Positions 1 through 64,000 of a DNA stretch of 64,000 nt are shown one piece after another (position 1 is the stretch's first letter; each line of letters opens with the position of its first letter). The position numbers were made by a program, and so were the translations under genes. Source of the DNA: a virus; IMG/VR virus record IMGVR_UViG_3300036852_000741, positions 41,352-105,351 of that record; one strand, written 5' to 3'. The notes beneath the pieces were generated by a model. It made no database searches. It was not told where the DNA came from and saw only the letters and a list, made by a program, of their open reading frames with translations.

Positions 1-4
1 CTGG

Positions 5-1972
5 GTGACGCGGCTGCAAGAGGCCGTCGAGGAGAGGACGGGCTACACCGTCGCGGAGAAGGGGCGGCTCGACCTGCTGGAGGCGGCGGCGACGGAGGGC
101 CGGGCGCTGCGCCGGGAACTGGACCTCATCGGCTGGAGCGTCCTCGACTACCTCAGCGGGCAGCCCCAGGAATTGCGCTTCGAGGAGCGCAAGAAGATGG
201 CCCAGCAGGCGCGCATGGTCTGGGCCCAGGACCCGCAGGCCGGCGCGGCGGTGGACCTCTCCAACGACTTCGTGTTCGGCCGCGGCGTGCCCAGGCCCAA
301 GTGTCGCGACGAGGCGGTGCAGGAGGTCGTGGACGAGGCGTGGGCCGATCCCGACAACCAGGCTGTGCTGACCTCTTACGAGGCCCAGATCGCGCTCAAC
401 ACCGACCTGGAGCTTCAGAGCAACCTCTTTTTGCTGATGTTCGACGGCGGCGAGGATGGCAAGGTCAAGCTCGGGCTGCTGGATCACGACACGGTGGAGA
501 ACGCGGTGCGCGATCCGCAAAACCGCCTGCGGGTCCTCTACTACGTCGCCAAGACGCGCCACTTCGAGTGGGACTTCACCCACGATCGCCCCGCTCTGCC
601 GGGTGCCGGCGGCAAGCCGCTGGTGTCCAAGACGATGTACTACGACCACTGGCGCAACGTGGCCGACGCCGAGGAGGAGGAACGAGAGGAGCCGCTTCCC
701 AAGCCGCCCAAGGAGAAGCACGCTGACGGCAAGGTGCGCCACGTGGCCGTCAACCGCACCGCGGAGATGGCCTTCGGGGTGCCGCGGATGCGGCGCACGA
801 TCCGCTGGTTCACGGCATACAACGACCTGCTCAAGGCGCGCGTGGACATGGCGCAGGCCGCCGCCGCGTTCATCATGAAGCGCAAGGTCCAGGGGACGCC
901 GACGCAGCTTGCCAAGCTGGCCGCCAAGGCGGTGTCGCGGAGGAGTGACCTGGCGGAGAGCGGCACGCTGACGGGCCCCCGGCCGGCGTCGGTGCTCAGC
1001 GAGTCAGAGACCGTCGAGCACGAGCCGCTGAGCCTGGACTCGGGCGCCGCCAACGCCGCCCAGGACGCGCAGATGATCCGCGCGCAGGTGAGTGCCGCCA
1101 CCCACTTCCCGCAGCATTACTTCGGCGGTGAGCCCGGCAGTTTGGCCGGGGCCACCGCCGCCGAGCTTCCGGTCATCAAGCACATCGAGGGGCGCCAGGA
1201 GGTGTGGGAGGGCGTCTTCCGCTGGTTCATCGACCGGGTGATCGAGAAGGCGGTGGACGACGGGCGCCTGGATCGCTACATCGAGGGCGAGGCGGCCGGG
1301 GGGCAGGGAGCCGAGGCGATCGGCAGCCCGAACGGCGGAGCGCCGGAGTGGGCGCCGGACCTGGGCGCACCGGCAGGCTCGCCGTATCTGGGCGAGGCCC
1401 ACGAGGACCAGGCCGACGACGAGCGCTCGACCGAGCGCGACCTGTCCTACGAGTTCTCGATGCCCAACGCGCTCAAGCGGATGATGGCCGACCTGGTGGG
1501 CGCGGTGACCAACATCGCGCGCACCTTCGACCCCAACAACACCAACGTCGAACTGAGCCGCATCCTGCTGGCGATCGTGCTGGGGGAGGGCCTGGAGGTC
1601 GAGGACCCGCAGGGCCTGGTGGAGCGCATCTTCCCCGAGGACTACGTGGACCCGGCGGTCGCAGCGGCGCAGGCGGCAGCCCAAGGCGGCGGCCCTCCGG
1701 GCGAAGGAGAGCCGCCGACGGCCACGGGCGCCGACGGCGAGCAGCACGGGGCAGGCAACCCATACGGGGCACCCATGAACTCGCCGTACCCCGAGGAGAT
1801 GGCGCAGGGGCTCAGCGAGGCGCGCTTCGGCGACCTCTCCGACGTGCTCCAGGTACGTCAGCGCGGCCGGGTCACCGAGGTCGAAAGGATGTTCAACGAG
1901 GAGGTGCGATCCGTCGTAGACGAGGCATTGGCGGGCCTGCTCGCCGGTGCGTCAACCAACGGCAAGCACTAG
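5..1972 (+). CDS. Phage portal protein, possibly partial at 5' edge
   Basis: Portal proteins form the dodecameric ring at one capsid vertex through which DNA enters and leaves. The 655 residues are within the normal portal range. The central segment has the usual portal pattern: a helical stretch around residues 260-300, an FGG turn near residue 380 (HYFGGEPGS), then a long helix ending in a GRQEVWEGVFRWFID-like segment. The C-terminal third is acidic and Gly/Pro-rich, as is common for portal crowns. The frame is open to the left edge, so the GTG at 5 may be internal and the true start may lie outside the window. The MuF head protein follows after three small genes, the usual portal-MuF neighbourhood. 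No terminase is visible because the window begins here. Confidence 0.85.
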   Translation: MTRLQEAVEERTGYTVAEKGRLDLLEAAATEGRALRRELDLIGWSVLDYLSGQPQELRFEERKKMAQQARMVWAQDPQAGAAVDLSNDFVFGRGVPRPKCRDEAVQEVVDEAWADPDNQAVLTSYEAQIALNTDLELQSNLFLLMFDGGEDGKVKLGLLDHDTVENAVRDPQNRLRVLYYVAKTRHFEWDFTHDRPALPGAGGKPLVSKTMYYDHWRNVADAEEEEREEPLPKPPKEKHADGKVRHVAVNRTAEMAFGVPRMRRTIRWFTAYNDLLKARVDMAQAAAAFIMKRKVQGTPTQLAKLAAKAVSRRSDLAESGTLTGPRPASVLSESETVEHEPLSLDSGAANAAQDAQMIRAQVSAATHFPQHYFGGEPGSLAGATAAELPVIKHIEGRQEVWEGVFRWFIDRVIEKAVDDGRLDRYIEGEAAGGQGAEAIGSPNGGAPEWAPDLGAPAGSPYLGEAHEDQADDERSTERDLSYEFSMPNALKRMMADLVGAVTNIARTFDPNNTNVELSRILLAIVLGEGLEVEDPQGLVERIFPEDYVDPAVAAAQAAAQGGGPPGEGEPPTATGADGEQHGAGNPYGAPMNSPYPEEMAQGLSEARFGDLSDVLQVRQRGRVTEVERMFNEEVRSVVDEALAGLLAGASTNGKH

Positions 1973-1984
1973 GAGGGCATGGGA

Positions 1985-2170
1985 ATGCTTGCGCTCTCTC
2001 GCGCCGATACCGTCTCGGTCGAGGCGCTGCTCGTGGGCCTGCTCGTCACGGTTCTCGTGGCGGCGGTCGTGTACTTCGGAGGACGGGAGGTGGCCCCGCG
2101 GTGGGCGGGAGGCGGCGCCTTCATCGTCCTGCTCGTCGGCTGCCTGCTGACGCTGCTCGCTGCGCTGTAG
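1985..2170 (+). CDS. Small membrane protein
   Basis: This 61-residue protein has two hydrophobic stretches (about residues 11-32 and 43-61) separated by a short charged loop. It is therefore probably a two-pass membrane protein. I chose the ATG at 1985 over the in-frame ATG at 1979 because AGGAGG at 1971-1976 is too close to the first. It lies directly after the portal stop. I do not recognise the family; holin-like or superinfection roles are possible but unsupported. Confidence 0.6.
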   Translation: MLALSRADTVSVEALLVGLLVTVLVAAVVYFGGREVAPRWAGGGAFIVLLVGCLLTLLAAL

Positions 2171-2191
2171 AGGGGAACGGGGTGTTTGAGC

Positions 2192-2371
2192 ATGGTCTTT
2201 TTCAGCACGGAGACGCCGGGGATCGTGGGCTTCGCGGTGCACGTAGGGCCACTGGCGGTGTGCCTTGCCCTGGGCCATATCCCCACCATGGAAGCGGTTG
2301 GCGCGGCCGTAGACTCCGGGGCAGATGGCGTTCCCTCGCGAACTCGGGGTAGCTCTAGCCGCGTTGCCTAG
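2192..2371 (+). CDS. Hypothetical protein, doubtful
   Basis: A 59-residue reading frame with a hydrophobic first half (residues 10-33) and a Ser/Arg-rich end. The start is ATG 2192, with a purine-rich GAGGGGAACGGGG stretch just upstream; an in-frame TTG lies at 2186. It overlaps the next reading frame at 2325. No family is recognised and the low-complexity tail argues for caution. Confidence 0.35.
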   Translation: MVFFSTETPGIVGFAVHVGPLAVCLALGHIPTMEAVGAAVDSGADGVPSRTRGSSSRVA

Positions 2372-2561
2372 ACCACCAGGGGTGGGGACCGACGCGGTGG
2401 CGTCCTGGTATTCGGTCCCCACCCGGCCCTTTCTCGCATGTTTGGTGCGCGGGCATGACTGGACTCAGCAGGCGCAGATAGACGCACCGTCGGGCCGGCG
2501 TTTCACGGTGTACCTGTGCGCCCAGTGCGGGGTGCGCATCCAGTACGACGAGTCGTTCTGA
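2325..2561 (+). CDS. Small protein with CxxC zinc-ribbon-like end
   Basis: The well-formed part is the C-terminal 40 residues, with GHDW followed by CAQCGVRIQYDE, a pattern typical of tiny phage zinc-ribbon proteins. The start is uncertain. ATG 2325 gives 78 residues but makes the gene read through a strong hairpin at 2380-2424. GTG 2445, downstream of the hairpin, would give only 38 residues. Its TGA overlaps the ATG of the MuF gene by one base (TGATG), so the two are probably translationally coupled. Confidence 0.5.
   Translation: MAFPRELGVALAALPRPPGVGTDAVASWYSVPTRPFLACLVRGHDWTQQAQIDAPSGRRFTVYLCAQCGVRIQYDESF
2380..2424 (+). terminator. Perfect 13-bp hairpin, terminator-like
   Basis: GGGTGGGGACCGA at 2380-2392 is exactly complementary to TCGGTCCCCACCC at 2412-2424, with a 19-nt loop. 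The sequence after it is GGCCCTTTCTCG, a weak T-run. It could end the portal transcript or form a structured leader ahead of the small zinc-ribbon gene and MuF. Confidence 0.5.
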
Positions 2562-5500
2562 TGGCGGCGCGGCGCCCGCAGCCCGCACCACCGCCGAGCT
2601 TTGACCAGGCAGCCCAGGGGCAGGACGCCGGCTCGCTCAGTGCGCCGGTAGCCGGCCTCGCCGTCGGGGGTGTGGGCGCTGGTGCCGGAGTGGGCGCCGG
2701 CTACGTGGCGGGGGCCGTCACCGCCGCCGCGGGCGCTGCCGCGATCGCCAAGGCCACCAAGGCGATCCTCGCCGCGCTCGTGCGGTTCTTCAGGCGCAAG
2801 AACGCCGACGACCTGGTGTGGCTCGTGGGCGCCCTGCGCCAGGCCCGAGCGGCGGAGGGCGTCACCGACGACGAGCTACGCGCGATCGCCCGCGACGAAA
2901 TCAAGCTGGAGCAGCAGTTTCAGAAGAAGGCGATGGCCCGCTGGGCCGCGGCGCTGCCCAGGCTCCTGGCGATCGCCGACCCGCAGGAGCGTAACTCCGC
3001 GATCGCCAAGTTCCAGGCCCTCGAACGCCACTATCTCAACCTGCGCCAGCAGGCGATGGTCACCCGCGCCGACTCCCGCATCGAGCAGCGCCTGCTCAAG
3101 GAGCTATCCCCCCGCGGCGCCTACTGGAAGCTGTCGCCCTTCGTGATGAAGTCCACCCCCGACTGCATCGCCCTCGCCGGCAAGGTGTGGCCGTGGAGCG
3201 TGATAGATGCCGTGGGCCCACCGCCCCGGCATTTTGGTTGCGCGTGCACCCTCTACGGAGTGGACGAGGCCAAGGCCGCCGGCTGGATCACCGACGCCCA
3301 GGTCCCCACCGACGAGCACGCCGCGCTGCGCCAGGCCCGCGACCTCCTGCGCCGAGCCGAGAAGCTGGAGGAGGCCGTCGGCGAGCACTTCGACCACTGG
3401 GCGGCTTATCACGACGGTAAGACCGAGGACCCCCCCACCCGGGTTGCTGCCCTCGCGCTCGACCACTTTTTGGAGGAGGGCCACAAACCAAAAGCTACGC
3501 AGGCGGAGGAAGCGGCCTACGAGGAGCACCTCCACCCCCGAAACCGACTCGGGCGCTGGGCCGAGGTCCTCAAGTACAACCCCCACCTCCCCGGCGAGGC
3601 GCGCAACAGCCGCTACCGCGACGCCGAAGGCAAGCTCACCGGGCACATCGAGTACGGGCCGAAGTTCCTGGACCTCCCCGCCCGCCAGCAGGAGCACGTG
3701 CTCGCCCACGAGATAGGCCACGACCTGGACGACGACCTGCTGCGCGACCCGCACTCCTGGGTGTGGGACGAGTGGAACTGGGCCGACCGCGCCTTCGAGC
3801 ACCTCATGGGCGGGCCGAACACCACCCCGGGCGAGCGCATCGCAGACGCCTACGCCGCCGCGTTCGTGGGCAGCGTCGAGGACGCCGTGCGCTGGCCGGC
3901 GGTGCTGCGCATCGCCCAAGAGGCCAAGGCGCGCGGGCTCCCGATCCACGAGCGCATCGAGGCACTGCTGCCCGAGGAGCCCAACGACGAGCCCGGCGAG
4001 GTGCTGGCCGACCTGGACTGGCGCGCCGGCTACGAGGGGCGCAGGCGCTGGGAGGCGCTACCCGACGACGCCTGGGTGTGGCTGTTTCACGCCACCCGCC
4101 GTGAGGACGCCGAGGCGTTCGCGCAGCGCGGCATCGACCCGCTGGCCAAGCCGCGTTCGCTGGCGCGCGAGCGCTACGAGGCCGGCGAGCACGCCACCTT
4201 CCAGCCGGGTGCCGGCGTCGGCGGCGGCCTGTACGTCTCCCCCACCGCGCATGGCGCCAGCGGCTACGGCCGCGAGCTACTGGCGGTCAAGGTCCGCAAG
4301 CGCGACGTGATCGTGCCGCCCGAGCAGCACGGGGCGACGGTGGCGATGGCGCTGGGCGTCAGCGACGCGATGGTGGCCAGGGCGATCCCACCCGAGCACG
4401 TGCGACGCATCGAGACCGGTGGACGGGAGCTAGCGCCGGAGGCGGCAGCGGCGCTCCTGCGCGAGCCGAAGGCCGAGCCCGCCCGGCGACTGTACGGGGC
4501 GACCCCCGAGCGCCTGGCCGACTTCGCCGCGGCGCTGCACAGGCTGGACCGGATCACCCGGGCGGACGTGGAGGCGGGGCGAGTGCCGGGCGTGGCGATG
4601 GGCGGGCTGGCCGCGGGCGTCGCGGGACGTGCGGACCTGGCGGAGGGGACGATCACGCTCACCCCGAGCAGCTTCAACGCGGACGGCACGATCGACTCCG
4701 TGCACTTCGCCCACGAGGTCGGGCACTTCCTCGTGCACGCGGTCCTGCGTGACGGCAAGGTGCCACCCGAGCTTGAGGCGATGGCGGCGGGGCATGGTCG
4801 GGCCGAGGGGCGCTACGGCAAGATCGCCGGGGAGGGCGCCAGGCTGTTTGGGCCGGACGCCAAGCTGCCGGAGGAGTTCATCGCGGACTCCTACGCCGAC
4901 CTGATCCACGGCCGAGCGGAGTTCTCCTACGTGCCGGGCCTGGACGGACCCGATGATCCCGAGTCCCGCGAGGCGGCGCTGCGCGAGTTCGACGCCAGGC
5001 CGCAGACGCGGTGGCTGCGCTGGCTGGCGGGCGTGGCCGGGGAGCACGGCCTGCCCGACCGGGGCCTGTGGCGGTTCGTGCGCGACGAGGACGGCATCTA
5101 CCGACTCGTGGCGCGTGAACTCCAGGAGGCCGAGTACGACGACACGCTGCACCCAAGGGGCCGCCTTGAGACGGTCGGGCATGAACTGCCACGGCTGGAG
5201 TGGGTGGACCCGCCGCCGCTCAAGCCCAGAACCGGCGAGCGCAAGGCGGGCGGTTTCACCGCGACCGGCCAGACGACTACCAAGCTCGGCGACCTGATCG
5301 AGGGCCTGCTTGTGGGCCAGCTTGGACTGCGGTCGCTGCTGCCGGAGGGCGGGCGCCAAAGCCCGCTGGACGCGGGGATTGGCGAGTGGGGCTTCGAGGT
5401 CAAGGTGGTCACGACGGCGGCGTCCGAACTGAAGATCAAGCCCAAGAAGCACGAGGTGGCGAGCAAGGTCGCCTACGCGCAGGAGAACGGGCTGACGGCG

Positions 5501-5638
5501 GCGTCGATGATCGTGGTGGTGGACGTGGACGCCAAGAGGGCGTGGGCCTATTGGCGTGAGGGGATCGGCGCCTACCGACTCACGAGGGAGCCCCCGTGGC
5601 ATTTCATGGGGTCGCTGGAGCTACCGGCGGCGGCGTGA
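2561..5638 (+). CDS. MuF-like head protein with two zincin domains, ADP-ribosyltransferase-like and nuclease-like domains
   Basis: The protein has 1025 residues against about 250-450 for a plain MuF protein. The N-terminus is Ala/Gly-rich and hydrophobic to about residue 70. The MuF-type segment, with its D-C...GK...PPPxHxxCxC signature, lies at about 188-230. A linker LHPRNRLGR begins at 324. HEIGH (383-387) marks the first HExxH metallopeptidase-like domain. Residues 505-620 look like an ADP-ribosyltransferase: LFHATRREDAEAF, then GGGLYVSPTAHGASGYG. HEVGH (718-722) marks a second zincin, with the expected downstream E/D-rich helix. A second tag, LHPRGRLE, begins at 863. The last 130 residues carry a restriction-nuclease-like E-x-K pattern (GFEVKVV). 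MuF proteins are carried in the capsid and often bear toxin domains, so ejection with the DNA is inferred. I chose ATG 2561 (TGATG overlap with the previous stop) over the upstream GTG at 2516. Confidence 0.8.
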   Translation: MAARRPQPAPPPSFDQAAQGQDAGSLSAPVAGLAVGGVGAGAGVGAGYVAGAVTAAAGAAAIAKATKAILAALVRFFRRKNADDLVWLVGALRQARAAEGVTDDELRAIARDEIKLEQQFQKKAMARWAAALPRLLAIADPQERNSAIAKFQALERHYLNLRQQAMVTRADSRIEQRLLKELSPRGAYWKLSPFVMKSTPDCIALAGKVWPWSVIDAVGPPPRHFGCACTLYGVDEAKAAGWITDAQVPTDEHAALRQARDLLRRAEKLEEAVGEHFDHWAAYHDGKTEDPPTRVAALALDHFLEEGHKPKATQAEEAAYEEHLHPRNRLGRWAEVLKYNPHLPGEARNSRYRDAEGKLTGHIEYGPKFLDLPARQQEHVLAHEIGHDLDDDLLRDPHSWVWDEWNWADRAFEHLMGGPNTTPGERIADAYAAAFVGSVEDAVRWPAVLRIAQEAKARGLPIHERIEALLPEEPNDEPGEVLADLDWRAGYEGRRRWEALPDDAWVWLFHATRREDAEAFAQRGIDPLAKPRSLARERYEAGEHATFQPGAGVGGGLYVSPTAHGASGYGRELLAVKVRKRDVIVPPEQHGATVAMALGVSDAMVARAIPPEHVRRIETGGRELAPEAAAALLREPKAEPARRLYGATPERLADFAAALHRLDRITRADVEAGRVPGVAMGGLAAGVAGRADLAEGTITLTPSSFNADGTIDSVHFAHEVGHFLVHAVLRDGKVPPELEAMAAGHGRAEGRYGKIAGEGARLFGPDAKLPEEFIADSYADLIHGRAEFSYVPGLDGPDDPESREAALREFDARPQTRWLRWLAGVAGEHGLPDRGLWRFVRDEDGIYRLVARELQEAEYDDTLHPRGRLETVGHELPRLEWVDPPPLKPRTGERKAGGFTATGQTTTKLGDLIEGLLVGQLGLRSLLPEGGRQSPLDAGIGEWGFEVKVVTTAASELKIKPKKHEVASKVAYAQENGLTAASMIVVVDVDAKRAWAYWREGIGAYRLTREPPWHFMGSLELPAAA

Positions 5639-5675
5639 CGTAGGTAGCCTGCGCGGCCCCGACGGAGGAGTGCGC

Positions 5676-5852
5676 GTGCCGAGCCCCCGCCGCAAGTCCG
5701 ACGACCCGCCGCCGGCACCCCGGGTGGTTCGGGGCCCTGGCGACGGGTGGCGCTACACCGACAGGGAGACCGGCGAGACGATCGGCTACGTCGAGGCGTT
5801 CACGCGGATGAGCGCTCGCAAGTTCCGCTTCAAGAAGAAGGCCAAGGAGTAG
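5676..5852 (+). CDS. Small basic hypothetical protein
   Basis: A 58-residue protein with a basic Pro-rich N-terminus and a C-terminus of clustered Lys/Arg (KFRFKKKAKE). The GTG start is preceded by GGAGGAG at 5665-5671. The middle (GWRYTDRETGETIGYVEAF) looks like a short beta hairpin. Function is unknown; the charge would suit nucleic-acid or head association. Confidence 0.5.
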   Translation: MPSPRRKSDDPPPAPRVVRGPGDGWRYTDRETGETIGYVEAFTRMSARKFRFKKKAKE

Positions 5853-6021
5853 GCTGCCGGCTGGCGGTGCTGGCGAGACTCCACGGCCGAGTCCTGCGGG
5901 GCGTTGAGGCCAAGAACGAAGCTGCGCGATGAGCGACCGGGTGCGCGCGTAGCCCCTCGTCTGGGGGCACCCGGGCTAGCGCCGCCCCCTCGAACGCCTC
6001 AAGCCAGTACCTTGCCGCGCC
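5853..6021 (+). other. Intergenic region with short hairpin and promoter
   Basis: No credible gene is seen in this 169-nt gap. GCCCC at 5952-5956 pairs with GGGGC at 5964-5968 around a 7-nt loop, a weak terminator candidate without a T-run. A TACCTT box follows at 6008 ahead of the next gene. Confidence 0.5.
6008..6013 (+). promoter_or_regulatory. Candidate -10 box of a leaderless gene
   Basis: TACCTT ends 8 nt before ATG 6022 and no ribosome site intervenes. Transcription would begin at or next to the start codon, as at eight other + strand genes in this window. Confidence 0.4.
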
Positions 6022-6174
6022 ATGACCAACACCAATCTGCGAGTAATCGTGGCGGGCCTGGTCGTGACGGCCGCGACCGTCGGGCTCTACGCGATCGAGG
6101 CGCCGTTGTGGCTTCTGGCGCTGGTGAGCGTGGTGGGCTCCCTGTCGATGATCGCCTGGGCGTTTGACGAGTGA
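6022..6174 (+). CDS. Small two-pass membrane protein
   Basis: Fifty residues with two hydrophobic helices (about 8-24 and 28-46) and a DE end. It is too short for many gene callers. Its TGA overlaps the GTG of the next gene (GTGA). Function is unknown. Confidence 0.55.
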   Translation: MTNTNLRVIVAGLVVTAATVGLYAIEAPLWLLALVSVVGSLSMIAWAFDE

Positions 6175-6458
6175 GCGCTGGGGCGTCCGGGCCGGCTGAG
6201 AGACTGGCGGGCCCGACCTTCCAGGAGGCCCACATGCGCGAGGCGATCATGAGTGAGCTAGCGGCACGCAACGGCGGGCCGGGACTCACGGCCCGTGAGC
6301 TTGCCAGCTTCCTGCACGCGCCCGAGGCGATCGTGCGCAACATGCTCGCGGCGCTCGTGTTCCGCGAGAAGTGCGTGACGTGCGATGCGCGTGGCCGCTT
6401 CTCTATCGGTGAGCCCTCGGCGCTGCTGGCCGCCGGGCCGATGCCGCTGGGGGCGTGA
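6171..6458 (+). CDS. Small winged-helix-like protein
   Basis: Residues 25-75 read as a helix-turn-helix or winged helix: MSELAARNGGPGLTARELASFL, then a recognition-helix-like stretch (APEAIVRNMLAALV) and a CxxC-containing wing. It resembles the second half of the protein at 16157-16684. It could be a small DNA-binding regulator. It is coupled to both neighbours through 4-nt or 1-nt overlaps. Confidence 0.5.
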   Translation: MSAGASGPAERLAGPTFQEAHMREAIMSELAARNGGPGLTARELASFLHAPEAIVRNMLAALVFREKCVTCDARGRFSIGEPSALLAAGPMPLGA

Positions 6459-6694
6459 TGGCCGAGGCCGAGGAGAACGGCTGGATTCGGTGTGAGCGCA
6501 GCCACGAGGTCAAGGTGGGCGTGCTCTCCGGTCGGCTTGTGGTCCTGTACGTCAACGTGGACGGCCGCGCGGCGAGCCTCTCGCTGCTGGACCCGGAGGT
6601 CGCGCGCGAGCTTGGTGACGCGCTGGAGGCGGCGGCGGTGAAGGTCGGGGCGCCGATCCGCGCGGCGCATGAGAACCCGAGGGCGGGGCGGTGA
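6458..6694 (+). CDS. Hypothetical protein
   Basis: A 78-residue protein with a predicted beta-rich N-terminal half (VKVGVLSGRLVVLYVNVDG) and a helix (PEVARELGDALEAAAVKV). ATG 6458 overlaps the upstream TGA. The family is not recognised. Confidence 0.55.
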   Translation: MAEAEENGWIRCERSHEVKVGVLSGRLVVLYVNVDGRAASLSLLDPEVARELGDALEAAAVKVGAPIRAAHENPRAGR

Positions 6695-6936
6695 GCATCG
6701 AGCGCATGTTCTACTGCGAGGGGCCGGGCTGTGGCGACCAGCACGACGACGGCCTGCCGGTGCACGCCATCACCGCGAGCCCGTACCCCCATCTTCCGAT
6801 GGGCTTCATCGAGACCCGCCAGCGCCAGGACGGCGAGGACTTCGAGCACCACTTCTGCTCGTGGGACTGCTTGATGAAGTACGCCGCCCAGCACCCACCG
6901 CCGGAGATGATCGAGGTGGAGGACCCCGGCTCGTGA
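6691..6936 (+). CDS. Small Cys-rich protein, zinc-finger-like
   Basis: An 81-residue protein with a CEGPGC pair near the N-terminus and a C-x3-C pair (FCSWDC) around residue 60, consistent with a single zinc site. The GTG start overlaps the preceding stop (GTGA). It is one of many small Cys-pair proteins here; no function can be assigned. Confidence 0.55.
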   Translation: MSIERMFYCEGPGCGDQHDDGLPVHAITASPYPHLPMGFIETRQRQDGEDFEHHFCSWDCLMKYAAQHPPPEMIEVEDPGS

Positions 6937-7049
6937 ACGCCGAGGATGAGCGGCGGCTGGCGCACGCGTTCTGGCGCGGCTACTACTTCGGCGCGGCCGT
7001 CGGGGTCGCCGGGTTCGTCGGCGGGATGCTGTTGGCGAGGCTGGCCTGA
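6933..7049 (+). CDS. 38-residue single-pass membrane protein
   Basis: A charged start (MNAEDERRLAHAFW) is followed by one hydrophobic helix (FGAAVGVAGFVGGMLLARLA). It is linked to both neighbours by overlapping stop/start codons, which supports a real gene despite its size. Confidence 0.45.
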   Translation: MNAEDERRLAHAFWRGYYFGAAVGVAGFVGGMLLARLA

Positions 7050-7222
7050 TGCGAGGGAAGCAAGCCCCGACGCGCGGGGAGTGGGGGCGGATGCCGGCGG
7101 CCTTCGGCGCGATGATTGTCGTGGGCTTGTACCTGCGCTGGGCCGACCCGCCCGTTGGCCTCGGCTTCGTTGTCCTGCTGGTGTGCAACCTCATCGTGGG
7201 GCGGTGGGTCGAGCATGGCTGA
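7049..7222 (+). CDS. 57-residue two-pass membrane protein
   Basis: A basic N-terminus precedes two hydrophobic segments (about 16-31 and 36-52). ATG 7049 overlaps the preceding TGA. Together with the gene before it, it makes a membrane-protein pair of unknown role. Confidence 0.45.
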   Translation: MRGKQAPTRGEWGRMPAAFGAMIVVGLYLRWADPPVGLGFVVLLVCNLIVGRWVEHG

Positions 7223-7231
7223 GGGGCAGTG

Positions 7232-7405
7232 ATGGATCGGCTTGGGCCGCGCTGCGGGTGTTGCGGGCAGCCGCTGGACCCGCCGCTGGACTTCCTGGCC
7301 CGAGTGGTGATGCGGGGTGCGGCGACGTGGCTGTGGACGCTGCCCTGCCGAATCTGCGAGGCGTTCGCCCGGCTGCGGGCGCTGCGTGACGGGGGTCCGT
7401 GGTGA
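7232..7405 (+). CDS. 57-residue zinc-ribbon protein
   Basis: RCGCCG at residues 7-12 and PCRIC at 42-46 form two Cys pairs, the minimal zinc-ribbon layout. A purine-rich GAGGGG lies upstream of ATG 7232. The stop overlaps the start of the next gene. Confidence 0.5.
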   Translation: MDRLGPRCGCCGQPLDPPLDFLARVVMRGAATWLWTLPCRICEAFARLRALRDGGPW

Positions 7406-7677
7406 CTGGCGCCCCGCGGGAAAAGCGACTGTCCGTGTTCCGGCGGGTCTACCTGTTCGCCCGCGACTACTTCAGCGAGTTCGGCATCGCCTGGTCGTTG
7501 GCGCGGATGCACGACTGCGAGCGCAACGGCGGACACCGCTGGGGCGACGTGCAGCCCGACGAAACGATGGGCCGCGGGCAGACCTGCTCGCGCTGCGGGA
7601 CCTTCCGTGGCGTGACGAAGACCAGCGGGACGGCTGTCACGAACACGCCGCTGTCTGTCCAGATGCGGACGAAGTGA
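7399..7677 (+). CDS. Small zinc-knuckle protein
   Basis: A 92-residue protein with a basic, aromatic N-terminal helix and a CERNGGHxW...CSRCG motif in the second half, resembling phage HNH-free zinc knuckles. The start is GTG 7399 or the adjacent GTG 7402. Its last residues (QMRTK) come from the first copy of the junction repeat. Confidence 0.55.
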   Translation: MVTGAPREKRLSVFRRVYLFARDYFSEFGIAWSLARMHDCERNGGHRWGDVQPDETMGRGQTCSRCGTFRGVTKTSGTAVTNTPLSVQMRTK

Positions 7678-7689
7678 CCGAGGACAGAG
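7665..7689 (+). repeat. Junction repeat copy 1
   Basis: GCGGACGA, followed by GACCGAGGACAG, spans the end of one small gene and supplies the ribosome site (GAGGACAG) of the next. It is a divergent copy of the GCGGACGACCGGAGGGACGC core. Confidence 0.45.
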
Positions 7690-7887
7690 ATGACGGTGTT
7701 TGCAGCGTTCAACGATGAGCAACTTGACGAACTGACGGAGGCATTGGATGCCGCCTACCGCGAGGGCGGTTTCGACACCGAGGGCGATCTTGCAGGCGCG
7801 TTACGCACTGAGCATGAGGCGCGTGCAAGGCCGATGGCCAAGGCTCATGGGGCGCCGCCCTGCACGCCCAAGGAGTGGGGGCGTTGA
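7690..7887 (+). CDS. Hypothetical protein
   Basis: A 65-residue, mostly acidic helical protein (FNDEQLDELTEALDAAYREGG) with a basic end. ATG 7690 follows the junction repeat. No family is recognised. Confidence 0.5.
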   Translation: MTVFAAFNDEQLDELTEALDAAYREGGFDTEGDLAGALRTEHEARARPMAKAHGAPPCTPKEWGR

Positions 7888-7888
7888 T

Positions 7889-7915
7889 AGCTGCCACATC
7901 GCGGACGGAGAAGCC
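7889..7915 (+). repeat. Junction repeat copy 2
   Basis: AGCTGCCACATCGCGGACGG followed by AGAAGCC leads into ATG 7916. It shares GCTGCxxCxTCGCGGACGG with copies 3, 4 and 8. Here it lies just outside the upstream gene. Confidence 0.6.
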
Positions 7916-8146
7916 ATGAGGCGCCGCCTCCTGCTGCTGTGGCTGCGCACCGGCTACCGGCCGCTCGCGCGGCTACTCCACCGCTTCGACCTGCACCACA
8001 CCGTTCGCATGGGCCCGCTGGAGGACGGCGTGACCGTCCACCGCTGCGAGTGGTGCGGCGTCAGCAGGACCGAGGTTCCGATGGAGGTCACGATGCGCCG
8101 GATGGCTGCTGCTTCGCGGACGACCGGAGGGACGCCGAATGCCTGA
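7916..8146 (+). CDS. Small basic protein with CxxC motif
   Basis: A 76-residue protein with a hydrophobic/basic N-terminus (RRRLLLLWLRTGYR), a CEWCG pair near residue 43 and a C-terminus AAASRTTGGTP encoded by the junction repeat. I prefer ATG 7916 over the in-frame upstream ATG at 7748, which would overlap the previous gene. Confidence 0.5.
   Translation: MRRRLLLLWLRTGYRPLARLLHRFDLHHTVRMGPLEDGVTVHRCEWCGVSRTEVPMEVTMRRMAAASRTTGGTPNA
8104..8138 (+). repeat. Junction repeat copy 3
   Basis: GGCTGCTGCTTCGCGGACGA plus CCGGAGGGACGCCGA encodes the C-terminus of the upstream gene and provides the GGAGGGA ribosome site of the downstream one. It is the most complete copy. Confidence 0.65.
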
Positions 8147-8342
8147 CTGGCAGCAGAACGAGTACGGCAACTGGGTTCCTGCCGAGCCGCTGGAAGGCAC
8201 GTTCGGGCTGCGATGGGAGTTCGCGTGGCAGCATCGCCGCTCGCTGGGCCAAAACATCGTTCGTGCCGTCGTGGGCGGCTGGCGCGACACGCGCACCGTC
8301 GATCGGCTGGCTGCTACGTCGCGGACGGAGAGCCAGCGATGA
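8139..8342 (+). CDS. Hypothetical protein
   Basis: A 67-residue, Trp-rich protein (DWQQNEYGNWVPAEPLEG), ending AATSRTESQR from the next junction repeat. It overlaps the upstream gene by 8 nt. Function is unknown. Confidence 0.5.
   Translation: MPDWQQNEYGNWVPAEPLEGTFGLRWEFAWQHRRSLGQNIVRAVVGGWRDTRTVDRLAATSRTESQR
8309..8338 (+). repeat. Junction repeat copy 4
   Basis: GGCTGCTACGTCGCGGACGG plus AGAGCCAGCG precedes ATG 8339. It is close to copy 2 and copy 8. Confidence 0.6.
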
Positions 8343-8572
8343 CCCAGCGGGATCGGCGGCAATTGTCACAAACGGCGCTCGCGGAGACTCCACTAGATAT
8401 GAGCCAACCCCGCAAGACCGCAGACGACCTGCTCCGCGAGTGGATGCAGGAGAACGACGACGCCAAGCGCGCAGTCCTCCGCAGGCAGTACTTCGACGCC
8501 AGAGCCATCGAGCTTCGTCGCCCGGCGAAACGACGGGCCGCCCCTAAGCGGACGACCGGAGAGACGCCATGA
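8339..8572 (+). CDS. Hypothetical helical protein
   Basis: A 77-residue, highly charged protein rich in Arg/Lys/Asp, probably all helical (TADDLLREWMQENDDAKRAV). It ends PKRTTGETP, encoded by the junction repeat. ATG 8339 overlaps the previous stop (ATGA). Confidence 0.5.
   Translation: MTQRDRRQLSQTALAETPLDMSQPRKTADDLLREWMQENDDAKRAVLRRQYFDARAIELRRPAKRRAAPKRTTGETP
8544..8568 (+). repeat. Junction repeat copy 5
   Basis: AAGCGGACGACCGGAGAG followed by ACGCC leads into ATG 8569. The TCG of other copies is replaced by TAA here. Confidence 0.6.
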
Positions 8573-8835
8573 GCGAGTGCGATTGCCCGCACATGCCCGG
8601 ACGCCCCCCGGCGTACCACGCGATCGACTGCCCGCTCGCGCCTCCTGGGGACCAGAAGGTCATCTTCGAGGAACACGCCATCGAGGCGATCGGATGGCTC
8701 AGCGCCGAACTGGCGGGTCGCGCCGACGCCTGGAACGGCAACGCGCCCGACTGGTTCCCTGAGCCGCCCGAGTTCCTCGACCTGTGGCGTCAGGCGTTGG
8801 CTTCTACTAAGCGGACGACCGAGGGGACGCCGTGA
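8569..8835 (+). CDS. Small Cys/His protein
   Basis: An 88-residue protein with an N-terminal CDCPHMPG...H...CPLAP cluster of possible zinc ligands, then an acidic, Trp-rich region. It ends STKRTTEGTP from the junction repeat. The N-terminus resembles tiny phage zinc-binding proteins, but the family is not recognised. Confidence 0.5.
   Translation: MSECDCPHMPGRPPAYHAIDCPLAPPGDQKVIFEEHAIEAIGWLSAELAGRADAWNGNAPDWFPEPPEFLDLWRQALASTKRTTEGTP
8805..8831 (+). repeat. Junction repeat copy 6
   Basis: ACTAAGCGGACGACCGAGGG plus GACGCC precedes GTG 8832. Confidence 0.6.
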
Positions 8836-8990
8836 GCTACCCGTTGCTCTGTCAACGCTGCGGTCGCCCGGCCGGTCTGACAAGCGAGCCCAAGCAGCCC
8901 GATCCCGAACGGGTGGTCGTACGGTGCTGGGACTGCCATCGCCGTGGGCGCATCTCGCTGGCTGTCCCTAAGCGGACGGAGAAATCGTGA
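8832..8990 (+). CDS. 52-residue zinc-ribbon protein
   Basis: Two Cys pairs (CQRCG and CWDCH) separated by about 25 residues form a clear treble-clef or ribbon layout. The C-terminus PKRTEKS is encoded by the junction repeat. It starts with GTG and overlaps the preceding stop by 4 nt. Confidence 0.55.
   Translation: MSYPLLCQRCGRPAGLTSEPKQPDPERVVVRCWDCHRRGRISLAVPKRTEKS
8961..8986 (+). repeat. Junction repeat copy 7
   Basis: GCTGTCCCTAAGCGGACGG plus AGAAATC precedes GTG 8987. This is a short form lacking the GACCGGAGG part. Confidence 0.5.
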
Positions 8991-9121
8991 GCGCGGTCTA
9001 CTGGTTCATCCGGTATCTGCTGGCGCTCTGCTTCCGCCGCCCCGACGCCGTTGCGATCTATCGGTCGATGGCTGCTACTTCGCGGACGATCCAGCAGCCA
9101 GCGGAGGGCGAGGGCCCATGA
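8987..9121 (+). CDS. 44-residue hypothetical protein
   Basis: A hydrophobic N-terminus (YWFIRYLLALCF) followed by a tail AATSRTIQQP from the junction repeat. Support comes mainly from its position in the overlap chain. Confidence 0.4.
   Translation: MSAVYWFIRYLLALCFRRPDAVAIYRSMAATSRTIQQPAEGEGP
9069..9117 (+). repeat. Junction repeat copy 8
   Basis: TGGCTGCTACTTCGCGGACG followed by an extended purine-rich stretch (GCGGAGGGCGAGGG) before ATG 9118. It is longer than other copies. Confidence 0.55.
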
Positions 9122-9429
9122 CGGAGCCGCGCAATGAGCCGCCAGCTTCCGCTCCGCGGGAAACTCAGAAGCTGGCCGATCCGGACGTGGCCTTCATCCT
9201 TGAGCGACTCAGGCAATCGGGCAGGGAGAAGGACGAGCCGGTGCTGGCGCTTGCGGCGGCGCTCGTCGTGGCCGAGGCCGAGGTCGAGCGGCTGCGCGAG
9301 GCGCTGCGCCGGATCGCCGAGGAGCCGTGCCCGCATCCCGGACCAACCGTCCCGATGTGCCCCTACTGCGCTGAGGATGCGCGCGAGGCACTGGCGCTCG
9401 GTATGCGGACGACCGGAGGGCCGACGTGA
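9118..9429 (+). CDS. Coiled-coil protein with CxxC end
   Basis: A 103-residue protein with a heptad-like helix (ALVVAEAEVERLREALRRI), then CPHPGP...CPYC, a likely zinc knuckle, and a C-terminus MRTTGGPT from the junction repeat. It overlaps by 4 nt the large zincin gene that follows, so it may be co-expressed with it. Confidence 0.55.
   Translation: MTEPRNEPPASAPRETQKLADPDVAFILERLRQSGREKDEPVLALAAALVVAEAEVERLREALRRIAEEPCPHPGPTVPMCPYCAEDAREALALGMRTTGGPT
9404..9425 (+). repeat. Junction repeat copy 9
   Basis: ATGCGGACGACCGGAGGG followed by CCGAC leads into GTG 9426, the large cargo-like gene. The array therefore ends at a virion-type protein. Confidence 0.6.
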
Positions 9430-11381
9430 CGTTCGTGTTGTGGATCAGCGAGGACGATGGCATCGACCTTGGGCCAACGCCGGAACTGCTCGCCGCCTTC
9501 CGTGAGATGGCGCAGGCGGCCGACGGCGACGAGTACGGGCAACTCTGGTACGTCCCGCAGACCGCCGACGAGACGATGCCGGCTGACTACATCGCGGCGG
9601 CGTCCGCCCAGGCGGCGGACCTGCTGGTGGCGGCCGGCGACAGGCTGGGCGGGCACGCGCGCTGGGTCCTGGAGCGCCTGGCGGCGGCGGGTGCCCTGGA
9701 GGAGGCGTTCAGCCCGGACCAGCCGCGCTACCCGAAGGGCCACCCGAAGGCCGGGCAGTGGCGTCCGAAGATCGCCGCCGGCCGGGGCCGGATCGCCCCC
9801 GGGCATCTGAAGAACGACCTGTTCTACCTGCGCTACTCGATCAAGGCCGCCCAGGAGGCGCCGCAGGCGCAGGGCGCGGTGGTGGGCACCCGTCGCCTGG
9901 CGGAAATCGGCCACGAGGTCGAGAAGATCGCGCTGCGCTACTCGACGCGCCGCGACTACGAGAAGCGTCTGGCGGACATCCGCGCGGAGCGCAGGCGCAT
10001 CTCTGATGCGCACTGGGAGCGTTGGGAGGGGTGGGCCCATACCGCCACCGGGGAGGAGTGGAAGGCCGCCTCGATGGACGAGGAGCGCTTTCTGTCCGCG
10101 CGCGACAAGGAGCGCCTGGCGGAGATAGTGACCGAGGAACTGAAGCTCGCGCGCGACCGCGATCGCGCCGACAAGGACGCGATCCTGGGGGTGCTCGCCG
10201 AGATGCGCAAAATGGGCGGCAAGGTGCGCCAGGGGTCAGTGAACATCGACCCGGAGGACCCCGACGGCTACTTCTTCATCGCGCTCAAGAGCGGCGAGCA
10301 GCGGGAGGTCACCCACGAGACGACGATTCAGGCGATAGAGGAGTCGCGCACCAAGGTGCAGGCCGCCTACCGCAACGTGGCCAAGCTGTTGCCGGCGGAC
10401 TGGCTGGCGGATACGTCGGCAAAGGGCGAGGTGCACACGCTGTTGTCCACCAAGCGGGCGTGGCATCGCCGGGAGACGCCGAGCGTGCTGCGCGACCCGT
10501 GGGAGGCGGCCCGCCACAAGTTCACCGAGCTACAGAGCGAGGGCCACAAGTTCCTGGGCCTGCACAAGCAGTACCCGTTCGCGCTGTTCGCCGACAGGGA
10601 CACCGGCGAGGTCTTCGCGCTGCGCCAGGACGGCACTGTGGTCACCGAGGCGTGGGATCGCGTCAGGCTCGTGAGCTTCCCGATGGCCGGCGAGGGCACC
10701 CTGGAGGACATCTTGGTGCCGGCGCACAGTCTGCCGGCCGCCCCGCTCAAGCCGGGCGCGAAGGACTACTACGCCGAGATGCGCGCGGAGGCTCTGCGGC
10801 TGATGCGCGAGGAGGGCTACGCCTGGGTGGGGATGCGCGGCAAGTGGGGAACGCTGCGCTCGCCGCAGGGCGAGGAGGTGAGCCTGGACTGGGCGGGCAA
10901 GCCGCTGACCTCGCAGGTGGGCGCGGGCGGCACCAAGGCCGCCCTGCCGCCGCTGCTGCCCGGTGTGATCCCCGACCCACCGCCACCGAAGGTCGAGGAC
11001 TCCACCATCCGGGTGGACCCTCGGGACGAGCACAAGGTCCTCCACGAGCTAGCCCACCGTATGGAGGTCGTGGTGGGCGAGGAGAACCAGGCCGGCTACC
11101 GTCCGCTGCACTATGCCGCCCTGCTGTTCTTGCAGCAGCGCACCCAGGGTGAGAGCCTGGTGAAACTCATCGACCTGTACCCCGGCTACGCCTACGAGGA
11201 CGACGAGGTGACCCGCCCGGACAAGTTTGTGGACGCCTACGTTGGCAAGGACTATGGCGGCCGGGCCACCGAGGTCATCACAATGGGCCTCGAAATGCTG
11301 TTCTATCCGCGCTACAAGCGTGATCTGGCCGACGACCCGGAGATGAAGCGATGGGTGCTGGGACTGCTGGCAGCGGCGTGA
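9426..11381 (+). CDS. Large phage protein with zincin metallopeptidase domain, candidate virion cargo
   Basis: The protein has 651 residues. It contains the tag-like sequence RYPKGHPKAGQW at 101-112, then a long charged helical region (about 150-260), beta-rich segments (about 280-460) and a C-terminal HExxH motif HELAH at 540-544, followed by a helix with GGRATEVITMGLEMLF that could supply the third zinc ligand (Glu). This resembles metallopeptidase domains attached to MuF-type head proteins. The gene is preceded by a chain of small overlapping genes and starts with GTG. The substrate is unknown; self-processing of packaged proteins or a host target are both possible. Confidence 0.6.
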   Translation: MTFVLWISEDDGIDLGPTPELLAAFREMAQAADGDEYGQLWYVPQTADETMPADYIAAASAQAADLLVAAGDRLGGHARWVLERLAAAGALEEAFSPDQPRYPKGHPKAGQWRPKIAAGRGRIAPGHLKNDLFYLRYSIKAAQEAPQAQGAVVGTRRLAEIGHEVEKIALRYSTRRDYEKRLADIRAERRRISDAHWERWEGWAHTATGEEWKAASMDEERFLSARDKERLAEIVTEELKLARDRDRADKDAILGVLAEMRKMGGKVRQGSVNIDPEDPDGYFFIALKSGEQREVTHETTIQAIEESRTKVQAAYRNVAKLLPADWLADTSAKGEVHTLLSTKRAWHRRETPSVLRDPWEAARHKFTELQSEGHKFLGLHKQYPFALFADRDTGEVFALRQDGTVVTEAWDRVRLVSFPMAGEGTLEDILVPAHSLPAAPLKPGAKDYYAEMRAEALRLMREEGYAWVGMRGKWGTLRSPQGEEVSLDWAGKPLTSQVGAGGTKAALPPLLPGVIPDPPPPKVEDSTIRVDPRDEHKVLHELAHRMEVVVGEENQAGYRPLHYAALLFLQQRTQGESLVKLIDLYPGYAYEDDEVTRPDKFVDAYVGKDYGGRATEVITMGLEMLFYPRYKRDLADDPEMKRWVLGLLAAA

Positions 11382-11650
11382 CCTTCCACTGGCGGGGAGC
11401 CCTGGACGGCCGTCCCGTCGAGGGCGAGGTGGACGAGGGCATGATTCTCGGGCCGCCGGTGGTCACGATCTGGGTGGAGGCGCTGGTGGACGGCAAGGCG
11501 CACGTGGGCGAGGGCCCGTGGTCAGGCCGGGCGACGCTGGACGACGAGGTGCTGGCTCGGGCGACGATCGCCGCCGTGCTCGACACGGGGAGCGCCAGCT
11601 TCGATCCGCCCGCGCCGGTGGACGATGTTCCCGTCGATGCCGTGGCGTGA
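11378..11650 (+). CDS. Hypothetical beta-rich protein
   Basis: A 90-residue acidic protein with alternating hydrophobic strands (VTFHWRGALDGRPVEGEVDEG). GTG 11378 overlaps the zincin stop (GTGA) and is preferred over ATG 11351. The family is unknown. Confidence 0.5.
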   Translation: MTFHWRGALDGRPVEGEVDEGMILGPPVVTIWVEALVDGKAHVGEGPWSGRATLDDEVLARATIAAVLDTGSASFDPPAPVDDVPVDAVA

Positions 11651-11653
11651 GAC

Positions 11654-11872
11654 GTGGCCGAGCCATGCACGGTGCTCCTAGACGGCTCGCCTATGACATG
11701 GGCGGCGGCCCTGAGCCTCGTGCGCGCCGGCCACGCCGCTCGCGACCATCCGCCGCTGGAGTTCGACTCGGCCAGCGACCTGCCTTGCCCGCTTGCTCGG
11801 ACGCTGTTCGTCTGGGGCGAGAAGCGCGCCCCCGGTCGCGTGACTATCAAGATGGGAGACACCTGGCGATGA
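11654..11872 (+). CDS. Hypothetical protein
   Basis: A 72-residue protein with no motif beyond one hydrophobic helix (MTWAAALSLVRAGHAA). GTG start. Function is unknown. Confidence 0.45.
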   Translation: MAEPCTVLLDGSPMTWAAALSLVRAGHAARDHPPLEFDSASDLPCPLARTLFVWGEKRAPGRVTIKMGDTWR

Positions 11873-12075
11873 TCGAACATGGCGGCGGCGGGTGGACGGC
11901 GAGGCATCTGCTGGCCGACTACAAGGCGGCGCTTGTGGCCGCGCGCGAGCGTGCCGACCTCTACGAGCGCACGCTGCGCGGTATCGCCCAGCGCGGCGAG
12001 TGGGCGACTGCGCGGGCCGCTCGCCGGGCACTGAAGAAGGCAGAAGCAGCACTGGAGAAGGCAGAGGCAGCATGA
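11869..12075 (+). CDS. Short coiled-coil protein
   Basis: Sixty-eight residues, almost entirely helical and Ala/Arg/Glu-rich, ending in a lysine/alanine repeat (KKAEAALEKAEAA). ATG 11869 overlaps the previous stop. It may be an oligomerising scaffold peptide; function is unknown. Confidence 0.5.
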   Translation: MIEHGGGGWTARHLLADYKAALVAARERADLYERTLRGIAQRGEWATARAARRALKKAEAALEKAEAA

Positions 12076-12251
12076 CGACGATCGCCCCACCGCGTCGGTG
12101 TGACCCCGAGGCCGAGCACGGCGAGGGGCACGACCTGTTCGTGGGCGCCTGCGAGGAGGGTCCGTACGCGCAGACGCTGTGGATGAAGTGCCGCGACTGC
12201 GGCTACTGGTGGGAGCGCCGGCTCGACTTTGGCTACGAGGGCGTCACCTAG
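12072..12251 (+). CDS. 59-residue zinc-binding protein
   Basis: Ligand candidates are C10, H16/H20, C27 and CRDC near residue 40, followed by YWWERR. It is a typical small phage zinc-ribbon layout. Its TAG stop forms the first bases of the first operator-promoter element. Confidence 0.5.
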   Translation: MTTIAPPRRCDPEAEHGEGHDLFVGACEEGPYAQTLWMKCRDCGYWWERRLDFGYEGVT

Positions 12252-12271
12252 CTCACGTCGCGTGCTAGGCT
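12249..12271 (+). promoter_or_regulatory. Operator-promoter element 1
   Basis: AGCTCACGTCGCGTGCT followed by -10 box TAGGCT (12266-12271). A hairpin follows, with GAGACC pairing to GGTCTC and flanking GCGCG arms, before the ribosome site CGACCAAGGGAG (12301-12312). Confidence 0.65.
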
Positions 12272-12316
12272 CCGCGCGATCGAGACCGTTGGGTCTCGCG
12301 CGACCAAGGGAGCGCC

Positions 12317-12484
12317 ATGACGGAGAAGCCGGAGAGGCCGAAGTCCACACCGGGCAGGCCGATCATCAAGGACGGGCCGCGCCACGGGCAGCCACGCACC
12401 CGCGTGCAGGGCGGCGGGTACGGCAAGCCGCCGCACCTGCGCCGCACGCGGAGCGACAAGGGCGTCCCGCGCAAGCCGAAGTGA
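12317..12484 (+). CDS. 55-residue strongly basic protein
   Basis: The protein is rich in Lys, Arg, Pro and Gly with no hydrophobic core (TPGRPIIKDGPRHGQPRTR), so it is probably disordered and nucleic-acid-binding. It has the first start after operator-promoter 1, with a good ribosome site. Function is unknown. Confidence 0.55.
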   Translation: MTEKPERPKSTPGRPIIKDGPRHGQPRTRVQGGGYGKPPHLRRTRSDKGVPRKPK

Positions 12485-12491
12485 CGGCCGA

Positions 12492-13013
12492 GTGAGGCGC
12501 AACGCCAGGCAGAAGGCGCGTCTCAGGGCACTGCGCGAGGTGTACGAGCGGCTGCCCAGGCTGGACTGCAAGGGCTTGTGCGGGCACTCCTGCGGGCCGA
12601 TCGGGATGTCGCCAGCCGAGTACGAGCGCTTCTGCGACCGGTTGGGTCGCGAGCCCAGGGAGCGGGTGACCTACAAGAACGATGGCGCGACGATGCTCAC
12701 GGCGACCTGGTGCCCGGCCTTGACGGCGGTGGGCCGCTGCCGCATCTACTCCGACCGGCCGATGGTTTGTCGCCTCTGGGGCGTGGTCGAGTCGATGCCC
12801 TGCCCGTACGGCTGCCTGCCCGAGGGCGGCTTGCTCAGCGACGTGGATGGGATGGCGCTGCTGGGCGACGCGATGGTGGCGGGCGGGGCGGTCTTGGTGG
12901 ACGGCGAGACCTTCCGGCAGCGGGTCGCCGAGGACCCGTCGCTGCTGGAGTTGGGGCGGCGCTGGACTCGGGATGGCATGGCGGCCGAGGAGCGCCGCGC
13001 CGGCTTACGCTAG
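12492..13013 (+). CDS. YkgJ-family Cys-cluster protein
   Basis: YkgJ-type proteins are predicted to chelate zinc or iron-sulfur clusters. The 173 residues show the family's spaced cysteines: CKGLCGHSCG near residue 27, CPAL...GRCRIY...RPMVCRLWG around 75-97, and CPYGC shortly after. The biochemical role of the family is not established. Phage copies exist, sometimes near metal-dependent enzymes. GTG start, second gene of the first operator-driven operon. Confidence 0.7.
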   Translation: MRRNARQKARLRALREVYERLPRLDCKGLCGHSCGPIGMSPAEYERFCDRLGREPRERVTYKNDGATMLTATWCPALTAVGRCRIYSDRPMVCRLWGVVESMPCPYGCLPEGGLLSDVDGMALLGDAMVAGGAVLVDGETFRQRVAEDPSLLELGRRWTRDGMAAEERRAGLR

Positions 13014-13033
13014 CTCATGATGTGTGCTACCAT
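13011..13033 (+). promoter_or_regulatory. Operator-promoter element 2
   Basis: AGCTCATGATGTGTGCT with -10 TACCAT (13028-13033). CGGGTGC at 13035-13041 pairs with GCACCCG at 13054-13060, and ACCGAGGAG follows as ribosome site for ATG 13075. The element overlaps the YkgJ-like stop codon. Confidence 0.65.
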
Positions 13034-13074
13034 TCGGGTGCCCTCATGGGGGCGCACCCGACCGAGGAGCGCGG

Positions 13075-13371
13075 ATGACCGACCTGACGACGATGCCGGA
13101 TCGCCACATCGTGGACGCGATGATCTACGCGGAGCGCCGGCTGGCCGAGCATCTGGAGATGGACTGCATGGGCGGCGGCGAGTACGACTGCCCACGGTGC
13201 TCAGCCGACCGGGACTTCATGCGGGCCGCCAACGCCGAGATGAAGCGCCGGGAGGAGGCGGGCATCCTCATCGAGGACCCAGACGAGCCGTCGTTCGAGG
13301 AGCGCCATGCGCCGTGGGGCCCGGAGTGGCAGCTTGAGCAGCGCGAGCGGGAGGGGTGGCACAGCCTATGA
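13075..13371 (+). CDS. Hypothetical helical protein with Cys pair
   Basis: Ninety-eight residues, charged and helical, with CMGGGEYDCPRC in the middle as a likely zinc site. It is first in the operon behind operator-promoter 2. ATG 13075 fits the ribosome site. Function is unknown. Confidence 0.55.
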   Translation: MTDLTTMPDRHIVDAMIYAERRLAEHLEMDCMGGGEYDCPRCSADRDFMRAANAEMKRREEAGILIEDPDEPSFEERHAPWGPEWQLEQREREGWHSL

Positions 13372-13574
13372 GCTTCAAGCCCGAGGTGATCGCCGACGCC
13401 AGCGGCAAGTGGGCCGGCAACGCGCTGCGCTTCGCCACCCGCGGGGAGGCGGAGGCATACGTGGCCGACCTGGCGAGGCGCTGGACGCTTGTGCGCGAGA
13501 CGCGGGTGGTGGAGTCCGAGGACGCGGTGAACTACCGGATCGTGGCTGGCATGATGGAGCGGGTCGAGCTATGA
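13368..13574 (+). CDS. Hypothetical protein
   Basis: A 68-residue alpha/beta protein (GNALRFATRGEAEAYVADLARRWTL), similar in style to small phage proteins with one helix packed on strands. It overlaps its neighbours by 4 nt on both sides. Confidence 0.55.
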   Translation: MSFKPEVIADASGKWAGNALRFATRGEAEAYVADLARRWTLVRETRVVESEDAVNYRIVAGMMERVEL

Positions 13575-13903
13575 GCCGGATCAGGGTCAAGCTCGACGGT
13601 GGGCGGGAGGTTGTGATGGGCTGGGATCAGCCGATGCGCACCTACTACGCGCAGTTGTGGGACTCCGCGTTTGACCCGGACTTCGATCTTGGCGCGCCCG
13701 CCAAGGCGGCTGGCTACCACGAGGCGGAGAAGATCGCGCCACTGGCGGGCGAGTACGGGCCTTACCCGATCACGACGATCGCGGCTCTTGAGGAGCAACT
13801 CGCATCGTGGGGCGTGGCCCAGGCGCTGACGAGCCGTCGGGCCGACGAACTGGTGAGAGGCAGAGAACTGGCACAAAAGGAGTCTGAGCGATGGGTGCGC
13901 TGA
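13571..13903 (+). CDS. Hypothetical protein
   Basis: A 110-residue protein. An N-terminal strand pair (SRIRVKLDGGREVVMGW) precedes a mixed region; the C-terminal 40 residues are helical and charged. The GWDQPMRTYYAQLWD segment suggests a compact fold seen in small actinophage proteins. No function is assigned. Confidence 0.5.
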   Translation: MSRIRVKLDGGREVVMGWDQPMRTYYAQLWDSAFDPDFDLGAPAKAAGYHEAEKIAPLAGEYGPYPITTIAALEEQLASWGVAQALTSRRADELVRGRELAQKESERWVR

Positions 13904-14175
13904 ACGCGATGGGCTGGGTGCTGTGCGTGAGCGCGGCCGAAGGTCCCGACGAGGTGTGGGACCTGCTCAACGAGTTCGGTGAACGGACGGGTACCGACGG
14001 CCCGACGGTGCACGCGATGGCGCGCGACAGCGGCCAGCCGCGCTACTGCGTGCACCCCGACTCGACGCCCGAGGTGGAGTTCCGCCATGACGACCTGCGC
14101 GAGGCGCTGCTGCTGGGCGCCGTGTGGAAGGCCGAGCGGATGGATGCGGCCGAGATGTGGCGGCGAGATGGGTGA
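13891..14175 (+). CDS. Hypothetical protein
   Basis: A 94-residue acidic protein. AAAAGGAGT upstream is a strong ribosome site for ATG 13891. The mix of Trp, His and acidic residues gives no recognisable motif. Confidence 0.55.
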   Translation: MGALNAMGWVLCVSAAEGPDEVWDLLNEFGERTGTDGPTVHAMARDSGQPRYCVHPDSTPEVEFRHDDLREALLLGAVWKAERMDAAEMWRRDG

Positions 14176-14362
14176 CCTTGCGGTGGGTCGGCGGGTAGGC
14201 ACGGTGCACGGGCCGGGCACGGTGGAGGGGGTCGAGCCCGACGCGGTGCTCGTGGCGCTCGATGATGGCGTGCCGGCGTGGTTTGTGCCTAACCTGGTGC
14301 ACCCGATCGAGGAGACGGTGTGGCATCGGCGTGACGACGATCAGCCGGTGTACCGGCCGTGA
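14168..14362 (+). CDS. KOW/SH3-like small protein
   Basis: Sixty-four residues reading as a beta barrel: VGRRVGTVHGPGTVEGVEPD, then VLVALDDG and VPAWFVPNLVHP. This resembles small SH3-like proteins that bind RNA or ribosomes. The resemblance is weak. Confidence 0.45.
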   Translation: MGDLAVGRRVGTVHGPGTVEGVEPDAVLVALDDGVPAWFVPNLVHPIEETVWHRRDDDQPVYRP

Positions 14363-14643
14363 GTGGGGAGGCGGCCCACCTAGTGGGGATGGGCCTGGGG
14401 CTCGGCTTTGCGGTGGCGTACGCAGCGTGGAGACTGCCGAGACGGAGACGTATGGCCCCTGGCGCCAGCCGGGAAGGCTGGAGGCCGGCATTTCGTTCGT
14501 GGCAGCGGATCGCCTTCTCGATCCTCTACGCGTGGGCGATCTACGGCATGTGGGTGACGGACGCCCAGTTCGCTCGCGTCACCGCGACGGGATTTTTTGT
14601 TGCCCTGGGGCTGCTTACTTGGCGCTTGCGGGTGCGCTCGTGA
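14359..14643 (+). CDS. Small membrane protein
   Basis: Ninety-four residues with three hydrophobic stretches (about 5-25, 50-65 and 72-88) and a basic loop (RLPRRRR) after the first. GTG start. Function is unknown. Confidence 0.45.
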   Translation: MSGEAAHLVGMGLGLGFAVAYAAWRLPRRRRMAPGASREGWRPAFRSWQRIAFSILYAWAIYGMWVTDAQFARVTATGFFVALGLLTWRLRVRS

Positions 14644-14858
14644 CGCGGGAAAAGCAGGGGACAGTCTCGTGGCTCTGCCCAGCCTGCGGGGCCATGATGT
14701 ACGAGGCTCGGCTCCTGAAGGGCTACCCGAAGACCGGGCCGGAGAGCGAGCGCCTGACGTGCGCGCTACATGGGCCTCGCGGCCGGTTCCACCACATTGC
14801 CACCGACCGGCGGGCTGCCGTATCGCGGACAAGGGGGGCGCTGGATGGCCCGTCGTGA
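14640..14858 (+). CDS. Small zinc-ribbon protein
   Basis: Seventy-two residues with CPACG and a later CALHG as ligand pairs. Its C-terminus (AAVSRTRG) is encoded by a tenth, isolated copy of the junction repeat. Confidence 0.5.
   Translation: MTREKQGTVSWLCPACGAMMYEARLLKGYPKTGPESERLTCALHGPRGRFHHIATDRRAAVSRTRGALDGPS
14812..14844 (+). repeat. Junction repeat copy 10, outlying
   Basis: GCTGCCGTATCGCGGACAAG plus GGGGGGCGCTGG precedes ATG 14845. It lies 5.4 kb from the main array, showing that the element is not confined to one cluster. Confidence 0.45.
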
Positions 14859-15132
14859 CGATCGTCCCCGCGTCCGCTTTCGCGGGGGCGGACTCGACGG
14901 CGCGATCGCTCCTGCTGGCGAGGTCGAGCCCAAGGTGGACTACCGGGCGTGGCGCCTGGCGCCATGCGCGAGCACGACCGGGCCCCAATACGACCTGTAC
15001 CGCTGGGAGCCAGGCGGCGGCACGATGGCCTACGTGGGTACCGTGTTCGACCTGGATGGGCCGGCGCTGGCGCGCGTGCCCGAGCGCCCGCTGCCGAAGA
15101 TCGACCCGCCGAAGCGGTGGAATTGGAGGTAA
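14845..15132 (+). CDS. Hypothetical protein
   Basis: A 95-residue protein with an Arg-rich start and strands in the middle (YDLYRWEPGGGTMAYVGTVFD). ATG 14845 is preferred over ATG 14770 because of the purine-rich junction repeat upstream. Function is unknown. Confidence 0.5.
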   Translation: MARRDDRPRVRFRGGGLDGAIAPAGEVEPKVDYRAWRLAPCASTTGPQYDLYRWEPGGGTMAYVGTVFDLDGPALARVPERPLPKIDPPKRWNWR

Positions 15133-15135
15133 CAC

Positions 15136-15369
15136 ATGGGCGTCCGCATCCTGCATGACCCCAGCGAAGGCAAGGCCGCGCTCTACGACTCCGTGAGCGG
15201 GCACGCCTTCGGGCCGGTGATAGGTGACCTGGAGCTATTCGCGAGCGCCCAGGACGCCGCCCTGGCGTTCCTGGACCATCTCAACGTGGACGCTCGCACC
15301 CTTGCACCTTCCATCCTGGAGGTGCGCCTGGAGGCGTTCCGTCAAGCGCTGGAGAAGGCCACCGAGTGA
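15136..15369 (+). CDS. Hypothetical protein
   Basis: A 77-residue protein with two strands (VRILHDPSEGKAALYDS) and two helices. The ribosome site GGAGGT lies 8 nt before ATG 15136. It recalls the fold of small regulators, but the family is not recognised. Confidence 0.55.
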   Translation: MGVRILHDPSEGKAALYDSVSGHAFGPVIGDLELFASAQDAALAFLDHLNVDARTLAPSILEVRLEAFRQALEKATE

Positions 15370-15387
15370 GTCGTCCCCAGCCTGGGT

Positions 15388-15393
15388 TACGCT
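15388..15393 (+). promoter_or_regulatory. Candidate -10 box of a leaderless gene
   Basis: TACGCT ends 6 nt before GTG 15400. CCCCAGCCTGGG (15375-15386) is a near-palindrome just upstream and also occurs at 31765-31776. Confidence 0.4.
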
Positions 15394-15399
15394 CCCGGT

Positions 15400-15798
15400 G
15401 TGAGCGAGGTGGAGTGCTGCGCGGCGTGCGGGTATGAGCACGCGGACCCCAAGACAGCGGTCCGCGTTGGGATCGCCTTCATCGCGGCCGAGTGCGCCTG
15501 GACGCTGCGCTACCCCGGCCATTCGGCCAACGAGGTCATCGACATGCTGGAGGCGCGGATCGCCGGCTACGCGGAGGGCGGTGTCACCTCGAAGGCCGTG
15601 GAGTCGTGGACGGCGCCACCGGGGCCCGAGCCGAGTCCGGCCCGCAACGGTGATCCCGACCCGGCGCTGACGGGCCTAACAGAGAAGCTGTGTCCGGTGT
15701 GCGAGGGCGACGGGGAGCTTGTGGACCCAGCGGTCCCCGACACGGTGGTGGTGTGTGCACGCTGCGATGGGAGCGGTCGCGTCAAGGTGATGGCGTGA
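15400..15798 (+). CDS. Protein with DnaJ-type CxxCxGxG zinc repeats
   Basis: The 132 residues have an N-terminal CCAACG pair and two C-terminal CxxCxGxG repeats (CPVCEGDGE and CARCDGSGR), as in the DnaJ zinc-binding domain. There is no J domain. Such free-standing zinc domains bind unfolded protein or act as scaffold elements; the role here is inferred only. The gene appears leaderless. Confidence 0.6.
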   Translation: MSEVECCAACGYEHADPKTAVRVGIAFIAAECAWTLRYPGHSANEVIDMLEARIAGYAEGGVTSKAVESWTAPPGPEPSPARNGDPDPALTGLTEKLCPVCEGDGELVDPAVPDTVVVCARCDGSGRVKVMA

Positions 15799-15801
15799 CG
15801 G

Positions 15802-16086
15802 ATGGGGATTCAGGGGCGGATCGCGGTGTTCAGGAGGCTGCCGGTGGGGACACTGCTGACGCTGGTGCTGGGGCCCGCCGAGCCGCTGCCCGATTCGCTG
15901 GGGGAACTGGAGGGCACGACGCGGGTGCGGGTGCGCGGGAGCTACATGGGGCTTAGCGACGCTGGGCTGGCGTGTCCGAAGGTGCATCTGCGCTATTTCT
16001 CTCGCGCGGGCTATGAGCAGGAGGCGGTATTCCTGCTGGCCGATGTCGTGAGAGTGGAGAACGTGTGCCTGCCGGAGGCGGCGTGA
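15802..16086 (+). CDS. Hypothetical beta-rich protein
   Basis: A 94-residue protein with repeated strands (GTLLTLVLGPAEPLP, TTRVRVRGSYMG), possibly a small OB or SH3-like barrel. The start follows the previous stop with no clear ribosome site, so coupling is likely. Confidence 0.45.
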   Translation: MGIQGRIAVFRRLPVGTLLTLVLGPAEPLPDSLGELEGTTRVRVRGSYMGLSDAGLACPKVHLRYFSRAGYEQEAVFLLADVVRVENVCLPEAA

Positions 16087-16156
16087 GAACGCAGCGGCGA
16101 TACGTGGGTTACGATGTGAGCTTCGTTTGTTCTCGACCACCGATAGGGGTGCGCTC

Positions 16157-16684
16157 ATGAAGGAAGCTCTCAAGGCCATAGAGGCCGCGTTGACGGATGC
16201 TCGCGAGGCCCGTGACAGGGCCCAGGTCCGACTGGCTGACGCGCAGGCGGCGGTGGACCGGCTGGAGGCCGCCAAGGCGGTGCTGCGAGGCGAGCCGGTC
16301 GCCGGGGCCGAGCGCGGAAAGACCGAGCGCGACCAGGTGGCGCAGGGAAGGTCCAAGCGTCTGTCGGCGCACGCTCGGCCGCGGGGCGGCTCGCCGCGGG
16401 CGCGCAAGAACGGAGGGCCGACGACATCGCAGGCTGCCGCCACGCTTATGGAGGAGGCGATGCGCAAGGTGGGCAACGGCGGCATGACCGAGCACCAGTT
16501 GGCCGAGGCCATCGGCCTGGTGGGCCGCGGGGCGCACATGAAGCGCCAGGCGGCGTTGCGCTCGCTGGTGGCTGCCAACGTCTTCGTCGTGGCCAACGAG
16601 TCTTCCTCGGACGGCTCGCCGCTGTACACGCTGAGTGCCAGGGCCGCCGGGGCGGTGGCCGGGGGGCCGGCGGAGGTGGTTTGA
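16157..16684 (+). CDS. Coiled-coil plus winged-helix-like protein
   Basis: A 175-residue protein. Residues 1-45 form a long charged coiled coil; 55-95 are basic and disordered (SKRLSAHARPRGGSPRARK); 96-160 read as a winged helix (TLMEEAMRKVGNGGMTEHQLAEA, then GRGAHMKRQAALRSLVAANVF). That layout suggests an oligomeric DNA-binding protein. It is distantly like 6171-6458. A possible TACGAT -10 box lies about 40 nt upstream. Confidence 0.55.
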   Translation: MKEALKAIEAALTDAREARDRAQVRLADAQAAVDRLEAAKAVLRGEPVAGAERGKTERDQVAQGRSKRLSAHARPRGGSPRARKNGGPTTSQAAATLMEEAMRKVGNGGMTEHQLAEAIGLVGRGAHMKRQAALRSLVAANVFVVANESSSDGSPLYTLSARAAGAVAGGPAEVV

Positions 16685-16941
16685 CGTACGCCTACCTCTT
16701 TACCTTGGAGGCGGTCGGCCGCTGTGTGAACGAGCGCGATGCGGAGTATTGGCTGCGCGTCGCTGCGCACGCGCTTGAGCAGGCGGGGTTTGTGATGGAC
16801 GACGCGCAGGCCATAGGGATCGACGGGGGGCGGGGGGCGGCGCTGGACTTCCCCGACCCGGTGGCCCGGGTGCTGGTGGATGCCAACCGTGCCGATCCTG
16901 ACACGCGCCGGTTCTCGGACGTACCGGGTCGACTGCGGTGA
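16681..16941 (+). CDS. Hypothetical protein
   Basis: An 86-residue alpha/beta protein. The TTG start overlaps the previous stop (TTGA). No motif is recognised. Confidence 0.45.
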   Translation: MTYAYLFTLEAVGRCVNERDAEYWLRVAAHALEQAGFVMDDAQAIGIDGGRGAALDFPDPVARVLVDANRADPDTRRFSDVPGRLR

Positions 16942-17066
16942 CCGAGCGGCAGGCGGCGGCCTTCGCCGATCCGCTGGCACGAGCCACGGGCGAGCTTGAG
17001 CGCTTCCGGCGCTACCGCGGCGTGTGCGGCGGCGTGCTCACCACGATCCTCACGGTGAACCGCTGA
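16938..17066 (+). CDS. 42-residue hypothetical protein
   Basis: A short helical, Arg-rich protein (LERFRRYRGVCGG). Evidence is limited to the GTGA overlap at its start and direct abutment to the next ATG. Confidence 0.35.
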   Translation: MTERQAAAFADPLARATGELERFRRYRGVCGGVLTTILTVNR

Positions 17067-17369
17067 ATGGATGCGTTTGACGGCGTGCCCGTGTGGCACG
17101 TCTCGCTGAGCTTCCAGAGGGCGCAGGCGGTCGTAGCGGTGAACGCCTGGCCGCGCGAGGTACGCGCCGAGGTCGAGCGCGAGGCGCGCAGGCTGTTGCG
17201 TGGCGTGGGTGCGGGGCCGCGCCGGTGGGAGCACGGCGAGGCGGCACACGTCCTACACGTACGCCAACGGCTCAGCGACGCGGAGGTTGCGGCTTTGCCG
17301 CGGGGACCTGAGCCGGTGGACATGGCGGGCGGCGGCCCGCTCTACCGTCCGCTTACGGTGCGACCATGA
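17067..17369 (+). CDS. Hypothetical protein
   Basis: A 100-residue alpha/beta protein beginning with a strand (PVWHVSLSF) and followed by an Arg-rich helix (VRAEVEREARRLLRGVG). It may act on nucleic acid given its charge; the family is unknown. Confidence 0.5.
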   Translation: MDAFDGVPVWHVSLSFQRAQAVVAVNAWPREVRAEVEREARRLLRGVGAGPRRWEHGEAAHVLHVRQRLSDAEVAALPRGPEPVDMAGGGPLYRPLTVRP

Positions 17370-17575
17370 CCGCCGTGGACGACGACGCCCTCGTGGCCCG
17401 GTTCCCGGCGATTGCATGGAGAGCGCCGATCCTCATAACGGTCGCGGGCGGTGCGACGGGGCTCGGCTGTCGGCTTTGCATCGCTCGCAAGGGCCTCCAT
17501 GCCAGCCAGGTCAAGGCGCTGGCGCGCACCCAGGCTGAGTTCGAGCGCCACATGGAGCGGGAGCACCCGCAGTGA
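17366..17575 (+). CDS. Small C2H2-type zinc-finger protein
   Basis: Sixty-nine residues with CRLCIARKG followed by FERHMEREH, giving a C-x2-C...H-x4-H finger. It is a single-finger protein, possibly nucleic-acid-binding. It overlaps its neighbours by 4 nt. Confidence 0.55.
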   Translation: MTAVDDDALVARFPAIAWRAPILITVAGGATGLGCRLCIARKGLHASQVKALARTQAEFERHMEREHPQ

Positions 17576-17784
17576 CCGAGGTGCAGCGCATCCGTGCGGC
17601 GTTGCCCAGTCTGGAGCGCCAATTCACCGGGCACGATGTGGACTTCGTGATCCCGCTGGGCGACAACTGGCTGGCCGCGTGGAACTGGGCGCTTAGGCTT
17701 GAACGCGAGCAGGGCGTCGACCACCAGGCGGCGCTGCGCGTGGTGCACGCCAAGCACTTTGTGGACCGGCAGGGCCGGCCGTGA
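17572..17784 (+). CDS. Hypothetical protein
   Basis: A 70-residue helical protein (VQRIRAALPSLERQF). The GTG start overlaps the previous stop. Function is unknown. Confidence 0.45.
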   Translation: MTEVQRIRAALPSLERQFTGHDVDFVIPLGDNWLAAWNWALRLEREQGVDHQAALRVVHAKHFVDRQGRP

Positions 17785-18140
17785 ATCGCGCCGAGACCGA
17801 GCCGAACCCCTATTTCGGCGACCTGGAGGGCGTGCCGGCGACCGAGGGTGCGCGCAGGGTCACGACGCCGACGGGGGCGCGCTGCCTGTACTGCCGTGAG
17901 GCGGTGCGGGCGGGCGACAGCGGCTACCTGATGGCGTCCTACGAGCCGGAGGGCGCCCGGGTGGTGGCCGTCCACGCGGAATGCCAGCTACGTCAGGTCG
18001 TTGGTGGGGTGGAGTGCCTCAAGCGTCAGCACGCGGGCACGCACGTCGTGGGCGACCACGACCCCGACCCACCGGGGCTGAGCCGGCGCGAAGCGGCGCA
18101 GGCGACGTGGGCGTGGATTCATGAGCATGGGCTTCCGTAG
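17781..18140 (+). CDS. Zinc-binding hypothetical protein
   Basis: One hundred and nineteen residues with CLYCREAV, a strand pair, then HAECQLR and a lone downstream Cys, which reads as a treble-clef zinc site. The C-terminus has a Trp-rich helix. It precedes RNase HI. Confidence 0.5.
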   Translation: MNRAETEPNPYFGDLEGVPATEGARRVTTPTGARCLYCREAVRAGDSGYLMASYEPEGARVVAVHAECQLRQVVGGVECLKRQHAGTHVVGDHDPDPPGLSRREAAQATWAWIHEHGLP

Positions 18141-18143
18141 TGG

Positions 18144-18749
18144 ATGAGCGTGGAGGTTTTCCTGTGGACGGACGGGAGCGGCACCACGAGTGGGCCGATC
18201 GGCTGGGCGTACGTCCTGAGAGCGGTGGACCCGGAGACGGGAGCGGTGCTCAAGGAGCGCGAGGGGATGGGGGCGTTCCCGGAGGGGACGAGTCAGCGCG
18301 CTGAGCTTATGGCGGTGATCGAGGGGCTGCTGGTTCTCTCGCGCCGCGCCCGGGTGACCGTGGTGACCGATAGCAAGTACGTGAGGATGGGTGCCACCGA
18401 GTGGGTGGCCGGCTGGGAGAAGCACCGGTGGCGAACCGTCGGGCCGTCGGAGCGCGACGACCCCGACCTGGCGTGGCAGTGCCCGCTGTGCGCCTGCCCG
18501 ACCAAGGCCGAGGCGGACGTGTGCGCCCGCCACGACCCGCCGGCTGCTATGTGCGCGTCCTATGATTCGCGCGCGGTGCGCAACCGGGACCTCTGGCAGA
18601 TGCTGCTGGGAGCGATGAAGCTCCACGACGTGTCGTTTCGCCAGGTGCCTGGCCACGACAAGCAGGGGCGCTACCCGCTCAACGAGCGTGCCGACGAACT
18701 GGCGGGGCAGGCGCGGCGGGCGCTGATCGAGGCGTGTACGACCGTCTGA
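18144..18749 (+). CDS. Ribonuclease HI with zinc-knuckle insertion
   Basis: RNase HI cleaves the RNA strand of RNA-DNA hybrids. All four catalytic acids are visible in order: D in TDGSG (residue 9), E in QRAEL (about 53), D in VTDSKYV (about 75) and D in NERADELA (about 186). The 201 residues exceed the usual 150 because an insert at about 105-135 carries CPLCACP...CARH, a likely zinc site, at the place where the basic protrusion would be. No other replication gene is next to it. Confidence 0.85.
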   Translation: MSVEVFLWTDGSGTTSGPIGWAYVLRAVDPETGAVLKEREGMGAFPEGTSQRAELMAVIEGLLVLSRRARVTVVTDSKYVRMGATEWVAGWEKHRWRTVGPSERDDPDLAWQCPLCACPTKAEADVCARHDPPAAMCASYDSRAVRNRDLWQMLLGAMKLHDVSFRQVPGHDKQGRYPLNERADELAGQARRALIEACTTV

Positions 18750-18976
18750 AGCTCGTCCCGTCCGAGCGGCGCGCGATCGCCTACCTCAGCCACTCGCACT
18801 GGGCGTCGGCCGAGCAGGTGGGTGACGGCGTGGGCCTTACCGCGCTGATCGCCGCCGGCAAGCTGCGCCGTCTGTCCAGCCGGGGGCTGGTGGAGTCGAT
18901 GCCGGGGCGCGGCCGGCGGGTCTACCGGCTCACCAAGGCCGGCGTGCACTACAAGCGCACACTGCCCCGCGAATAG
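18734..18976 (+). CDS. Small winged-helix protein
   Basis: Eighty residues reading as a MarR/PadR-like wing fold: SERRAIAYLSHSHWASAEQV, then a recognition helix, then a wing (GRGRRVYRLTKAGVHY). It overlaps RNase HI by 16 nt. It may be a DNA-binding regulator and is a reasonable candidate partner of the dyad operators, though nothing links them directly. Confidence 0.6.
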   Translation: MYDRLKLVPSERRAIAYLSHSHWASAEQVGDGVGLTALIAAGKLRRLSSRGLVESMPGRGRRVYRLTKAGVHYKRTLPRE

Positions 18977-19007
18977 GCCCGCGTGGCGTTCGGTCTCCCC
19001 GAGCGCC

Positions 19008-19013
19008 TACGAT
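19008..19013 (+). promoter_or_regulatory. Candidate -10 box of a leaderless cargo gene
   Basis: TACGAT ends 9 nt before GTG 19023 with no ribosome site between. Confidence 0.4.
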
Positions 19014-19022
19014 GGGTTCACC

Positions 19023-21953
19023 GTGACCCAGCCTGGCGCAGAGGAGCTTGTCGTGGGACGGGTCGATCCGTTCGTCGCTTTGCGGGGGCGGATCGAGGAG
19101 GCCAGCAACGGGGGCAAGGATGCTGGCGAGCGGGCGCTGGCGCTCAAGCGGGTGCGCTACGGCCTGCTGGCGGCACTGAGGGACGTGGAGGGCCGCATCG
19201 AGGAGGCCGAGGGCGACCGCGAGCGCGAGGTGCGTCGCGAGGTGCTGCGCCGGGTGCGTGAGAACGCCGACCTGCGCGAGCAACTGGAGCGCCGGGGGCT
19301 GGTGGCGCCGGAGCGCTTGGACGCGATGGGGCTGGTCTCCCATGACGCGCTCGATGAGGCCGGGGTCGAGGGGCGCCTGGAGGAGTTCGCGGCCGGCGCC
19401 CTGGCGAAGCTCGACAACATCGGGCAGGGCTCTGGCGTGTTGGGCAAGTGGCTGGAGAAACTGCACCCGCGCGATCGCGGGGGCCAGTTTGCGAAGAAGC
19501 CCGGCTCGGGGGTGATGACGGCTCACGTGGGCCCGGACGCCGGTGGCAGGGGGACGGTGAAGCGTACGGTCAAGGCACCGGCCGCCAAGCGGCCCGAGCG
19601 GGTGTTCAAGACGCAGAAGGTCATGCCCGAGGAGCTTGTGGCTCAGCAGAAGACGCCCGAGCAGAAGGACGTGCCGGAGGCCGAGCGTGTCGGGTTCGAG
19701 GGCCTGGCCCCGGGTGCTCGCCCGGCCGGGATGAGCGAGCGGCAGTGGCGCCAGGAGCGTGCTCGTACCCCGGAGGGGGCTCGTCGGACCAAGGGGCCGG
19801 TGCAGGCGCCCGAGGAGATTGAGAAGGCCAAGGCCAAGGACCGCGAGAAGCGCCAGCGGGGAATGGCCAAGCGTGTCGAGCGCGAGGTGGCCAAGGGCGT
19901 CAAGGGCGGGGCCGCCCAGCACTTCAATCCGGCCGGCAAGGTCAGCCAGAAGGCGCTGTTGGACTACGTGCGCAACACGCTGACCACGCCGTCAACGGCC
20001 GATGCGCACTCCGAGGTGCGCGGCGAGCAGCGCTTCTATCACCCCGACCGCAAGCAGCTTCACGACACGATTATCGACACGTTGCTGCGGCGCCCCAACG
20101 AGGACGGCACCATCTCGGCGTCCAACGAGTACCTGCCCTCCCAGGAGACGCCGGAGGTCCTGTTCATGGGCGGCGGCTATGCGGCGGGCAAGTCGAGCGC
20201 GGAGAAGTTGCTGCGGGCCCGCAACGAGGTGCCGGCGGACTCGCTGAAGATCGACCCCGACCAGATCAAGTCGATGCTGCCCGAGTTCGTGGCGACGGCC
20301 GGCCACGACCCGGAGGCCAACCTGCGCGTCTACGAGGAGGCGTGGGACATCGCCCAGGAGCTTCAGCGTCAGGCCAAGGAGCGCAAGCTCAACGTGGTGG
20401 TGGACGGCATCACCAACACCTCGGCCGACGAGGTGTTCGGTCGGGTGCAGAGCTTCAAGGACGCCGGCTACGGCAACGCGCGGATCGCCTACGTGGATGT
20501 GCCCACCGACGTGGCGCTCACCCGGGCCGCCGACCGGATGGCCAAGGCGATCGAGCGTGGCGACGGGCCGAACATGCGCCACATCCCCGAGCCGATCATG
20601 CGCGCTGTGCACCGCGACGTGGCGGCGACGATTCCGGCAGTGATGGGCGACCCCCGCCGCGAGGGCCTGGGGGTGCATGTGGACGTGTACGACGGCCAGT
20701 CGGGGGCGCTGCCGATCGCCTCGATCGCCCCCGACGCCGCCGAGCCGACGATCCACAACGACCCGGCGTGGGCGCGGCTGCGCGAGAAGGCCGACGAGAA
20801 GATCGCCGGGGTGGACGCGGCCAAGAGCGCCACCGACCCGTGGGCTGCCGGGCGCCTGGCGGAGAACCACGAGGACTTCTTCAACGTGACGCCGCAGACG
20901 ACGCGGGTGTCGCTGGACAAGCTGCGCCCGTCCAAGCAGCCCGAGAGCCAGCCCAAGTCGGTGGACAACGCCGAGCGGTTCATGCGTCAGGCGGCGGCCG
21001 GCGAGAAGGGCAAGCGCGACCCGATCAGGGTGCGCGACGATGGCGATGGGACCTACACCGTGCTCGACGGCAACGCCACCTACGGGGCGGCGGTGCGCAA
21101 CGACTGGAAGGACCTCCCCGTCGAGGTGGTCAACGCCAAGCCCGGCGGCGAGACCACGGGCGGAGCGGCGGTGCGGCCCGGCGATGACGAGGCCCGAGCC
21201 GTGCACCAGCGGATCGTGGAGTCTGTCGGCGATGTGCCCGCGGAGGCGCCTCCTCAGCCGGCCAGCACCGAGGAGGAGTTGTATGCGCTGGCGCCTGCCG
21301 CCCAGGAGGGCTTCGTTGACATCCTGGACCGCGGTGTGGGCGTCTCAGCGTCGTTGGGGGCGCGTACTCACCAGATCACGAACGAGGACGACTTCAAGGA
21401 GGCGGTGGCCGCGGTCGAGGCCGACCCCGACAGCCCGCACATCCTCCTGGCGCCGTTGAAGGGCACCGAGCGTGCGCGCGAGAAGGTCGAGGGCAAGTAC
21501 AAGGGCGACTGGGGCAAGCTCTCCGATGTTGTGCGCGGGACGGTCGTGGTGCCGGACATCGAGACGCTTGAACAGGCGATGGACGCGGTACGCCGGGAGG
21601 CGGAGGCCAACGGCTGGAAGGTCAGCGCCCTGGAGAACCGGATGGTCAACATCCAGGGCGAGGGCAAGCGTGCGCCGGGGCCGACCTCCTCGGGCTACAC
21701 GGACTTCAACATCCGCCTGGAGGCGCCCAACGGCATCCAGGCTGAGCTTCAGTTCAACACCTCGCACATGGTGATCGCCAAGGAGGGCACGCCAGGCGGC
21801 CACAAGCTGTTTGAGGAGGAGCGCACGATTGTGGATCGGGCGAACGCGAGGGGACTCCCGCTCACCGCCGCGGAGCGCGCCAGGGTGTTCGAGCTTCGCA
21901 AGCAGCAGACGGCGATCTACACCCAGGCATGGGAGGCCGGCATCCCATCGTAG
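19023..21953 (+). CDS. Multidomain cargo protein: zeta-toxin-like kinase, ParB-like and RelA/SpoT-like domains
   Basis: The protein has 976 residues. Residues 1-130 are charged and helical, and LHPRDRGGQF begins at 147. After a basic linker, residues 375-560 form a zeta-toxin/AAA kinase: Walker A GGGYAAGKSS at 383-392, substrate-loop DPDQIKSM, then VVVDGITN near 457. Zeta kinases phosphorylate UDP-activated sugars or nucleotides. Residues 628-703 resemble a ParB-like domain (KLRPS...PIRVRDDGDGTYTVLDGN). Residues 806-952 match a RelA/SpoT synthetase fold (KLSDVVRGTVVVPD, GYTDFNIRLEAPNG, ELQFNT); such domains make alarmone-type nucleotides or act as toxins. GTG 19023 follows a -10 box by 9 nt. 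The tag and the promoter type suggest a virion protein ejected with DNA, which is inference. Confidence 0.75.
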   Translation: MTQPGAEELVVGRVDPFVALRGRIEEASNGGKDAGERALALKRVRYGLLAALRDVEGRIEEAEGDREREVRREVLRRVRENADLREQLERRGLVAPERLDAMGLVSHDALDEAGVEGRLEEFAAGALAKLDNIGQGSGVLGKWLEKLHPRDRGGQFAKKPGSGVMTAHVGPDAGGRGTVKRTVKAPAAKRPERVFKTQKVMPEELVAQQKTPEQKDVPEAERVGFEGLAPGARPAGMSERQWRQERARTPEGARRTKGPVQAPEEIEKAKAKDREKRQRGMAKRVEREVAKGVKGGAAQHFNPAGKVSQKALLDYVRNTLTTPSTADAHSEVRGEQRFYHPDRKQLHDTIIDTLLRRPNEDGTISASNEYLPSQETPEVLFMGGGYAAGKSSAEKLLRARNEVPADSLKIDPDQIKSMLPEFVATAGHDPEANLRVYEEAWDIAQELQRQAKERKLNVVVDGITNTSADEVFGRVQSFKDAGYGNARIAYVDVPTDVALTRAADRMAKAIERGDGPNMRHIPEPIMRAVHRDVAATIPAVMGDPRREGLGVHVDVYDGQSGALPIASIAPDAAEPTIHNDPAWARLREKADEKIAGVDAAKSATDPWAAGRLAENHEDFFNVTPQTTRVSLDKLRPSKQPESQPKSVDNAERFMRQAAAGEKGKRDPIRVRDDGDGTYTVLDGNATYGAAVRNDWKDLPVEVVNAKPGGETTGGAAVRPGDDEARAVHQRIVESVGDVPAEAPPQPASTEEELYALAPAAQEGFVDILDRGVGVSASLGARTHQITNEDDFKEAVAAVEADPDSPHILLAPLKGTERAREKVEGKYKGDWGKLSDVVRGTVVVPDIETLEQAMDAVRREAEANGWKVSALENRMVNIQGEGKRAPGPTSSGYTDFNIRLEAPNGIQAELQFNTSHMVIAKEGTPGGHKLFEEERTIVDRANARGLPLTAAERARVFELRKQQTAIYTQAWEAGIPS

Positions 21954-21973
21954 CTCACGATGTGTGCTATCAT
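21951..21973 (+). promoter_or_regulatory. Operator-promoter element 3
   Basis: AGCTCACGATGTGTGCT with -10 TATCAT (21968-21973). The ribosome site here is GGAGGTGAT (21981-21989) rather than the CCGACCAAGGAG form, and no hairpin is evident. It overlaps the stop of the cargo gene. Confidence 0.65.
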
Positions 21974-21994
21974 TCAGGCTGGAGGTGATGCCAC

Positions 21995-22306
21995 GTGGCA
22001 TCCAATGAGACCACGCCAGAGGTCCCCACCGGGGCCACGATGTACTACAGGGACAACGAGGGCAGCCTATTCCGGGAACGAGACGGGTGGGGCGGCGAGA
22101 TACTCAACGGCGACGAGTGGCAGTTCTACGCGATCGACATGACCAGGGTCGTGACGATTGACGAGGCCGAGGCCGAGGAGATGGCCGCCGGCACACCGCT
22201 GGACGCCGAGAACCAGGGGATCAGCGTAGCGGCCGGCATCAGTGCTGACCAGTACGCCGAGGAGACGCCTGGCGAGAAGCCGGAGGAGGAGCAGAGTGCC
22301 GTCTGA
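21995..22306 (+). CDS. Acidic hypothetical protein
   Basis: One hundred and three residues, strongly acidic, with a central Tyr/Trp-rich segment (MYYRDNEGSLFRERDGWGG) and a Glu-rich tail. It is first in the third operator-driven operon. Such acidic proteins can be DNA mimics, but nothing specific supports that here. Confidence 0.5.
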   Translation: MASNETTPEVPTGATMYYRDNEGSLFRERDGWGGEILNGDEWQFYAIDMTRVVTIDEAEAEEMAAGTPLDAENQGISVAAGISADQYAEETPGEKPEEEQSAV

Positions 22307-22604
22307 GCGCAAGGACGAGGGCAAGGAGACGAAGGGCAGGGAGCCCGCGATCGCGCCCGGGATGTCGCACGAGGACATCGCGACGGCCGGCGGGATGATC
22401 GACCTGCCCTACGAGGCGCCTCCGGGCGACGCGCAGCCGCTCCAGTACGCCGACGACCTGCCCGACGAGAAGGGCTGGACACCCCCCGAGGGGTTCAAGA
22501 TCGCGGGGGTGGACTTCGCAGACGCAGTGGCCGGGATCGGGGGTGGCGCGCAGATACCACCGCCGGCCCCGGTCGAGGAGGAGGAGAACGGCTCGACCGA
22601 GTAG
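22296..22604 (+). CDS. Acidic, Pro-rich hypothetical protein
   Basis: A 102-residue protein with low-complexity acidic regions. GTG 22296 follows GGAGGAG and is preferred over ATG 22242. It overlaps the previous gene by 11 nt. Confidence 0.5.
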   Translation: MPSERKDEGKETKGREPAIAPGMSHEDIATAGGMIDLPYEAPPGDAQPLQYADDLPDEKGWTPPEGFKIAGVDFADAVAGIGGGAQIPPPAPVEEEENGSTE

Positions 22605-22613
22605 GAGCGGGGC

Positions 22614-22865
22614 ATGGCGGCAGAGAGCCGGGCGACGCCCGCCGAGCAGATGCGGGTGCGTCTGGAGATAGCCAAGCGGGCAGGCATCCCCTTCCCTGTG
22701 GCCTGGGAGCGAGGGTGGCGGCGGGTTAGGTGGCCGCACGACACCGCCCATCGCCGTGATTGGAAACGGGCGCTTGGGGCAACCCGAGTCTCATGGGAGC
22801 GCGCCTATGACGGCGACCTCTGCCCCGTGGAAGGACAGATGACTGCTATGGAACTGGTTGCCTGA
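22614..22865 (+). CDS. Small basic Trp-rich protein
   Basis: An 83-residue protein with an Arg/Trp-rich core (VAWERGWRRVRWPHDTAHR). GAGCGGGG upstream may serve as ribosome site. Function is unknown. Confidence 0.45.
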   Translation: MAAESRATPAEQMRVRLEIAKRAGIPFPVAWERGWRRVRWPHDTAHRRDWKRALGATRVSWERAYDGDLCPVEGQMTAMELVA

Positions 22866-23133
22866 GCCAAGCGTGTTGGACGGAGCGTTCGAGGTGTTCG
22901 TGAGCTTGCTGTGGACCAGCGGCCTGATCGTCGGGGCGCTGATCTTCGCCGTGGGCTGGCGACTGGGCTCGCGCGCCCGCGAGCGCGACGAGATGATGCG
23001 CCTGTACTACGAGCGCCCGCACCTGCTGCGAGCGCGCACCGTGCTGGGGCCGTTGGCGCCGCGTCACCCGGCCGACGAGGACGAGTTCGCGCCCGAGGAT
23101 GGGCCCACGCGCGAGATGAGCGCCGTCGGGTAG
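22858..23133 (+). CDS. Single-pass membrane protein
   Basis: One hydrophobic helix (about 13-33) followed by an Arg-rich cytoplasmic-type stretch and an acidic tail, 91 residues with TTG 22858. A later GTG at 22870 is possible. It ends at operator-promoter 4. Confidence 0.5.
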   Translation: MPEPSVLDGAFEVFVSLLWTSGLIVGALIFAVGWRLGSRARERDEMMRLYYERPHLLRARTVLGPLAPRHPADEDEFAPEDGPTREMSAVG

Positions 23134-23153
23134 CTCACGTCGTGTGCTAGACT
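23131..23153 (+). promoter_or_regulatory. Operator-promoter element 4
   Basis: AGCTCACGTCGTGTGCT with -10 TAGACT (23148-23153). CTCCCT just after the -10 can pair with AGGGAG of the ribosome site CCGACCAAGGGAGG, which would mask it. Confidence 0.7.
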
Positions 23154-23192
23154 CCCTGGACTGACCGACCAAGGGAGGAGGCGAAGACGCTG

Positions 23193-24146
23193 ATGGGGCG
23201 CCCGCGCGGCACCTATCTCAAGTGGGAGCCGCAGCCGGAGACGAAGGTGCTGCTCGGCCACGTCCGCCAGGTGCTGATCGAGTACCAGAGCTATCTGCCG
23301 CTGACGCTGCGGCAGGTGTTCTACCGCTTGGTTGGCGCGTTCGGCTACGACAAGAAGGGCACGTACGAGCGCCTCAAGGAGCACGTCCCCAAGGCTCGCC
23401 GGGCGCTCATGATCCCGATGTGGGCGCTGCGCGACGATGGCATCAGCGTGCGAGAGAACGCCGGCTACGACGGGCCCGCGCACTTCTGGGATTCGGTGAG
23501 GGCGAGCATCGACGGCTACCGCCGCAACCGCCAGGAAGGCCAGCCGCAGTTCATCGAGTTGGCGTGCGAGGCCGCCGGCATGGTGCCCCAGCTTGCGCGT
23601 GTGGCAGAGCCCTTCGGTGTCCCGGTGTACTCGGGCGGCGGGTTCAACTCGATGAGTGCCGTCATGGAGACCTACGACCGGGTGCTCACGCGCGACGTGC
23701 CGACCGTGTTCTTGCACGTGGGCGACTACGACGCCTCGGGCGAGCACATCTTCCGCTCGTTTACCAACGACGTGGAGAAGTTCGTGCGCGACATCGGCAT
23801 CCTGCGCGAGGGTGGTCATACGACCGCCGTGGGGCAACTCACCAACGTCGAAGACGTACAGCCCGGCGCGGAGTTCAGGCCCTATCGGATCGCGCTCACC
23901 CGCGAGCAGATCAGGGAGCACCAGGTCGAGATGGCCGATGCCAACCCCGAGGATGACCGGGCCTGGGATGGCGACCTGGAGGGGCGCACGGCTCAGTTGG
24001 AGGCGCTGCCGCCGGACGTGCTCGCGGACATCGTGCGCGAGGCGATCGAGGCGCGCTTCGACGCCGACGCCTTCCAGGCGATCCAGGACCGCGAGAGCGC
24101 GGACCGCGACAGGCTCTGGGGGGACCTGGATGACGCCGGTCTCTGA
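23193..24146 (+). CDS. Spo11/TopoVI-A-like TOPRIM protein
   Basis: The 317-residue protein has LTLRQVFYRLV at about 37-47, resembling the region around the catalytic tyrosine of Spo11 and topoisomerase VI subunit A, and GDYDASGEHI at 177-186, the D-x-D-x-x-G TOPRIM metal-binding motif. Topoisomerase VI makes double-strand DNA breaks with subunit B, but no B subunit (GHKL ATPase) is visible. Similar stand-alone proteins occur on phages and plasmids; their function is not established. It is first gene after operator-promoter 4. Whether the tyrosine is catalytic here is uncertain. Confidence 0.65.
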   Translation: MGRPRGTYLKWEPQPETKVLLGHVRQVLIEYQSYLPLTLRQVFYRLVGAFGYDKKGTYERLKEHVPKARRALMIPMWALRDDGISVRENAGYDGPAHFWDSVRASIDGYRRNRQEGQPQFIELACEAAGMVPQLARVAEPFGVPVYSGGGFNSMSAVMETYDRVLTRDVPTVFLHVGDYDASGEHIFRSFTNDVEKFVRDIGILREGGHTTAVGQLTNVEDVQPGAEFRPYRIALTREQIREHQVEMADANPEDDRAWDGDLEGRTAQLEALPPDVLADIVREAIEARFDADAFQAIQDRESADRDRLWGDLDDAGL

Positions 24147-24366
24147 GCGGGAATACATGCGCGAGCCGTCGGAGGCGCCGACCGAGGAGATGCGGGTGGC
24201 GCCGCAGGTTGCCCACCGGCCGGCGTGGCTGACCCAGCCGTGGTGGGTGTGGAGCCTGGCGTTCGCCACCCTGCTGCACCCCGGCATCCTCGGCGTGGTG
24301 CTCGCCCTGTGGCTGGTGGTGGCGTGCCTGTTGGGGCTCGTGCGCTGGCTGGATCACCACACCTAG
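24130..24366 (+). CDS. Small membrane protein
   Basis: A 78-residue protein with a Pro/Trp-rich middle and one or two hydrophobic helices (about 40-70). ATG 24130 gives a 17-nt overlap with the previous gene; ATG 24157 is an alternative. Its stop lies inside operator-promoter 5. Confidence 0.45.
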   Translation: MTPVSEREYMREPSEAPTEEMRVAPQVAHRPAWLTQPWWVWSLAFATLLHPGILGVVLALWLVVACLLGLVRWLDHHT

Positions 24367-24386
24367 CGCACATCGTGTGCTACCCT
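24364..24386 (+). promoter_or_regulatory. Operator-promoter element 5
   Basis: AGCGCACATCGTGTGCT with -10 TACCCT (24381-24386), then CCGACCAAGGA as ribosome site. No leader hairpin is obvious in this copy. Confidence 0.65.
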
Positions 24387-24412
24387 GAGCGGAACCCGAC
24401 CAAGGAATGACG

Positions 24413-24673
24413 ATGGCTGAGCCCACCCCTGAGCAGTTGGAGCGCTACAACCGGATGATGGTCCTCGAAGGCAACGACATTGCCTTGGAGGTCACCAACA
24501 CCTACGGCGCCAACCTCAACGCGGGTGGGCGGACGGTCAGCCGCGAGGCGCTGGACTACCTGCTGCGTGAGATTGAGACGTGGGTGGGCACTCGCCTGCT
24601 CAAGCGGATGCAGGCCGACCTGCCGGCGAGCAAGGTGACGGTGCACCTCAGCGTGGAGTTCCCCCGTGAGTGA
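24413..24673 (+). CDS. Hypothetical protein
   Basis: An 86-residue helical protein with a Tyr/Asn-rich middle (ALEVTNTYGANLNAGG). ATG 24413 is better spaced from AAGGA than ATG 24407. It is first in the fifth operator-driven operon. Confidence 0.5.
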   Translation: MAEPTPEQLERYNRMMVLEGNDIALEVTNTYGANLNAGGRTVSREALDYLLREIETWVGTRLLKRMQADLPASKVTVHLSVEFPRE

Positions 24674-25457
24674 TCCCGTGACCTTGCGTGCGCGGGGACG
24701 CGGGGTGCGGGGGAATCCCGACTCCGAGCCGGGAGACCACTGCGACTTCTGTGCGCGCAAGGACAGCATTGTCGCGCACTGGGGGGTCCGGCCGTTCGAG
24801 CACGAGTTCCGGCTGCCCGACGGCCCGTCGCAGAAGATCGACTACTCAAGCGCCTGGGGGGCGTGCGCTACTTGTGACGCGGCGATCCGTTCCGAGGATC
24901 GGGAGGCTTTGCGCCGGCATACGCACAGCGCCAGGGAGATGATGACTCGCGAGCTAACCCCCGAGGGGCGCCTTGTCATGCTTGATGCGCTGGACCTGCT
25001 GCACGACGACTTTCTCGCGCACAAGACGGTGCGGCGTGCGCTCCCGCCATCCGACGACCAAGTGGAGGGGCCCGTGGCCGAGGAGCCGAATGCCCTGGAA
25101 ATGCCCGAGCCGGTGTCGTTCGAGGTGATGCCCGACGTGCCCGGGATGCCGGGCCGCCAGACTGGGATCGCGATTCTGTCGGGCATCAACGCCGAGGGCA
25201 AGCCGTTCTGTCACATCTACATCGACGGCAGGCCGCATGGCCAGTTGACGCCGAACGAGGTGCGCCGGATGGCGATGAACTGGCTGGAGGCCGCCGAGGC
25301 CGCCGAGCACGACTCTGCGGTGTACCTCCTGTTGACGGACGAGGGTGACGGCAAGCCCGCGATGGAGCGCGAGACTGCCGTCGCGTTCATCGGAATGCTG
25401 CGCGACTACCGCGGAACGCAGAGCAGCACCGCCAGGCCAGAGGACCTTCCCCGGTGA
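24666..25457 (+). CDS. Hypothetical protein with N-terminal zinc site
   Basis: The 263-residue protein has CDFCARKD and ACATCDAAI in its first 70 residues, a likely zinc ribbon, an acidic Pro/Met-rich linker, and a helical C-terminal region. GTG start, 8-nt overlap with its neighbour. Function is unknown. Confidence 0.5.
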   Translation: MSDPVTLRARGRGVRGNPDSEPGDHCDFCARKDSIVAHWGVRPFEHEFRLPDGPSQKIDYSSAWGACATCDAAIRSEDREALRRHTHSAREMMTRELTPEGRLVMLDALDLLHDDFLAHKTVRRALPPSDDQVEGPVAEEPNALEMPEPVSFEVMPDVPGMPGRQTGIAILSGINAEGKPFCHIYIDGRPHGQLTPNEVRRMAMNWLEAAEAAEHDSAVYLLLTDEGDGKPAMERETAVAFIGMLRDYRGTQSSTARPEDLPR

Positions 25458-26269
25458 TTGACTCGGCGGGATATGGCCGATCCGAGCGACTAGAGGAGGC
25501 GCTACTACGTGCTGCCAAAGGGGGGCTCGCTGATCCCGACCTGCGGATGGGCCTGACGGCCCGCGAGGTCACCGCGCGGACCTTCCCCGAGGCGCCGGAC
25601 GACCTCGACGGGCCGCCGGAGGTGCGCGTCGGGGTTATGGAGCGCCTGGAGGTGGAGGTCGCCACCGCGCTGGACTGGATGGTGGACCAGGGCAAGATTG
25701 TCCGCTACGTGCCGGAGGGCGACACCGAGCCGCGCTACTACGCGCCCGAGGCATTCGAGGTGCCCTCGATCGTGTCGGCCATGATGGCCCGCGACGAGGA
25801 GGGCCACGAGTGGCTGACGTTCCGGCTCACGGGAGGCTCGCTGGGCGACTCGCCCTACCTGCTGCCCGACGTGAACGAGCGGCTGCGCGACACCGGTGAC
25901 ACCGAGTCCGAGGTGCGGGTCCTGGAGCGCACCGAGGAGTACGCGGTGGTCGCGGTGCGGGGGCCACTGGCCGAGAAGGTCGCGACTACCTGGGACGGCG
26001 AGACGGCGACGATGCGCTGGCGGTGGCGCTCGGATGGCCTGGAGTTCATCTCCTTCGAGCCGCTGGACGAGGAGGAGTGGGGGCGCAAGGCCGCGGGGGC
26101 GGGCTCGACGCTGGCCAAGCTGGTGGACGATCCCCACGGGCGCTCGATCTACCGGCTCACTGGTCCGCTGGCGGAAGCTATGCACCGGCAGATACTGAGG
26201 TCCGAGGCGACCGTCGAGACGCGCTACGAGGTTTTCGTCTCTCGCCATCCGCCGGCTGACGTATCGTGA
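25454..26269 (+). CDS. Hypothetical alpha/beta protein
   Basis: Residues 1-85 of this 271-residue protein are helical and may form a winged helix (MERLEVEVATALDWMVDQGKIV); the rest alternates strands and acidic loops. The operon context (24413-26751) gives no pathway. The family is not recognised. Confidence 0.5.
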   Translation: MIDSAGYGRSERLEEALLRAAKGGLADPDLRMGLTAREVTARTFPEAPDDLDGPPEVRVGVMERLEVEVATALDWMVDQGKIVRYVPEGDTEPRYYAPEAFEVPSIVSAMMARDEEGHEWLTFRLTGGSLGDSPYLLPDVNERLRDTGDTESEVRVLERTEEYAVVAVRGPLAEKVATTWDGETATMRWRWRSDGLEFISFEPLDEEEWGRKAAGAGSTLAKLVDDPHGRSIYRLTGPLAEAMHRQILRSEATVETRYEVFVSRHPPADVS

Positions 26270-26751
26270 GCGACATGACAGAAGTGCTCTACGAGAAGTC
26301 CTACAAGGGACTCGTTCACTTCCGGGTGGTGGATGCGCCCCGTTGTGACGATCCGCACTGCGAGGCGTGCACCGACGGGGGGTTCGCTGTACGGCTGATC
26401 TTTGCCGCCAGGGAGGGCACCGACTCCTGGCTGGCCGTGGGTGGCGACTCCACCGGGAGCGTGTGGGACGACGAGATGTTCGACGCCCTCTGCGAGGAGC
26501 ACGAGGGCTGGTTCATGGCCCGCATGGCGATGCTCATTGGGGCACCCTGGCGGCTGCTCGACCGCGGCTCGCACCTGAGCGACGTGGCGTCGCGGCAGAT
26601 GGCCTGCCAGGCGGACCTGCCACCCGCCGTCCTGGCGCTCATCCGCTGTCTGGACGATGACTGGGTGCCGGTGCTACGCGAGCGGATGCAGACGCTGGCC
26701 GAGCAGGAGCGGCGCGCTCACGAGCGGTACGCCGCGGCCCGCTTCAACTGA
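26266..26751 (+). CDS. Hypothetical protein with Cys/His cluster
   Basis: The 161-residue protein has a CDDPHCEACTDGG cluster near residue 30, then an acidic middle and a long C-terminal helix. It is the last gene of the fifth operator-driven operon. Confidence 0.5.
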   Translation: MSDMTEVLYEKSYKGLVHFRVVDAPRCDDPHCEACTDGGFAVRLIFAAREGTDSWLAVGGDSTGSVWDDEMFDALCEEHEGWFMARMAMLIGAPWRLLDRGSHLSDVASRQMACQADLPPAVLALIRCLDDDWVPVLRERMQTLAEQERRAHERYAAARFN

Positions 26752-26784
26752 GCGCTGCCATGTAGCCGGCGTTGGTGCCGGCCG

Positions 26785-26790
26785 TACCAT
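26785..26790 (+). promoter_or_regulatory. Candidate -10 box of a leaderless cargo gene
   Basis: TACCAT ends 6 nt before GTG 26797. GTAGCCGGCG (26762-26771) lies upstream in the -35 region; a similar GTAGCGYCG occurs at 34670 and 36881. Confidence 0.45.
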
Positions 26791-26796
26791 GGGGCC

Positions 26797-29547
26797 GTGA
26801 GCACGGCGGTCGGGACGGAGGTCCTGGAGGAGGCTCCGGCCTCGGCCGGGGCGGCACTGGCGGCGCGTGGCGGCCGACCCGCGGTCCGCTCCCGTACCGG
26901 GAAGTCGAATCCGACCGCCGGCATGAGCCCCCAGCAGGCGGCCGAGTTCGAGCGCCTGCATCCCCGGGCTGCCAAGGGGCGCACGGGCGGCGGCCAGTTC
27001 GCCGTGAAGCAGGGCGCCGGCATGGAGGGGGCGCCCGACGACCAGGTTCGCGAGGTGCAGCGGCGCATCAACACGGCCGGCACCGGGCGCGTGGTGGTGG
27101 ACGGCCGGTTCGGGCCGGTCACCGCCGAGGCGGTACGTCACTTTCAGCGCCAGGCGGGCCTGAACGCCAACGGCATCGTGGACCGCAACACCTATGAGGC
27201 GCTGACCAACCCGCCGCCCTTGTCGCGCCAGGAGGTCGTGGCTCAGGAGCGCGCGGACGCGGCCGGCGGCAGCCGACGCCTGGGCCGGGCCGATGCGCAG
27301 TCGCGGCGCGAGCGCGGCGGGAGCGGGGGTGGGAGTGGAGGCGGGACCACAGGACGGTCGCGCAGCGGCTCGGAGACGCGGTTGGACCCCACCGATGTCC
27401 ACGCGATCGAGGACTTCCAGCGCGAGCACGGCCTGAAGGTGGACGGGGTGATCGGCCCCGACACCCAGCGTGCGCTACGCCGCGAACGTGAGCGCGGGGA
27501 CGGCGAACGCCGCGGCGAGGGTCGCTCGACGCGAGGTACTGGGACGCTGCGGCGCGGCGACGGCGGCAAGCGGGCCGGCAAGCAGGTCAAGGCGATCCAG
27601 CAGATGCTCCAGGACCTCGGCTACGACCTGGGCGACGAGGGCACCGACGGCGAGTTCGGTTCGGCCACCGAAGCGGCGCTCAAGAAGATGCAGGACGACT
27701 ACGGCCTGGACCCCGACGGGGTGGTGGGGCCGCGCACCCGCAAGCTGCTCAACCGGTTGCGCTCGCGGCTGAAGGCGGAGACCCGGCAGATGGCGTCGGG
27801 CAAGGCGCCCCGTGACGACTACAAGCTCGTGGAGGGACAGATGATCGAGGAAGCCACCCTGACCGCCGCTGCGCGCAAGGCGCTGCCCAAGTCGGCCTTC
27901 GTGTTCCCGGAGCGCGCGCCCGAGTCGGGCTCGTACCCGATTCACGACGAGGGGCACGCCAAGGCGGCGCTGGCCCGCGTCAAGCAGCACGGCTCCCCCG
28001 ACGAGCAGGCCAAGGTCAGGGCGGCGGTCAAGCGCCGCTACCCGAACCTGCTCCAGGAGGGAGAGGCGCTCCACGAGGACGCCTGGGGCGGCAAGCCCGG
28101 CACGAACTGGAAGCAGGTCGGACCCGAGGCCAAGAAGAAGCTCAGCCCCCTCATCAAGCACTACATGGGCAAGCCGCACCCGTTCACCGCCTGCGTGCGC
28201 GATAACTCCAAGCGCTTTGGTGAGGAGCGCGCCAAGAAGGTGTGCGCCGTTCTCAAGGACCTTGGAGCCCGGACCACCAAGTGGCGCAAGGGGCCCAAGG
28301 GCAAGGCCGAGGAGGCGTTCCTGGAGGAGGTCCTGATCGACCTCGTGGAGGCCGGGCTGGAGACCGAGGCCGACGTGGACCTGATCGCCGGCTTCCTCCA
28401 GGGGCAGTTGATTCAGCCGGTGCTCTACGACGCCCACCTGCGTCTGGAGGAGGCGGTCGAGGTGCGCAAGGCGGCCAAGGGTGGCGACGAGTTCGCGCGC
28501 GCTCGGGCTCGCGAGCGGGTGCTGCGCGAGGCGGTGGGCGCGCTGCACGGGCTGAGTTGGGAGGCGCGGCTACATCCGCGCGATCGCGAGGGCCGCTTCC
28601 GCGATGTGATCGGGTCGCTCGCCCCGGGTTCCTCCATCGACCTGCCGGGCAACGTGACGGTGGGGCGGCTGGCGGACACGAAGCCGGCTGCGGACACGTT
28701 CTCGTCGCGGATGGCTGGCTTGCCGCGCATGGACCCGATGGCGGCGCGGGCTCCGGCGGGCAGCCACGGGGGCTATTGGGTGTCGCATCCGCCGACGAAG
28801 AACCCGACGCGGGCGCACTGGAACCACGAGCAGAGCTTCCACGACACGCCGCAGTCGGCGGCGAAGGCCACGATGAAGGCGCTGTCGGACGAGGGCATCA
28901 CGTTCGACGCTGACGTGCACCCCGGCCAGGGGACGCTGGACGTGGACAGGCCGGCCCGCGACGCCAAGCATGAGGACCTCAAGCGGCGACTCAAGGACGC
29001 CGAGTCGCGCGGCGACACGGCATCAATCCAGGCGCTGCGGCGGGCACTTGCGAAGCAGGGGTCGATCGCTGGTGTTCGCGCGGAGCGCAAGCCGACGCCC
29101 GCGAGCGCGCACCTGGAGCAGAAGGTCAACTACGGCGGCGTGCCGACCGCGCGCGGCGACGTGCTCAAGGACCTGGAGCGTAAGGGCGTGTCGCCCGCGG
29201 CGCGCGATCGCTACATGCAGGGGCTGGAGACGGGCGCCAAGGCGCGTGCGGAGGCGCCGGCCGCGGCGAAGCCCGAGGTCGATACCGCTGCGATCAAGGC
29301 GGCACCGCTGAGCGACCTGGCGGCGATGATCCAGCGCGACTGGTCGAGCCAGGGCAAGGGCGTGAACTTCGCGGCCAAGCCCTACCTGGAGGCGATGCGC
29401 TCGCTGACCACCGTGCGCGATCGGTACGGCATGGACCCCGGGGAGTCGATCGTGGCCTACTTCCTCAGCAACGCGACCTCGTGGAAGGGCCCGACCGCCA
29501 AGGCGGTCAAGACGGAGCTTCGGCGCCGGCTGAAGGGCGGACGCTGA
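26797..29547 (+). CDS. Large cargo protein with three peptidoglycan-binding repeats
   Basis: The protein has 916 residues. LHPRAAKGRTGGGQF starts at 54. Three PG_binding_1-type domains follow at about 77-130, 195-230 and 262-325, each with an FQR/MQxxxGLxxDGxVGPxT-like core. Residues 365-410 have the LPKSAFVFPE...YPIHDEGHAKAALARV pattern that I recall from phage head-associated proteins. A second tag, LHPRDREGRF, begins at 592. The C-terminal 300 residues are unassigned. Peptidoglycan-binding domains anchor proteins to the cell wall, but no hydrolase is visible. The gene appears leaderless. With the tag, this suggests a virion protein acting at the envelope during entry, which is inference. 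Confidence 0.65.
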   Translation: MSTAVGTEVLEEAPASAGAALAARGGRPAVRSRTGKSNPTAGMSPQQAAEFERLHPRAAKGRTGGGQFAVKQGAGMEGAPDDQVREVQRRINTAGTGRVVVDGRFGPVTAEAVRHFQRQAGLNANGIVDRNTYEALTNPPPLSRQEVVAQERADAAGGSRRLGRADAQSRRERGGSGGGSGGGTTGRSRSGSETRLDPTDVHAIEDFQREHGLKVDGVIGPDTQRALRRERERGDGERRGEGRSTRGTGTLRRGDGGKRAGKQVKAIQQMLQDLGYDLGDEGTDGEFGSATEAALKKMQDDYGLDPDGVVGPRTRKLLNRLRSRLKAETRQMASGKAPRDDYKLVEGQMIEEATLTAAARKALPKSAFVFPERAPESGSYPIHDEGHAKAALARVKQHGSPDEQAKVRAAVKRRYPNLLQEGEALHEDAWGGKPGTNWKQVGPEAKKKLSPLIKHYMGKPHPFTACVRDNSKRFGEERAKKVCAVLKDLGARTTKWRKGPKGKAEEAFLEEVLIDLVEAGLETEADVDLIAGFLQGQLIQPVLYDAHLRLEEAVEVRKAAKGGDEFARARARERVLREAVGALHGLSWEARLHPRDREGRFRDVIGSLAPGSSIDLPGNVTVGRLADTKPAADTFSSRMAGLPRMDPMAARAPAGSHGGYWVSHPPTKNPTRAHWNHEQSFHDTPQSAAKATMKALSDEGITFDADVHPGQGTLDVDRPARDAKHEDLKRRLKDAESRGDTASIQALRRALAKQGSIAGVRAERKPTPASAHLEQKVNYGGVPTARGDVLKDLERKGVSPAARDRYMQGLETGAKARAEAPAAAKPEVDTAAIKAAPLSDLAAMIQRDWSSQGKGVNFAAKPYLEAMRSLTTVRDRYGMDPGESIVAYFLSNATSWKGPTAKAVKTELRRRLKGGR

Positions 29548-30101
29548 TGGCCGAGCTACCACCCGGGGTCATCCGTGAGGCGCGGCGCCTCCAGGAGGCG
29601 GTCCGCGAGCGCCGTGAGGCGCACGCTCGCCATGACGCCGAGGCGTACGCCCGCGCGACCGCGCGCGAGGAGGCCCTGGCCGGCTGGTTGTTGGAGGCGT
29701 TGGAGGAGGCGGCGGTCGCTCATCGGGCCGGCGACTTCGAGGGGCTCCATCCGCGCGACCGGCTCGGCCGGTTCATGGAGAAGCTGGATTCCGAGCTTCA
29801 TGCGGCGCTCTTGCGCGCCAGCCGTGTGCGCACCGGGCGGCGCCTGGCACGCGATGACCGGCGCTTGGAGCGCCGGGCGCTGCGCGCCCAAAGGCATGGC
29901 CGGGAGTTGGCGTCGTTGGGTGGGCTGCTTCCTCACAGCCAGGTGCCGGGTCCGGGCGCCCTGGGGAGCCGCGCGCTGCGTGCCAGCGCTGAGCAGCCGG
30001 TGCCGTTGACGCGGGGGGCGAAGGTCAAGGCGCTGGTGGCGTCGGGTCTGGCAGCCAGCGCCGACGAAGCTCGCGAGCTTCTGCTGGACCTGGGCGAGTA
30101 G
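29547..30101 (+). CDS. Small tag-bearing helical protein
   Basis: The 184-residue protein is almost all helical and Arg/Ala/Glu-rich, with LHPRDRLGRFMEKL beginning at residue 67. ATG 29547 overlaps the stop of the peptidoglycan-binding protein (TGATG), so it is coupled to it. It has no enzymatic motif; it could be a carrier or scaffold that uses the same tag, or a stripped-down cargo protein. Confidence 0.55.
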   Translation: MAELPPGVIREARRLQEAVRERREAHARHDAEAYARATAREEALAGWLLEALEEAAVAHRAGDFEGLHPRDRLGRFMEKLDSELHAALLRASRVRTGRRLARDDRRLERRALRAQRHGRELASLGGLLPHSQVPGPGALGSRALRASAEQPVPLTRGAKVKALVASGLAASADEARELLLDLGE

Positions 30102-30106
30102 CACGC

Positions 30107-30129
30107 AAGCTCACATCGTGTGCTATCCT
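30107..30129 (+). promoter_or_regulatory. Operator-promoter element 6
   Basis: AGCTCACATCGTGTGCT with -10 TATCCT (30124-30129). CCTTGGT at 30127-30133 is exactly complementary to ACCAAGG at 30139-30145, which is part of the ribosome site. Confidence 0.7.
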
Positions 30130-30156
30130 TGGTTTCCGACCAAGGAGGAAGCGCAC

Positions 30157-30636
30157 ATGTCACCAGCTACCCACGACCGCGACTTCACGGACGAGATTGC
30201 TGTCCGCGAGGAGCAGGCCGGCTATGCAGGGATTTCGCGTAACGAGGCGATCAAGGCGATCCGGGCGGCGCTCAAACGGCGCACCGGCAAGACGTGGAGC
30301 GTGACCGGCGGCCGGGGGAGCGCCTGGGGCTGGATTCGCATTGACGCTCCGCCGAAGCGGCGCACTGCCGTCAGGGCCAAGACCGGCGAGAAGGACGCGA
30401 GCACCGGCTTCGACCTTCTCGCGCTGAGGGACACCGGCATCCCGCAGGAGTTCGGCCACATGACCCAGGAGGACCACGACCTTCTCTGCGAGACGCTCGG
30501 ATGCACGGACGCGATCGGCGGGTGCCTGCACAGCCAGGGCATCCAGGTTCCCGCCAGCAGCGACTACCGCGCCGAGTACATCGCCCGCGCCGAGGGCCGC
30601 AAGCCCGCGGTCTACGGGGTCCAGTATTGGGACTGA
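30157..30636 (+). CDS. LPD-like (anti-restriction associated) small protein
   Basis: In this 159-residue protein the N-terminal half reads EAIKAIRAALKRRTGKTWSV, GRGSAWGWIRIDAPP, like the LPD29-type domain found in large polyvalent and anti-restriction proteins. The second half has a C/H cluster (LCETLGCTDAIGGCLH). The domain assignment is from memory and tentative. It stands alone behind operator-promoter 6. Confidence 0.5.
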   Translation: MSPATHDRDFTDEIAVREEQAGYAGISRNEAIKAIRAALKRRTGKTWSVTGGRGSAWGWIRIDAPPKRRTAVRAKTGEKDASTGFDLLALRDTGIPQEFGHMTQEDHDLLCETLGCTDAIGGCLHSQGIQVPASSDYRAEYIARAEGRKPAVYGVQYWD

Positions 30637-30647
30637 TAGCGCTGACC

Positions 30648-30836
30648 GTGGCCAACGTTGCCGATCTGCTCGCGCGGGTCGTGCTGGGCGGCGGGGTGAT
30701 CCTCGCCGCCACCTGGGCACTCCCGGAGGTGCCGGGCTTCCGGGAGTTCCACTTCAGCCTGCCGTGGATCGGGCTGCGATGGCTCGTGATGGCTGCGAGC
30801 GTCGGTCTCGCCCTCCTAACGCTGCTCACATCGTGA
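30648..30836 (+). CDS. Small membrane protein
   Basis: Sixty-two residues with hydrophobic helices at about 7-23 and 44-61. GTG 30648 is chosen over an upstream TTG. Its stop codon overlaps operator-promoter 7. Confidence 0.45.
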   Translation: MANVADLLARVVLGGGVILAATWALPEVPGFREFHFSLPWIGLRWLVMAASVGLALLTLLTS

Positions 30837-30844
30837 GCTAACCT
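30822..30844 (+). promoter_or_regulatory. Operator-promoter element 7
   Basis: GCTCACATCGTGAGC is a perfect 6-bp dyad with a 3-nt centre. The -10 box is TAACCT (30839-30844). A leader with GCGG/CCGC pairing and CCGACCAGGAGG follows. Confidence 0.7.
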
Positions 30845-30897
30845 GGTACACTTTGTGTGCGGTCGCGAGGCCGCGTTCCCGACCAGGAGGTGACGTG

Positions 30898-31059
30898 ATG
30901 GCGCAGCAGAAGACGGTTGGTGCCCTTGGGAAATACTGGGTTGAGGGCAAGTGGATGTGGTGCATGAACGAGGCGCTGAAGTACGCCAGGAGGAAGGGCG
31001 CCAAGCACGTGTACGCCACCGACGGCTGGACTCCCACGGCGGTGATCGCATGGGCCTGA
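30898..31059 (+). CDS. 53-residue basic protein
   Basis: The protein is Lys/Trp-rich (GKYWVEGKWMWCMNEALKYARRKG). ATG 30898 is well placed after the ribosome site. It is first gene of the seventh operator-driven operon. Function is unknown. Confidence 0.5.
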   Translation: MAQQKTVGALGKYWVEGKWMWCMNEALKYARRKGAKHVYATDGWTPTAVIAWA

Positions 31060-31262
31060 TGGGCTACAAGCCGCAGGACTTCAAGGTCGGCGAGCGGGTC
31101 TACGTCGTCACGGGGCAGGGCTTGCGCAGTGACGGCACGGTGCGGGCGGTCGGCGCCGTGGACATCGCGTTCGAGGGCGTCGAGGTTCTCGTCACCGTTG
31201 AGTGGGACGAGGGCGACCTGACCGCGGAGCGCGCGATCGACCTTCTAAAGGGGGGGCGATGA
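31059..31262 (+). CDS. Small SH3/KOW-like protein
   Basis: Sixty-seven residues in a beta-rich pattern: FKVGERVYVVTGQGLRSDGT, then VDIAFEGVEVLVTVEWD. I prefer ATG 31059 (TGATG overlap) over ATG 31050. Confidence 0.45.
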   Translation: MGYKPQDFKVGERVYVVTGQGLRSDGTVRAVGAVDIAFEGVEVLVTVEWDEGDLTAERAIDLLKGGR

Positions 31263-31492
31263 GCAGGACGACCCAGCCGATCCCGCTGGTCTCTGACTAC
31301 TTCGGCGACAGCGACGCCCCGATCATCACTGCCGAGTTTCGGCCGGGGCGCGGCTGGGTGCGCACGAGCTTCAAGAAGCGCGTCAGCCGGGCGTGGCTAC
31401 GCAAGCTGCGAGCCGAGGGCGTCACCCATGTGGCGCTCACAGCGCGGGAGGGCCGGACCGCGGACTTCGCGGTGGCCGAACTGCTGCGATGA
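31259..31492 (+). CDS. Hypothetical protein
   Basis: A 77-residue alpha/beta protein with a basic central helix (FKKRVSRAWLRKLRAEGVTH). It overlaps its neighbours by 4 nt on both sides. Confidence 0.5.
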   Translation: MSRTTQPIPLVSDYFGDSDAPIITAEFRPGRGWVRTSFKKRVSRAWLRKLRAEGVTHVALTAREGRTADFAVAELLR

Positions 31493-31743
31493 GCCCCGGC
31501 GAGCGGGTCGATCCCGGGAAGATGCCCGAGTTCATCGAGGGCGAGGCTTACCGACTCTACGAGGCCATCCAGGAGGCCGAGAGCGCCGCCCGGCGGCTGG
31601 CGGAGGCGCTGGACTGGGAGGTTGCGAGCGGCGACGCGGAGGCCCGTCCGCGCCGCACCCGGGCCCGCCGGCTGCATCGCCGGCTGTTCGGGCTGCTGGA
31701 CGCCGCCGAGACCGTTCTTCACGAGAACGAACGCCCGCTGTAG
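31489..31743 (+). CDS. Hypothetical helical protein
   Basis: An 84-residue, mostly helical protein (YEAIQEAESAARRLAEALDW) with an Arg-rich middle. It is the end of the seventh operator-driven operon. Confidence 0.5.
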   Translation: MSPGERVDPGKMPEFIEGEAYRLYEAIQEAESAARRLAEALDWEVASGDAEARPRRTRARRLHRRLFGLLDAAETVLHENERPL

Positions 31744-31781
31744 TTACGCATCGGCGTGTGGGCTCCCCAGCCTGGGGCGCT

Positions 31782-31787
31782 TATCCT
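31782..31787 (+). promoter_or_regulatory. Candidate -10 box of a leaderless gene
   Basis: TATCCT ends 7 nt before ATG 31795. CCCCAGCCTGGGG (31765-31777) is a near-palindrome upstream, shared with the 15375 site. Confidence 0.45.
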
Positions 31788-31794
31788 CCGGCCT

Positions 31795-32013
31795 ATGGGA
31801 AGCGCCCTGACGCTCGGCCGGATCGTCGGCCACGTAGACGTGTTCAAGCGCGACGAGGACAGCGGCGAGAAGGTCCTCATCAGCACAACGCGGCCGTGCT
31901 ACGAGTGCGGGCAGCCCCTCGAAGGGGTCGTGGTGCCGGTCGGAGGCGAGCACCAGGCCCACGCGAACTGTCGTCGGAGCCGGAGGGTGATTCATGCCGA
32001 GCAAGACCTTTGA
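31795..32013 (+). CDS. Small zinc-knuckle protein
   Basis: Seventy-two residues with CYECGQPL and a later HxHANC, a plausible zinc site. It appears leaderless and overlaps the next gene by 20 nt. Function is unknown. Confidence 0.5.
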   Translation: MGSALTLGRIVGHVDVFKRDEDSGEKVLISTTRPCYECGQPLEGVVVPVGGEHQAHANCRRSRRVIHAEQDL

Positions 32014-32269
32014 CCCGTCCGTGACGCCCCTGGCCTGGGTCCCGGAGGAGAACTGCTACCGGATCGTGGAGCACAGCATCGAGACTGTGACGATCGGAGG
32101 CTCGGAGCAGAGCTTCGAGGTCGCCACGATGGGCGACAAGGTGGTCTGGGTGGACGACGCGCCGGACGACATCCAGGACGGCTCCGGGCACTTCGAGGTC
32201 TACAGCGGCGCCGACGAGGACTACCGGCCCTCGATGGCCAACCCCAACCCACCCGCGCAGGAGGGCTGA
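31994..32269 (+). CDS. Acidic hypothetical protein, possible structural component
   Basis: A 91-residue acidic protein with predicted strands (CYRIVEHSIETVTIGG). It precedes a fibre-like gene, so a minor structural role is likely by position only. Confidence 0.5.
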   Translation: MPSKTFDPSVTPLAWVPEENCYRIVEHSIETVTIGGSEQSFEVATMGDKVVWVDDAPDDIQDGSGHFEVYSGADEDYRPSMANPNPPAQEG

Positions 32270-32272
32270 TCC

Positions 32273-32794
32273 TTGGCCGAAATCTTCCCCAACGAGGCGC
32301 TGACGTACCTCATCGAAATCCAGCCGCGGTCCAACACCGGCTCGTTCCCGGTGACCACCGCGATGTACATGGGCCTGTTCTCCAGCCAGACGGCCTCCAC
32401 GGTGCCCTCCGCGGACGCCACGCTTACCGGCTCGGCGTCCTCGCCGTACACGACCGGCACCGCGCTGCCCGTCGAACTCACGTCCACCGGCGGCTACGCG
32501 CGCGCCGCCATCGGTACCACGGCCGCGGCTCTCCAGACCTCCTGGCCAGCCCCGGTCGTCTCCGGCTCCGGGATGCGCTCCACGATGGTCTCCCCGGGCA
32601 CCAGCTTCGCGGAGTCCACCGGCGCCTACAACGCCACGATCAACGGGTTCTTCGTGTGCACCACGTCGGCGAGCACCGGCCAGAACACCGGCAAGACCTG
32701 GTTCTACGCCAACTTCTCGGATACAACGGCCATCACGGTAAATGCGGCCGGTTTCACAATCCGTATCGCGGCCTTCTGGCATATCGACGGATGA
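32273..32794 (+). CDS. Phage structural protein, likely fibre or baseplate component
   Basis: The 173-residue protein has the layout of a common small phage structural family: N-terminal helix, AMYMGLFSSQTAS, VELTSTGGYARAAIGT, then Ser/Thr/Gly-rich strands ending in AAFWHIDG. These are found in tail-fibre regions. The TTG start at 32273 lies 3 nt after the previous stop. It opens the tail-fibre region. Confidence 0.6.
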   Translation: MAEIFPNEALTYLIEIQPRSNTGSFPVTTAMYMGLFSSQTASTVPSADATLTGSASSPYTTGTALPVELTSTGGYARAAIGTTAAALQTSWPAPVVSGSGMRSTMVSPGTSFAESTGAYNATINGFFVCTTSASTGQNTGKTWFYANFSDTTAITVNAAGFTIRIAAFWHIDG

Positions 32795-33614
32795 CCTCAA
32801 GCTAGCGCTGTCCGCCCAGGCTGGGAGGATGGCGGAGTGCGCCGGTCACAGCGACTTCTCGGTCATTCGCTGTGGGCGCTGCTTGACGGCTGGGCGGTCC
32901 TGGGGGGCGACTGCTGCGAGTGGATGCGCCGGCTCCCGGCGGAGTCCATCGACTCGATCGTGTGCGACCCGCCCTACGGCTTGAAGTTCATGGGCGTCGC
33001 GTGGGACACCATCGACGGCCGCGATGGCGATGGGCAGCGCCGGAACATTGGTGAGCGAATGGACAAGGCTGGGGGCAACCACAACCCCGTCGACTCAGCC
33101 GACGCCTCGCGCACCCGCGCGAGTGAGAACCGCAAGATGCAGGACTGGCATGAGGCGTGGGCGCGCGAGGCGCTGCGCGTGCTGAAGCCCGGCGGGCATC
33201 TGCTCGCGTTCGGGGGGAGCCGCACCTATCACCGGCTGGTGTGCGCGATCGAGGATGCCGGGTTCGAGGTCCGCGACACGATCGCGTGGATGTACGGCTC
33301 GGGGTTTCCGAAGTCGCTGGACGTGGGCAAGGCGATCGACAAGGCGGCAGGCGCGGAGCGCGCGGTCGTCGGGCGGCGCAACCGCTTAGATCAGCAGAGC
33401 AAGCCCGTTCACCGAATGGGCTACAGCGGCCCAATGCGTGACCAGGACGACGCGCTTGACATTACAGCCCCCGCCACCCCCGACGCCGAGCGTTGGCAGG
33501 GCTGGGGGACCGCGCTCAAGCCCGCCCACGAGCCGATCGTCGTCGCCCGCAAGCCGCTGGCGGGCACCGTAGCGGCGAACGTGCTTCGCTTCGGCGTTGG
33601 AGGATTGAACATAG

Positions 33615-33812
33615 ATGGCTGTCGTATCGGGACAGGCGCGGACGGTTCATCACATCAACGGGGTCAAGACGGACAACTGCCCAGAGAACTTGCAGGTGAT
33701 GGACTGGGCGGACCACTCGCGGGAGCATCGGACGACGCTGCGGCGTCTGGCGAGCTTGGAGGCGGAGAACCGCATCTTGCGCGCTGCACTTGCGGCCCGC
33801 ATGGCCGAGTAG
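33615..33812 (+). pseudogene. HNH endonuclease remnant inside the methyltransferase
   Basis: In a frame different from the methyltransferase, residues 10-40 read TVHHINGVKTDNCPENLQVM followed by DWADHSREH, the C-terminal half of a phage HNH homing nuclease (H-H-x-N-G...D-N...N-L). The usual N-terminal half is absent; the first nine codons are methyltransferase sequence read out of phase. This looks like the scar of a homing-endonuclease insertion. Confidence 0.65.
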
Positions 33813-34373
33813 GAGAGCCGTCCGCACAGCGCCGCTACACCGACCGCGGGAGCACCAACTTCGCTGCGACGCCCGGTCCGCGTGGCGGTGACGCCCTCGG
33901 CCGCTGGCCTGCGAACGTGGTGCTCTCTCATCACGAGGACTGTCGTCTGGTGGGGACCCGGCGGGTGAAGTCCAACGCTCCGGCTCGGTATGTGAACGAC
34001 GGGGCCGAGGCGACGCTTTACGGCGATGGCATGGGTAAGCGTGAGGTCGGCGATGAGCGTCCGGGATATGCCGACGCCGACGGCATGGAGGCGATGGAGG
34101 ACTGGGAGTGCCACTCCGACTGTCCGGTGCGGATGCTGGACGAGCAGACGGGGGAGCTACATTCGCAGGACCCCAGTACGCGCCGGGCGACAGGAGCATC
34201 CGGGGGTCAAATCATTCCAATGCCGGGCATGTCGTCGTGTTACGCCGACTCCGGCGGCGCGAGTAGGTTCTTTTACGTGGCCAAGGCGTCCAGCGCCGAG
34301 CGCAACGCTGGGCTGGGGGGGGTGATCGAGGGTGGACGGCGTAACGTCCACCCGTTAGGCGACCGTCAAGCCG

Positions 34374-34649
34374 GTGGACCTTATGCGCTGGCTTGTGCGG
34401 CTCGTGACGCCGCCCGGCGGGCTCGTACTGGACCCGTTCGCCGGCAGCGGGACGACGGGGATCGCGGCGCTTCTGGAGGGGTTCAGCTTCGTCGGGATCG
34501 AGAAGGACCCCGAGTACGTGGCGCTGGCGCGGGCGCGGATCGCCTGGTGGCATGGTCAGCGACCTGGGTCTACGGCGTCGATGTTGCGCCGGGCGGCGTT
34601 CTTGCGCAAGGAGGGCGAGCGGCGCCAGGACCAGCTTCGGCTCGTGTGA
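34374..34649 (+). other. Displaced C-terminal part of the methyltransferase
   Basis: This frame encodes MRWLVRLVTPPGG, then DPFAGSGTTGIAALL and IEKDPEYVALA, the motif I region that binds S-adenosylmethionine. It has no ribosome site of its own and a TAG at 34356-34358 just upstream in frame. It is listed as the severed tail of the gene above rather than an independent gene. Confidence 0.7.
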
Positions 34650-34685
34650 GCCCTGTCGGCATGTAGCGCCGTCCCGGGCCGCCCG

Positions 34686-34691
34686 TAAGCT
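34686..34691 (+). promoter_or_regulatory. Candidate -10 box of a leaderless gene
   Basis: TAAGCT ends 8 nt before ATG 34700. GTAGCGCCG lies upstream at about 34670, similar to the 36881 site. Confidence 0.4.
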
Positions 34692-34699
34692 GAGGGGCG

Positions 34700-35116
34700 A
34701 TGGCGGACTCCAGTCTCCCCGTCGCTACCCCGCCCGGCGGCGCACCGCAGTCCAACACGGCGACGCGCACCCGGCCTGATGGTGCGCACGTCCAGCAGAT
34801 CATTCTGGCCGAGCCGGATACCGGCAACGTCTACGGGATCACGGATGGCGCTCCGGTGTTCGACCCGGCTTCCGCCCGGGGCCAGTCGCTGTATCCACCG
34901 CGGGCGCTCCAGTACGCGCGCGATACCCAAGACCAGATGCGGGTGGTGGTCGCGTCCGGCGCCGCCATGGCCGTTCACCAGTATTGGGGCAACACGAACA
35001 CGTGGCCGACGTGGTACTCGACGGGCTCTGGCAGTTCGATGGATGTCCGCGAGGAGCAGCGGGAGCGCTCGTTGCACACCTTCCAGGTCCAGCGCAATAG
35101 GTGGACGTTTACATGA
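34700..35116 (+). CDS. Hypothetical structural protein
   Basis: A 138-residue protein. The Pro/Thr/Asn-rich start (SLPVATPPGGAPQSNTATRT) and Trp-rich C-terminal third are typical of fibre accessory proteins. The apparent leaderless start links it to the late set. Function is unknown. Confidence 0.5.
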   Translation: MADSSLPVATPPGGAPQSNTATRTRPDGAHVQQIILAEPDTGNVYGITDGAPVFDPASARGQSLYPPRALQYARDTQDQMRVVVASGAAMAVHQYWGNTNTWPTWYSTGSGSSMDVREEQRERSLHTFQVQRNRWTFT

Positions 35117-35373
35117 GGGTGTGCCGACTGTGCGGCCAGAACTGGTCTGACGATGTGCTGGAGTGCTACGGGTGGCCCGATCGGTCGCACGAGGCGGTCC
35201 TCACCGAGTCGCTGGACGAGCCGCCGCCGCCACCGCCAGACCAGGTTCCCGACCCGGTGGAGCGTCGCGCGGACCTGCTTGTGACGGCCGCCGACAACTA
35301 CCGCTCCGGGGCGTTTGCCGCGACGGCCTACGTCGCGGAGTGTCAGGCGATCATCGACGGGCAGAGGGACTAG
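35113..35373 (+). CDS. Zinc-knuckle plus Pro-rich protein
   Basis: An 86-residue protein: CRLCGQNW...CYGW at the N-terminus suggests a zinc site; a poly-Pro stretch follows and then a helix. ATG 35113 (ATGA overlap) is preferred over GTG 35101. Confidence 0.5.
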   Translation: MRVCRLCGQNWSDDVLECYGWPDRSHEAVLTESLDEPPPPPPDQVPDPVERRADLLVTAADNYRSGAFAATAYVAECQAIIDGQRD

Positions 35374-35376
35374 CCC

Positions 35377-36861
35377 GTGGGCGTCACCTACAATTTCAAG
35401 AAGGGCACGGACCTTTCGTCATGGCACTGGCTCAACCAGTACATGACGGGGGCGTCGCAGCCCGGGTGCGCGAACGCCTACGACGGCTCCCGCTACATCT
35501 ACTGGGCGATCCAGTCGGGGTCGGCCACTGCCGCGAGCACGACGCAGCTTTGGCGCCACGACACCTGGTCCAACGGCTGGCAGTTTCTGGTCGCGCTGAC
35601 CAACGCCTTCACGGGCATCGACATCGAGTACGACTCGGTGCGCAACGTCCTGTTCGTCGCGGAGGGCAACAACACCACGGTGTGGAGGTACTTCAACCTC
35701 AACACCACCGCGATCACGCTGCTGGGGCTGACGACGAACCCGTTTGCGCTGTCGTCGGCCATTGGCACGGCGTTGCCGGCGGCGGCAACCACGGGCGCGT
35801 CGATCGCGATGACGGACGATGTGAGCGTGCAGTACCCGACGCCGCTGACCGCAAGCGGCGCCACCACGAGCACCCTCACGTCGGCCACGACGACGGCGAT
35901 GGGGGACACCGGCCCGGTCGAGTTTCACAGCGGGATGATCGGCTCCTACCTGCGCATGACCAGCGGTGCGCAGTCGGGCCAGAAGCGGGTCATTACGGCG
36001 GTGACCGACGCCAACAACCTGACGGTGGTGGCGTTCGGGACGGCACCTGTGGCGGGCGACTCGTATGTGATCGAGCTTCCCGGGGGGGATGGGCCCACGT
36101 CGGCGGCGCTGCTGACGGCATCGAGCGCGACGGCGAGCACGCTGGTGCTCACGGGCGCAAGCTGGCCGACCAACGCCTACCGCGACCACGATGTGGTCAT
36201 CTACGGCGGCACGGGCGCCGGGCAGCGGCGGCGCATCGCCTCCAACGACGGCACGACGCTGACCCTGGCGGCGGCGGTGACCGGCAACAACCGCACCGGC
36301 AACTGGACGACGACGCCGGATGCCACCAGCACGTTTCGCATCGTGCCCTCCTCGGACTTCCTCTACCTGTTCGTGGGGTCCACGAGCATGTATCGCGTGG
36401 ACGTGCTCGCCACCACGATCGCGTTCACCACGTTCGCCACGGTGCCGGCCGCGCCGGGCGCGGGCTCCAATGCCTTCCACACGCCGGTGTGGTCGCCCCA
36501 GTCGCTGGTGGTGTTCCGTGGCGGGGCCACCACCACCGTCTACCGCTACCACATCGGCCTTCAGACCTGGACGACGCTGACTTCCGCGTGGGGCGCCGAG
36601 ACGCTGACGACCGGCGGCACTGCCGCGCGCATCCCGGGCCGGGGGCGCTTTTTGGTGCACATCGGCGGCTCAACTCGCCTGTACATGTACAACCCGATTA
36701 CCGGGGAGTTGCAGCCGATGACGCCGCCGCCGTATGCCGTGCCGACGGCACTGGAGGGCAAGCGGCTGCGCCATGTCAAGACGGCGGACGGCGTGGAGTT
36801 CATCTACATGCTGCGTGCGGGCGGCCAGGAGTATTTCCGGCTCCCGGTCGAGTTTTTGTGA
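35377..36861 (+). CDS. Beta-propeller-like tail protein
   Basis: The 494 residues are almost entirely beta strands and Thr/Ser/Ala-rich. Kelch-like repeats can be recognised at both ends (YIYWAIQSGS...QLWRHDTWSNGWQFL and TVYRYHIGLQTWTTL), with two middle copies of a GxxSGxxRxI...DxxxLTVVA-like sandwich. A receptor-binding or baseplate role is likely from its position before the giant fibre. GTG start. Confidence 0.6.
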   Translation: MGVTYNFKKGTDLSSWHWLNQYMTGASQPGCANAYDGSRYIYWAIQSGSATAASTTQLWRHDTWSNGWQFLVALTNAFTGIDIEYDSVRNVLFVAEGNNTTVWRYFNLNTTAITLLGLTTNPFALSSAIGTALPAAATTGASIAMTDDVSVQYPTPLTASGATTSTLTSATTTAMGDTGPVEFHSGMIGSYLRMTSGAQSGQKRVITAVTDANNLTVVAFGTAPVAGDSYVIELPGGDGPTSAALLTASSATASTLVLTGASWPTNAYRDHDVVIYGGTGAGQRRRIASNDGTTLTLAAAVTGNNRTGNWTTTPDATSTFRIVPSSDFLYLFVGSTSMYRVDVLATTIAFTTFATVPAAPGAGSNAFHTPVWSPQSLVVFRGGATTTVYRYHIGLQTWTTLTSAWGAETLTTGGTAARIPGRGRFLVHIGGSTRLYMYNPITGELQPMTPPPYAVPTALEGKRLRHVKTADGVEFIYMLRAGGQEYFRLPVEFL

Positions 36862-36899
36862 TCCGGGGTTAGCGATCCCGTAGCGTCGAGGGGCGCCGG

Positions 36900-36905
36900 G
36901 ATACT
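36900..36905 (+). promoter_or_regulatory. Candidate -10 box of the giant fibre gene
   Basis: GATACT (or TACTGG two bases later) ends 6 nt before GTG 36912. GTAGCGTCG at 36881-36889 lies in the -35 region. Confidence 0.35.
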
Positions 36906-36911
36906 GGACCC

Positions 36912-39900
36912 GTGGCCACCTTCGTAGATCGCTCGAACGGCGGCCAGGTCGGGCGCGATGGGTTCCGGCTGGGCTACGAGCTTCTGGGCATCGACCGGCT
37001 GGGCCCGTACGACACGTTCACGGGCAACGTCTCGGGCGGGCTCAAGCACCTGCTGGTCGGCAAGTCGGGTGGCGCCTACCCGGGCTACTGGGCCCTGAGC
37101 GGCGGGCTGTTCGGGACGTTCGGGTCGCCGCTCGTCGGCGGGGTCGTCGCTGGCGGCGACAAGCACTCGGCGATCACGAAGCCCGGCGGAGCGAGTGCCA
37201 GCGGACAGGCCGGCGGGACGCGCACGGTGCTGCGCTCCGCCTCCGGCGGCGGGACCGGGCCAGCGTCGGGCGGTGGCACCAAGGCGCCGCTGGCGACTAA
37301 GGCCGGAGGTGGCAAGGCCAGTCCGAACCTGCTGCGCAACGGTGATTTCGAGGTGGACGTGGCGGGGTGGGCGGTCTACCTATCGGGCACGATCACGTTT
37401 GTCCGGGCGACGGACTGGGCCGACACGGGCGCTGCCTCCATGCGGGTGACCGCCGCGGCGGCTGGCAACTTCATCACGAGCGATCGGGGCACGGCCGGGA
37501 TGCCGGTGATCGCCGGGACGAGCTACACGCTGGCAGCCACTCGCAACGTGCTCGACCCGACGACGGTCATCTACGTCCAGTGGTTCAACTCGGCGGGCAC
37601 GTACCTCACCCAGAACTCGGTGCTCTCCTCGACGCTGACGGGGGCCTTTCGTCAGCAGGCGCAGGTCACTGCCCCGGCGAATGCGGCGTTTTGTGCGCTC
37701 GTTCCCGGCGGTGAGGCCAGCGCGTTCGATTTCTACCTAGACACGATTCGCTTTGGGCTGGCGGGCGCGGCGCCTGGTGGCGTCAGGACCATCTTGGTCA
37801 CCAAGGGCGGCGGAGCGACGGCGGCGGGCGCTTCGGGTGCCGTCAAGCATCCCGCCATCTCGAAGGCGAGCGGGGCGGCGGGCGGCTGCATCGGTGGAGG
37901 CGCACGCTCGACGCTGGGCTCCAAGAGCGGCGGTGGGGTGATCCCGCTGGGCGGGGCGCTCATCAACCTGCTCACCAACCCGAGCCTGGAGACCAACACC
38001 ACCGCCTGGGCCATCAACCCGGGTGGGGTGGGCGGTAGCGCCACCCTGACCCGGATCACGACCGACTCGGTGGTTGGTGCGGCTGCGGCCCAGCAGGCGG
38101 GCACGTCTGGCAGCAGCTACGGCATCTACTTCTACGAGGCCGCCGGCACAGAGCCCTTTGTGTCCCCCGGCCAGTCGATTGCGGTGCGGGCCTCCGTGAA
38201 GATGGTGGGCGCGGCGTTCACGAACCTGCTTCGTGTCGGGGTGCGCTTCTACAACACGGCGGGCGCCTACCTCTCGGAGAACACGGTCGGTTCCGTTAGC
38301 AACCCGGTGGCCGATACGTGGTACGCGCTGAGCGGCAGCATGGTCGTGCCGGCGGGGGCGTACCGGGCGTCGATCCAGGTCAACACGAACTCGCTGGGGC
38401 TGGGCACCTCGTTCACCCTGGTCTACGACGCGCTGCTGATGGTCATGGGCGCCACGGTACCCGCCTACTTCGACGGGGACTCGGCGCTGGCGGGCTGGAC
38501 GGGCACGGCGCACGCGTCCACCTCGAAGCTCACGGTGATTCCGGGAATCGGCCGGTCGATCCTGGTCACCAAGCCCGGTGGTGCGGCGGCGGGCGGGAGC
38601 GGCGGTGGCACTCGAACGGAGCCGGTCTCCAGGGCGGGCGGGGGAAGCGCCCGGGGGGCGGCCGGTGGCGACAAGGACATTCTGGTTACGAAGGCCGGGG
38701 GCGCGACTGCGGTCGGCACTCCTGGTGGAATCAAGCACCCGGCCGTTGCCAAGAGCGGCGGCGCGCAGGGCGCGGCGAGTGGCGGTGGCGTCAAGCATCC
38801 GGCGGTGACCAAGCCGGCGGGCGCCGCGGGCGGTGGGACCGCGGCGGGTACGCGCACCGTCCTGGTGACCAAGCCGGGCGGCGCCTCGGGTCGCGGTATC
38901 GCCAGCGGCGACAAGGATGTCCTGACCGCCAAGGCGGGCGGTGCGAGCGCGACGGGCACCCCCGGTGGCGTCAAGCATCCGGTCGTCCTCAAGGCCGAGG
39001 GGGCGCCCGCCGCCGGTGTGGGGGGCGGCATCAAGCACGTTCTGTTGCCCTATGCGTCCGGGGGCGCGATCGCGACCGGCAGCGCTGGCGGCACGAAGAA
39101 GCCGCTGGTCACCAAGCCGGCCGGCGCGGCGGGCGCGGCAAGCGGTGGGGGGGCCAAGACGGCGCTGGCCACCCGGTCGGGCGGCGGGGTCTCGCAAGCC
39201 GGGCCGGGCCCAACGGACCTGCTGCGCAACGGGTCGCTTGAGCAGGGCAACACCGGCTGGACGATCAACGGGGTCGCCACGGTCACCCGCATCTCGGGCG
39301 CTGCCTACGACGGGGCGTGGCTGCTTTCTGTGGCCGCCCCCGGCTATGTGGATGGCGGGGCGTTCATCCCGTTTCACCAGGTTGCGCCGGGCGATGTGCT
39401 GAGCCTGTCGGTGTTTGTGCGCGGCGAGGTGGGCGGCGAACGGGTCCACATCCGTGCGCGCGAGGGGCTGCTCAATGGTGGATTCCTGCGCGAGAACACG
39501 GGCTCGCACTTCACGCTGACGACTGGCTGGACGCGGGTGAGCATGGTCACCCCGGCGATGGGTGCGAGCACTGCTCTGCTGACCCTCAAGATCGTCAACT
39601 CGGACACCTTCGCGGCCACGTTCTATGTCGATGCGGGCCAGGAGACCCAGGGGGCTGACCTCAAGGCATACGTCAGTGATCCGGGCGCTGGCACTAAGAC
39701 CGTCCTGGTCGGCAAGTCGGGCGGCGCCGTGGCCAGCGGTGTCGGGGGCGGCGTCAGGCACGTGCTGTTGCCCTACGAGGCCGGGGGGGCGCAGGGCACC
39801 GCGAGCGGTGGCGCCGTCAAGCACCCCGCGGTCTCCAAGGCCAACGGCGCGAGCGCGGCGGCCTCTGCGAACGGAACGCGCAAGAGCTTGGCTACCAAGC

Positions 39901-42900
39901 CGGGCGGCGGCCAGGGCGTGGGCGTTGGTGGCGGCACTCGCACGGTGCTGCTCACCAAGCGGGCGTCGCCGTTGACGTTCATCAGTGCGGAGGCCGATCC
40001 GCAGCCGCGGGGAAGCGGCGTCGGCGCTGGGGCTGTCGCCGCGTACTGGAGTGCTGTTGAGGATTCGGCCTCGCCGTCGGGCTGGGCCCTGGTCGCCGCG
40101 GACGTACCGGCGGCGGTGAACAACGACCCCTACCACCAGCCCTCCGATAGCCCCGGCGCGCTCGTCATGTACTTCGGCGTGCAGGCCGGGGATACCGTGA
40201 CGCTCAGCGTCTGGATGCGCATGAACGCTGCGGCGATGGCGCAGGCGGCCAACGTCGGCAACGGCCGCGGGGTGGCCCAGGTCTGGTGGCACACCTCCAG
40301 CGGCTATTTCGTCAACAGCCTGCCGCGGCCTGCGACGGCGGACACATGGGAGCGTGTGCGCGCCACCTATGCGGTGCCGGCCAACGCCGACGCCTTCTTC
40401 CTGCGCTTCTACGGGTCCAGCGACCGGGCTGGCGGCGAGGTCCGCTGGGCGGGCATCCAGCTTGCGCGCAGCGCAACGGTGATGGCCCCCAACGAGGGGG
40501 CCGGCGGCGGCACTCGCACCATCTTGGCGACGAAGGCTGGCGGCGCGCTGGGGACGGCCAACCCGGGCGGCGTCAAGCACGTTCTGTTGCCCTACAAGGC
40601 CAATGGGGCGCAGGGAGCCACTGTCGGGGGGGGCGTCAAGCATCCGGCGATCACCAGGTTGGCGGGTGCCAACGCCGGTGCAGTCGGCGGCGGCACGCGC
40701 ACCGACTTGGCGACCAAGCCGGGCGGCGGGCAAGCCGCTGGTGTCGGTGGCGGCACGCGGTCGGTGCTGGTCTCGAAGGCCGGCGGCGTCAGCGGCGTGG
40801 CGGGCCACGGTGGCGTCAAGCACCCAGCGGTGAGCAAGGGCGCGGGCGCCAGCGGCTCCAGCGCGGGCGGCGCGGTCAAGCACCCGGCGGTCGGTAAGTC
40901 CTCCGGCGCGATCATGGTGTCGAGTGCCGTCGGTACGCGCACCACCCTGGTCTCCAAGCCGGCCGGGGGGGCTGCGGCGGCCACTGCCGGCGGGTCCAAG
41001 ACGGCCCTGGTGACCAAGCCCGGCGGCGCGGCGGCTGCCGGCTCGGTGCTGGGTACACGCACCGTTCTTGTCACCAAGGCGGCGGGCGCCACGGCGGCGG
41101 GCGGGCATGGTGGCGTCAAGCACGTCGCGCTCGGCAAGGCCAGCGGGGCGTCGGGTGTCACGAGCGCAGCGGGTACTCGCACGATCCTGGTCACCAAGTC
41201 GGCGGGCGCCAGCGCGCTGGCCTCTGCGGGCGGGGCTCGCACCGAGCCGGTCGGCCGGGCGGGCGGCGGCCAGGGCGTGGCGGTTACGGGGGGTACGCGC
41301 ACCGCGCTGGTGACCAAAGCTGGCGGCGTTGTGGGCACCGCGGCTCCTGGCGCTGTCAAGCACCCGGCGGTCCGCAAGGACGCGGCGGTGGCGCTCGCGG
41401 CGACGGCGGCCGGCGGTATCAAGCACCCGGCTGTCGGCAAGGCTGGCGGCGCGCAGGCGATGGCGGTGGCCGGCGCCGTCAAGCACCCGGCGATCACGAA
41501 GTCCGCCGGGGCGGTGGCATCGGCGTCTGCGGCCGGCCCCCGCACCCTCCTGGTCGGCAAGCCCGGCGGCGGCCAGGCGTCGGGGGCCGGAGCGGGCACC
41601 CGGACTCTGCTGGTCTCTCGGTCCGGCGGCGGCCTTGGGGTGGCCAGTGCTGCTGGCACTCGCACGGCGCTGGTCACCAAGCCCGGCGGCGGTACTCAGG
41701 CCGGGGCTGGCGGCGGAGCACGGACTGACCTGGCCAGCAAGCCGGGCGGTGCCATCGCCGTTGGCACCTCCGGCGGCGTCAAACGCCCCGCGGTCTTCAA
41801 GGCCAACGGCGCGACGGCCGCAGCGAGCGGCAGCGGGGTGCGCAGCGTTCTGCTGCCCATCCGCACGGGAGGAGGCGCTGCGGGCGCCAGCGCTACTGGT
41901 ACACGCACGAGCCTGGTCGCCAAGTCGGCGGGCGCGCTGACGACTGGGCTGGCCGGCGCAACGCGTACGGCCCTGATCGCTCGCTCGGGTGGTGGCCAGG
42001 CGGTCGAGCAGGCCGGTGCGATCAGAACGCTTTTGCTCGCGAAAGCCGGAGGCGCCGTTGCCTTCGGAGCGCCGGGCGCCGTCAAACATCCGGCGGTCGC
42101 GAAGTCCAATGGTGCGACGACGAGTGCGAGCGCCGGTGGCATCAAGCATCCGGCTGTCACCAGGGCCGCCGGTGCCGTGGCGGGCGCGTCGAGCTTTGGT
42201 GCGCGCACCGTCCTGGTCACCAAGTCGGCCGGGGGCACCGGGGGCGCAAGCGGCGGAGGCACACGTACCCAGCCGGTCTCCAGGGCTGGCGGTGGCATCG
42301 CAACCGGTAGCGCAGGCGGTGTTCGCAGCGCGCTGGTGACCAAGCCCTCGGGGGCAGTTGGTGTCGCGGCGCCTGGGGGAATCAAGCACCCCGCCGTCGC
42401 CAAGGCCGGCGGTGCGGCGGGTGTGGCTCTCGCTGGGGGGGTCGGGCACCCGGCCGTTGCGAAATCGGCTGGCGGGACAGGGGTCGCGTCGGGGGCGGGC
42501 ACTCGCACCGCTCTGGTCACCAAGTCGGCGGGCGCCGCCGCTGGCCTGGCTGGTGGCGGCACACGCACCGAGCCGGTTTCTAAGCCGGGCGGCGGGTTTG
42601 CGCTTGCTGTCCCTGGTGGCGTCCGCACCGTGCTTGTCACGAAGGTCGGCGGGGCAAGCGCTGCCGCTGGGCCGGGGGCCGACAAGCACCCGGTGGCAAT
42701 CAAGGCCAACGGGGCGCTGGCGTCGCTTGTTGGTGGCGGGGGGAAGCACCCAGCGGCTTCCAGGTCCGGTGGCGCGGCCACTACGACGACTGCCGGGGGT
42801 GACAAGCATCTAGCGGCCACCAAGCCGGCCGGGGCGCTGGCATCGGGAGCGGGCGGCGGCACGCGCACGGTCTTGATCGCGGAGGCAGGAGGGGGCGCTT

Positions 42901-45900
42901 CCACCGCCGTTGCCGGCGGCGTTCACACATTGCTGGGCATCAAGACTGGGGGCGGCCAGGCGACGGCAGCGCCGGGCGCCGACAAGCACCCGGCTATCAC
43001 GAAGCCGGCGGGGGCAAGTGCTGGTAGTCAGGCGGGGGGCACTCGCACGGCGCTGGTCACCAAGCCCGGCGGTGCCAGTGCGGTGGGTGACGCCGCCGGG
43101 AACAAGTATCTGCTGGTCACCAAGGACGGCGGTGCCATCGCCGTTGGCGCCCCCGGCGGCGTCAAGGTGCAGTCGGGCGGCGCCGCCATAGCAGCCGCCG
43201 CGGGCGGCACCTGGGCGATTCTGCTCGGTCGTTCGGGCGGCGGCGTGGTGGCGCTCGGCGGGCAGCCGATCAACCTGCTCATCAACCCGAGCGCCGAGAC
43301 GGACACCGTGGGATGGACGCGCTCTCCGGGCGGCGCGGGCGGTAGCTCCACGCTGACCCGGATCACGACCGACAGTGTGGTGGGCACCGCCGCCTTTGAG
43401 CAGGCGGGCACCTCCGGCAGCCAGTGGGGCATCTACCTCTACAGTGCCTACAGCGACGTGGCACCCGGTCAGCGGGTCGCGGTGCGCGGCTGGGTCAAGG
43501 TGCCGTCCGCGGTCACGGGGCTCAACTCGCTGACCATCGGGGTTCGCTACAGCAACGCCGCTGGCGGATACCTCACCGAGACCACCCTCCAGGCGCGCAG
43601 CAACCCGGCCGTCGACACGTGGTACGAGCTAACGGGCACGATGGTCGCGCCGGCCAACGCGCGCCAGGTTGCCGTCCAGTTCGTCACGAACGCTCTGCCC
43701 CTGGGAACCGCGTTCGCGCTGCGTTACGACGCGGCGCTCATGGCGCTGACCGAGGCCCTGCCGGCGTATTTCGACGGCGACACGGCGGGCGCAGCATGGC
43801 TTGGCACCCCGCACGCCTCGGCGTCGCGGTCAACGACGGTTCTCGGGATCGGCCGGTCGGTCCTGGTCACCAAGCTGGGCGGCGCGAGCGGGACTGCGAA
43901 TGTCGGGGGTACGCGCACCGAGCCGGTTGCCAGGACGGGCGGCGGCAGTGCCAGCGGGGTTGCCACTGGCGACAAGAGCGCCCTGGTCATCAAGGCCGGC
44001 GGGGGCCTCGTCGGCTACTACGCGGTGCCTTCCGGGCTTCTGCTTGACCTAGCGGGCAGTGTGGTGGTGGGGGGGATGGTTGCGGGTGGCCGCAGGGCCG
44101 CGATTAGCACTCGGCTGGCCGGTGCGGTGGGCTCGGGGGCCGGCGGCGCAGTGCGTACCGTTTTGGTCGGCAAGGCGGGTGGGGCCGTTGCGTCCGGTAC
44201 GAGTGCCGGCTCCCGGACCGCCCTCGCCACCAGGTCGGGCGGCGGGCGGGCGGTCGCAGCGCCTGGGGGCGCCAAGTACCTCGCGGTGGTCAAGGCGCAG
44301 TCGCCGCTGAGCTATATCAGCGCGGTCTCTGACCCGCAGCCGCGTACGAGTGGCGCCGGGTCGGGAGTGGTCGCCCCGTACTGGAGCGCCGTGCCGGACT
44401 CCTCGTCGCCGTCGGGGTGGGCACTGGTGGCTGCCGATGTGCCCTCTGCGGTGAGTTCTGATCCCTACCGCCAGCCGCTTGACGGCAACGGCGTCGTGAC
44501 GATGTTCTTCGGCGTTCAGCCGGGCGATACGGTGACGCTCGCGGTCTGGATGCGCCTGAACGCCGCGGCTTTTGCCCAGCCGGTCGGGCCCGGCAACGGG
44601 CGCGGCGTGGCCCAGGTGTGGTGGCATGTCCCCAGCGGCTACGTCAGGAACCACCTACCGCGGCCGGCGCTGGTGGATACGTGGGAGCGCGTGTGGGCGA
44701 CCTACACGGTGCCGACGGACGCGGACGCGTTCTTCATTCGCTTCTACGGGTCCGGCGACCAGCCGGGCGGCGAGGTCCGTTGGGCTGGCATCCAGTTGGC
44801 GCGCACGGCGGTGGCGGCCCCGAGCCCGAATGAGGGTACGGGCGGCGGGGTGCGCACGGTGCTGGCCGCCAAGGCGGGCGGCGCACTCGCAGCGGGCGTG
44901 ACGGACGGCACGCGCAGCGCGCTCGTCACGAAGGGCGCAGGAGGCGTTGCCGCGGGCGTGGGGGCGGGAGACAGAACCGAGCCCCTGTCGAAGGCCGGCG
45001 GCGGCGTGACGGCGGCGGCGGCCGGTGGCGTCAGGCGAGCGGAGGCCCTCAAGGCTGGGGGCGCGACCGCGGGCGCGGTGTTGGGCGCCAGCACGAGCGT
45101 TTTGCTCTCCCAGGCGGGCGGCTCCGCGGCCGTGGCTTCGGCGTTCGGGTCGCGCACCGCACTGGCCTCCAAGGGCGCCGGTGGCCTAGCTGTCGCGGCG
45201 AGTGGAGGGGTGCGCGTTGTCCCGGCGGTCAAGCTGGGCGGTGCCGCGGCGTCGGGCGTTGGCGGAGGCACGGCGACTCGGGATAGTAGGCGCACGGGGG
45301 GTGCGCAGGCTGCGGGCGAGGGTGGCGGAAGCCTCACTCTGCGCGTTGGTACCTCGGGCGGGGCGAGTGCCGTTGGCATCTCGGGCGGCGATAAGCACGT
45401 CGCCTGGCGCCGCGGTCAGCATGAGGTGTCCCGGCCGGTAGCGCGGGCCGGGGGCATCAAGACGCTCGTGCGCACGGCGGTGGGCGGCGCTGCCGTTAGT
45501 GCCAGGGCCGCCGGCCAGCGCACGGGGACGGTCGACAAGGCCGGCGGCGGAGCGACCGGCCACCTGGCATGGCAGTTGCTCATCTTCGGCCAGACGTACA
45601 CGGGCGGTGCCCAGGCCGGCGGCGTCAAGCGTCCGATCGTGACCCGGACGGCAGGCGCGGTGGCGGCGGGCGCCGGCTCCGGCGGGCGCCGGGTCCAGGT
45701 CACCAAGCTCGGGCTGGGTGGCTCGATGTACCCGACCTTCGGTGGCGGCGTCCGCACGCTGCTGGTGACCAAGGATGGTGGTGGCCGGACCTCCGGTCAG
45801 GGCGGCGGGTCTCGCATGGTCCCGGGCGCCAAGGACGGCGGCGGGGCGTTGGGTGCGAGTGCCGGCGGTCAGCGCGTCGCTGTCTTCTCGCTGCGGGGCG

Positions 45901-46829
45901 GCGGCGCCGTGCTGGCGCAGGGGGCGGGCAGCGCATTCCGTGTTCTGGTGCGCAACGGAGGCGCGGCGGTCACTGCCGTCGCGGTTGGCATCAGGAGTAC
46001 GGCGATCAGCAAGGCCGCTGGCAGCCTGGGGGCGGCGACGGCTCTGGGCGTCCGCACAACGGTCGTCCTCAAGGCGGCTGGTGCGATGGCCGGCGCGCGG
46101 GCGGGTGGCGCTCGTCTTGGTGTGCTTGTCCGCACCGGCGGGGCGCGGGCCGTGGCCAGCGGCGCCGGTGACCGCACGGTCGGCGCGCTCAAGACGGGCG
46201 GCGCCAGCGTGCGGGCGCAGGCGCATGGAGTGCGCTACCTGTTGCGCGTCGCCGTCGGCGGGGCCCTGAACGCGCTGGCCACCAGCGGGGTCCGCTCGGT
46301 GGTCGTTGCCCGCTCGGGCGGCGCCACGCTGAGCCTGACCACCACGACGACGCGCGAGGGGCTGGTCACGCTTGGCGGCGGCGCGCGAGCGAGTGCGGTG
46401 GCCGGCGGCGCGAGGGGGGAACAGCGCCTGGCCGGTGGCGCGCGTACCAGCGCGACAGTCGGCGGGCGGCTCACCCTGCTCATCGTCCGCCCTGGCGGTG
46501 GCGCTTTCGGCGGACGCGGCGGCGAGGTCACGGCCCTGCTCGCCCTGCTCGCTGGGCTCGTCCAGCCCTACCGGGTGCGGTTTGTTGGTGACCGCACGAG
46601 CGTGACCGTAGAGCCGACCGCCACCGTTGTCCTGCTCGTGTCCGTGCGCGCCTATGCTGTCCTCGAACTGCCGATGGATGCGCGCCCGATGCGTGAGGAG
46701 TACGCGGCCACCGTCGAGCCTGGCGGCACTCTGCGCGTCGAGGACGGGGACGCCGACGCGGACGTGCAGGACGCCACGACGGTCGTTGTGGGCGCTGCCC
46801 GCGGAAGGTCGCTGGAGGAGTACGGCTAG
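36912..46829 (+). CDS. Giant 3305-residue repeat protein, probable tail fibre/adhesin
   Basis: After a unique start of about 45 residues, most of the protein is a 20-residue repeat with core GGxRTxLVTKxGGAxA. Two flavours alternate: an RTxLVTK form and a KHPAVxK form. I estimate about 100 copies. Six beta-sandwich modules interrupt them: 37323-37760, 37960-38535, 39213-39680, 39970-40500, 43268-43845 and 44305-44835. Several begin NLLxNxSxE and resemble carbohydrate-binding modules. Modules 2 and 5 are paralogous, as are 4 and 6. The last 100 residues form a separate acidic beta domain. The size, position and carbohydrate-binding look suggest a long host-recognition fibre; the repeat fold is unknown. 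GTG start. Confidence 0.75.
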   Translation: MATFVDRSNGGQVGRDGFRLGYELLGIDRLGPYDTFTGNVSGGLKHLLVGKSGGAYPGYWALSGGLFGTFGSPLVGGVVAGGDKHSAITKPGGASASGQAGGTRTVLRSASGGGTGPASGGGTKAPLATKAGGGKASPNLLRNGDFEVDVAGWAVYLSGTITFVRATDWADTGAASMRVTAAAAGNFITSDRGTAGMPVIAGTSYTLAATRNVLDPTTVIYVQWFNSAGTYLTQNSVLSSTLTGAFRQQAQVTAPANAAFCALVPGGEASAFDFYLDTIRFGLAGAAPGGVRTILVTKGGGATAAGASGAVKHPAISKASGAAGGCIGGGARSTLGSKSGGGVIPLGGALINLLTNPSLETNTTAWAINPGGVGGSATLTRITTDSVVGAAAAQQAGTSGSSYGIYFYEAAGTEPFVSPGQSIAVRASVKMVGAAFTNLLRVGVRFYNTAGAYLSENTVGSVSNPVADTWYALSGSMVVPAGAYRASIQVNTNSLGLGTSFTLVYDALLMVMGATVPAYFDGDSALAGWTGTAHASTSKLTVIPGIGRSILVTKPGGAAAGGSGGGTRTEPVSRAGGGSARGAAGGDKDILVTKAGGATAVGTPGGIKHPAVAKSGGAQGAASGGGVKHPAVTKPAGAAGGGTAAGTRTVLVTKPGGASGRGIASGDKDVLTAKAGGASATGTPGGVKHPVVLKAEGAPAAGVGGGIKHVLLPYASGGAIATGSAGGTKKPLVTKPAGAAGAASGGGAKTALATRSGGGVSQAGPGPTDLLRNGSLEQGNTGWTINGVATVTRISGAAYDGAWLLSVAAPGYVDGGAFIPFHQVAPGDVLSLSVFVRGEVGGERVHIRAREGLLNGGFLRENTGSHFTLTTGWTRVSMVTPAMGASTALLTLKIVNSDTFAATFYVDAGQETQGADLKAYVSDPGAGTKTVLVGKSGGAVASGVGGGVRHVLLPYEAGGAQGTASGGAVKHPAVSKANGASAAASANGTRKSLATKPGGGQGVGVGGGTRTVLLTKRASPLTFISAEADPQPRGSGVGAGAVAAYWSAVEDSASPSGWALVAADVPAAVNNDPYHQPSDSPGALVMYFGVQAGDTVTLSVWMRMNAAAMAQAANVGNGRGVAQVWWHTSSGYFVNSLPRPATADTWERVRATYAVPANADAFFLRFYGSSDRAGGEVRWAGIQLARSATVMAPNEGAGGGTRTILATKAGGALGTANPGGVKHVLLPYKANGAQGATVGGGVKHPAITRLAGANAGAVGGGTRTDLATKPGGGQAAGVGGGTRSVLVSKAGGVSGVAGHGGVKHPAVSKGAGASGSSAGGAVKHPAVGKSSGAIMVSSAVGTRTTLVSKPAGGAAAATAGGSKTALVTKPGGAAAAGSVLGTRTVLVTKAAGATAAGGHGGVKHVALGKASGASGVTSAAGTRTILVTKSAGASALASAGGARTEPVGRAGGGQGVAVTGGTRTALVTKAGGVVGTAAPGAVKHPAVRKDAAVALAATAAGGIKHPAVGKAGGAQAMAVAGAVKHPAITKSAGAVASASAAGPRTLLVGKPGGGQASGAGAGTRTLLVSRSGGGLGVASAAGTRTALVTKPGGGTQAGAGGGARTDLASKPGGAIAVGTSGGVKRPAVFKANGATAAASGSGVRSVLLPIRTGGGAAGASATGTRTSLVAKSAGALTTGLAGATRTALIARSGGGQAVEQAGAIRTLLLAKAGGAVAFGAPGAVKHPAVAKSNGATTSASAGGIKHPAVTRAAGAVAGASSFGARTVLVTKSAGGTGGASGGGTRTQPVSRAGGGIATGSAGGVRSALVTKPSGAVGVAAPGGIKHPAVAKAGGAAGVALAGGVGHPAVAKSAGGTGVASGAGTRTALVTKSAGAAAGLAGGGTRTEPVSKPGGGFALAVPGGVRTVLVTKVGGASAAAGPGADKHPVAIKANGALASLVGGGGKHPAASRSGGAATTTTAGGDKHLAATKPAGALASGAGGGTRTVLIAEAGGGASTAVAGGVHTLLGIKTGGGQATAAPGADKHPAITKPAGASAGSQAGGTRTALVTKPGGASAVGDAAGNKYLLVTKDGGAIAVGAPGGVKVQSGGAAIAAAAGGTWAILLGRSGGGVVALGGQPINLLINPSAETDTVGWTRSPGGAGGSSTLTRITTDSVVGTAAFEQAGTSGSQWGIYLYSAYSDVAPGQRVAVRGWVKVPSAVTGLNSLTIGVRYSNAAGGYLTETTLQARSNPAVDTWYELTGTMVAPANARQVAVQFVTNALPLGTAFALRYDAALMALTEALPAYFDGDTAGAAWLGTPHASASRSTTVLGIGRSVLVTKLGGASGTANVGGTRTEPVARTGGGSASGVATGDKSALVIKAGGGLVGYYAVPSGLLLDLAGSVVVGGMVAGGRRAAISTRLAGAVGSGAGGAVRTVLVGKAGGAVASGTSAGSRTALATRSGGGRAVAAPGGAKYLAVVKAQSPLSYISAVSDPQPRTSGAGSGVVAPYWSAVPDSSSPSGWALVAADVPSAVSSDPYRQPLDGNGVVTMFFGVQPGDTVTLAVWMRLNAAAFAQPVGPGNGRGVAQVWWHVPSGYVRNHLPRPALVDTWERVWATYTVPTDADAFFIRFYGSGDQPGGEVRWAGIQLARTAVAAPSPNEGTGGGVRTVLAAKAGGALAAGVTDGTRSALVTKGAGGVAAGVGAGDRTEPLSKAGGGVTAAAAGGVRRAEALKAGGATAGAVLGASTSVLLSQAGGSAAVASAFGSRTALASKGAGGLAVAASGGVRVVPAVKLGGAAASGVGGGTATRDSRRTGGAQAAGEGGGSLTLRVGTSGGASAVGISGGDKHVAWRRGQHEVSRPVARAGGIKTLVRTAVGGAAVSARAAGQRTGTVDKAGGGATGHLAWQLLIFGQTYTGGAQAGGVKRPIVTRTAGAVAAGAGSGGRRVQVTKLGLGGSMYPTFGGGVRTLLVTKDGGGRTSGQGGGSRMVPGAKDGGGALGASAGGQRVAVFSLRGGGAVLAQGAGSAFRVLVRNGGAAVTAVAVGIRSTAISKAAGSLGAATALGVRTTVVLKAAGAMAGARAGGARLGVLVRTGGARAVASGAGDRTVGALKTGGASVRAQAHGVRYLLRVAVGGALNALATSGVRSVVVARSGGATLSLTTTTTREGLVTLGGGARASAVAGGARGEQRLAGGARTSATVGGRLTLLIVRPGGGAFGGRGGEVTALLALLAGLVQPYRVRFVGDRTSVTVEPTATVVLLVSVRAYAVLELPMDARPMREEYAATVEPGGTLRVEDGDADADVQDATTVVVGAARGRSLEEYG
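40500..43265 (+). repeat. Main 60-bp repeat tract in the giant fibre gene
   Basis: About 46 tandem units of 60 nt encode the 20-residue GGxRTxLVTKxGGA / GGxKHPAVxKxxGA repeat without interruption. Nearly every unit keeps the exact 20-residue spacing. Lys/Arg is conserved at two positions and Gly at four to six. Confidence 0.8.
44840..46540 (+). repeat. Second long 60-bp repeat tract
   Basis: About 28 more units follow the last sandwich module. These are more diverged, with RTGGA, RSGGA and RxAGA variants, and two longer insertions around 45560 and 45720. Confidence 0.75.
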
Positions 46830-46849
46830 CGTCAGATTGCGAGGCGAAC

Positions 46850-46957
46850 GTGCCCGTGGACTGGGGCACAATGGGGTGGCCCCCCGAGAGCGAGGACCTC
46901 GGTGAAATCCGCGTCGTCCCGGAATCCATTGTCCTACGTCATGGCGGTCCCATGTGA
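46850..46957 (+). CDS. 35-residue hypothetical protein, doubtful
   Basis: In the 165-nt gap after the giant gene, GTG 46850 opens a frame with a Trp-rich start (MPVDWGTMGWPPESEDLG) and an ordered second half (EIRVVPESIVLRHGG). A second short frame, ATG 46941-46991, overlaps it. There is no clear ribosome site. Confidence 0.3.
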   Translation: MPVDWGTMGWPPESEDLGEIRVVPESIVLRHGGPM

Positions 46958-46994
46958 GGACAGCCCGCGGGCGCGCAAGCTGGACGGCTAGCTC

Positions 46995-48632
46995 GTGTCG
47001 CAGGTAACCGGGCTCAAGTTCGCCACCACGTCGGCGTCGCCCGACACCGGGCTGAGCGTCAACTGGACGAACATCGGCAACGTGTTCGCCGACGACGGCG
47101 CGGACGCGGCGGTCACGATCACCTCTACGGCGCTGAACTCGGAGACGCTGAAGGGGCAAACCTTCAAGCTACTGAGCGAGGACGGCGGCCCGATCGTCGC
47201 CAACGCCACGATCATCAAGGTCACGATGGAGATGCGGGTCAGCATCTCCGTGACCGACAACCTCACCGCCAACGTGGCGACGGTGAACCTCCGGGGCCAT
47301 AGCCCCGACGGCACCGACCAGTTGTCCACGTCGTTCACGCAGGCCGACAACACGAACTCGGACCAGATTCGTACGTGGAACACGGGCGGGACGCAGGCCA
47401 GTCCGCAGACCACGTTCACCCGTGCCGAACTCGCCGATGGGCAGTTCACGGTCGCCATCGACGTGCACCTTCCCACCGGGGCGCTGAACCAGGCCACCTG
47501 CTCCGTTGACTACATCGGCGCGCAGGTGGAGTGGATCGCCTACGTCGACAAGGACGGCGGCGCCCGGGGCCGCGGCGACGGCGGGTCGCCGGCTGTCGGC
47601 CGGACGGTGCTGCTGACCCGCGTCTCTGCGGGGGCGAGCGCACCGGCCTCGGCCGGCAATCCGGGGCCGCCGTACAAGGGCATCACCCTGAGCAAGCCGG
47701 CCACCCCTCAGTCGGTGCTGCACGGTGGGGCAGCCGCCGGGCAGGGCGGTGGCGTAAAGCACGTTGTGCGTGCCAGTGCAGACGGCGCGCTGTGCGCGGC
47801 GAGCGGCGGTGGCGTCAAGCACCCGGCCATCTCCAGGTCCGGGGGGGCCGGCGCCACGGGCCTGGCGGGCGGCGCTCGCACCATCTTCGCCAGCAAGGCG
47901 GGCGGCGCGCTCGCACCGGCTGCCGCTGGCGCAACGCGTGCGACTCTGGTTGCTCGCTCGGGCGGGGGGCAGGCGGCCGGGCAGGCTGGCGGCACCAGAA
48001 CGCTTCTGCTTGCGGGGGCGGGAGGTGGCATTGCCTTTGGAGCGTCTGGCGCCGTAAAGCACCCCGCCGTCAGCAAGCCAGCGGGGGCGGTGGCGACGGG
48101 GAGCGGCGGCGGCCAGAAGACCCTGCTGGTCTCCGGGGCGGGCGGGGCGCTGGTGGTCATGGTGTCCGGCGGGGCAAAGCACCCGGCCCTCGGGAGGCCC
48201 GGGGGCGCTTTGGTCGTTGCGGCGCCGGGAGCCGAAAAGCACCCGGCCGTAGCCAAGGCAGGCGGGGCGCTGGCGGATCACCTCTCCAGCGGCAGTGTGC
48301 GCCGGGTGCTCGCCCGCCGTGACGACGGCGGCCTGGTGGGCAGCACGGCGGGCGGCGATGGGCGGCTGTACACGTACGGCCTCTCGGGCTTCTCGCGCGC
48401 CGCCACGGGAGCGGTGCTGCCGACTGCCGACGTGCGCATCTTTCGCTCCGACACCGATGTGAAGGTGGGCCAGATCGTCTCCGACGCCAGCGGCGCCTGG
48501 TCGGTGGCGCTGACCTCCGAGCCCGTGACCTATTGGGTAAGGGCCGACAAGCTGGGGTCGCCGGATCGGTTTGGGACCACTGCGCGTGACATCGCGGTGG
48601 AGGAGACGCTCGTGAGCGGACCTCCGCCGTAG
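46995..48632 (+). CDS. Second repeat fibre protein
   Basis: The 545-residue protein has an N-terminal beta-sandwich domain (1-185: VTGLKFATTSASPDTGLSV, with a TFKLLSEDGG-type core), then about 13 copies of the same 20-residue repeat as the giant protein (nt 47550-48360). It ends with a carboxypeptidase-regulatory-like beta domain (VRIFRSDTDVKVGQIVSDAS). It probably assembles with the giant fibre. GTG start. Confidence 0.65.
   Translation: MSQVTGLKFATTSASPDTGLSVNWTNIGNVFADDGADAAVTITSTALNSETLKGQTFKLLSEDGGPIVANATIIKVTMEMRVSISVTDNLTANVATVNLRGHSPDGTDQLSTSFTQADNTNSDQIRTWNTGGTQASPQTTFTRAELADGQFTVAIDVHLPTGALNQATCSVDYIGAQVEWIAYVDKDGGARGRGDGGSPAVGRTVLLTRVSAGASAPASAGNPGPPYKGITLSKPATPQSVLHGGAAAGQGGGVKHVVRASADGALCAASGGGVKHPAISRSGGAGATGLAGGARTIFASKAGGALAPAAAGATRATLVARSGGGQAAGQAGGTRTLLLAGAGGGIAFGASGAVKHPAVSKPAGAVATGSGGGQKTLLVSGAGGALVVMVSGGAKHPALGRPGGALVVAAPGAEKHPAVAKAGGALADHLSSGSVRRVLARRDDGGLVGSTAGGDGRLYTYGLSGFSRAATGAVLPTADVRIFRSDTDVKVGQIVSDASGAWSVALTSEPVTYWVRADKLGSPDRFGTTARDIAVEETLVSGPPP
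47690..48350 (+). repeat. 60-bp repeat tract in the second fibre gene
   Basis: About 11 regular units (GGxKHPAxxKxxGA and GGxRTxLxxxxGGG flavours) continue the repeat family across the gene boundary. Confidence 0.7.
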
Positions 48633-48634
48633 CC

Positions 48635-49444
48635 ATGGCCGTCGACGTGTACCTGCGTCCGGGTGCGGACGCGCTGGTCCCACCCTTGGGCGCCAAGAGC
48701 GACGCGATCCTGCGGCCCGCCGGGGCGGATACGGACGGGGCCCTGTTCCTCGATGCCGAGGGCGGCGGCCGGGCGACCTGCGCGGCCGGCGATGACCGGC
48801 GCCCACTGGCGGAGAGAGGAGGCGGAGGCGTGGCGCCGTGTGTTGCGGGCGCTGAGCGCATTCTGGAGCGCACCGTGGTCGGCGGGGCCAGTGTCGCGGC
48901 GCAGGGTGGCGGGGATCGCGGTCTCCCCCTCGGCAAGACGGGTGGCGCGATGGTGGCAGGCGCAACCGGCGGCGCCGCCCACACGGTGCGGGCTTCGAGC
49001 GGTGGCGCGAGCGTCATTGCGGACGCTGTTGGCGCTAGCCACCCGGCCTTCGATCGCAGGGCTGGCGCTCGTGCCACTACGACGGCTGGCGGAGACCGCC
49101 TCGTGGCCCTCGGACGAGCGGGCGGTGCCACTGCGGGTGGGAGTGCGGGGGGGGAGCGCCGGGCGATCGAGTGGCGCGACGGCGGGGGGGCCCAGGCCGG
49201 TCGCAGCGGCGGGGCGCGGGCCGTGCTGTACCCGGTTCGCGGTGGCGGCGCCGAGGCATCGCCCGTGGGTGGCGGCGCGGGCGCTGGGCTGGTTGTGCGC
49301 CTGGGCGGCGGGCAGGTGACCGCCCTGGCGGGTGGCGAGATGGCCGCACAGGTCGCGATGGTCTTCCGGCCGCCGCTGCACGCGGTGCTGGAGCGGATGC
49401 GCACCTCTGCCAGCATGGACAACTACGTGCTGGGCGCGCTGTGA
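48635..49444 (+). CDS. Third, degenerate repeat protein
   Basis: The 269-residue protein has the same 20-residue periodicity (GGASVxAxxxGxxHPAFDR, GGATAGGSAGGERRAIEW), but more diverged. Its C-terminus (VTALAGGEMAAQVAMVFRP) resembles the end of the giant protein's repeats (VTALLALLAGLVQP). It lies 2 nt after the previous stop, so it is probably co-translated. Confidence 0.6.
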   Translation: MAVDVYLRPGADALVPPLGAKSDAILRPAGADTDGALFLDAEGGGRATCAAGDDRRPLAERGGGGVAPCVAGAERILERTVVGGASVAAQGGGDRGLPLGKTGGAMVAGATGGAAHTVRASSGGASVIADAVGASHPAFDRRAGARATTTAGGDRLVALGRAGGATAGGSAGGERRAIEWRDGGGAQAGRSGGARAVLYPVRGGGAEASPVGGGAGAGLVVRLGGGQVTALAGGEMAAQVAMVFRPPLHAVLERMRTSASMDNYVLGAL

Positions 49445-49452
49445 GCAGGGGC

Positions 49453-49458
49453 TACGAT
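49453..49458 (+). promoter_or_regulatory. Candidate -10 box of a leaderless gene
   Basis: TACGAT ends 7 nt before GTG 49466 with no ribosome site between. Confidence 0.4.
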
Positions 49459-49465
49459 CTGAGAC

Positions 49466-49798
49466 GTGCCAGGGCCCTACGTCCTGAAGGCGAACGACAC
49501 CGCGACGCCGATCCGGGCCACGCTGTATGACGCCGACGGCAAGCCGGTGCCGTTGCCGCAGGGCACGGTGGTGAGCTTCGCGATGCGCCCGGCGGTGGTC
49601 GGACAGGAGGGGCCGACGTTCAAGAAGGCGGCTCGCATCGTGTCCGACCCGGGCAAGGTGGCCTATGACTGGGAGTCCGAGGACGTGGAGGTCGCGGGGC
49701 CGTTCAAGGCGGAGTGGGAGGTCGTGATGCCGACGGGTCCGCAGACCTTCCCCAGCGACGGCTACCTCGACGTGATCGTCCTCGCCGACGTGGGCTAG
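49466..49798 (+). CDS. BppU-like baseplate protein
   Basis: The 110 residues match the N-terminal domain of baseplate upper proteins: DTATPIRATLYDADGKPVPL, then VVSFAMRPAV, and a C-terminal FKAEWEVVMPTGPQTFPSDG. BppU domains join receptor-binding proteins to the baseplate. It closes the fibre region. The minus-strand gene converges on its stop. Confidence 0.7.
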   Translation: MPGPYVLKANDTATPIRATLYDADGKPVPLPQGTVVSFAMRPAVVGQEGPTFKKAARIVSDPGKVAYDWESEDVEVAGPFKAEWEVVMPTGPQTFPSDGYLDVIVLADVG

Positions 49799-50043
49799 TT
49801 CTTCGGGGTGCGGTCTCGGTCGCCGTAGAGTGGCCCGTGGCGCCGTAGCGCTGCTGCCGCGGCGTGGATGGCGTCGCGGACTTCGATGACGCTGGCGTAG
49901 GCCAGCACCTTGATCGGGCCGAGCCGTCCGGGACGGCGGCCGACGGCTTCTGCCAGCGCATTCAGGGCAGCTTCGGCGGCGGCCAGGGCTCGTACCGCCG
50001 CGCGGTAGAGGTGGACGACCTCGCCTCGTCCGCCGGACGCCAT
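49795..50043 (-). CDS. Minus-strand helical protein
   Basis: This is the only minus-strand gene that I accept. It encodes 82 residues, Ala-rich and helical (VRALAAAEAALNALAEAVG), ending GPLYGDRDRTPKN. The start is ATG at 50043 or GTG at 50046. A -10-like TAGACT lies 7 nt upstream of the GTG on the minus strand. It is divergent from operator-promoter 8 and shares its control region. Family unknown; no helix-turn-helix is obvious. Confidence 0.55.
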   Translation of the reverse strand: MASGGRGEVVHLYRAAVRALAAAEAALNALAEAVGRRPGRLGPIKVLAYASVIEVRDAIHAAAAALRRHGPLYGDRDRTPKN

Positions 50044-50053
50044 CACCCACCCG

Positions 50054-50080
50054 AGTCTAGGACGGGATCACAACGTGAGC
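50054..50080 (-). promoter_or_regulatory. Minus-strand promoter with operator-like dyad
   Basis: Read on the minus strand, GCTCACGTTGTGA (50068-50080) is followed by TAGACT (50054-50059). The dyad resembles the AGCTCAC-N3-GTG operator, placed slightly further from its -10. Confidence 0.45.
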
Positions 50081-50096
50081 CCAGCGGGGGTTGGAT

Positions 50097-50119
50097 GTGC
50101 TCACGATGTGCGCTATACT
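50097..50119 (+). promoter_or_regulatory. Operator-promoter element 8
   Basis: GCTCACGATGTGCGCT with -10 TATACT (50114-50119), the closest of the eight to consensus TATAAT. A GCGAC/GTCGC hairpin and CCGACCAAGGAGAGG follow, then ATG 50161. Confidence 0.7.
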
Positions 50120-50160
50120 CCTGGTGCGACGCAGTGTCGCGATCCCGACCAAGGAGAGGC

Positions 50161-51705
50161 ATGACCGCCAAGGCCGTCTATGAGCGCCAGGAAGCGCTCC
50201 TCCGCGCACGCCACGATGTGGGTGCGGCGTTTGAGGCGGTCTGGTACGCGCTGGAGCCCGGTGCGCGCGAGCGCACCGACGCGAACGCCCACCCCGATGT
50301 GGTGGCCGCACGCGAGCGCGCCGAGGCCCTGGGTCGTGAGGTTGTTGGCTTGCACGAGGCGATCGGGGGGAAGGTCTACCGCGTTGTCACGGTGAAGCTC
50401 GCCGAGCTTGAGGAGCGCATCGCCAGGCTCAACAAGAAGGCCGCCAAGCTCGGCACCGGCGCGATCACCCTCACGGTGACCGACGAGCGCGAGGAGGTTG
50501 TCCGCAAGGTTCCCCGCACGCTCGACCAGGAGGTCATCGACATCTACGGGGTCGAGGCCACCCACCGCGAGGAGGTCGTCACCTATGTCTACGTCATCCT
50601 CGCGGGCGAGACGCCGATGGTCCCCGGCTTCGTCTTCATGGCGACGCTGGACCACACCGCTTCGCAGGGTCACGAGGATGAGGCGGTTGGCATTCGCCGC
50701 GTTCCCGCGCTGCGCCACCACGCGCTGAGCGCGGAGGCCATCGAGGCGATCGACGCCGCCGACCTCGCCGCCTACCGCCACGTCGAGAACAAGTGCGACC
50801 ACTGCGGCTACGTCCGCCAGCGCCTCCAGACCTACCTCCTCTACGAGGTCGAGGGCGGCGCGATCCGCCAGGTCGGCTCGACCTGCCTGCGCGACTACAC
50901 CGGTGCCAACTCGCCCGAGAGGGTCGCCGCGTGGGCCGAGTGGCTCGCGGCGCTCGATCACGACCTCACGGCCGGCGAAGACGGCTTCGGGGACGTGGAG
51001 TTCGGCGGTGGCCGGGTCGCGATCGGCACCACGTTCTACCTGGCGCACGTCGCAGCGGTCATGCGCGAGAGCGGCTGGCGGGCGCGCTGGGCGCGCGATG
51101 AGTACAGCGGTGAGTCGGTGCGCCAGCAGGGCACCGCCGATTGGGCGCACAGCAACATTGCCAACTACGGCAAGAGCGGGCGGCGCGGCGAGTCTCTGTT
51201 CGTGGAGGTCACCGACACCGAGTGGGCCGAGGCTGCCGAGGCGCTGGAGTGGGTCCGCGAGGACCTCGGGGAGCGCGAGGAACTCGATGAGTTCCAGCAC
51301 AACCTGGTCACCTACTGCCGCTCGGATTACCTGCCCGAGAAGGGCGACGGGTTTGTGGCCTACGCGGTCATGGCGCTGCGTCGCGAGCGTGAGAAGGCGC
51401 TGCTCGCCGAGAAGGCGGCGGGCTCCGAGTGGATCGGCGCGGTCAAGGAGCGCATCAAGGCGCTGACCTTCACGGTCACCTTCGTCAAGCCTTTCGAGGG
51501 CCACTACGGGACGCGGTTCCTGACCAAGGGCTACACGCCCGAGGGCAACCTGATCCTCTGGTGGGCGGGCCGCGAACTGGAGGCCGGCAAGACCTACACC
51601 GGGTCGGCCACCATCAAGAAGCTGACCACGGATAGCTACAGCGCCGACGCGAAGGTGAGTGAGGTCACCAACGTGCGTGGCATCAAGGAGGCGGTGCCGG
51701 CATGA
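50161..51705 (+). CDS. Large accessory protein with zinc site and OB-like C-terminus
   Basis: In this 514-residue protein, residues 1-110 are coiled coil; 110-180 contain strands; CDHCGYVRQRLQTY...GSTCLRDYTG (about 217-250) is a zinc-binding treble clef. Residues 425-510 read as an OB or similar barrel (FTVTFVKPFEGHYG, LILWWAGRELEAGKTYTG). I recall similar zinc plus barrel proteins on phages and plasmids, without known function. It sits alone among structural genes behind operator-promoter 8. Confidence 0.55.
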   Translation: MTAKAVYERQEALLRARHDVGAAFEAVWYALEPGARERTDANAHPDVVAARERAEALGREVVGLHEAIGGKVYRVVTVKLAELEERIARLNKKAAKLGTGAITLTVTDEREEVVRKVPRTLDQEVIDIYGVEATHREEVVTYVYVILAGETPMVPGFVFMATLDHTASQGHEDEAVGIRRVPALRHHALSAEAIEAIDAADLAAYRHVENKCDHCGYVRQRLQTYLLYEVEGGAIRQVGSTCLRDYTGANSPERVAAWAEWLAALDHDLTAGEDGFGDVEFGGGRVAIGTTFYLAHVAAVMRESGWRARWARDEYSGESVRQQGTADWAHSNIANYGKSGRRGESLFVEVTDTEWAEAAEALEWVREDLGEREELDEFQHNLVTYCRSDYLPEKGDGFVAYAVMALRREREKALLAEKAAGSEWIGAVKERIKALTFTVTFVKPFEGHYGTRFLTKGYTPEGNLILWWAGRELEAGKTYTGSATIKKLTTDSYSADAKVSEVTNVRGIKEAVPA

Positions 51706-52109
51706 GCGACATCGAGGTCACCTTCGACTGGGACGAGGGGGACCGTAGCGTCGGGCTATTTCCGGGCTGGGGCGAGGAGACCGGCGCCGTGGTGCGCATG
51801 GGCGACCTCACTGTCGGCTTCGTGTTTATCGTGGCGGAGACCAAGCCGGTGGCGGAGTGGGTACTCGATGACGTGTGGGTACGGCACGCTCAGCGTCAGA
51901 CCATGCTGGCCGACGCTCCGCCGATCGCTCGACACGGCGCCGAGAGAACGCTGCTGGGCGAGCTACCCGACGTGTGCGCGGCGGTAGCCAGGGAGTGGGA
52001 GCGCATCGGCGCCGAGCGTGAGGCGGCGGCCGAGGCTGAGGCCGAGGCGTGGGCGGAGCAGGAGCGCTGGCTGCGAGAGGTCGAGGCCGAGGAGCGCGAG
52101 CAAGCCTAG
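51702..52109 (+). CDS. Hypothetical protein with C-terminal coiled coil
   Basis: A 135-residue protein: acidic beta N-terminal half (IEVTFDWDEGDRSVGLFPG), then a Glu/Ala/Trp-rich coiled coil (AEAEAWAEQERWLREVEAEE). It overlaps the previous gene by 4 nt. Confidence 0.55.
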   Translation: MSDIEVTFDWDEGDRSVGLFPGWGEETGAVVRMGDLTVGFVFIVAETKPVAEWVLDDVWVRHAQRQTMLADAPPIARHGAERTLLGELPDVCAAVAREWERIGAEREAAAEAEAEAWAEQERWLREVEAEEREQA

Positions 52110-52276
52110 AAGTGGTGTAGCGGAGTCCGGGCGCGCCGGTAGCGTCCGATCGGCTCCCGCTCGTGCCGCCTCTACCTCCCGTGCGGGCGGGAGCACCCAC
52201 GTGTATGCCTTTCGCCATGAAGTGGGCTGAACTCTGATGTAGGGCGCGCCCAGGGCTGGGCTTACCATCCGGCTCA
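52110..52276 (+). other. Intergenic region with hairpin and late promoter
   Basis: No gene is seen in these 167 nt. GCTCCCGC (52153-52160) pairs with GCGGGAGC (52187-52194), a terminator-like stem without a T-run that would separate the accessory operon from the capsid operon. The promoter for the protease follows. Confidence 0.5.
52263..52268 (+). promoter_or_regulatory. Candidate -10 box of the capsid operon
   Basis: TACCAT ends 8 nt before ATG 52277, implying a leaderless transcript for the head operon. GTAGGGCGCGCCC lies about 25 nt upstream. Confidence 0.45.
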
Positions 52277-53548
52277 ATGACTGCCACCGCGACAGCGGAC
52301 GCGCCAGCCGAAGTGCTGGAGCTTCACGAAGGCGCGTCTGCCTCACCGACCGGCATCCAGGACGACGGGCGCGTCCTGGTCCACGTCATCCGGCCCTGCG
52401 TTGGCCGGGGACGCGGACGCCATCTTTACACCGCCGAGATGCTGAGCGAGAACGCCCAGAAGTTCGTCGGCTGGCCGATGTATGTGGACCACCTCTCCCC
52501 CGAGGCCCGTCGCGCGGCCGGCGGCCTGCCGCGCTCCCTGCGCGATGTGGGCGGAGTGATCGAGGAGTCCTGGTGGGACGAGACCGTTCCTGCCGACCCC
52601 GCGCGCGGCTACGGCGCGGGAGCCATTGTCGCCCATGCGCGTCCGTTCGGTCTGGCCAAGAAGCTCATCGAGCACGACCCCCGGCTGGTCGAGGCGTCCA
52701 TCAGTGCCAATGCGACCGGCGTCAAGCCGACGACTCACAACGGTCAGCGGGTGTGGCTGGTCGAGGGCATCGAGGACACCGGCAGCGTGGACTGGGTGAC
52801 GCAGGCTGGCGCGGGCGGTCGGGTCGTGTCACTCATGGAGTCGTTGTACGACAGCGACTCTGAGGACCTGCTCTCCGACATGGGGGACGAGGAGTTCCTC
52901 GCATACCTGGACCGCGAGCGCCCGCACCTACGCGAGGCGCTCCAGGCCGACGACAACGCCGATGAAGGAGGCGACATGGGAGAGGTCACTCCCGAAGTGC
53001 TCCAGGAGGCTCTCCGGTCGGAGGCCACCCAGGAGGTCATCCGCAGTCTCGTCAACGATGGAATCGAGGAGCGCCTTCCGGCGCTTGTCGAGGCGGCGGT
53101 GGCCAAGGAGCGCGACCTCATCCGCGCCGAGGCTGAGGCCGCGTCTGATCGCAAGGTCGATCTGCGGGACTTCCGCGAGGAGGCCCACCGAATCATCGCG
53201 GAGGCCAAGCTCCCGGACTCCTGGAAGGCGAGCCTGCGCTCTCGCTTCGACCTCACCGAGGGCGGGCAGCCCACCCCGGCGCTGGACGTGATCGACCAGG
53301 TGGACGACGACGGCAACGTCACGAAGTCCGCCCGGCAGGTCCTGCGTGAGGCGGTCGCCGAGGCGGTCGCCGAGCAGCGCAAGCTCCTGATGGAGGCCAG
53401 GCCCACCCGCGTGACGGGGCAGGGCCCGGCGAAGCCCACTGGTGGCGAGCAGGAAGGCGAGGCCGACAAGAAGTACGACGGCACGCTGACCGCCTCGCTG
53501 CTTCAGGAGGCCGGCATCGACCCCGAGACGGCCTGGGCCAAGGTCTGA
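52277..53548 (+). CDS. Prohead protease fused to scaffold
   Basis: The first 210 of 423 residues match phage capsid maturation proteases: RGRGRHLYTAEMLSENAQKF, PMYVDHLS (catalytic-His-type region), LVEASISANATG (Ser-type region), IEDTGSVDWV. Residues 240-400 are an acidic coiled coil (a scaffold that is digested during maturation), and a short C-terminal helix may bind the capsid. Such fusions release both functions from one gene. It is the first gene of the head operon. Confidence 0.8.
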   Translation: MTATATADAPAEVLELHEGASASPTGIQDDGRVLVHVIRPCVGRGRGRHLYTAEMLSENAQKFVGWPMYVDHLSPEARRAAGGLPRSLRDVGGVIEESWWDETVPADPARGYGAGAIVAHARPFGLAKKLIEHDPRLVEASISANATGVKPTTHNGQRVWLVEGIEDTGSVDWVTQAGAGGRVVSLMESLYDSDSEDLLSDMGDEEFLAYLDRERPHLREALQADDNADEGGDMGEVTPEVLQEALRSEATQEVIRSLVNDGIEERLPALVEAAVAKERDLIRAEAEAASDRKVDLRDFREEAHRIIAEAKLPDSWKASLRSRFDLTEGGQPTPALDVIDQVDDDGNVTKSARQVLREAVAEAVAEQRKLLMEARPTRVTGQGPAKPTGGEQEGEADKKYDGTLTASLLQEAGIDPETAWAKV

Positions 53549-53566
53549 TCGAAAGGAGCTAACGAG

Positions 53567-53944
53567 ATGCCTTACGAACGTCCAGGCCAGGGCTACTACG
53601 CCACCGCCACCAAGGCCCTCACCCACGGGGACCCGTGCACCGAAGATGGAGTGGTCGGTGTCGCGATCAAGCAGAAGGCTCCGGCGTGGGATGCCGGCCT
53701 TGCGGATCAGGACGCCATCGCCATCGGCGAGGCGTTCCACATCCGCACCAAGGGCATTCACCAGGTGGCGTTCGTGACCGGCGCCGCCAAGGGTGACCCC
53801 ATCTACATCGTCGCGGCCGACAACACGCTGACCGAGACGGCCAGCGGCAACATCAAGTTCGGCCGCGTGGTCGAAATCGAGGGCCAGCGTGGCACGCCCA
53901 CCGGCTTTATGCGGGTGGACCTCGATCTGAAGGACGGCTTCTGA
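53567..53944 (+). CDS. Capsid decoration protein (DUF2190-like)
   Basis: The 125 residues show the beta-rich pattern of phage head-decoration proteins: GYYATATKALTHGDPC, VGVAIKQKAP, AFVTGAAKGDPIYI, VVEIEGQRGTPTGFM. It lies between protease and capsid genes, the normal position. GAAAGGAG precedes the ATG. Confidence 0.75.
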   Translation: MPYERPGQGYYATATKALTHGDPCTEDGVVGVAIKQKAPAWDAGLADQDAIAIGEAFHIRTKGIHQVAFVTGAAKGDPIYIVAADNTLTETASGNIKFGRVVEIEGQRGTPTGFMRVDLDLKDGF

Positions 53945-53949
53945 TCGCG

Positions 53950-54042
53950 ATGGGCCGCTCGTACCTGTTCTCACTGACGGGCCTGCGCTGTGCAGGCGGC
54001 GGCTGCCCCGCCGGACCCACCTTCAAGGAGGTGAACCCCTGA
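53950..54042 (+). CDS. 30-residue leader-like peptide
   Basis: ATG 53950 opens a 30-residue frame (GRSYLFSLTGLRCAGGGCPAG) whose TGA overlaps the capsid ATG. It is a very short Cys-containing peptide and may serve only to couple translation to the capsid gene, or may itself be a virion component. Confidence 0.35.
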   Translation: MGRSYLFSLTGLRCAGGGCPAGPTFKEVNP

Positions 54043-55091
54043 TGTACGGACCCTACGGGGAGTTCGGGAAGCCCATTCGCCTCCTGGAGGCGTACAAGGA
54101 ATGGCGTGACCTGCGCCTGGAGGAGGCCGACTCCAAGGCCGACTTCCCGTCGTTCCTCATGGGACCGGTGACGCAGAGCCTGTGGCATGGCTACTCGCGG
54201 GCGCAGTCGCAGTACCGCCGCTACACCCGCGTCGAGAACGTCCAGGACTTCCGCGAGCGTCGTCTGCGCGGCCTGAACGGGCTCAGCGGGATCGGCTACG
54301 TCGGCGACCACGGCGAGTACCCGGGCATGAAGCGGACCGAGCGCCCGACCGCCACTCTGGTGATCGACACCTACGGCGGCGTGTACTCGATCACGCGGCA
54401 AGCGATCCGCAACGACGACACGAATGAACTGCTCAACCGCAACCCCGCCGACATGGGCTACGCGGCCGGGCTGTTCGTCCTGGAGACGATCGTCGCGCTG
54501 ATCGAGTCCAACCCGACGGCGCCCGACGGCGCCGCGATGTACTCGACCGGCCGCGGCAACCAGACGACCTCTGCGCTTGCCGAGGACTCGCTGGCCACCG
54601 CCGTCGGTGCGATGGAGGACCAGCTTGACGACGACGGCCGGCGCATCCATGTCACGCCCGCCGTCCTCGTCGTCAAGAACGCCCGGATGCAGTTGATCGC
54701 CAACCGCATCCTCAACTCGCAGTTCACGGGTACCCAGGCCACGTACACGGGCGCGGCGGGCGCCGGGACCGCGGTGTTCGACAAGGGCACCGTCAACCCG
54801 CTGGCGGGCATCCTGCCGGCCAACGGCGTGGTCCGCGACCCGTTCTTCTCGGACCCCAACGACTGGTACATGTTCGCCGACCCCAACGACGTGCCGGCGT
54901 TCGCCGTCGGCTTCCTCGATGGGCGCGAGGAGCCGTTCGTCGGGCTCAAGGACCCGATGGTGCGGGCGGCGCTGGGCGCCGGGACGGACCCGTACTCGTT
55001 CGAGTTGGACGCGATCGACCTCAAGGTCAGGTTCGACTTCGGGTCCGCTCCGGTCGACCCGAGAGGCACGTATCGGGGAGTGGTGGCGTGA
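54042..55091 (+). CDS. Major capsid protein
   Basis: The 349-residue protein shows features of an HK97-fold capsid protein of the Mu gpT-like type: N-terminal charged helix, ENVQDFRERRL, VGDHGEYPGMKRTERPTATL, VYSITRQAIRNDDTNELLNR, then a long helix and a P-domain with DPFFSDPNDWYMF. AAGGAGG precedes the ATG, which overlaps the upstream 30-residue peptide. It follows the protease and decoration genes and precedes the connector genes. Confidence 0.85.
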   Translation: MYGPYGEFGKPIRLLEAYKEWRDLRLEEADSKADFPSFLMGPVTQSLWHGYSRAQSQYRRYTRVENVQDFRERRLRGLNGLSGIGYVGDHGEYPGMKRTERPTATLVIDTYGGVYSITRQAIRNDDTNELLNRNPADMGYAAGLFVLETIVALIESNPTAPDGAAMYSTGRGNQTTSALAEDSLATAVGAMEDQLDDDGRRIHVTPAVLVVKNARMQLIANRILNSQFTGTQATYTGAAGAGTAVFDKGTVNPLAGILPANGVVRDPFFSDPNDWYMFADPNDVPAFAVGFLDGREEPFVGLKDPMVRAALGAGTDPYSFELDAIDLKVRFDFGSAPVDPRGTYRGVVA

Positions 55092-55465
55092 TGGCACGTG
55101 GAAATGACAGCCAGGCGGCAGCGGCCGAGTTCCGTGGCCAGTATGGGGTGACGGGTAACGCCGAGAACCTGATCGAGGCCAACCGGGCCGCCTACCCGGC
55201 GGAACTGCGCACTGCATCGCTCCAGGGCCTGGACGAGGAGGCGACCGCAAAACTGCGTGAGGACCTCAGCAAGGTGCAGTCCAAGGTCGAGGGCGGGACG
55301 GTGCTCGATGTGGCGGTGCGCGGTAAGAACATCATCGCGGTGGTCGAAACCGAAGCCGGCTACACCTACAAGCAGGTGATCCCGGTAGAGGAGGGCGCGA
55401 GCGCCTCGACGGAGACCAAGACGACCACGCAGGCCAAGACCACCACCACGGCGCCGAAGGAGTAG
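55091..55465 (+). CDS. Small head-region protein with Thr/Lys tail
   Basis: A 124-residue protein: helical N-terminus, strands in the middle (GTVLDVAVRGKNIIAVVET) and a low-complexity tail of Thr/Lys (TKTTTQAKTTTTA). It may be a head-completion accessory protein. ATG 55091 overlaps the capsid stop. Confidence 0.55.
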   Translation: MARGNDSQAAAAEFRGQYGVTGNAENLIEANRAAYPAELRTASLQGLDEEATAKLREDLSKVQSKVEGGTVLDVAVRGKNIIAVVETEAGYTYKQVIPVEEGASASTETKTTTQAKTTTTAPKE

Positions 55466-55494
55466 GCGTGGGACTTCGGGTGCCGACCCGGACG

Positions 55495-55546
55495 CGGAGG
55501 TCGGGCAGGGGACGCTGAGCGACCGCCCCTCCTGTCCCGGCCTCCG
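55495..55546 (+). terminator. 11-bp hairpin between head genes
   Basis: CGGAGGTCGGG (55495-55505) pairs with CCCGGCCTCCG (55536-55546) through one T-G wobble. There is no T-run. It lies directly before the connector gene and its ribosome site and may lower downstream expression or protect the 3' end. Confidence 0.45.
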
Positions 55547-55561
55547 TCGTAGGAGGCCATG

Positions 55562-56098
55562 ATGGACCCGATCACCGCCGAACGCATCCGTCAGATCAGT
55601 CAGTCGCCCCTGGATGAGCAGGGCTACGCTGAGGCCGACCCCGACCCCCTGGACGCCCTGCTGCTGCCGGCGGCCTCGCGCTTCGTCCTGGACATGACGG
55701 GCTGGAAGGAGTACGGCGCCGTCCCTGCCGAGAAGGCGCCGCTGGTGGAGTTGGCGATCCGCCTGGCGGTGGAGATGACGGTGGCGCAGTCCACGCCCGA
55801 GTACCTGGAGGGCCTGTCGGACTTCGACCTCATCTCCAGCTTCTCGGCGGGCAGCTACTCCGAGACGCGGCGCTCGCCCGAGGATGCGGCCAAGGCCAAG
55901 ATGCTCGCGGCCTGGCCGCCGCTCAACGCGGCGCTGGTGGCGGGGATGACCGACGAGATGCGCGAGTGGTACTGGGCGTGGCTGAGCGGCAAGGCGGTCC
56001 CGGACTTCGCGGTCAGCGAGGTGGACTGGTCGGGCTGGGGCTGCGTCTCGCCGTGGGGCTGGTCTGACCCGATGTACGCCTGGAGCCGGGAGTGGTAG
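55562..56098 (+). CDS. Head-tail connector (adaptor)
   Basis: The 178 residues begin with a helical domain typical of phage connector adaptors (ITAERIRQIS...PLVELAIRLAVEMTVAQST) and end in a Trp-rich tail. Position after the capsid gene supports the call. AGGAGG at 55551-55556 favours ATG 55562 over ATG 55559. Confidence 0.65.
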   Translation: MDPITAERIRQISQSPLDEQGYAEADPDPLDALLLPAASRFVLDMTGWKEYGAVPAEKAPLVELAIRLAVEMTVAQSTPEYLEGLSDFDLISSFSAGSYSETRRSPEDAAKAKMLAAWPPLNAALVAGMTDEMREWYWAWLSGKAVPDFAVSEVDWSGWGCVSPWGWSDPMYAWSREW

Positions 56099-56515
56099 AT
56101 GGCGCTGGGTGCCGTTTTGGTCGATCGCGCGCGCATTCTGCGCCGGGCCCCCGCGCCGGTGCGGGTCGAGGGGCGCACCCAGTTCACCACGGTGACGGGC
56201 GCCTGGTTTCGCTGCCGACTGGACCTGCGCTCGCGTAGCGAGGGCCGCGAGCCCGAGTCGGGCTTCCCGCGGGTGGTCGAGCAGCCGTCGCTGATGTTCG
56301 GCGTGCGCGACACCGAGGGCCGTACGGTGGACCTGGCGGCCAGCGACCGCCTGGAGGTGGTCTCCCCGCAGCTTGGCCGGGCGCTGTGGCAGGCGCAGGG
56401 CGACCCCATACCCATGCGCAAACGGCGGCGCGTCATCGGCTGGGAGGCCACGATCAAGCGCGTCGAGGAGCACGCGTTTGACGAGACGGGCGCGATGGCC
56501 GGCGGCACGGGCTGA
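56099..56515 (+). CDS. Head closure protein
   Basis: The 138 residues read as a small beta barrel (ARILRRAPAPVRVEGRTQFT, then a strand-rich core) as in stopper proteins that seal the connector. The assignment depends on gene order: it lies directly after the adaptor and before the gp10-like protein. Confidence 0.55.
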   Translation: MALGAVLVDRARILRRAPAPVRVEGRTQFTTVTGAWFRCRLDLRSRSEGREPESGFPRVVEQPSLMFGVRDTEGRTVDLAASDRLEVVSPQLGRALWQAQGDPIPMRKRRRVIGWEATIKRVEEHAFDETGAMAGGTG

Positions 56516-57084
56516 TGGGCTTCGAGTATGTCAGTCGGGTTCACCTTCCCGACCTTTTTGCACCGGAGCCGGTGCATCGGGCGCTGCGCCAGATGGCCCG
56601 CCACGGCGGCGATCGCATGGTCGACTTCACGATCATCAACACTCCGATCGACACGGGCAACCTGCGTACGTCGTGGCGCCAGAAGCCGGTGACGGTGGCC
56701 TACACGTCACGCGGCGGTTTGGTCTATGAGAGCGGCGTGGAGACCGACGTGGAGTACGCGCCCTACGTCGAGCACGGCACCGGCCTGTTCGGGCCGCAGC
56801 ACCGCAAGTACCTCATCCGCGCCAAAGGCAAGGCGGCCGGCGGCGCCGACTACCTGCGCTTCGTGGTCGGTGGTGAGGTCGTCTACGCCAAGGAGGTCTG
56901 GCATCCGGGCTCGCCGGGCGCGCACATGGTGGCGATCGCGGCCACTATGGTCGAGGCGCAGCTAGATGTGATCTTGCGCCCGGTTCTGGAGGTCTGGCGC
57001 CGGGAGCAGGAGCGCGGAGATGTCGGTGTGCGGCTGCGCTCGGCGGTGGACTTCCCCGGGTCACTGGGGAGGTACCCGGGATGA
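56515..57084 (+). CDS. HK97 gp10-like tail-completion protein
   Basis: This 189-residue protein shows a known pattern: helix, then TPIDTGNLRTSW, VETDVEYAPYVEHGTG and QHRKYLIRAKGK. These are the hallmarks of gp10-like head-tail joining proteins. ATG 56515 overlaps the previous TGA. Confidence 0.75.
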   Translation: MGFEYVSRVHLPDLFAPEPVHRALRQMARHGGDRMVDFTIINTPIDTGNLRTSWRQKPVTVAYTSRGGLVYESGVETDVEYAPYVEHGTGLFGPQHRKYLIRAKGKAAGGADYLRFVVGGEVVYAKEVWHPGSPGAHMVAIAATMVEAQLDVILRPVLEVWRREQERGDVGVRLRSAVDFPGSLGRYPG

Positions 57085-57944
57085 TCCGCACGGCCGAGGA
57101 CGTGCTGCGCTCGCTGGCCAAGTATCTGGCGGAGGCCGTGCTCATCGACTGGGAGGTGCGACTCGCGATCGAGGAGGGCACCTTTCGCCGGCCGTTTTGC
57201 CGGGTGGGCCTGGCGGGCCCGCAGGCGTTCACGGGCCCGGCGGTGCACACCGATGTGCTCGCGCCGTTTGCGGCACACCTGTTCCCCGTCGAGCAGTCCG
57301 CCCCGGAGGAGGCGCTGCTGGTGGCGCTGCGCGTCCAGGAGTTGCTCTACCAGGGCTTTCGGGTTGGCGGCGGCACGCTCGGCGCGCCGGGGCAGCCTCT
57401 GGCCACCGCCACGGCGGGCAGCCTGGCCGCCGGCAGCTACCGCTATGTGGTGACGGCGACGCGCCGCGGGGGCGGTGAGTCGGTGGCGTCCAGCCCGGTC
57501 TCACTCACGCTCGCTGACGTGGGCGGGGTGGCGCTGACCTGGCCGGCGCTGGGTGGTGCAGACGGCTACCGCATCTACCGGGGGCCGGCGGGTGCCGAGC
57601 GCCTGCTGGCGGCGGTGGGTGCGGCGTTGGCGTTCACCGACGATGGGACGCGTACGGCACATTCGACGGCGGCGCCTCCCAGCGCTGGGACAGCGACGGT
57701 GGGGGCGCCGATGCGGGTCCCTCTGTATGACAGTGCGGGAATGCCCCTGAGCAGTCCGGCGAGTGTTCGGGGGCCCAACGATTTTGCCCGCGTCAACGAC
57801 CTGTCGGTCGGGCTTGCGGTGGACCCCGAGGACGAGCGCAAAGTGGTTGTCACCGCCGACATCAGACTGGCCTGGCGGCGGCGCGGCCGGGTGCCCACGG
57901 CAACCCAGACACTGGCGGCCGTGAGGGCCGCAGGAACGGTCTAG
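57081..57944 (+). CDS. Tail terminator with inserted Fn3-like domain
   Basis: The 287-residue protein has a tail-terminator pattern at both ends (EDVLRSLAKYLAEAV... and NDFARVNDLSVGLAVDPEDER...VVVTADIRLAW). Between them, residues 100-210 have a fibronectin-type III or Ig-like pattern: LAAGSYRYVVTATRRGGGES, LTWPALGGADGYRIYRG. Such surface Ig/Fn3 domains on phage structural proteins are thought to bind sugars or host surfaces. ATG 57081 overlaps the previous stop. Confidence 0.6.
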   Translation: MIRTAEDVLRSLAKYLAEAVLIDWEVRLAIEEGTFRRPFCRVGLAGPQAFTGPAVHTDVLAPFAAHLFPVEQSAPEEALLVALRVQELLYQGFRVGGGTLGAPGQPLATATAGSLAAGSYRYVVTATRRGGGESVASSPVSLTLADVGGVALTWPALGGADGYRIYRGPAGAERLLAAVGAALAFTDDGTRTAHSTAAPPSAGTATVGAPMRVPLYDSAGMPLSSPASVRGPNDFARVNDLSVGLAVDPEDERKVVVTADIRLAWRRRGRVPTATQTLAAVRAAGTV

Positions 57945-58050
57945 GTCCGTATGTCGGGGCGCGCTGGGGGTGCCGTACCCTCTCTGCCAAGGAGGCTTCC
58001 GACGATTCGCGACCGAGCCGTGACCCAGGACTGGAGTGGAAGGAGACTCT
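57945..58050 (+). other. Intergenic region with possible promoter
   Basis: This 106-nt gap contains TACCCT (57976-57981), a possible -10 box, and CCAAGGAGG (57987-57995), which resembles the operator-class ribosome site but has no start codon nearby. No dyad is present. Confidence 0.3.
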
Positions 58051-58296
58051 GTGGCTGAGGAGCAGAAGGACCAGCAGTCCGAGACGGCTCAGACGCGGCC
58101 GAAGGCGGGCCGCGCCTCCTCCGACGAGGAGACGTTCCCCGTCGGGCGCCTCTTGGACGACGCCCCGGCACTGCTCGGCCACCCGTCCCACGTGCTGGCG
58201 GGCGCCCTGGATCACGCGGGCATCACCAAGGACAACCTGACCACCGACGAGGCTCGTGAGGCGATCGACAGTTTTCTCGCCCACGAGGTCGCCTAG
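58051..58296 (+). CDS. Small acidic protein upstream of the sheath
   Basis: Eighty-one residues, acidic and helical, with a FPVGRLLDDAPALLG segment and a DEAREAIDSFL helix at the end. GTG 58051 is chosen over ATG 58036 because GGAAGGAGA precedes it. It may be a small tail-completion protein given its position before the sheath. Confidence 0.55.
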   Translation: MAEEQKDQQSETAQTRPKAGRASSDEETFPVGRLLDDAPALLGHPSHVLAGALDHAGITKDNLTTDEAREAIDSFLAHEVA

Positions 58297-58313
58297 CAGC
58301 GAGGTGATCTGAC

Positions 58314-59771
58314 TTGCCTGGCACGTTCTCCAAGGCATCTCGGCCGCGCCGTCCGGGGGCCTACGTCAACTTCGAGGCGGTCCAGCCGACCGTGCTGCCG
58401 CCCGCGACCGGCTCGGTGGTCGCGATCCCGCTCGTGCACGACTGGGGGCCTTTCAAGACGCCGACCCTCGTGCGCTCCTACGCCGAGTTTCTGGCGACGT
58501 TCGGCTCCTCGGAGACCGCGGGTCGCCTGGCGGTTCGGCAGGCGTTCCAGGGCGAGGGGCTGCCCGGTCGCCCCGGCGCTGGCGCTGTGCTGGTCTACCG
58601 CTTCGGGGCTGCCGCGGCGGCGAAGGCGACTCGCATCCTCCAGAACACCACGCCGGCCACTGCGCTGACCCTGACGGCCAAGTACGAGGGCGCGCTGGCC
58701 AACGACCTGACGGTGACGGTGCAGACGAACGCCACCGACGCTTCTCAGAAGGACGTGATCCTCTACCTCGATGGGGTGGAGGTGGAGCGCTACACGCAGA
58801 CCGCTACCGATGTGGACGGCCTGGCCGCCAAGATCACCGACCTTTCGCGCTACGTCGCCGCCGTCTCGAACATCAGCGGCGTGGCGCTGAACAACGTGAC
58901 CGCCCAGGCGTTCACCGGTGGTAACGACGGTGCCACGCTGATTGCCGGCGACTGGACGGCGGCGATGTCGGCGCTGGAGTTCGAGCGCTTCGGCATCCTG
59001 GCGCCCTACGACCTCACGGACTCCTCGATTCTGGCGTCGCTGAAGACGTGGGCTCAGGGGCGCAACAGTTCCGGCCAGCGGTTCATGGTGGTCGTGGGCG
59101 GGGCGGCAGCGGAGTCGGTGGCCACGGCCAACAATCGTTCGACCACGCTCAACGACCCGGTGTTCGTCAACATCGGCGGCGTGCAGGTCACCGACGAGAC
59201 CGAGGATGCGGGGGCGCTGTCGACCTCCCAGCTTGCCCCGCGGATCGCCGGCATCCTCGCTGCCCGGGGCGAGAACCGCTCGATCACTTTCGCCCGGCTG
59301 GCGGGACTCACGCTCACCGTGGCGCCCACCAGCGCCGAGGTGGACCAGGCGTTCAACGCCGGCACGCTCGTGCTCTCGCGCGACTCGAACTTCAACGCGC
59401 CGGTGCGCGTCGAGAAGGCGCTGACCACCTTCTCGACCACGACCGAGGTGATCCGCCCGTACGCGATCTTCCGCAACCCGAAGTTCGTGCGCACGATGAT
59501 GGGCCTGGAGACCGAAATCACCGAGTTCGCCGAGTCGCCGGGGATCATCGGGGAGCTTGGCGTCAACGACAAGACGCGGGCGGCCCTGGTGGCGGAGATG
59601 TCGGCGCGGCTGAAGGGTCGCGAGGACGCCGGAGTCCTCCAGCCCGGCTGGACGGTGAAGATCGACCAGGACCCGCCGCCCTCCGACGACGACGAGTTTG
59701 TGGCCTTGCGCTACGCGATCAAGTTCCTGCGCTCCGTCGAGCAGGTGTACTCCGTCATCGTGGTCGGCTGA
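58314..59771 (+). CDS. Tail sheath protein (XkdK-like)
   Basis: The sheath surrounds the tail tube and contracts on infection. The 485 residues show sheath hallmarks: an N-terminal GAYVNFEAV strand, TGSVVAIPLVHDWGP, a domain with AFTGGNDG, then a C-terminal half with YAIFRNPKFVRTMMGLETE, LGVNDKTRAALVAE and a final strand EQVYSVIVV. The TTG start at 58314 follows GAGGTGAT. Its presence shows the phage is a contractile-tail (myovirus) type. Confidence 0.9.
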   Translation: MPGTFSKASRPRRPGAYVNFEAVQPTVLPPATGSVVAIPLVHDWGPFKTPTLVRSYAEFLATFGSSETAGRLAVRQAFQGEGLPGRPGAGAVLVYRFGAAAAAKATRILQNTTPATALTLTAKYEGALANDLTVTVQTNATDASQKDVILYLDGVEVERYTQTATDVDGLAAKITDLSRYVAAVSNISGVALNNVTAQAFTGGNDGATLIAGDWTAAMSALEFERFGILAPYDLTDSSILASLKTWAQGRNSSGQRFMVVVGGAAAESVATANNRSTTLNDPVFVNIGGVQVTDETEDAGALSTSQLAPRIAGILAARGENRSITFARLAGLTLTVAPTSAEVDQAFNAGTLVLSRDSNFNAPVRVEKALTTFSTTTEVIRPYAIFRNPKFVRTMMGLETEITEFAESPGIIGELGVNDKTRAALVAEMSARLKGREDAGVLQPGWTVKIDQDPPPSDDDEFVALRYAIKFLRSVEQVYSVIVVG

Positions 59772-59814
59772 GGCGTGGGACCCGTGAAGCGCCACGACTG
59801 GAAGGAGGGCTGAC

Positions 59815-60354
59815 ATGCCCGTGACGGTCAACGAAGGGCTTTACAGAATCGGCGGGATGTACGGCGCCGCTTACCGCGCCGGCAAGCTGCTTGCGGAGGT
59901 CGTTGAGGTCACGGCGGCCGTGGAAATCAACCGCATTGAGGTGCCGCTGACGGGCTCGACCAAGCAGGGCTACAAGCCCGGCCGGGAGACCCGCGAGGGC
60001 ACCATCCGCATCCAGAAGATCGACACGTCGTGGGAACTGGAAATCTTCCAGTTCCTCTCCCAGGGCCTGGAGGAGCGCCGCGCCGCGCGCGGTACGGCGC
60101 AGGGTGCGTTGCGCCCCTTCCAGTTGGTCCTGGAGTACGACGACCCGGATGCGCTGGGCTACGAGGCGTGGCAGCTTGACGGCTGCCTGTTGTGGCGGAT
60201 GCCGCTGGGCTTCTCGATCGCGGATGACATCGTGGATCGCGAGTTCCCGCTGACGTGGGAGGCCGAGCGTCCGCTGGCGGCGTTCCGGCGCACTGGCGGG
60301 ATCAACGCGGCCACCGGCCAGCCCGCCGTCGAGTACCCGTTCTCCACGAGCTAG
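59815..60354 (+). CDS. Tail tube protein (XkdM-like)
   Basis: The 179 residues match XkdM-type tubes: VTAAVEINRIEVPLTGSTKQ, GYKPGRETREGTIRIQKID, then DDIVDREFPLTWE. It follows the sheath, the normal order. AAGGAGG precedes the ATG. Confidence 0.85.
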   Translation: MPVTVNEGLYRIGGMYGAAYRAGKLLAEVVEVTAAVEINRIEVPLTGSTKQGYKPGRETREGTIRIQKIDTSWELEIFQFLSQGLEERRAARGTAQGALRPFQLVLEYDDPDALGYEAWQLDGCLLWRMPLGFSIADDIVDREFPLTWEAERPLAAFRRTGGINAATGQPAVEYPFSTS

Positions 60355-60366
60355 CCGGGGCCGACG

Positions 60367-60711
60367 GTGGCCCTGGTTGACTACCAGCGGGTCGTTGTGG
60401 AGCTTCGGAGCTACCTGCTCACGAAGCCGAACTTCGGGCAGCGCGATCTGCTGGCGACCCTCGCCCGGCTCGAAGCCGATGCGATGGTCCGCGACGACGA
60501 CTACCGCGAGTGGCTCGCCCGGTTTGGCGAGGAGGTCGCGGAGGCCGTGCTCAACCTGCTGCCCACCCCCGACCCGTCTGCGATTCCTCCCGGCGCCGCG
60601 CCGCCGGCTGCGACCCGTCAGGCGCTTCACCCGTCGATCGCTCCCGAGGGGGAGCACGAAGGAGACGCATCATGGACGCATCCCGGGAGCGCGCTCGCGC
60701 TTCACAGGTGA
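60367..60711 (+). CDS. Small protein between tube and chaperone
   Basis: The N-terminal 65 of 114 residues are helical and ordered (RSYLLTKPNFGQRDLLATL); the tail is Pro/His-rich and overlaps the chaperone gene by 40 nt in another frame. GTG start. Function is unknown. Confidence 0.5.
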   Translation: MALVDYQRVVVELRSYLLTKPNFGQRDLLATLARLEADAMVRDDDYREWLARFGEEVAEAVLNLLPTPDPSAIPPGAAPPAATRQALHPSIAPEGEHEGDASWTHPGSALALHR

Positions 60712-61292
60712 TCGAGGCCGCCGGCAACGGCGGTGAGGTCGAGACGCCCGAGGGGCGCTCCGGCCCGGAGTTGATTCGCAAGGCGGCCGAGGGCACCAAG
60801 CTCACCGCTGAGGAGCAGGCCGATGCGCTGGACTGGTTTCTGTCGGCCGAGGAGGGCGAGTTCACCAAGGCCATCCGCCTGAACGTCGGCGGCCCGGTGG
60901 ACGAGGACGGCGCCGCGGTCAGCGCCGACCATCCGCCCCGCTGGGTCGAGTGGGTCGTACGCCCGCTGGACCTGGACACGATCAAGCGGGTGCGCCGGCA
61001 GGCCAGCGGCGTCTCGCGCCGGCAGCGCCGGCAGGCCGCGCAGACCGGCGAGTTTGACGACACGCTGTTCAATCTGGGCATCGTGGTCGAGGCCACCGTG
61101 TCGCCGGACCTGCTGGAGGCGGCCCGGCGCATGGGCATTGCCGACCCGCGCCAGGCGGTCAAGCTGCGCTTCCAGCACAAGTCCGGGCTGGTGGGGCAGA
61201 TCGTGGGCGAAGTGCTCGACCTCTCCGGCTACAACGAGAACGACGTGCGCGACGCCAGCGAGGTGGCCGCCGCGGGGGAATCATCCGGGTAG
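60672..61292 (+). CDS. Tail assembly chaperone (XkdN-like), short form
   Basis: The 206-residue protein has the style of phage tail chaperones: acidic linker, FTKAIRLNVGGPVDEDG, IKRVRRQASGVSR, DTLFNLGIVVEATVSP. These bind the tape measure during tail assembly. ATG 60672 follows GAAGGAGA and is preferred over an upstream GTG. It ends in a frameshift site used to make the long form. Confidence 0.7.
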   Translation: MDASRERARASQVIEAAGNGGEVETPEGRSGPELIRKAAEGTKLTAEEQADALDWFLSAEEGEFTKAIRLNVGGPVDEDGAAVSADHPPRWVEWVVRPLDLDTIKRVRRQASGVSRRQRRQAAQTGEFDDTLFNLGIVVEATVSPDLLEAARRMGIADPRQAVKLRFQHKSGLVGQIVGEVLDLSGYNENDVRDASEVAAAGESSG

Positions 61293-61525
61293 AGGGGAGC
61301 GAGGCGCGTGCGCTCTACCTGGCGTGGAAGTGGGGCGGGGCCGACCCCTACGCCTTGTTCAACGGCTTGGACGAGCGCTACGTGCCCCTCGATCCCGAGG
61401 ATGGCACCGAGCCGCTTCCCCCGCCCTACCCCTCGCGCGTGCGCTACTTCACCTACGCCTGCGCCGTCGTCGCCGAGGGCGAGCCGGTGAAGGTTCTCCA
61501 GGTGCAAGGCGGTGGCGGCAGGTGA
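60672..61525 (+). CDS. Tail assembly chaperone, -1 frameshifted long form
   Basis: GCGGGGGAA at 61272-61280, with the 0-frame codon GGG at 61275-61277 followed by GAA, allows a -1 shift. The shifted frame continues GIIRVEGSEARALYLAWKWG and then about 60 more residues to TGA 61523-61525, giving 284 residues in all. The downstream frame has no start codon or ribosome site of its own. This matches the G/GT-type frameshift found in many tailed phages; its operation here is inferred. Confidence 0.65.
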
Positions 61526-61608
61526 GCGTCTGGGTCGTCATCGCCATCTTCGCCGGGTTCATCGTGCTCCTCGTGCTCCTGCTCGCGTTCACCGACCGCC
61601 AATGGTGA
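61522..61608 (+). CDS. 28-residue membrane peptide
   Basis: GTG 61522 overlaps the chaperone long-form stop (GTGA). The peptide is a single hydrophobic helix (VVIAIFAGFIVLLVLLLAF) with a DRQW end. It is very short but has a coherent membrane-spanning sequence. Confidence 0.35.
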   Translation: MSVWVVIAIFAGFIVLLVLLLAFTDRQW

Positions 61609-61654
61609 CCGGCTCGACAGGGACCCGGAGGACTGGCGGGGTGAGCTTCCCTTG

Positions 61655-64000
61655 GTGACCGTCGAGGGGGTATTTCGCATCGTGGACCGCGCCTCGGCGC
61701 CGCTGCGGCGCATCGAGCGCCAGGCCCGGCAGACCGAGCGTGCGCTTGAGAATGCGGGCGATCGCCTGGACAACATTGGAAGCCGGTCGCAGCTTCGCTC
61801 GCTGGAGCGCACCGAGCGCGAGATGCGCAACGTGGGGCGCGAGGCGCAGGTGGCCGACCGTAACCTCAGCCGGGCGGGCACGTCGATGCGCCGCACGCAC
61901 CGGGAGTCCGACGGCCTGGGCGAGTCGGTTCGCCGGCTGGGCTCAACCTTCATCGGGCTGCGCAGCGTTATGCGGCCGGCGATGTTCCTGGGCATCCTCG
62001 CCGCCATCAAGCCGCTCATCTCGATCGTCGGGGCGCTGGGCGGCGGGGTCGCTGCCCTGGTCCCGAAGATCGTGGACCTGGGTGGGGCTGCGGGGGCGCT
62101 GCCGGCGACGTTTGCCGGGATCGGGCTGGCAGTGGTGACGGCCAAGCTCGCCTTCGCCGACCTCGGCAAGGCCATGGGCGGCAACAAGAAGGCGATGGAG
62201 CGCCTGACGCCCGAGGCGCGCAGCTTCATGCGCACCCTCAAGCAGTACAAGCCGGTCATGCAGGACCTGCGTCAGGAGGCGCAGAAGGGCATATTTCCCG
62301 GCCTGGAGTACGCGCTGCGCCGGCTTCAGCGCGGGGTGCCGGTCGTCCGTGGCTTGCTGCGGCAGATGGGCGCCGAGATGGGCCGGCAGGCTGGGGGGTG
62401 GGCGGACCTCCTCACCGGTCGGCAGAACCTACGCGACTTCCGGGCCATCGGGGAGCAGGGCGTGCGCATCTTCTCGCGCATGAGCCGCGGCGGGCAGAAC
62501 CTGGCGGCGGCGCTCATCGACATCGCAGTGGCTGCCCGGCCGTTCACCGACTGGCTGACCCGCGGGCTTCTGCGTGCTACCGCGAACTTCCGCCACTTCA
62601 TCCAGGCTGGCCGGGACAGCGGGCGCCTGACGATCTTTTTCCAGCGCGCTCGGGCCGCCGTGAGCCGGTTCGTGTCGATCTTCGGCAACCTCTGGCGCAC
62701 CTTCCGTGGGATCGGGCGTGCGAGCCGCGACCTGGGCGACGACATGTGGAAGTCGTTTGACCGGATCACCGCGGGCTGGGCGCGGTGGACGAACTCGGTG
62801 CGTGGCCAGCGGGCGCTGCGGCAGTGGTTTGAGGGCCTGCGCCCGACGCTGCACGAGCTTGCCCTGCTCACCGGCGACCTGGTACGCGCCCTGTTTCGGC
62901 TCACCGGCCCGCAGTCCCAGCGCCAGACGGCGGGCATGATCCACCAGCTTCGCGAGTGGGTCCCCGTCCTGGAGCGAATCCTGAACTCCGCCACGGCGGT
63001 GTTCGGCCCGGCGATGCTCGAAGCGATCAAGCAGTTGGGCCGCGCCGTCGAGACGATCGTCGGCCAGGCCGGGTCCCCGCTGGCGCTGTTCGTGCAGACG
63101 CTGGCCACGATCCTGCGGCTGTTCAACGACATCGTGAGCGCGGTCCCCGTCCTCGGGCGCGTGCTGGCTGTCGCCTTCACGATCTTCGCCGTCAACCGGC
63201 TGATGACCCGCATCGCGGTGTTCGGCGGCGAGGTCACGACCCTGGCCAGGAAGTGGTGGGGGGTCAAGGGCGCGGCCGACGCGGCTGCGGCGTCGGAGGC
63301 AGCGGCGATGCGCGGCGGCTTCCCCGGCGGCGGCTTTGGGGGTGGCGCCGCTGGTGGCGGTGGCGGCATGGTGGTTGGCGGTGGCCGTGGCGGCGGCGCT
63401 GGCGGCGGTCGACTGCGCGGGATGTGGGGCAACTGGCGCGAGAACGCTCGCCTGCGGGGCGTGGCGACGGCCGGCGCGACACTGGGCGAGCGCGAGGTGG
63501 CGCGAGCGGCGCTCGCTACGCGGGCGGCCCAGGGACTGACGCTCGGCGGCGCGGCGCGCGGCCGGGTGGGCGGGACGACGTATGGCGCGATGCGCAACAT
63601 CGGCTTCGGCCGTGGGGCCGCTGCGGGAATAGCTGGTACGGCCGGGCTTGGCCGGCTGGGTGGCGGCCTGCTGCGTGGCGGTGGGATGCTGCTGCGCGGC
63701 GTCGGCAAGGCCGCCTGGCCGGTTGCCGCGCTGATGGCGGGCCTGGACTTCGCCACCTTCAAGGGCAACATTCGCCAGCGTTCGCAGGCGGCGCTCTCGG
63801 GCGCGACCTTCGGGCTGATCCATCGTCCCAAGACCGGCGAGGAGCTTGAGGCCGCCGGCCAGGAGCGCGCCGGGCAGTACGTGGGGCGCTTGACGCAGGC
63901 GGAGGGCGTGACGGGACAGCGCGCCCGGGTGGGGGCCCTGCGGCGTGAGATTGGGCGAGTCCGTGCGGTCGAGACGCGGGGAGCGATGCTTCCCGGGGGC
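61655..64000 (+). CDS. Tape measure protein, 3' end outside window
   Basis: The tape measure sets tail length and is ejected ahead of the DNA. The 782 residues visible have a coiled-coil start (RIERQARQTERALENAGDRL), a hydrophobic segment near 105-180, long amphipathic helices and a Gly-rich stretch at about 553-590. GTG 61655 follows GGGGTGAG; TTG 61652 is an alternative. It follows the frameshifted chaperone, as in other tailed phages. Its frame is still open at the right edge. Confidence 0.85.
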   Translation, partial: MTVEGVFRIVDRASAPLRRIERQARQTERALENAGDRLDNIGSRSQLRSLERTEREMRNVGREAQVADRNLSRAGTSMRRTHRESDGLGESVRRLGSTFIGLRSVMRPAMFLGILAAIKPLISIVGALGGGVAALVPKIVDLGGAAGALPATFAGIGLAVVTAKLAFADLGKAMGGNKKAMERLTPEARSFMRTLKQYKPVMQDLRQEAQKGIFPGLEYALRRLQRGVPVVRGLLRQMGAEMGRQAGGWADLLTGRQNLRDFRAIGEQGVRIFSRMSRGGQNLAAALIDIAVAARPFTDWLTRGLLRATANFRHFIQAGRDSGRLTIFFQRARAAVSRFVSIFGNLWRTFRGIGRASRDLGDDMWKSFDRITAGWARWTNSVRGQRALRQWFEGLRPTLHELALLTGDLVRALFRLTGPQSQRQTAGMIHQLREWVPVLERILNSATAVFGPAMLEAIKQLGRAVETIVGQAGSPLALFVQTLATILRLFNDIVSAVPVLGRVLAVAFTIFAVNRLMTRIAVFGGEVTTLARKWWGVKGAADAAAASEAAAMRGGFPGGGFGGGAAGGGGGMVVGGGRGGGAGGGRLRGMWGNWRENARLRGVATAGATLGEREVARAALATRAAQGLTLGGAARGRVGGTTYGAMRNIGFGRGAAAGIAGTAGLGRLGGGLLRGGGMLLRGVGKAAWPVAALMAGLDFATFKGNIRQRSQAALSGATFGLIHRPKTGEELEAAGQERAGQYVGRLTQAEGVTGQRARVGALRREIGRVRAVETRGAMLPGG

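Follow-up and report, generated by a model that had tools for sequence, protein, structure and literature searches.

Nine consecutive gene boundaries in the genome of an uncultivated phage carry one repeated sequence element, in which the core GCGGACG lies 15–36 nt upstream of the next start codon (about positions 7665–9426). The genome is IMG/VR record IMGVR_UViG_3300036852_000741 (105,351 bases), and the window, the whole 64,000-nt stretch of DNA analysed here, comprises its bases 41352–105351. With about as much confidence as doubt, we consider the element to be a start-associated junction private to this phage, in a translation-coupled array of accessory genes that was assembled or reshuffled by short-homology recombination. 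The accumulation of runs of tiny orphan genes in phages is an open question, and a junction that unites the joint, the stop, the ribosome site and the start would offer a simple, testable route for gene gain, because a gene joined at the core would be expressed immediately and neither neighbour would be harmed.

Anatomy of the junction element

The initial annotation had described a repeated element at nine gene boundaries and an outlier near 14812, and both are borne out. The core is present at all nine boundaries on the + strand (Table 1), an outcome with a chance probability of ~1.7e-20 as computed from the frequency of GCGGACG elsewhere. The usual and fullest form of the junction is TGGCTGCTACTTCGCGGACGACCGGAGGGACGCC, followed by ATG. 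The full GCGGACGACCGGAGGGACGC type occurs in four copies (0, 1, 2 and 2 mismatches), a number reached in 0 of 100 shuffles, while the other copies have the core and a 5′ extension in common (8 matches within 3 mismatches versus 0.33 expected). In every copy a GGAG/GAGG-type ribosome site lies immediately upstream of the next start, where that annotation had claimed one for most copies, and conservation continues for ~18 nt upstream of this site, within the end of the preceding coding sequence. The outlier is a diverged tenth copy, GCTGCCGTATCGCGGACAAGGGGGGCGCTGG, which lies upstream of the ATG at 14845 and is read in the same frame. A search of the genome for further copies added one strong match on the opposite strand (G000:C1 31127-31144, in L005), which lies within a coding gene and is not start-associated. 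The element is confined to one run of neighbouring genes and one outlier, and is not spread over the genome.

The further claim, that the element encodes an RTTxGTP-like C-terminus of the upstream gene, holds in part. Nine of ten copies keep the frame in which the upstream gene encodes Arg-Thr (CGG ACG), but the RTTxGTP-like tail itself is limited to the four long copies; the remaining ones have (A)A-x-[S/K/M]-R-T in common, and at 7901 the element lies 13 nt past the upstream stop. That copy lies in a frame in which ..LIAATSRTEKP* would run on into the ATGA overlap, a layout that looks like an old frameshift at the end of the upstream gene. Selection might act on the shared C-terminus (AAxSRT or PKRT) as a peptide, making it a protein tag that, for instance, directs the products to one shared partner. 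Such a tag would suit a frame that stays constant over variable distances to the next start, and an outlier that retains AAVSRT by way of a synonymous ACA (core GCGGACA). We find it scarcely credible, however, as CGGACG is conserved as DNA while the residue preceding Arg-Thr switches among Ser, Lys and Met, and copy 2 is untranslated by its upstream ORF. In addition, the third codon positions of the coding part are no more variable (0.38) than the first and second (0.47 and 0.42), and because the positions vary about equally, selection on the tail peptide is unlikely.

Each copy, ~35 bp long, covers the final codons of one tiny gene as well as the ribosome site and start codon of the next, an anatomy from which it probably serves to start and couple the translation of each gene. 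Most array boundaries are ATGA or GTGA stop-start overlaps, which is the commonest boundary type across the window anyway (24 of 86). Two other roles were considered for the element and rejected. Folding of the ten junctions revealed no common RNA fold or hairpin, which argues against an RNA structure, and there were no Rfam matches in the window. A promoter was rejected by inspection, as the element is without the palindrome plus TANNNT of the lineage.

Table 1. Coordinates of the junction copies, neighbouring genes and other features (window positions unless a locus is named; distances run from the first base of the core to the next start codon)
Feature	Position	Strand	Remarks
1040-aa gene	2516..5638	+	left boundary of tiny-gene cluster (5676-9429); homologs in 8 relatives
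Junction copy 1	7645..7689	+	core 7665-7671, 25 nt to start; ATG-type 5′ half; upstream gene end ..QMRTK*
Tiny gene, 65 aa	7690..7887	+	GC3 0.68
Junction copy 2	7881..7915	+	core 7901-7907, 15 nt to start; TCG type, short 3′ half; past upstream stop
Tiny gene, 76 aa	7916..8146	+	CxxC pair; C-terminal end MAAASRTTGGTPNA
Junction copy 3	8096..8138	+	core 8116-8122, 23 nt to start; TCG type, long 3′ half
Tiny gene, 67 aa	8139..8342	+	C-terminal end LAATSRTESQR
Junction copy 4	8301..8338	+	core 8321-8327, 18 nt to start; TCG type, short 3′ half
Tiny gene, 77 aa (or 57 aa, internal start 8399)	8339..8572	+	C-terminal end AAPKRTTGETP
Junction copy 5	8528..8568	+	core 8548-8554, 21 nt to start; AAG type, long 3′ half
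Tiny gene, 88 aa	8569..8835	+	C-terminal end ASTKRTTEGTP
Junction copy 6	8791..8831	+	core 8811-8817, 21 nt to start; AAG type, long 3′ half
Tiny gene, 52 aa	8832..8990	+	zinc-ribbon-like CxxC..CxxC, family scores all below cut-off; end AVPKRTEKS
Junction copy 7	8952..8986	+	core 8972-8978, 15 nt to start; AAG type, short 3′ half
Tiny gene, 44 aa	8987..9121	+	C-terminal end MAATSRTIQQPAEGEGP
Junction copy 8	9062..9117	+	core 9082-9088, 36 nt to start; TCG type, aberrant 36-nt 3′ half
Tiny gene, 103 aa	9118..9429	+	C-terminal end LALGMRTTGGPT
Junction copy 9	9385..9425	+	core 9405-9411, 21 nt to start; ATG type, long 3′ half
651-aa gene	9426..11381	+	function unknown; right array boundary; homolog in relative G005, 42-48% identical
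Diverged tenth copy	14814..14844	+	core GCGGACA; in frame, encodes AAVSRTRG of gene 14640-14858
Leader modules	13012-13075, 23132-23193, 24365-24413, 30108-30157, 50098-50161		many sites in L004, L005
Compared intervals	5638-9426 vs L101:6391-9561, L102:5936-9019, L103:6641-9847		same locus in relatives

Gene bodies and junction halves

A codon model trained on long genes gave a positive score for all eight genes between the copies. Their products (44–103 aa) had nothing above the cut-off in Pfam, PHROGs or NCBIfam, and no match in the phage collection, the viral contigs or 41 relatives. When the shared tails were removed, the gene bodies had no detectable similarity to one another or to the rest of the genome, in agreement with the initial annotation, which had called the genes unrelated. 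They have a GC3 of 0.79, below the 0.86 of other tiny genes (p 0.006).

Recent tandem duplication of whole genes had been named as the finding that would overturn the cassette interpretation, and the bodies bear no trace of it. An older series of duplications of one small gene with its junction, with bodies that diverged past recognition, would account for copies that are adjacent and direct. It would also suit the several products that are Cys-rich (CxxC pairs); the best body pair (7402/8832) reaches z 3.6 over 11 residues only. Nevertheless, this origin is decidedly improbable in view of the range of gene lengths, the absence of body similarity at either the protein or the DNA level, and halves of the junction that are uncorrelated, against a tree-like duplication.

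The 5′ halves, before the core, are of three types (TCG, AAG and ATG), and the 3′ halves, after it, are long (ACCGGAGGGACGCC) or short (GAGAAGCC). All four combinations of TCG or AAG with long or short are present: TCG-long at 8116, TCG-short at 7901 and 8321, AAG-long at 8548 and 8811, and AAG-short at 8972. If whole gene-plus-junction units had been duplicated along a tree, then the 5′ and 3′ parts should agree, and simulation of this process gave r of about 0.7, with no more than 0.2% of runs reaching r <= -0.31. The observed distances in the two halves were uncorrelated (r -0.14 to -0.43), a statistic that is thin with ten copies of ~35 nt each. Such reassorted halves are the trace that would be expected from joining at an invariant core, and they support it, the copies being few. 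A value of r near 0 would likewise be expected if the copies had a star-like origin and then changed repeatedly in parallel, and the short 3′ form might have arisen twice by an identical 4-nt deletion (GACC); the reassortment is therefore support, not proof.

The reassorted halves and the unrelated bodies lead us to infer past joining and reshuffling at the core. Because the core is identical at every boundary, it would have offered a joint for linking and reshuffling tiny accessory genes. The recombination may have been of a short-homology, probably annealing type, perhaps by way of the phage's RecT-type protein; RecT and PD-(D/E)XK nuclease genes in this phage are consistent with such a route. 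A stronger version, which we judge unlikely, is an integrase-free cassette array that builds itself. Each tiny gene would arrive with half a junction on either side and join at GCGGACG by the phage's annealing recombination, so that every insertion would restore a working stop, ribosome site and start. Reassorted halves are, in any case, a sequence signature that could be searched for in other phages.

As a tentative alternative, the element may have been selected solely for association with starts or for translation coupling; its spread would then be due to gene conversion or convergence, and it would play no part in gene exchange. The element does bring a ribosome site to every array start, known Start-Associated Sequences (SAS) act in such a way (PMC3203893, PMC7302621), and the part of the array element that holds the ribosome site matches the lineage motif CCCGACCRAGGAG a little better than other starts do (p 0.015). 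Selection of this kind sits less well with ~18 conserved nucleotides upstream of the ribosome site that are coding and in one frame in nine of ten copies, or with confinement to one run of neighbouring genes and an outlier rather than a genome-wide spread, and it leaves the reassorted halves without a reason. Derivation of the array ribosome site from CCCGACCRAGGAG is only suggested by that p value and was not adopted.

The phage and the same locus in its relatives

By the gene content of the record, this is a contractile-tailed phage. It encodes a portal, a gpA-type terminase, RecT, DnaB, a ParB-like protein, a PD-(D/E)XK nuclease, a Mu-gpT-like capsid, a tail sheath and RNase H; the upstream loci contain one tRNA-Asp gene and the window none. 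The phage collection held no near DNA relatives. With the capsid protein as the query of the viral contigs, 42 relatives were obtained, of which 41 matched at 61–87% identity over most of the protein and one by a short partial match. Queries with the portal, the 651-aa gene product and the terminase returned nothing or one distant match only; the terminase relative, at just 25% identity, lies in a 27-kb viral contig (L007). A related capsid, as a clue to the host, was not found in genome contigs. Elsewhere in the window, a 3305-aa ORF (36912-46829) has a carbohydrate-binding domain, and many near-identical 14-mers, e.g. GGCGTCAAGCACCC, recur at 37–47 kb with a spacing of ~60 nt or multiples of it; this region encodes a repetitive tail or fibre-like protein.

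In three relatives (G005, G011 and G002), the homolog of the 1040-aa gene is followed by a gene for a ~1050-aa CCA-transferase-like protein (CCA-transferase with PolyA_pol head and RNA-binding domains, HD and DUF7178), which replaces the tiny genes; in G005 and G011 a homolog of the 651-aa gene comes next. The window interval holds ~17 tiny genes, the last eight of which form the array, and a search of this record did not find the CCA-transferase-like gene. What occupies the locus thus differs wholesale between this phage and those relatives, which have one large gene in place of a tiny-gene run. The junction element is absent from all 41 relatives, and the stretches compared contained, as repeated junctions, only protein-repeat and low-complexity matches. 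The junction pattern had 0 matches in the viral contigs, and a looser pattern had 38, none in an array-like, start-associated context.

The arrangement had been read initially as the product of a cassette system that exchanges genes by homologous recombination at a shared junction. A common junction, unrelated genes, halves reassorted around an invariant core, the RecT-family annealing protein and the nuclease, and a locus whose content in relatives is wholly different all favour this reading. However, no actual junction swap is visible, because none of the 41 relatives has an array gene or the element, and selection on a start element would explain part of the pattern without exchange.

Known junction elements and the lineage-wide leader module

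The array element looks like a variation on elements described earlier from other phages. SAS/ESAS are known from cluster K mycobacteriophages and cluster EF Microbacterium phages (PMC3203893, PMC7302621). Like them, it is a short asymmetric sequence, conserved in multiple copies, that occupies the ribosome-site position within a few nt upstream of the start codons of small genes of unrelated families, nearly always in one orientation. SAS, however, are 13 bp long, intergenic, scattered over the right arm and common to relatives, whereas the array element is longer, forms a contiguous run (one cluster and the outlier), runs on in frame into the gene upstream and is restricted to a single record (0 of 41 relatives). 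Its sequence, GCGGACG(ACC)GGAG..., does not match the SAS 13-mer of either cluster K (GGGATAGGAGCCC) or cluster EF (GGGAAAGGACCCC).

Inserted genes flanked by direct repeats, for which gene gain or loss by repeat recombination was proposed, are known from cluster O mycobacteriophages (Corndog gene 14 and YungJamal gene 60; PMC4351075). There too a small gene lies between two 17–24 bp repeat copies at stop/start junctions, but with one gene, two copies and an empty site in relatives; the array covers nine consecutive boundaries and no empty site was seen. In cluster EC Microbacterium phages, an 18-bp motif likewise recurs ahead of the start codons of small genes that have been inserted into the structural region, with some copies in a small-gene run between terminase and portal (PMC7302621), but its place is in short intergenic stretches, 5′ of the ribosome site, and only some of the genes have it. 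An integron-like origin would call for a foldable attC-like site, and no common hairpin was found in the ten junctions. The array unites SAS-like and repeat-flanked-gene features at nine boundaries in a row, and no report of such a combination was found in the phage literature examined.

A different repeated element, the leader module, is common to this genome and its relatives. It consists of the palindromic, promoter-like AGCKCAYRHHGTGYGCTANNNT, often a hairpin with a GNRA-like loop, and then CCCGACCRAGGAG, and is present in up to about 20 copies per genome. There are 21 matches to AGCKCAYRHHGTGYGCTANNNT in this record and up to 20 in relatives, with 0 for a reversed control; a T often precedes it, so that TAG can serve as the stop of the upstream gene. 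Hairpins with a stem of at least 7 bp occur at 13 of 44 leader sites versus 2.3 in shuffles. CCCGACC[A/G]AGGAG has 15 exact copies in the record, with a start 3–13 nt further on at 41 of the 44 sites, and stands 4–9 nt upstream of the start in the modules of Table 1.

The T4-type mobile regulatory cassettes, reportedly described by Arbiol et al. in 2010 as repeated regulatory junctions that may shuffle small genes, are said to carry a promoter and a stem-loop. The array element has neither a promoter nor a consistent fold. The leader module is the better match to these cassettes and resembles SAS as well. It is perhaps more interesting than the array and may merit a separate study. Window positions 5658-5670, ahead of the first tiny gene of the cluster (5676), read CCCGACGGAGGAG, which departs from the lineage start motif by two mismatches.

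What the first reader, a model, noticed from the sequence alone, without database searches (positions are those of the whole stretch)
19023..21953. One protein combining zeta-kinase, ParB-like and RelA/SpoT-like domains
Walker A GGGYAAGKSS with VVVDGITN, a VLDGN-containing ParB-like region and a GYTDFN...ELQFNT RelA/SpoT-like region lie in one 976-residue phage protein together with the cargo tag. Zeta and RelA/SpoT domains are known as toxins in toxin-antitoxin and polymorphic toxin systems. Having three nucleotide-acting domains in a probable ejected protein suggests a multi-warhead takeover effector. No antitoxin-like gene is obvious beside it, which would fit a protein that is only active after ejection.
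Basis: partly seen in the sequence, partly recalled or inferred. Interest (0 to 1): 0.85.

Follow-up and report, generated by a model that had tools for sequence, protein, structure and literature searches.

The report
Phage effector: zeta kinase plus alarmone synthetase
A large environmental phage carries one protein that joins a cell-wall-toxin-like kinase and an alarmone-making toxin enzyme behind a sequence tag shared with its head proteins, which suggests a poison packed in the virus particle, probably with its own small antidote gene next door.

Summary
Residues ~339-593 are a zeta/PezT/AvrRxo1-type kinase (Pfam 9e-23; Foldseek to zeta 4e-9). Residues ~611-716 have a ParB/sulfiredoxin fold (weak by sequence, clear by model). 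Residues ~742-974 are a RelA-type synthetase closest to Tas1/Apk1, a toxic (p)ppApp synthetase (profile 6e-17; Foldseek 4e-8). Catalytic residues of the kinase and synthetase are conserved in relatives.

Three corrections. (1) The ParB-like domain is probably not a third warhead. Among nine orthologues only this one has it, its GN[HR]R motif is degraded, and each close homologue found sits fused in front of a Rel domain, so it looks like part of the Rel cassette. (2) A candidate immunity gene exists: window 21995-22306 is homologous to a small protein found beside Rel genes in every confirmed locus, in unrelated phages; several add an alarmone hydrolase (apk2-iapK-aph1 order). (3) Each ingredient is known from MuF polymorphic toxins and 'polyvalent proteins'.

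New are the zeta+toxSAS fusion (five phages), portal-tag-Rel fusions, and the candidate immunity family. Virion packaging is inferred, not shown. New variant of a known kind.

The parts
19023..21953 (+). 976-aa multidomain protein (N-terminal helical region, tag, linker, zeta kinase, ParB-like domain, Rel-type synthetase)
   Evidence: ORF and coding score; eight orthologues
19068..19463 (+). N-terminal helical region, residues 16-147, partly or wholly conserved in the 9 orthologues; candidate virion-association region
   Evidence: alignment A3; AF2 model, helix 34-91, pLDDT 85-92; no Pfam match
19461..19490 (+). tag LHPRDRGGQF (residues 147-156), at the border of the ordered N-terminus and a disordered linker
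20037..20801 (+). zeta-toxin-type kinase domain, residues 339-593; Walker A K390, D411/D413, D461, R505, R519
   Evidence: Pfam PF06414 9.1e-23; PDB zeta 3.3e-13 and PezT; Foldseek zeta 4e-9, AvrRxo1 1e-8
20853..21170 (+). ParB/sulfiredoxin-fold domain, residues 611-716, with degraded motif DGNAT
   Evidence: ParB_N E 0.011; Foldseek ParB/Noc/KorB ~5e-4, sulfiredoxin TM 0.67 by target length; homologues fused to Rel in L021, L022, L120, L121
21246..21944 (+). RelA/toxSAS-type synthetase domain, residues 742-974; closest solved structure Tas1/Apk1
21995..22306 (+). candidate immunity gene (103 aa, pI 4.05) directly downstream; homologue of the small protein next to Rel genes in other phages
   Evidence: hhalign probability 91.8%; hmmsearch E 0.0056 among 2604 ORFs; Rel adjacency in all confirmed loci
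22242..22604 (+). next gene, family conserved downstream in Rel-bearing and Rel-lacking relatives; not Rel-specific
22614..22865 (+). small gene downstream of Rel in 7 phages but also present in phages without a Rel match; rejected as a specific immunity gene
2516..5638 (+). 1040-aa MuF-like head protein directly after the portal, with the tag at residue 340; supports a head link of the tag
   Evidence: phrog_241 E 0.005; Phage_Mu_F E 0.09 over most of the model; tag
26797..29547 (+). 916-aa peptidoglycan-binding protein with the same tag at residue 593
   Evidence: PG_binding_1 3.4e-44; tag
29547..30101 (+). 184-aa protein with the same tag (LHPRDRLGRF)

Best explanation
A phage polyvalent/polymorphic-toxin-type effector. 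SHOWN BY COMPUTATION: an N-terminal helical region plus an HPRxRxGx[FW] tag, a zeta-type kinase with its essential residues, and a C-terminal cassette (ParB-like + toxSAS) that varies between relatives. INFERRED: the N-terminus and tag place the protein in the phage head next to the MuF-like protein and portal; it enters the host with the DNA; the toxSAS part uses ATP to pyrophosphorylate ATP/ADP (or GTP/GDP), draining nucleotides and flooding the cell with alarmone; the zeta part phosphorylates a nucleotide-linked substrate (UDP-GlcNAc as in zeta, or NAD as in AvrRxo1), stalling wall synthesis or metabolism. The small acidic protein encoded directly downstream probably binds and silences the Rel domain while virions are being made. 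The ParB-like domain is most likely an accessory of the Rel cassette, not a separate nuclease warhead.
For: Zeta: Pfam 9.1e-23, PDB zeta/PezT, Foldseek; K46, D67, E116 and R158 of zeta, essential in PMC6356619, map to K390, D413, D461 and R505. Rel: profile to Tas1 5.7e-17 and other RSH synthetases; model pLDDT 87.5, top Foldseek hit Tas1 3.8e-8; K813, R817, K821, D835, R838, G891, D894, G904, E908 and H927 invariant in 25/25; the Apk1 residues R330/E382/N370 (PMC12691689) map to R838/E908/N896. Delivery: same tag in the MuF-like protein beside the portal and in the PG-binding protein; Rel fused to portal with the tag between in L023 and L127/L131; Rel gene directly after the portal gene in PHB04. 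Polymorphism: same N-terminus and zeta, with Rel (5 phages) or without it (4). Immunity: small gene beside Rel in 9/9 loci of a scan keyed on the small gene, in either orientation; HD_4 hydrolase next in 8 of 17 records, the toxin - small immunity - hydrolase order of apk2 (PMC12226406).
Against: No proteomics: packaging and ejection are not shown. The gene is ~17 kb from the portal/MuF-like pair, among many small genes. The immunity match for this phage is borderline (E 0.0056), and in the four closest Rel-bearing relatives the gene after Rel is not detectably homologous. No hydrolase gene in this record (record may be incomplete). Most relatives have GKG rather than GK[ST] in the Walker A motif of zeta. 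Syn3 here is DFN, not the GxN described for Apk2.
Confidence: 0.62

Rival explanations
1. Takeover enzyme that works inside the infected cell after its own synthesis (or early after entry) to reprogramme nucleotide pools or counter host alarmone/nucleotide-based defence, rather than to kill.
For: Phages are thought to manipulate alarmones (HD alarmone phosphodiesterases in jumbo phages, PMC7824862); Iyer et al. propose that RelA domains in polyvalent proteins shut down or alter host expression (PMC5512222). No integrase in this record or 8 relatives, so lysogen protection or inter-strain killing is not an obvious need.
Against: The closest solved relative is a toxin (Tas1); a dedicated small partner gene and a hydrolase next to Rel in relatives fit a toxin that must be neutralised.
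Confidence: 0.22
2. Structural head protein (minor head/linker) in which the zeta, ParB and Rel domains are decayed passengers.
For: The PHROG family that holds the zeta region of Cyanophage PSS2 is called minor head protein; the ParB motif is degraded; most relatives have GKG in Walker A.
Against: Catalytic residues of zeta and Rel are invariant across many diverged phages, and Rel is modular (present or absent), which does not fit neutral decay.
Confidence: 0.1
3. Three independent nucleotide-acting warheads with no immunity because activity starts only after ejection.
For: All three folds are present.
Against: ParB-like motif DGN[AG]T lacks the H/R of GNHR; all four ParB homologue loci found are ParB-Rel fusions; a Rel-linked small gene lies directly downstream.
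Confidence: 0.06

Closest known systems
Apk2 MuF toxins of temperate phages (S. pneumoniae, M. haemolytica, P. multocida; PMC12226406)
   Same: Phage head-linked polymorphic protein with a C-terminal RSH-type synthetase; a small immunity gene, and in relatives an alarmone hydrolase, follow the toxin gene
   Different: Here the N-terminus is not a recognisable MuF domain, a zeta kinase and a ParB-like domain are added, syn3 is DFN instead of GxN, no hydrolase is in this record and no integrase was found
Tas1/Apk1 (Pseudomonas T6SS effector, PDB 6ox6)
   Same: Closest solved structure of the Rel domain by sequence and by fold; same ATP-site residues
   Different: T6SS PAAR delivery; product specificity of the phage domain untested
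Polyvalent proteins of phages and conjugative elements (Iyer et al. 2017, PMC5512222)
   Same: Large multidomain proteins in late-gene contexts; zeta-like kinases and RelA/SpoT domains fused to MuF, and ParB-like domains, are all described
   Different: The passages read here do not describe zeta and RelA in one protein, an HPR tag or a Rel-linked small gene; their full architecture files could not be read
Zeta/PezT toxins and AvrRxo1
   Same: Kinase fold and essential residues K46, D67, E116 (as Asp), R158 of zeta
   Different: No epsilon/PezA-type antitoxin seen; substrate unknown; embedded in a larger phage protein
Bxa, MuF-ADP-ribosyltransferase with two immunity proteins (PMC11699363)
   Same: Prophage head-region polymorphic toxin with a binding immunity protein plus an enzymatic one
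   Different: Different toxin domain; temperate Bacteroides prophage

Membership tests
Zeta toxin family (PF06414) | Sequence match over the curated cut-off | tested here: met
   81.2 bits against cut-off 22.3
Zeta toxin family (PF06414) | Essential residues K46, D67, E116, R158, R171 (PMC6356619) | tested here: met
   K390, D413, D461 (Asp for Glu), R505 by alignment; R171 equivalent ambiguous (R519 the invariant candidate)
Zeta toxin family (PF06414) | UDP-GlcNAc kinase activity and toxicity | not testable with these tools
   Needs an assay; AvrRxo1, an NAD kinase, is about as close by fold
RSH synthetase / toxSAS | Synthetase fold | tested here: met
   Model pLDDT 87.5; Foldseek Tas1 3.8e-8, Rel 3.2e-4
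RSH synthetase / toxSAS | Catalytic Asp, donor-site Arg/Lys, Glu/Gln of syn4 | tested here: met
   D835, R838, K813/R817/K821 and E908 invariant in 25/25; Q910 nearly so
Apk ((p)ppApp) subgroup | syn2 RxT and syn3 GxN signatures | tested here: inconclusive
   RGT present; syn3 is DFN: Asn kept, Gly replaced; nucleotide specificity cannot be read from this
MuF polymorphic toxin (Apk2 type) | N-terminal MuF domain | tested here: not met
   No MuF match in residues 1-166; MuF-like sequence is in another gene, 2516-5638
MuF polymorphic toxin (Apk2 type) | Conserved N-terminus with exchangeable C-terminal toxin | tested here: met
   9 orthologues: 5 with Rel, 4 without
MuF polymorphic toxin (Apk2 type) | Adjacent small immunity gene | tested here: inconclusive
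   21995-22306 homologous to the Rel-linked small family, borderline E 0.0056; neutralisation untested
Polyvalent protein (Iyer et al.) | Two or more effector-type domains in one phage protein in a late-gene context | tested here: met
   Zeta, ParB-like and Rel domains; genome region with portal, MuF-like protein, head protease, sheath and tape measure
Polyvalent protein (Iyer et al.) | Packaged in the virion and injected | not testable with these tools
   Only indirect: shared tag, portal-tag-Rel fusions
ParB-type DNase/CTPase | Fold | tested here: met
   Foldseek ParB, Noc, KorB and sulfiredoxin
ParB-type DNase/CTPase | GxRR / GNHR-type catalytic motif | tested here: not met
   DGNAT here, DGNGT in L021, DGNRT in L120; the motif itself is recalled from general knowledge of the family

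The most novel reading that the evidence does not exclude
The HPRxRxGx[FW] tag is a modular head-cargo address used by many tailed phages: wherever it is placed (in front of each module of a protein, or between portal and toxin) the following domain is carried in the virion. This phage uses it to inject a dual ATP-consuming toxin (zeta kinase + toxSAS) together with a MuF-like polyvalent protein and a wall-binding protein, with a so far undescribed immunity-protein family guarding the toxSAS part.
Probability: 0.3. Interest if true: 0.85.

Novelty: new variant of a known kind. Interest (0 to 1): 0.62.

Why it matters
It would be a phage effector that pairs two different ATP-consuming toxins in one delivered protein, and it gives two testable handles: a small immunity family that marks phage-delivered alarmone toxins across unrelated phages, and a short tag that may address proteins to the phage head. 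If the tag proves to be a packaging signal, the injected proteins of many uncultured phages could be listed from sequence alone.

Tried and rejected
Single-protein scan of IMG/VR with the whole protein found nothing, and one scan of GTDB genomes with the alignment found no relative, so no host is assigned. Window 22614-22865 looked like an immunity gene (beside Rel in 7 phages, absent from the orthologous loci without Rel), but it also occurs in records without a Rel match; rejected. The N-terminal domain of the gene after Rel in L029/L031/L032/L035 was tested as a divergent form of the small gene and showed no significant match. An HD_4 alarmone hydrolase was sought in the own record: none. 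In close relatives one record without Rel passed the cut-off; hits in the Rel-bearing ones were below it. No PDB match for the two small families; no NCBIfam or PADLOC match for the protein.

Full report
WHAT IS THERE. The window is bases 41352-105351 of a 105,351-base viral record, about 70% G+C, with portal, MuF-like protein, head maturation protease, tail sheath and tape measure genes, so a contractile-tailed phage. The ORF at 19023-21953 is real: it has a strong codon signal and eight same-frame orthologues in other viral contigs.

ZETA DOMAIN. Pfam Zeta_toxin hits at 9.1e-23. A 13-sequence profile hits PDB zeta (3.3e-13) and PezT. The AF2 model of residues 1-600 (mean pLDDT 76, around 90 over most of the kinase) matches zeta (4e-9), AvrRxo1 (1e-8) and PezT (1.6e-7). 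Residues essential in zeta (K46, D67, E116, R158; PMC6356619) correspond to K390, D413, D461 and R505 by the alignment; R171 is ambiguous. K390, D411, D413, D461, R505 and R519 are invariant in all sequences aligned, Cyanophage PSS2 included. Most close relatives have Gly after the Walker A lysine; this protein has Ser.

REL DOMAIN. The single sequence already finds Tas1 (1.8e-6). The family profile finds Tas1 at 5.7e-17 and then many SAS and RelA structures. The model of residues 600-976 (pLDDT 87.5) has Tas1 as best Foldseek hit (3.8e-8), followed by Rel. In 25 sequences K813, R817, K821, D835, R838, G891, D894, G904, E908 and H927 are invariant. N896 is kept here and in some relatives; the PHB04-like group has Met there. 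The Apk1 residues R330, N370 and E382 listed in PMC12691689 correspond to R838, N896 and E908. So an active alarmone-type synthetase is likely; which nucleotide it uses is not known.

PARB-LIKE DOMAIN. By sequence it is marginal (ParB_N 0.011). By fold it is a ParB/sulfiredoxin domain. Among the nine orthologues only this one has it. A scan keyed on it returned four loci, all ParB-Rel fusions. The GNHR-type motif reads DGNAT here, DGNGT in L021 and DGNRT in L120. I therefore read ParB-Rel as one cassette and do not count ParB as an independent nuclease.

ARCHITECTURE AND POLYMORPHISM. Of the nine orthologues, this phage and L029, L031, L032 and L035 end in Rel; L030, L033, L034 and L036 do not, and no Rel match was found elsewhere in those four records. 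That is the layout of a polymorphic toxin. In two further phages (L073, L091) a zeta gene and a divergent Rel gene are near neighbours.

DELIVERY. The tag [WFY]xxxLHPRxRxGx[FW] is in four proteins of this genome: the MuF-like protein after the portal, this effector, the peptidoglycan-binding protein and a 184-aa protein. Among 2948 ORFs of at least 100 aa in the fetched loci, 25 carry a tag-like motif: 16 of the 111 with a zeta or Rel domain and 9 of the other 2837 (counted from the table; loci are not independent and spurious ORFs are in the background). In L023, L127 and L131 the order is portal - tag-like motif - Rel in one polypeptide. In G018 one protein has three tags, a peptidoglycan-binding-like stretch and a zeta domain. 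In the model the tag lies where the ordered N-terminus ends. All this supports, but does not prove, packaging in the head.

IMMUNITY. In PHB04-like phages the Rel gene is followed at once by a ~70-aa acidic protein and, in many, by an HD_4 hydrolase, the order of apk2-iapK-aph1 (PMC12226406). A scan keyed on the small protein returned nine loci, all with Rel next to it; in L127, L128, L131 and L132 it lies on the opposite strand, converging on the Rel end of the fused portal gene, and L023 has the same layout. The gene directly after our ORF (21995-22306) matches this family (hhalign probability 91.8%; hmmsearch E 0.0056, third after two other Rel-adjacent hits among 2604 ORFs, best shuffled 0.053). 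It was not found in the four orthologous loci without Rel. The match is modest and neutralisation is untested. No HD_4 hydrolase and no phage integrase were found in this record.

STATUS AGAINST THE LITERATURE. Zeta-MuF and RelA-MuF fusions and ParB-like domains in injected phage proteins were described in 2017 (PMC5512222); MuF polymorphic toxins with RelA-like domains in PMC5576092; biochemistry and immunity of the alarmone type in PMC12226406; a second MuF toxin with two immunity proteins in PMC11699363. I found no description of a zeta-toxSAS fusion, of portal-tag-Rel fusions, of this small family, or of the tag in the papers searched; the searches were limited and supplementary files were not readable. 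No isolate phage record in the phage collection holds both domains: PSS2 matched only the zeta region and PHB04 only the Rel region.

VERDICT. Domain calls confirmed, interpretation partly supported, novelty moderate: a new variant of phage polyvalent/polymorphic toxins with a candidate immunity family and a candidate packaging tag that can be tested.

Noticed in passing
window 2516-5638: MuF-like protein after the portal looks polyvalent itself: tag at residue ~340, HEIGH and HEVGH (metallopeptidase-like) motifs, an ADP-ribosyltransferase-like stretch (FHATRREDAEAF...GGGLYVSP) and a C-terminal EVK-type nuclease-like stretch; only MuF has (weak) profile support.
   Followed up: partly
L118 (G018) 238-2964: One 908-aa protein with three HPRGRGGKW tags, a peptidoglycan-binding-like stretch and a zeta domain; tags lie in front of modules.
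   Followed up: partly
L091 5779-6708 and 7631-8539; L073 2807-7395: Separate zeta and Rel genes near each other in unrelated phages; in L091 both proteins carry the same tag variant (YHGxDGRFTT).
   Followed up: partly
L027 5086-7782: Rel domain, a match to the small candidate-immunity domain and an inorganic pyrophosphatase fused in one protein.
   Followed up: partly
L036 8982-12827: Peptidoglycan-binding protein of a relative, 1281 aa, with two tags and a weak LPD1 (large polyvalent protein-associated domain) match.
   Followed up: no
window 21995-22604: Two short genes stand where relatives have one fused ~240-aa gene; the second half is conserved in Rel-bearing and Rel-lacking relatives and resembles the C-terminus of the L036 zeta protein.
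   Followed up: partly
window 36912-46829: 3305-aa ORF of unknown function, strongest coding score in the record; not studied.
   Followed up: no
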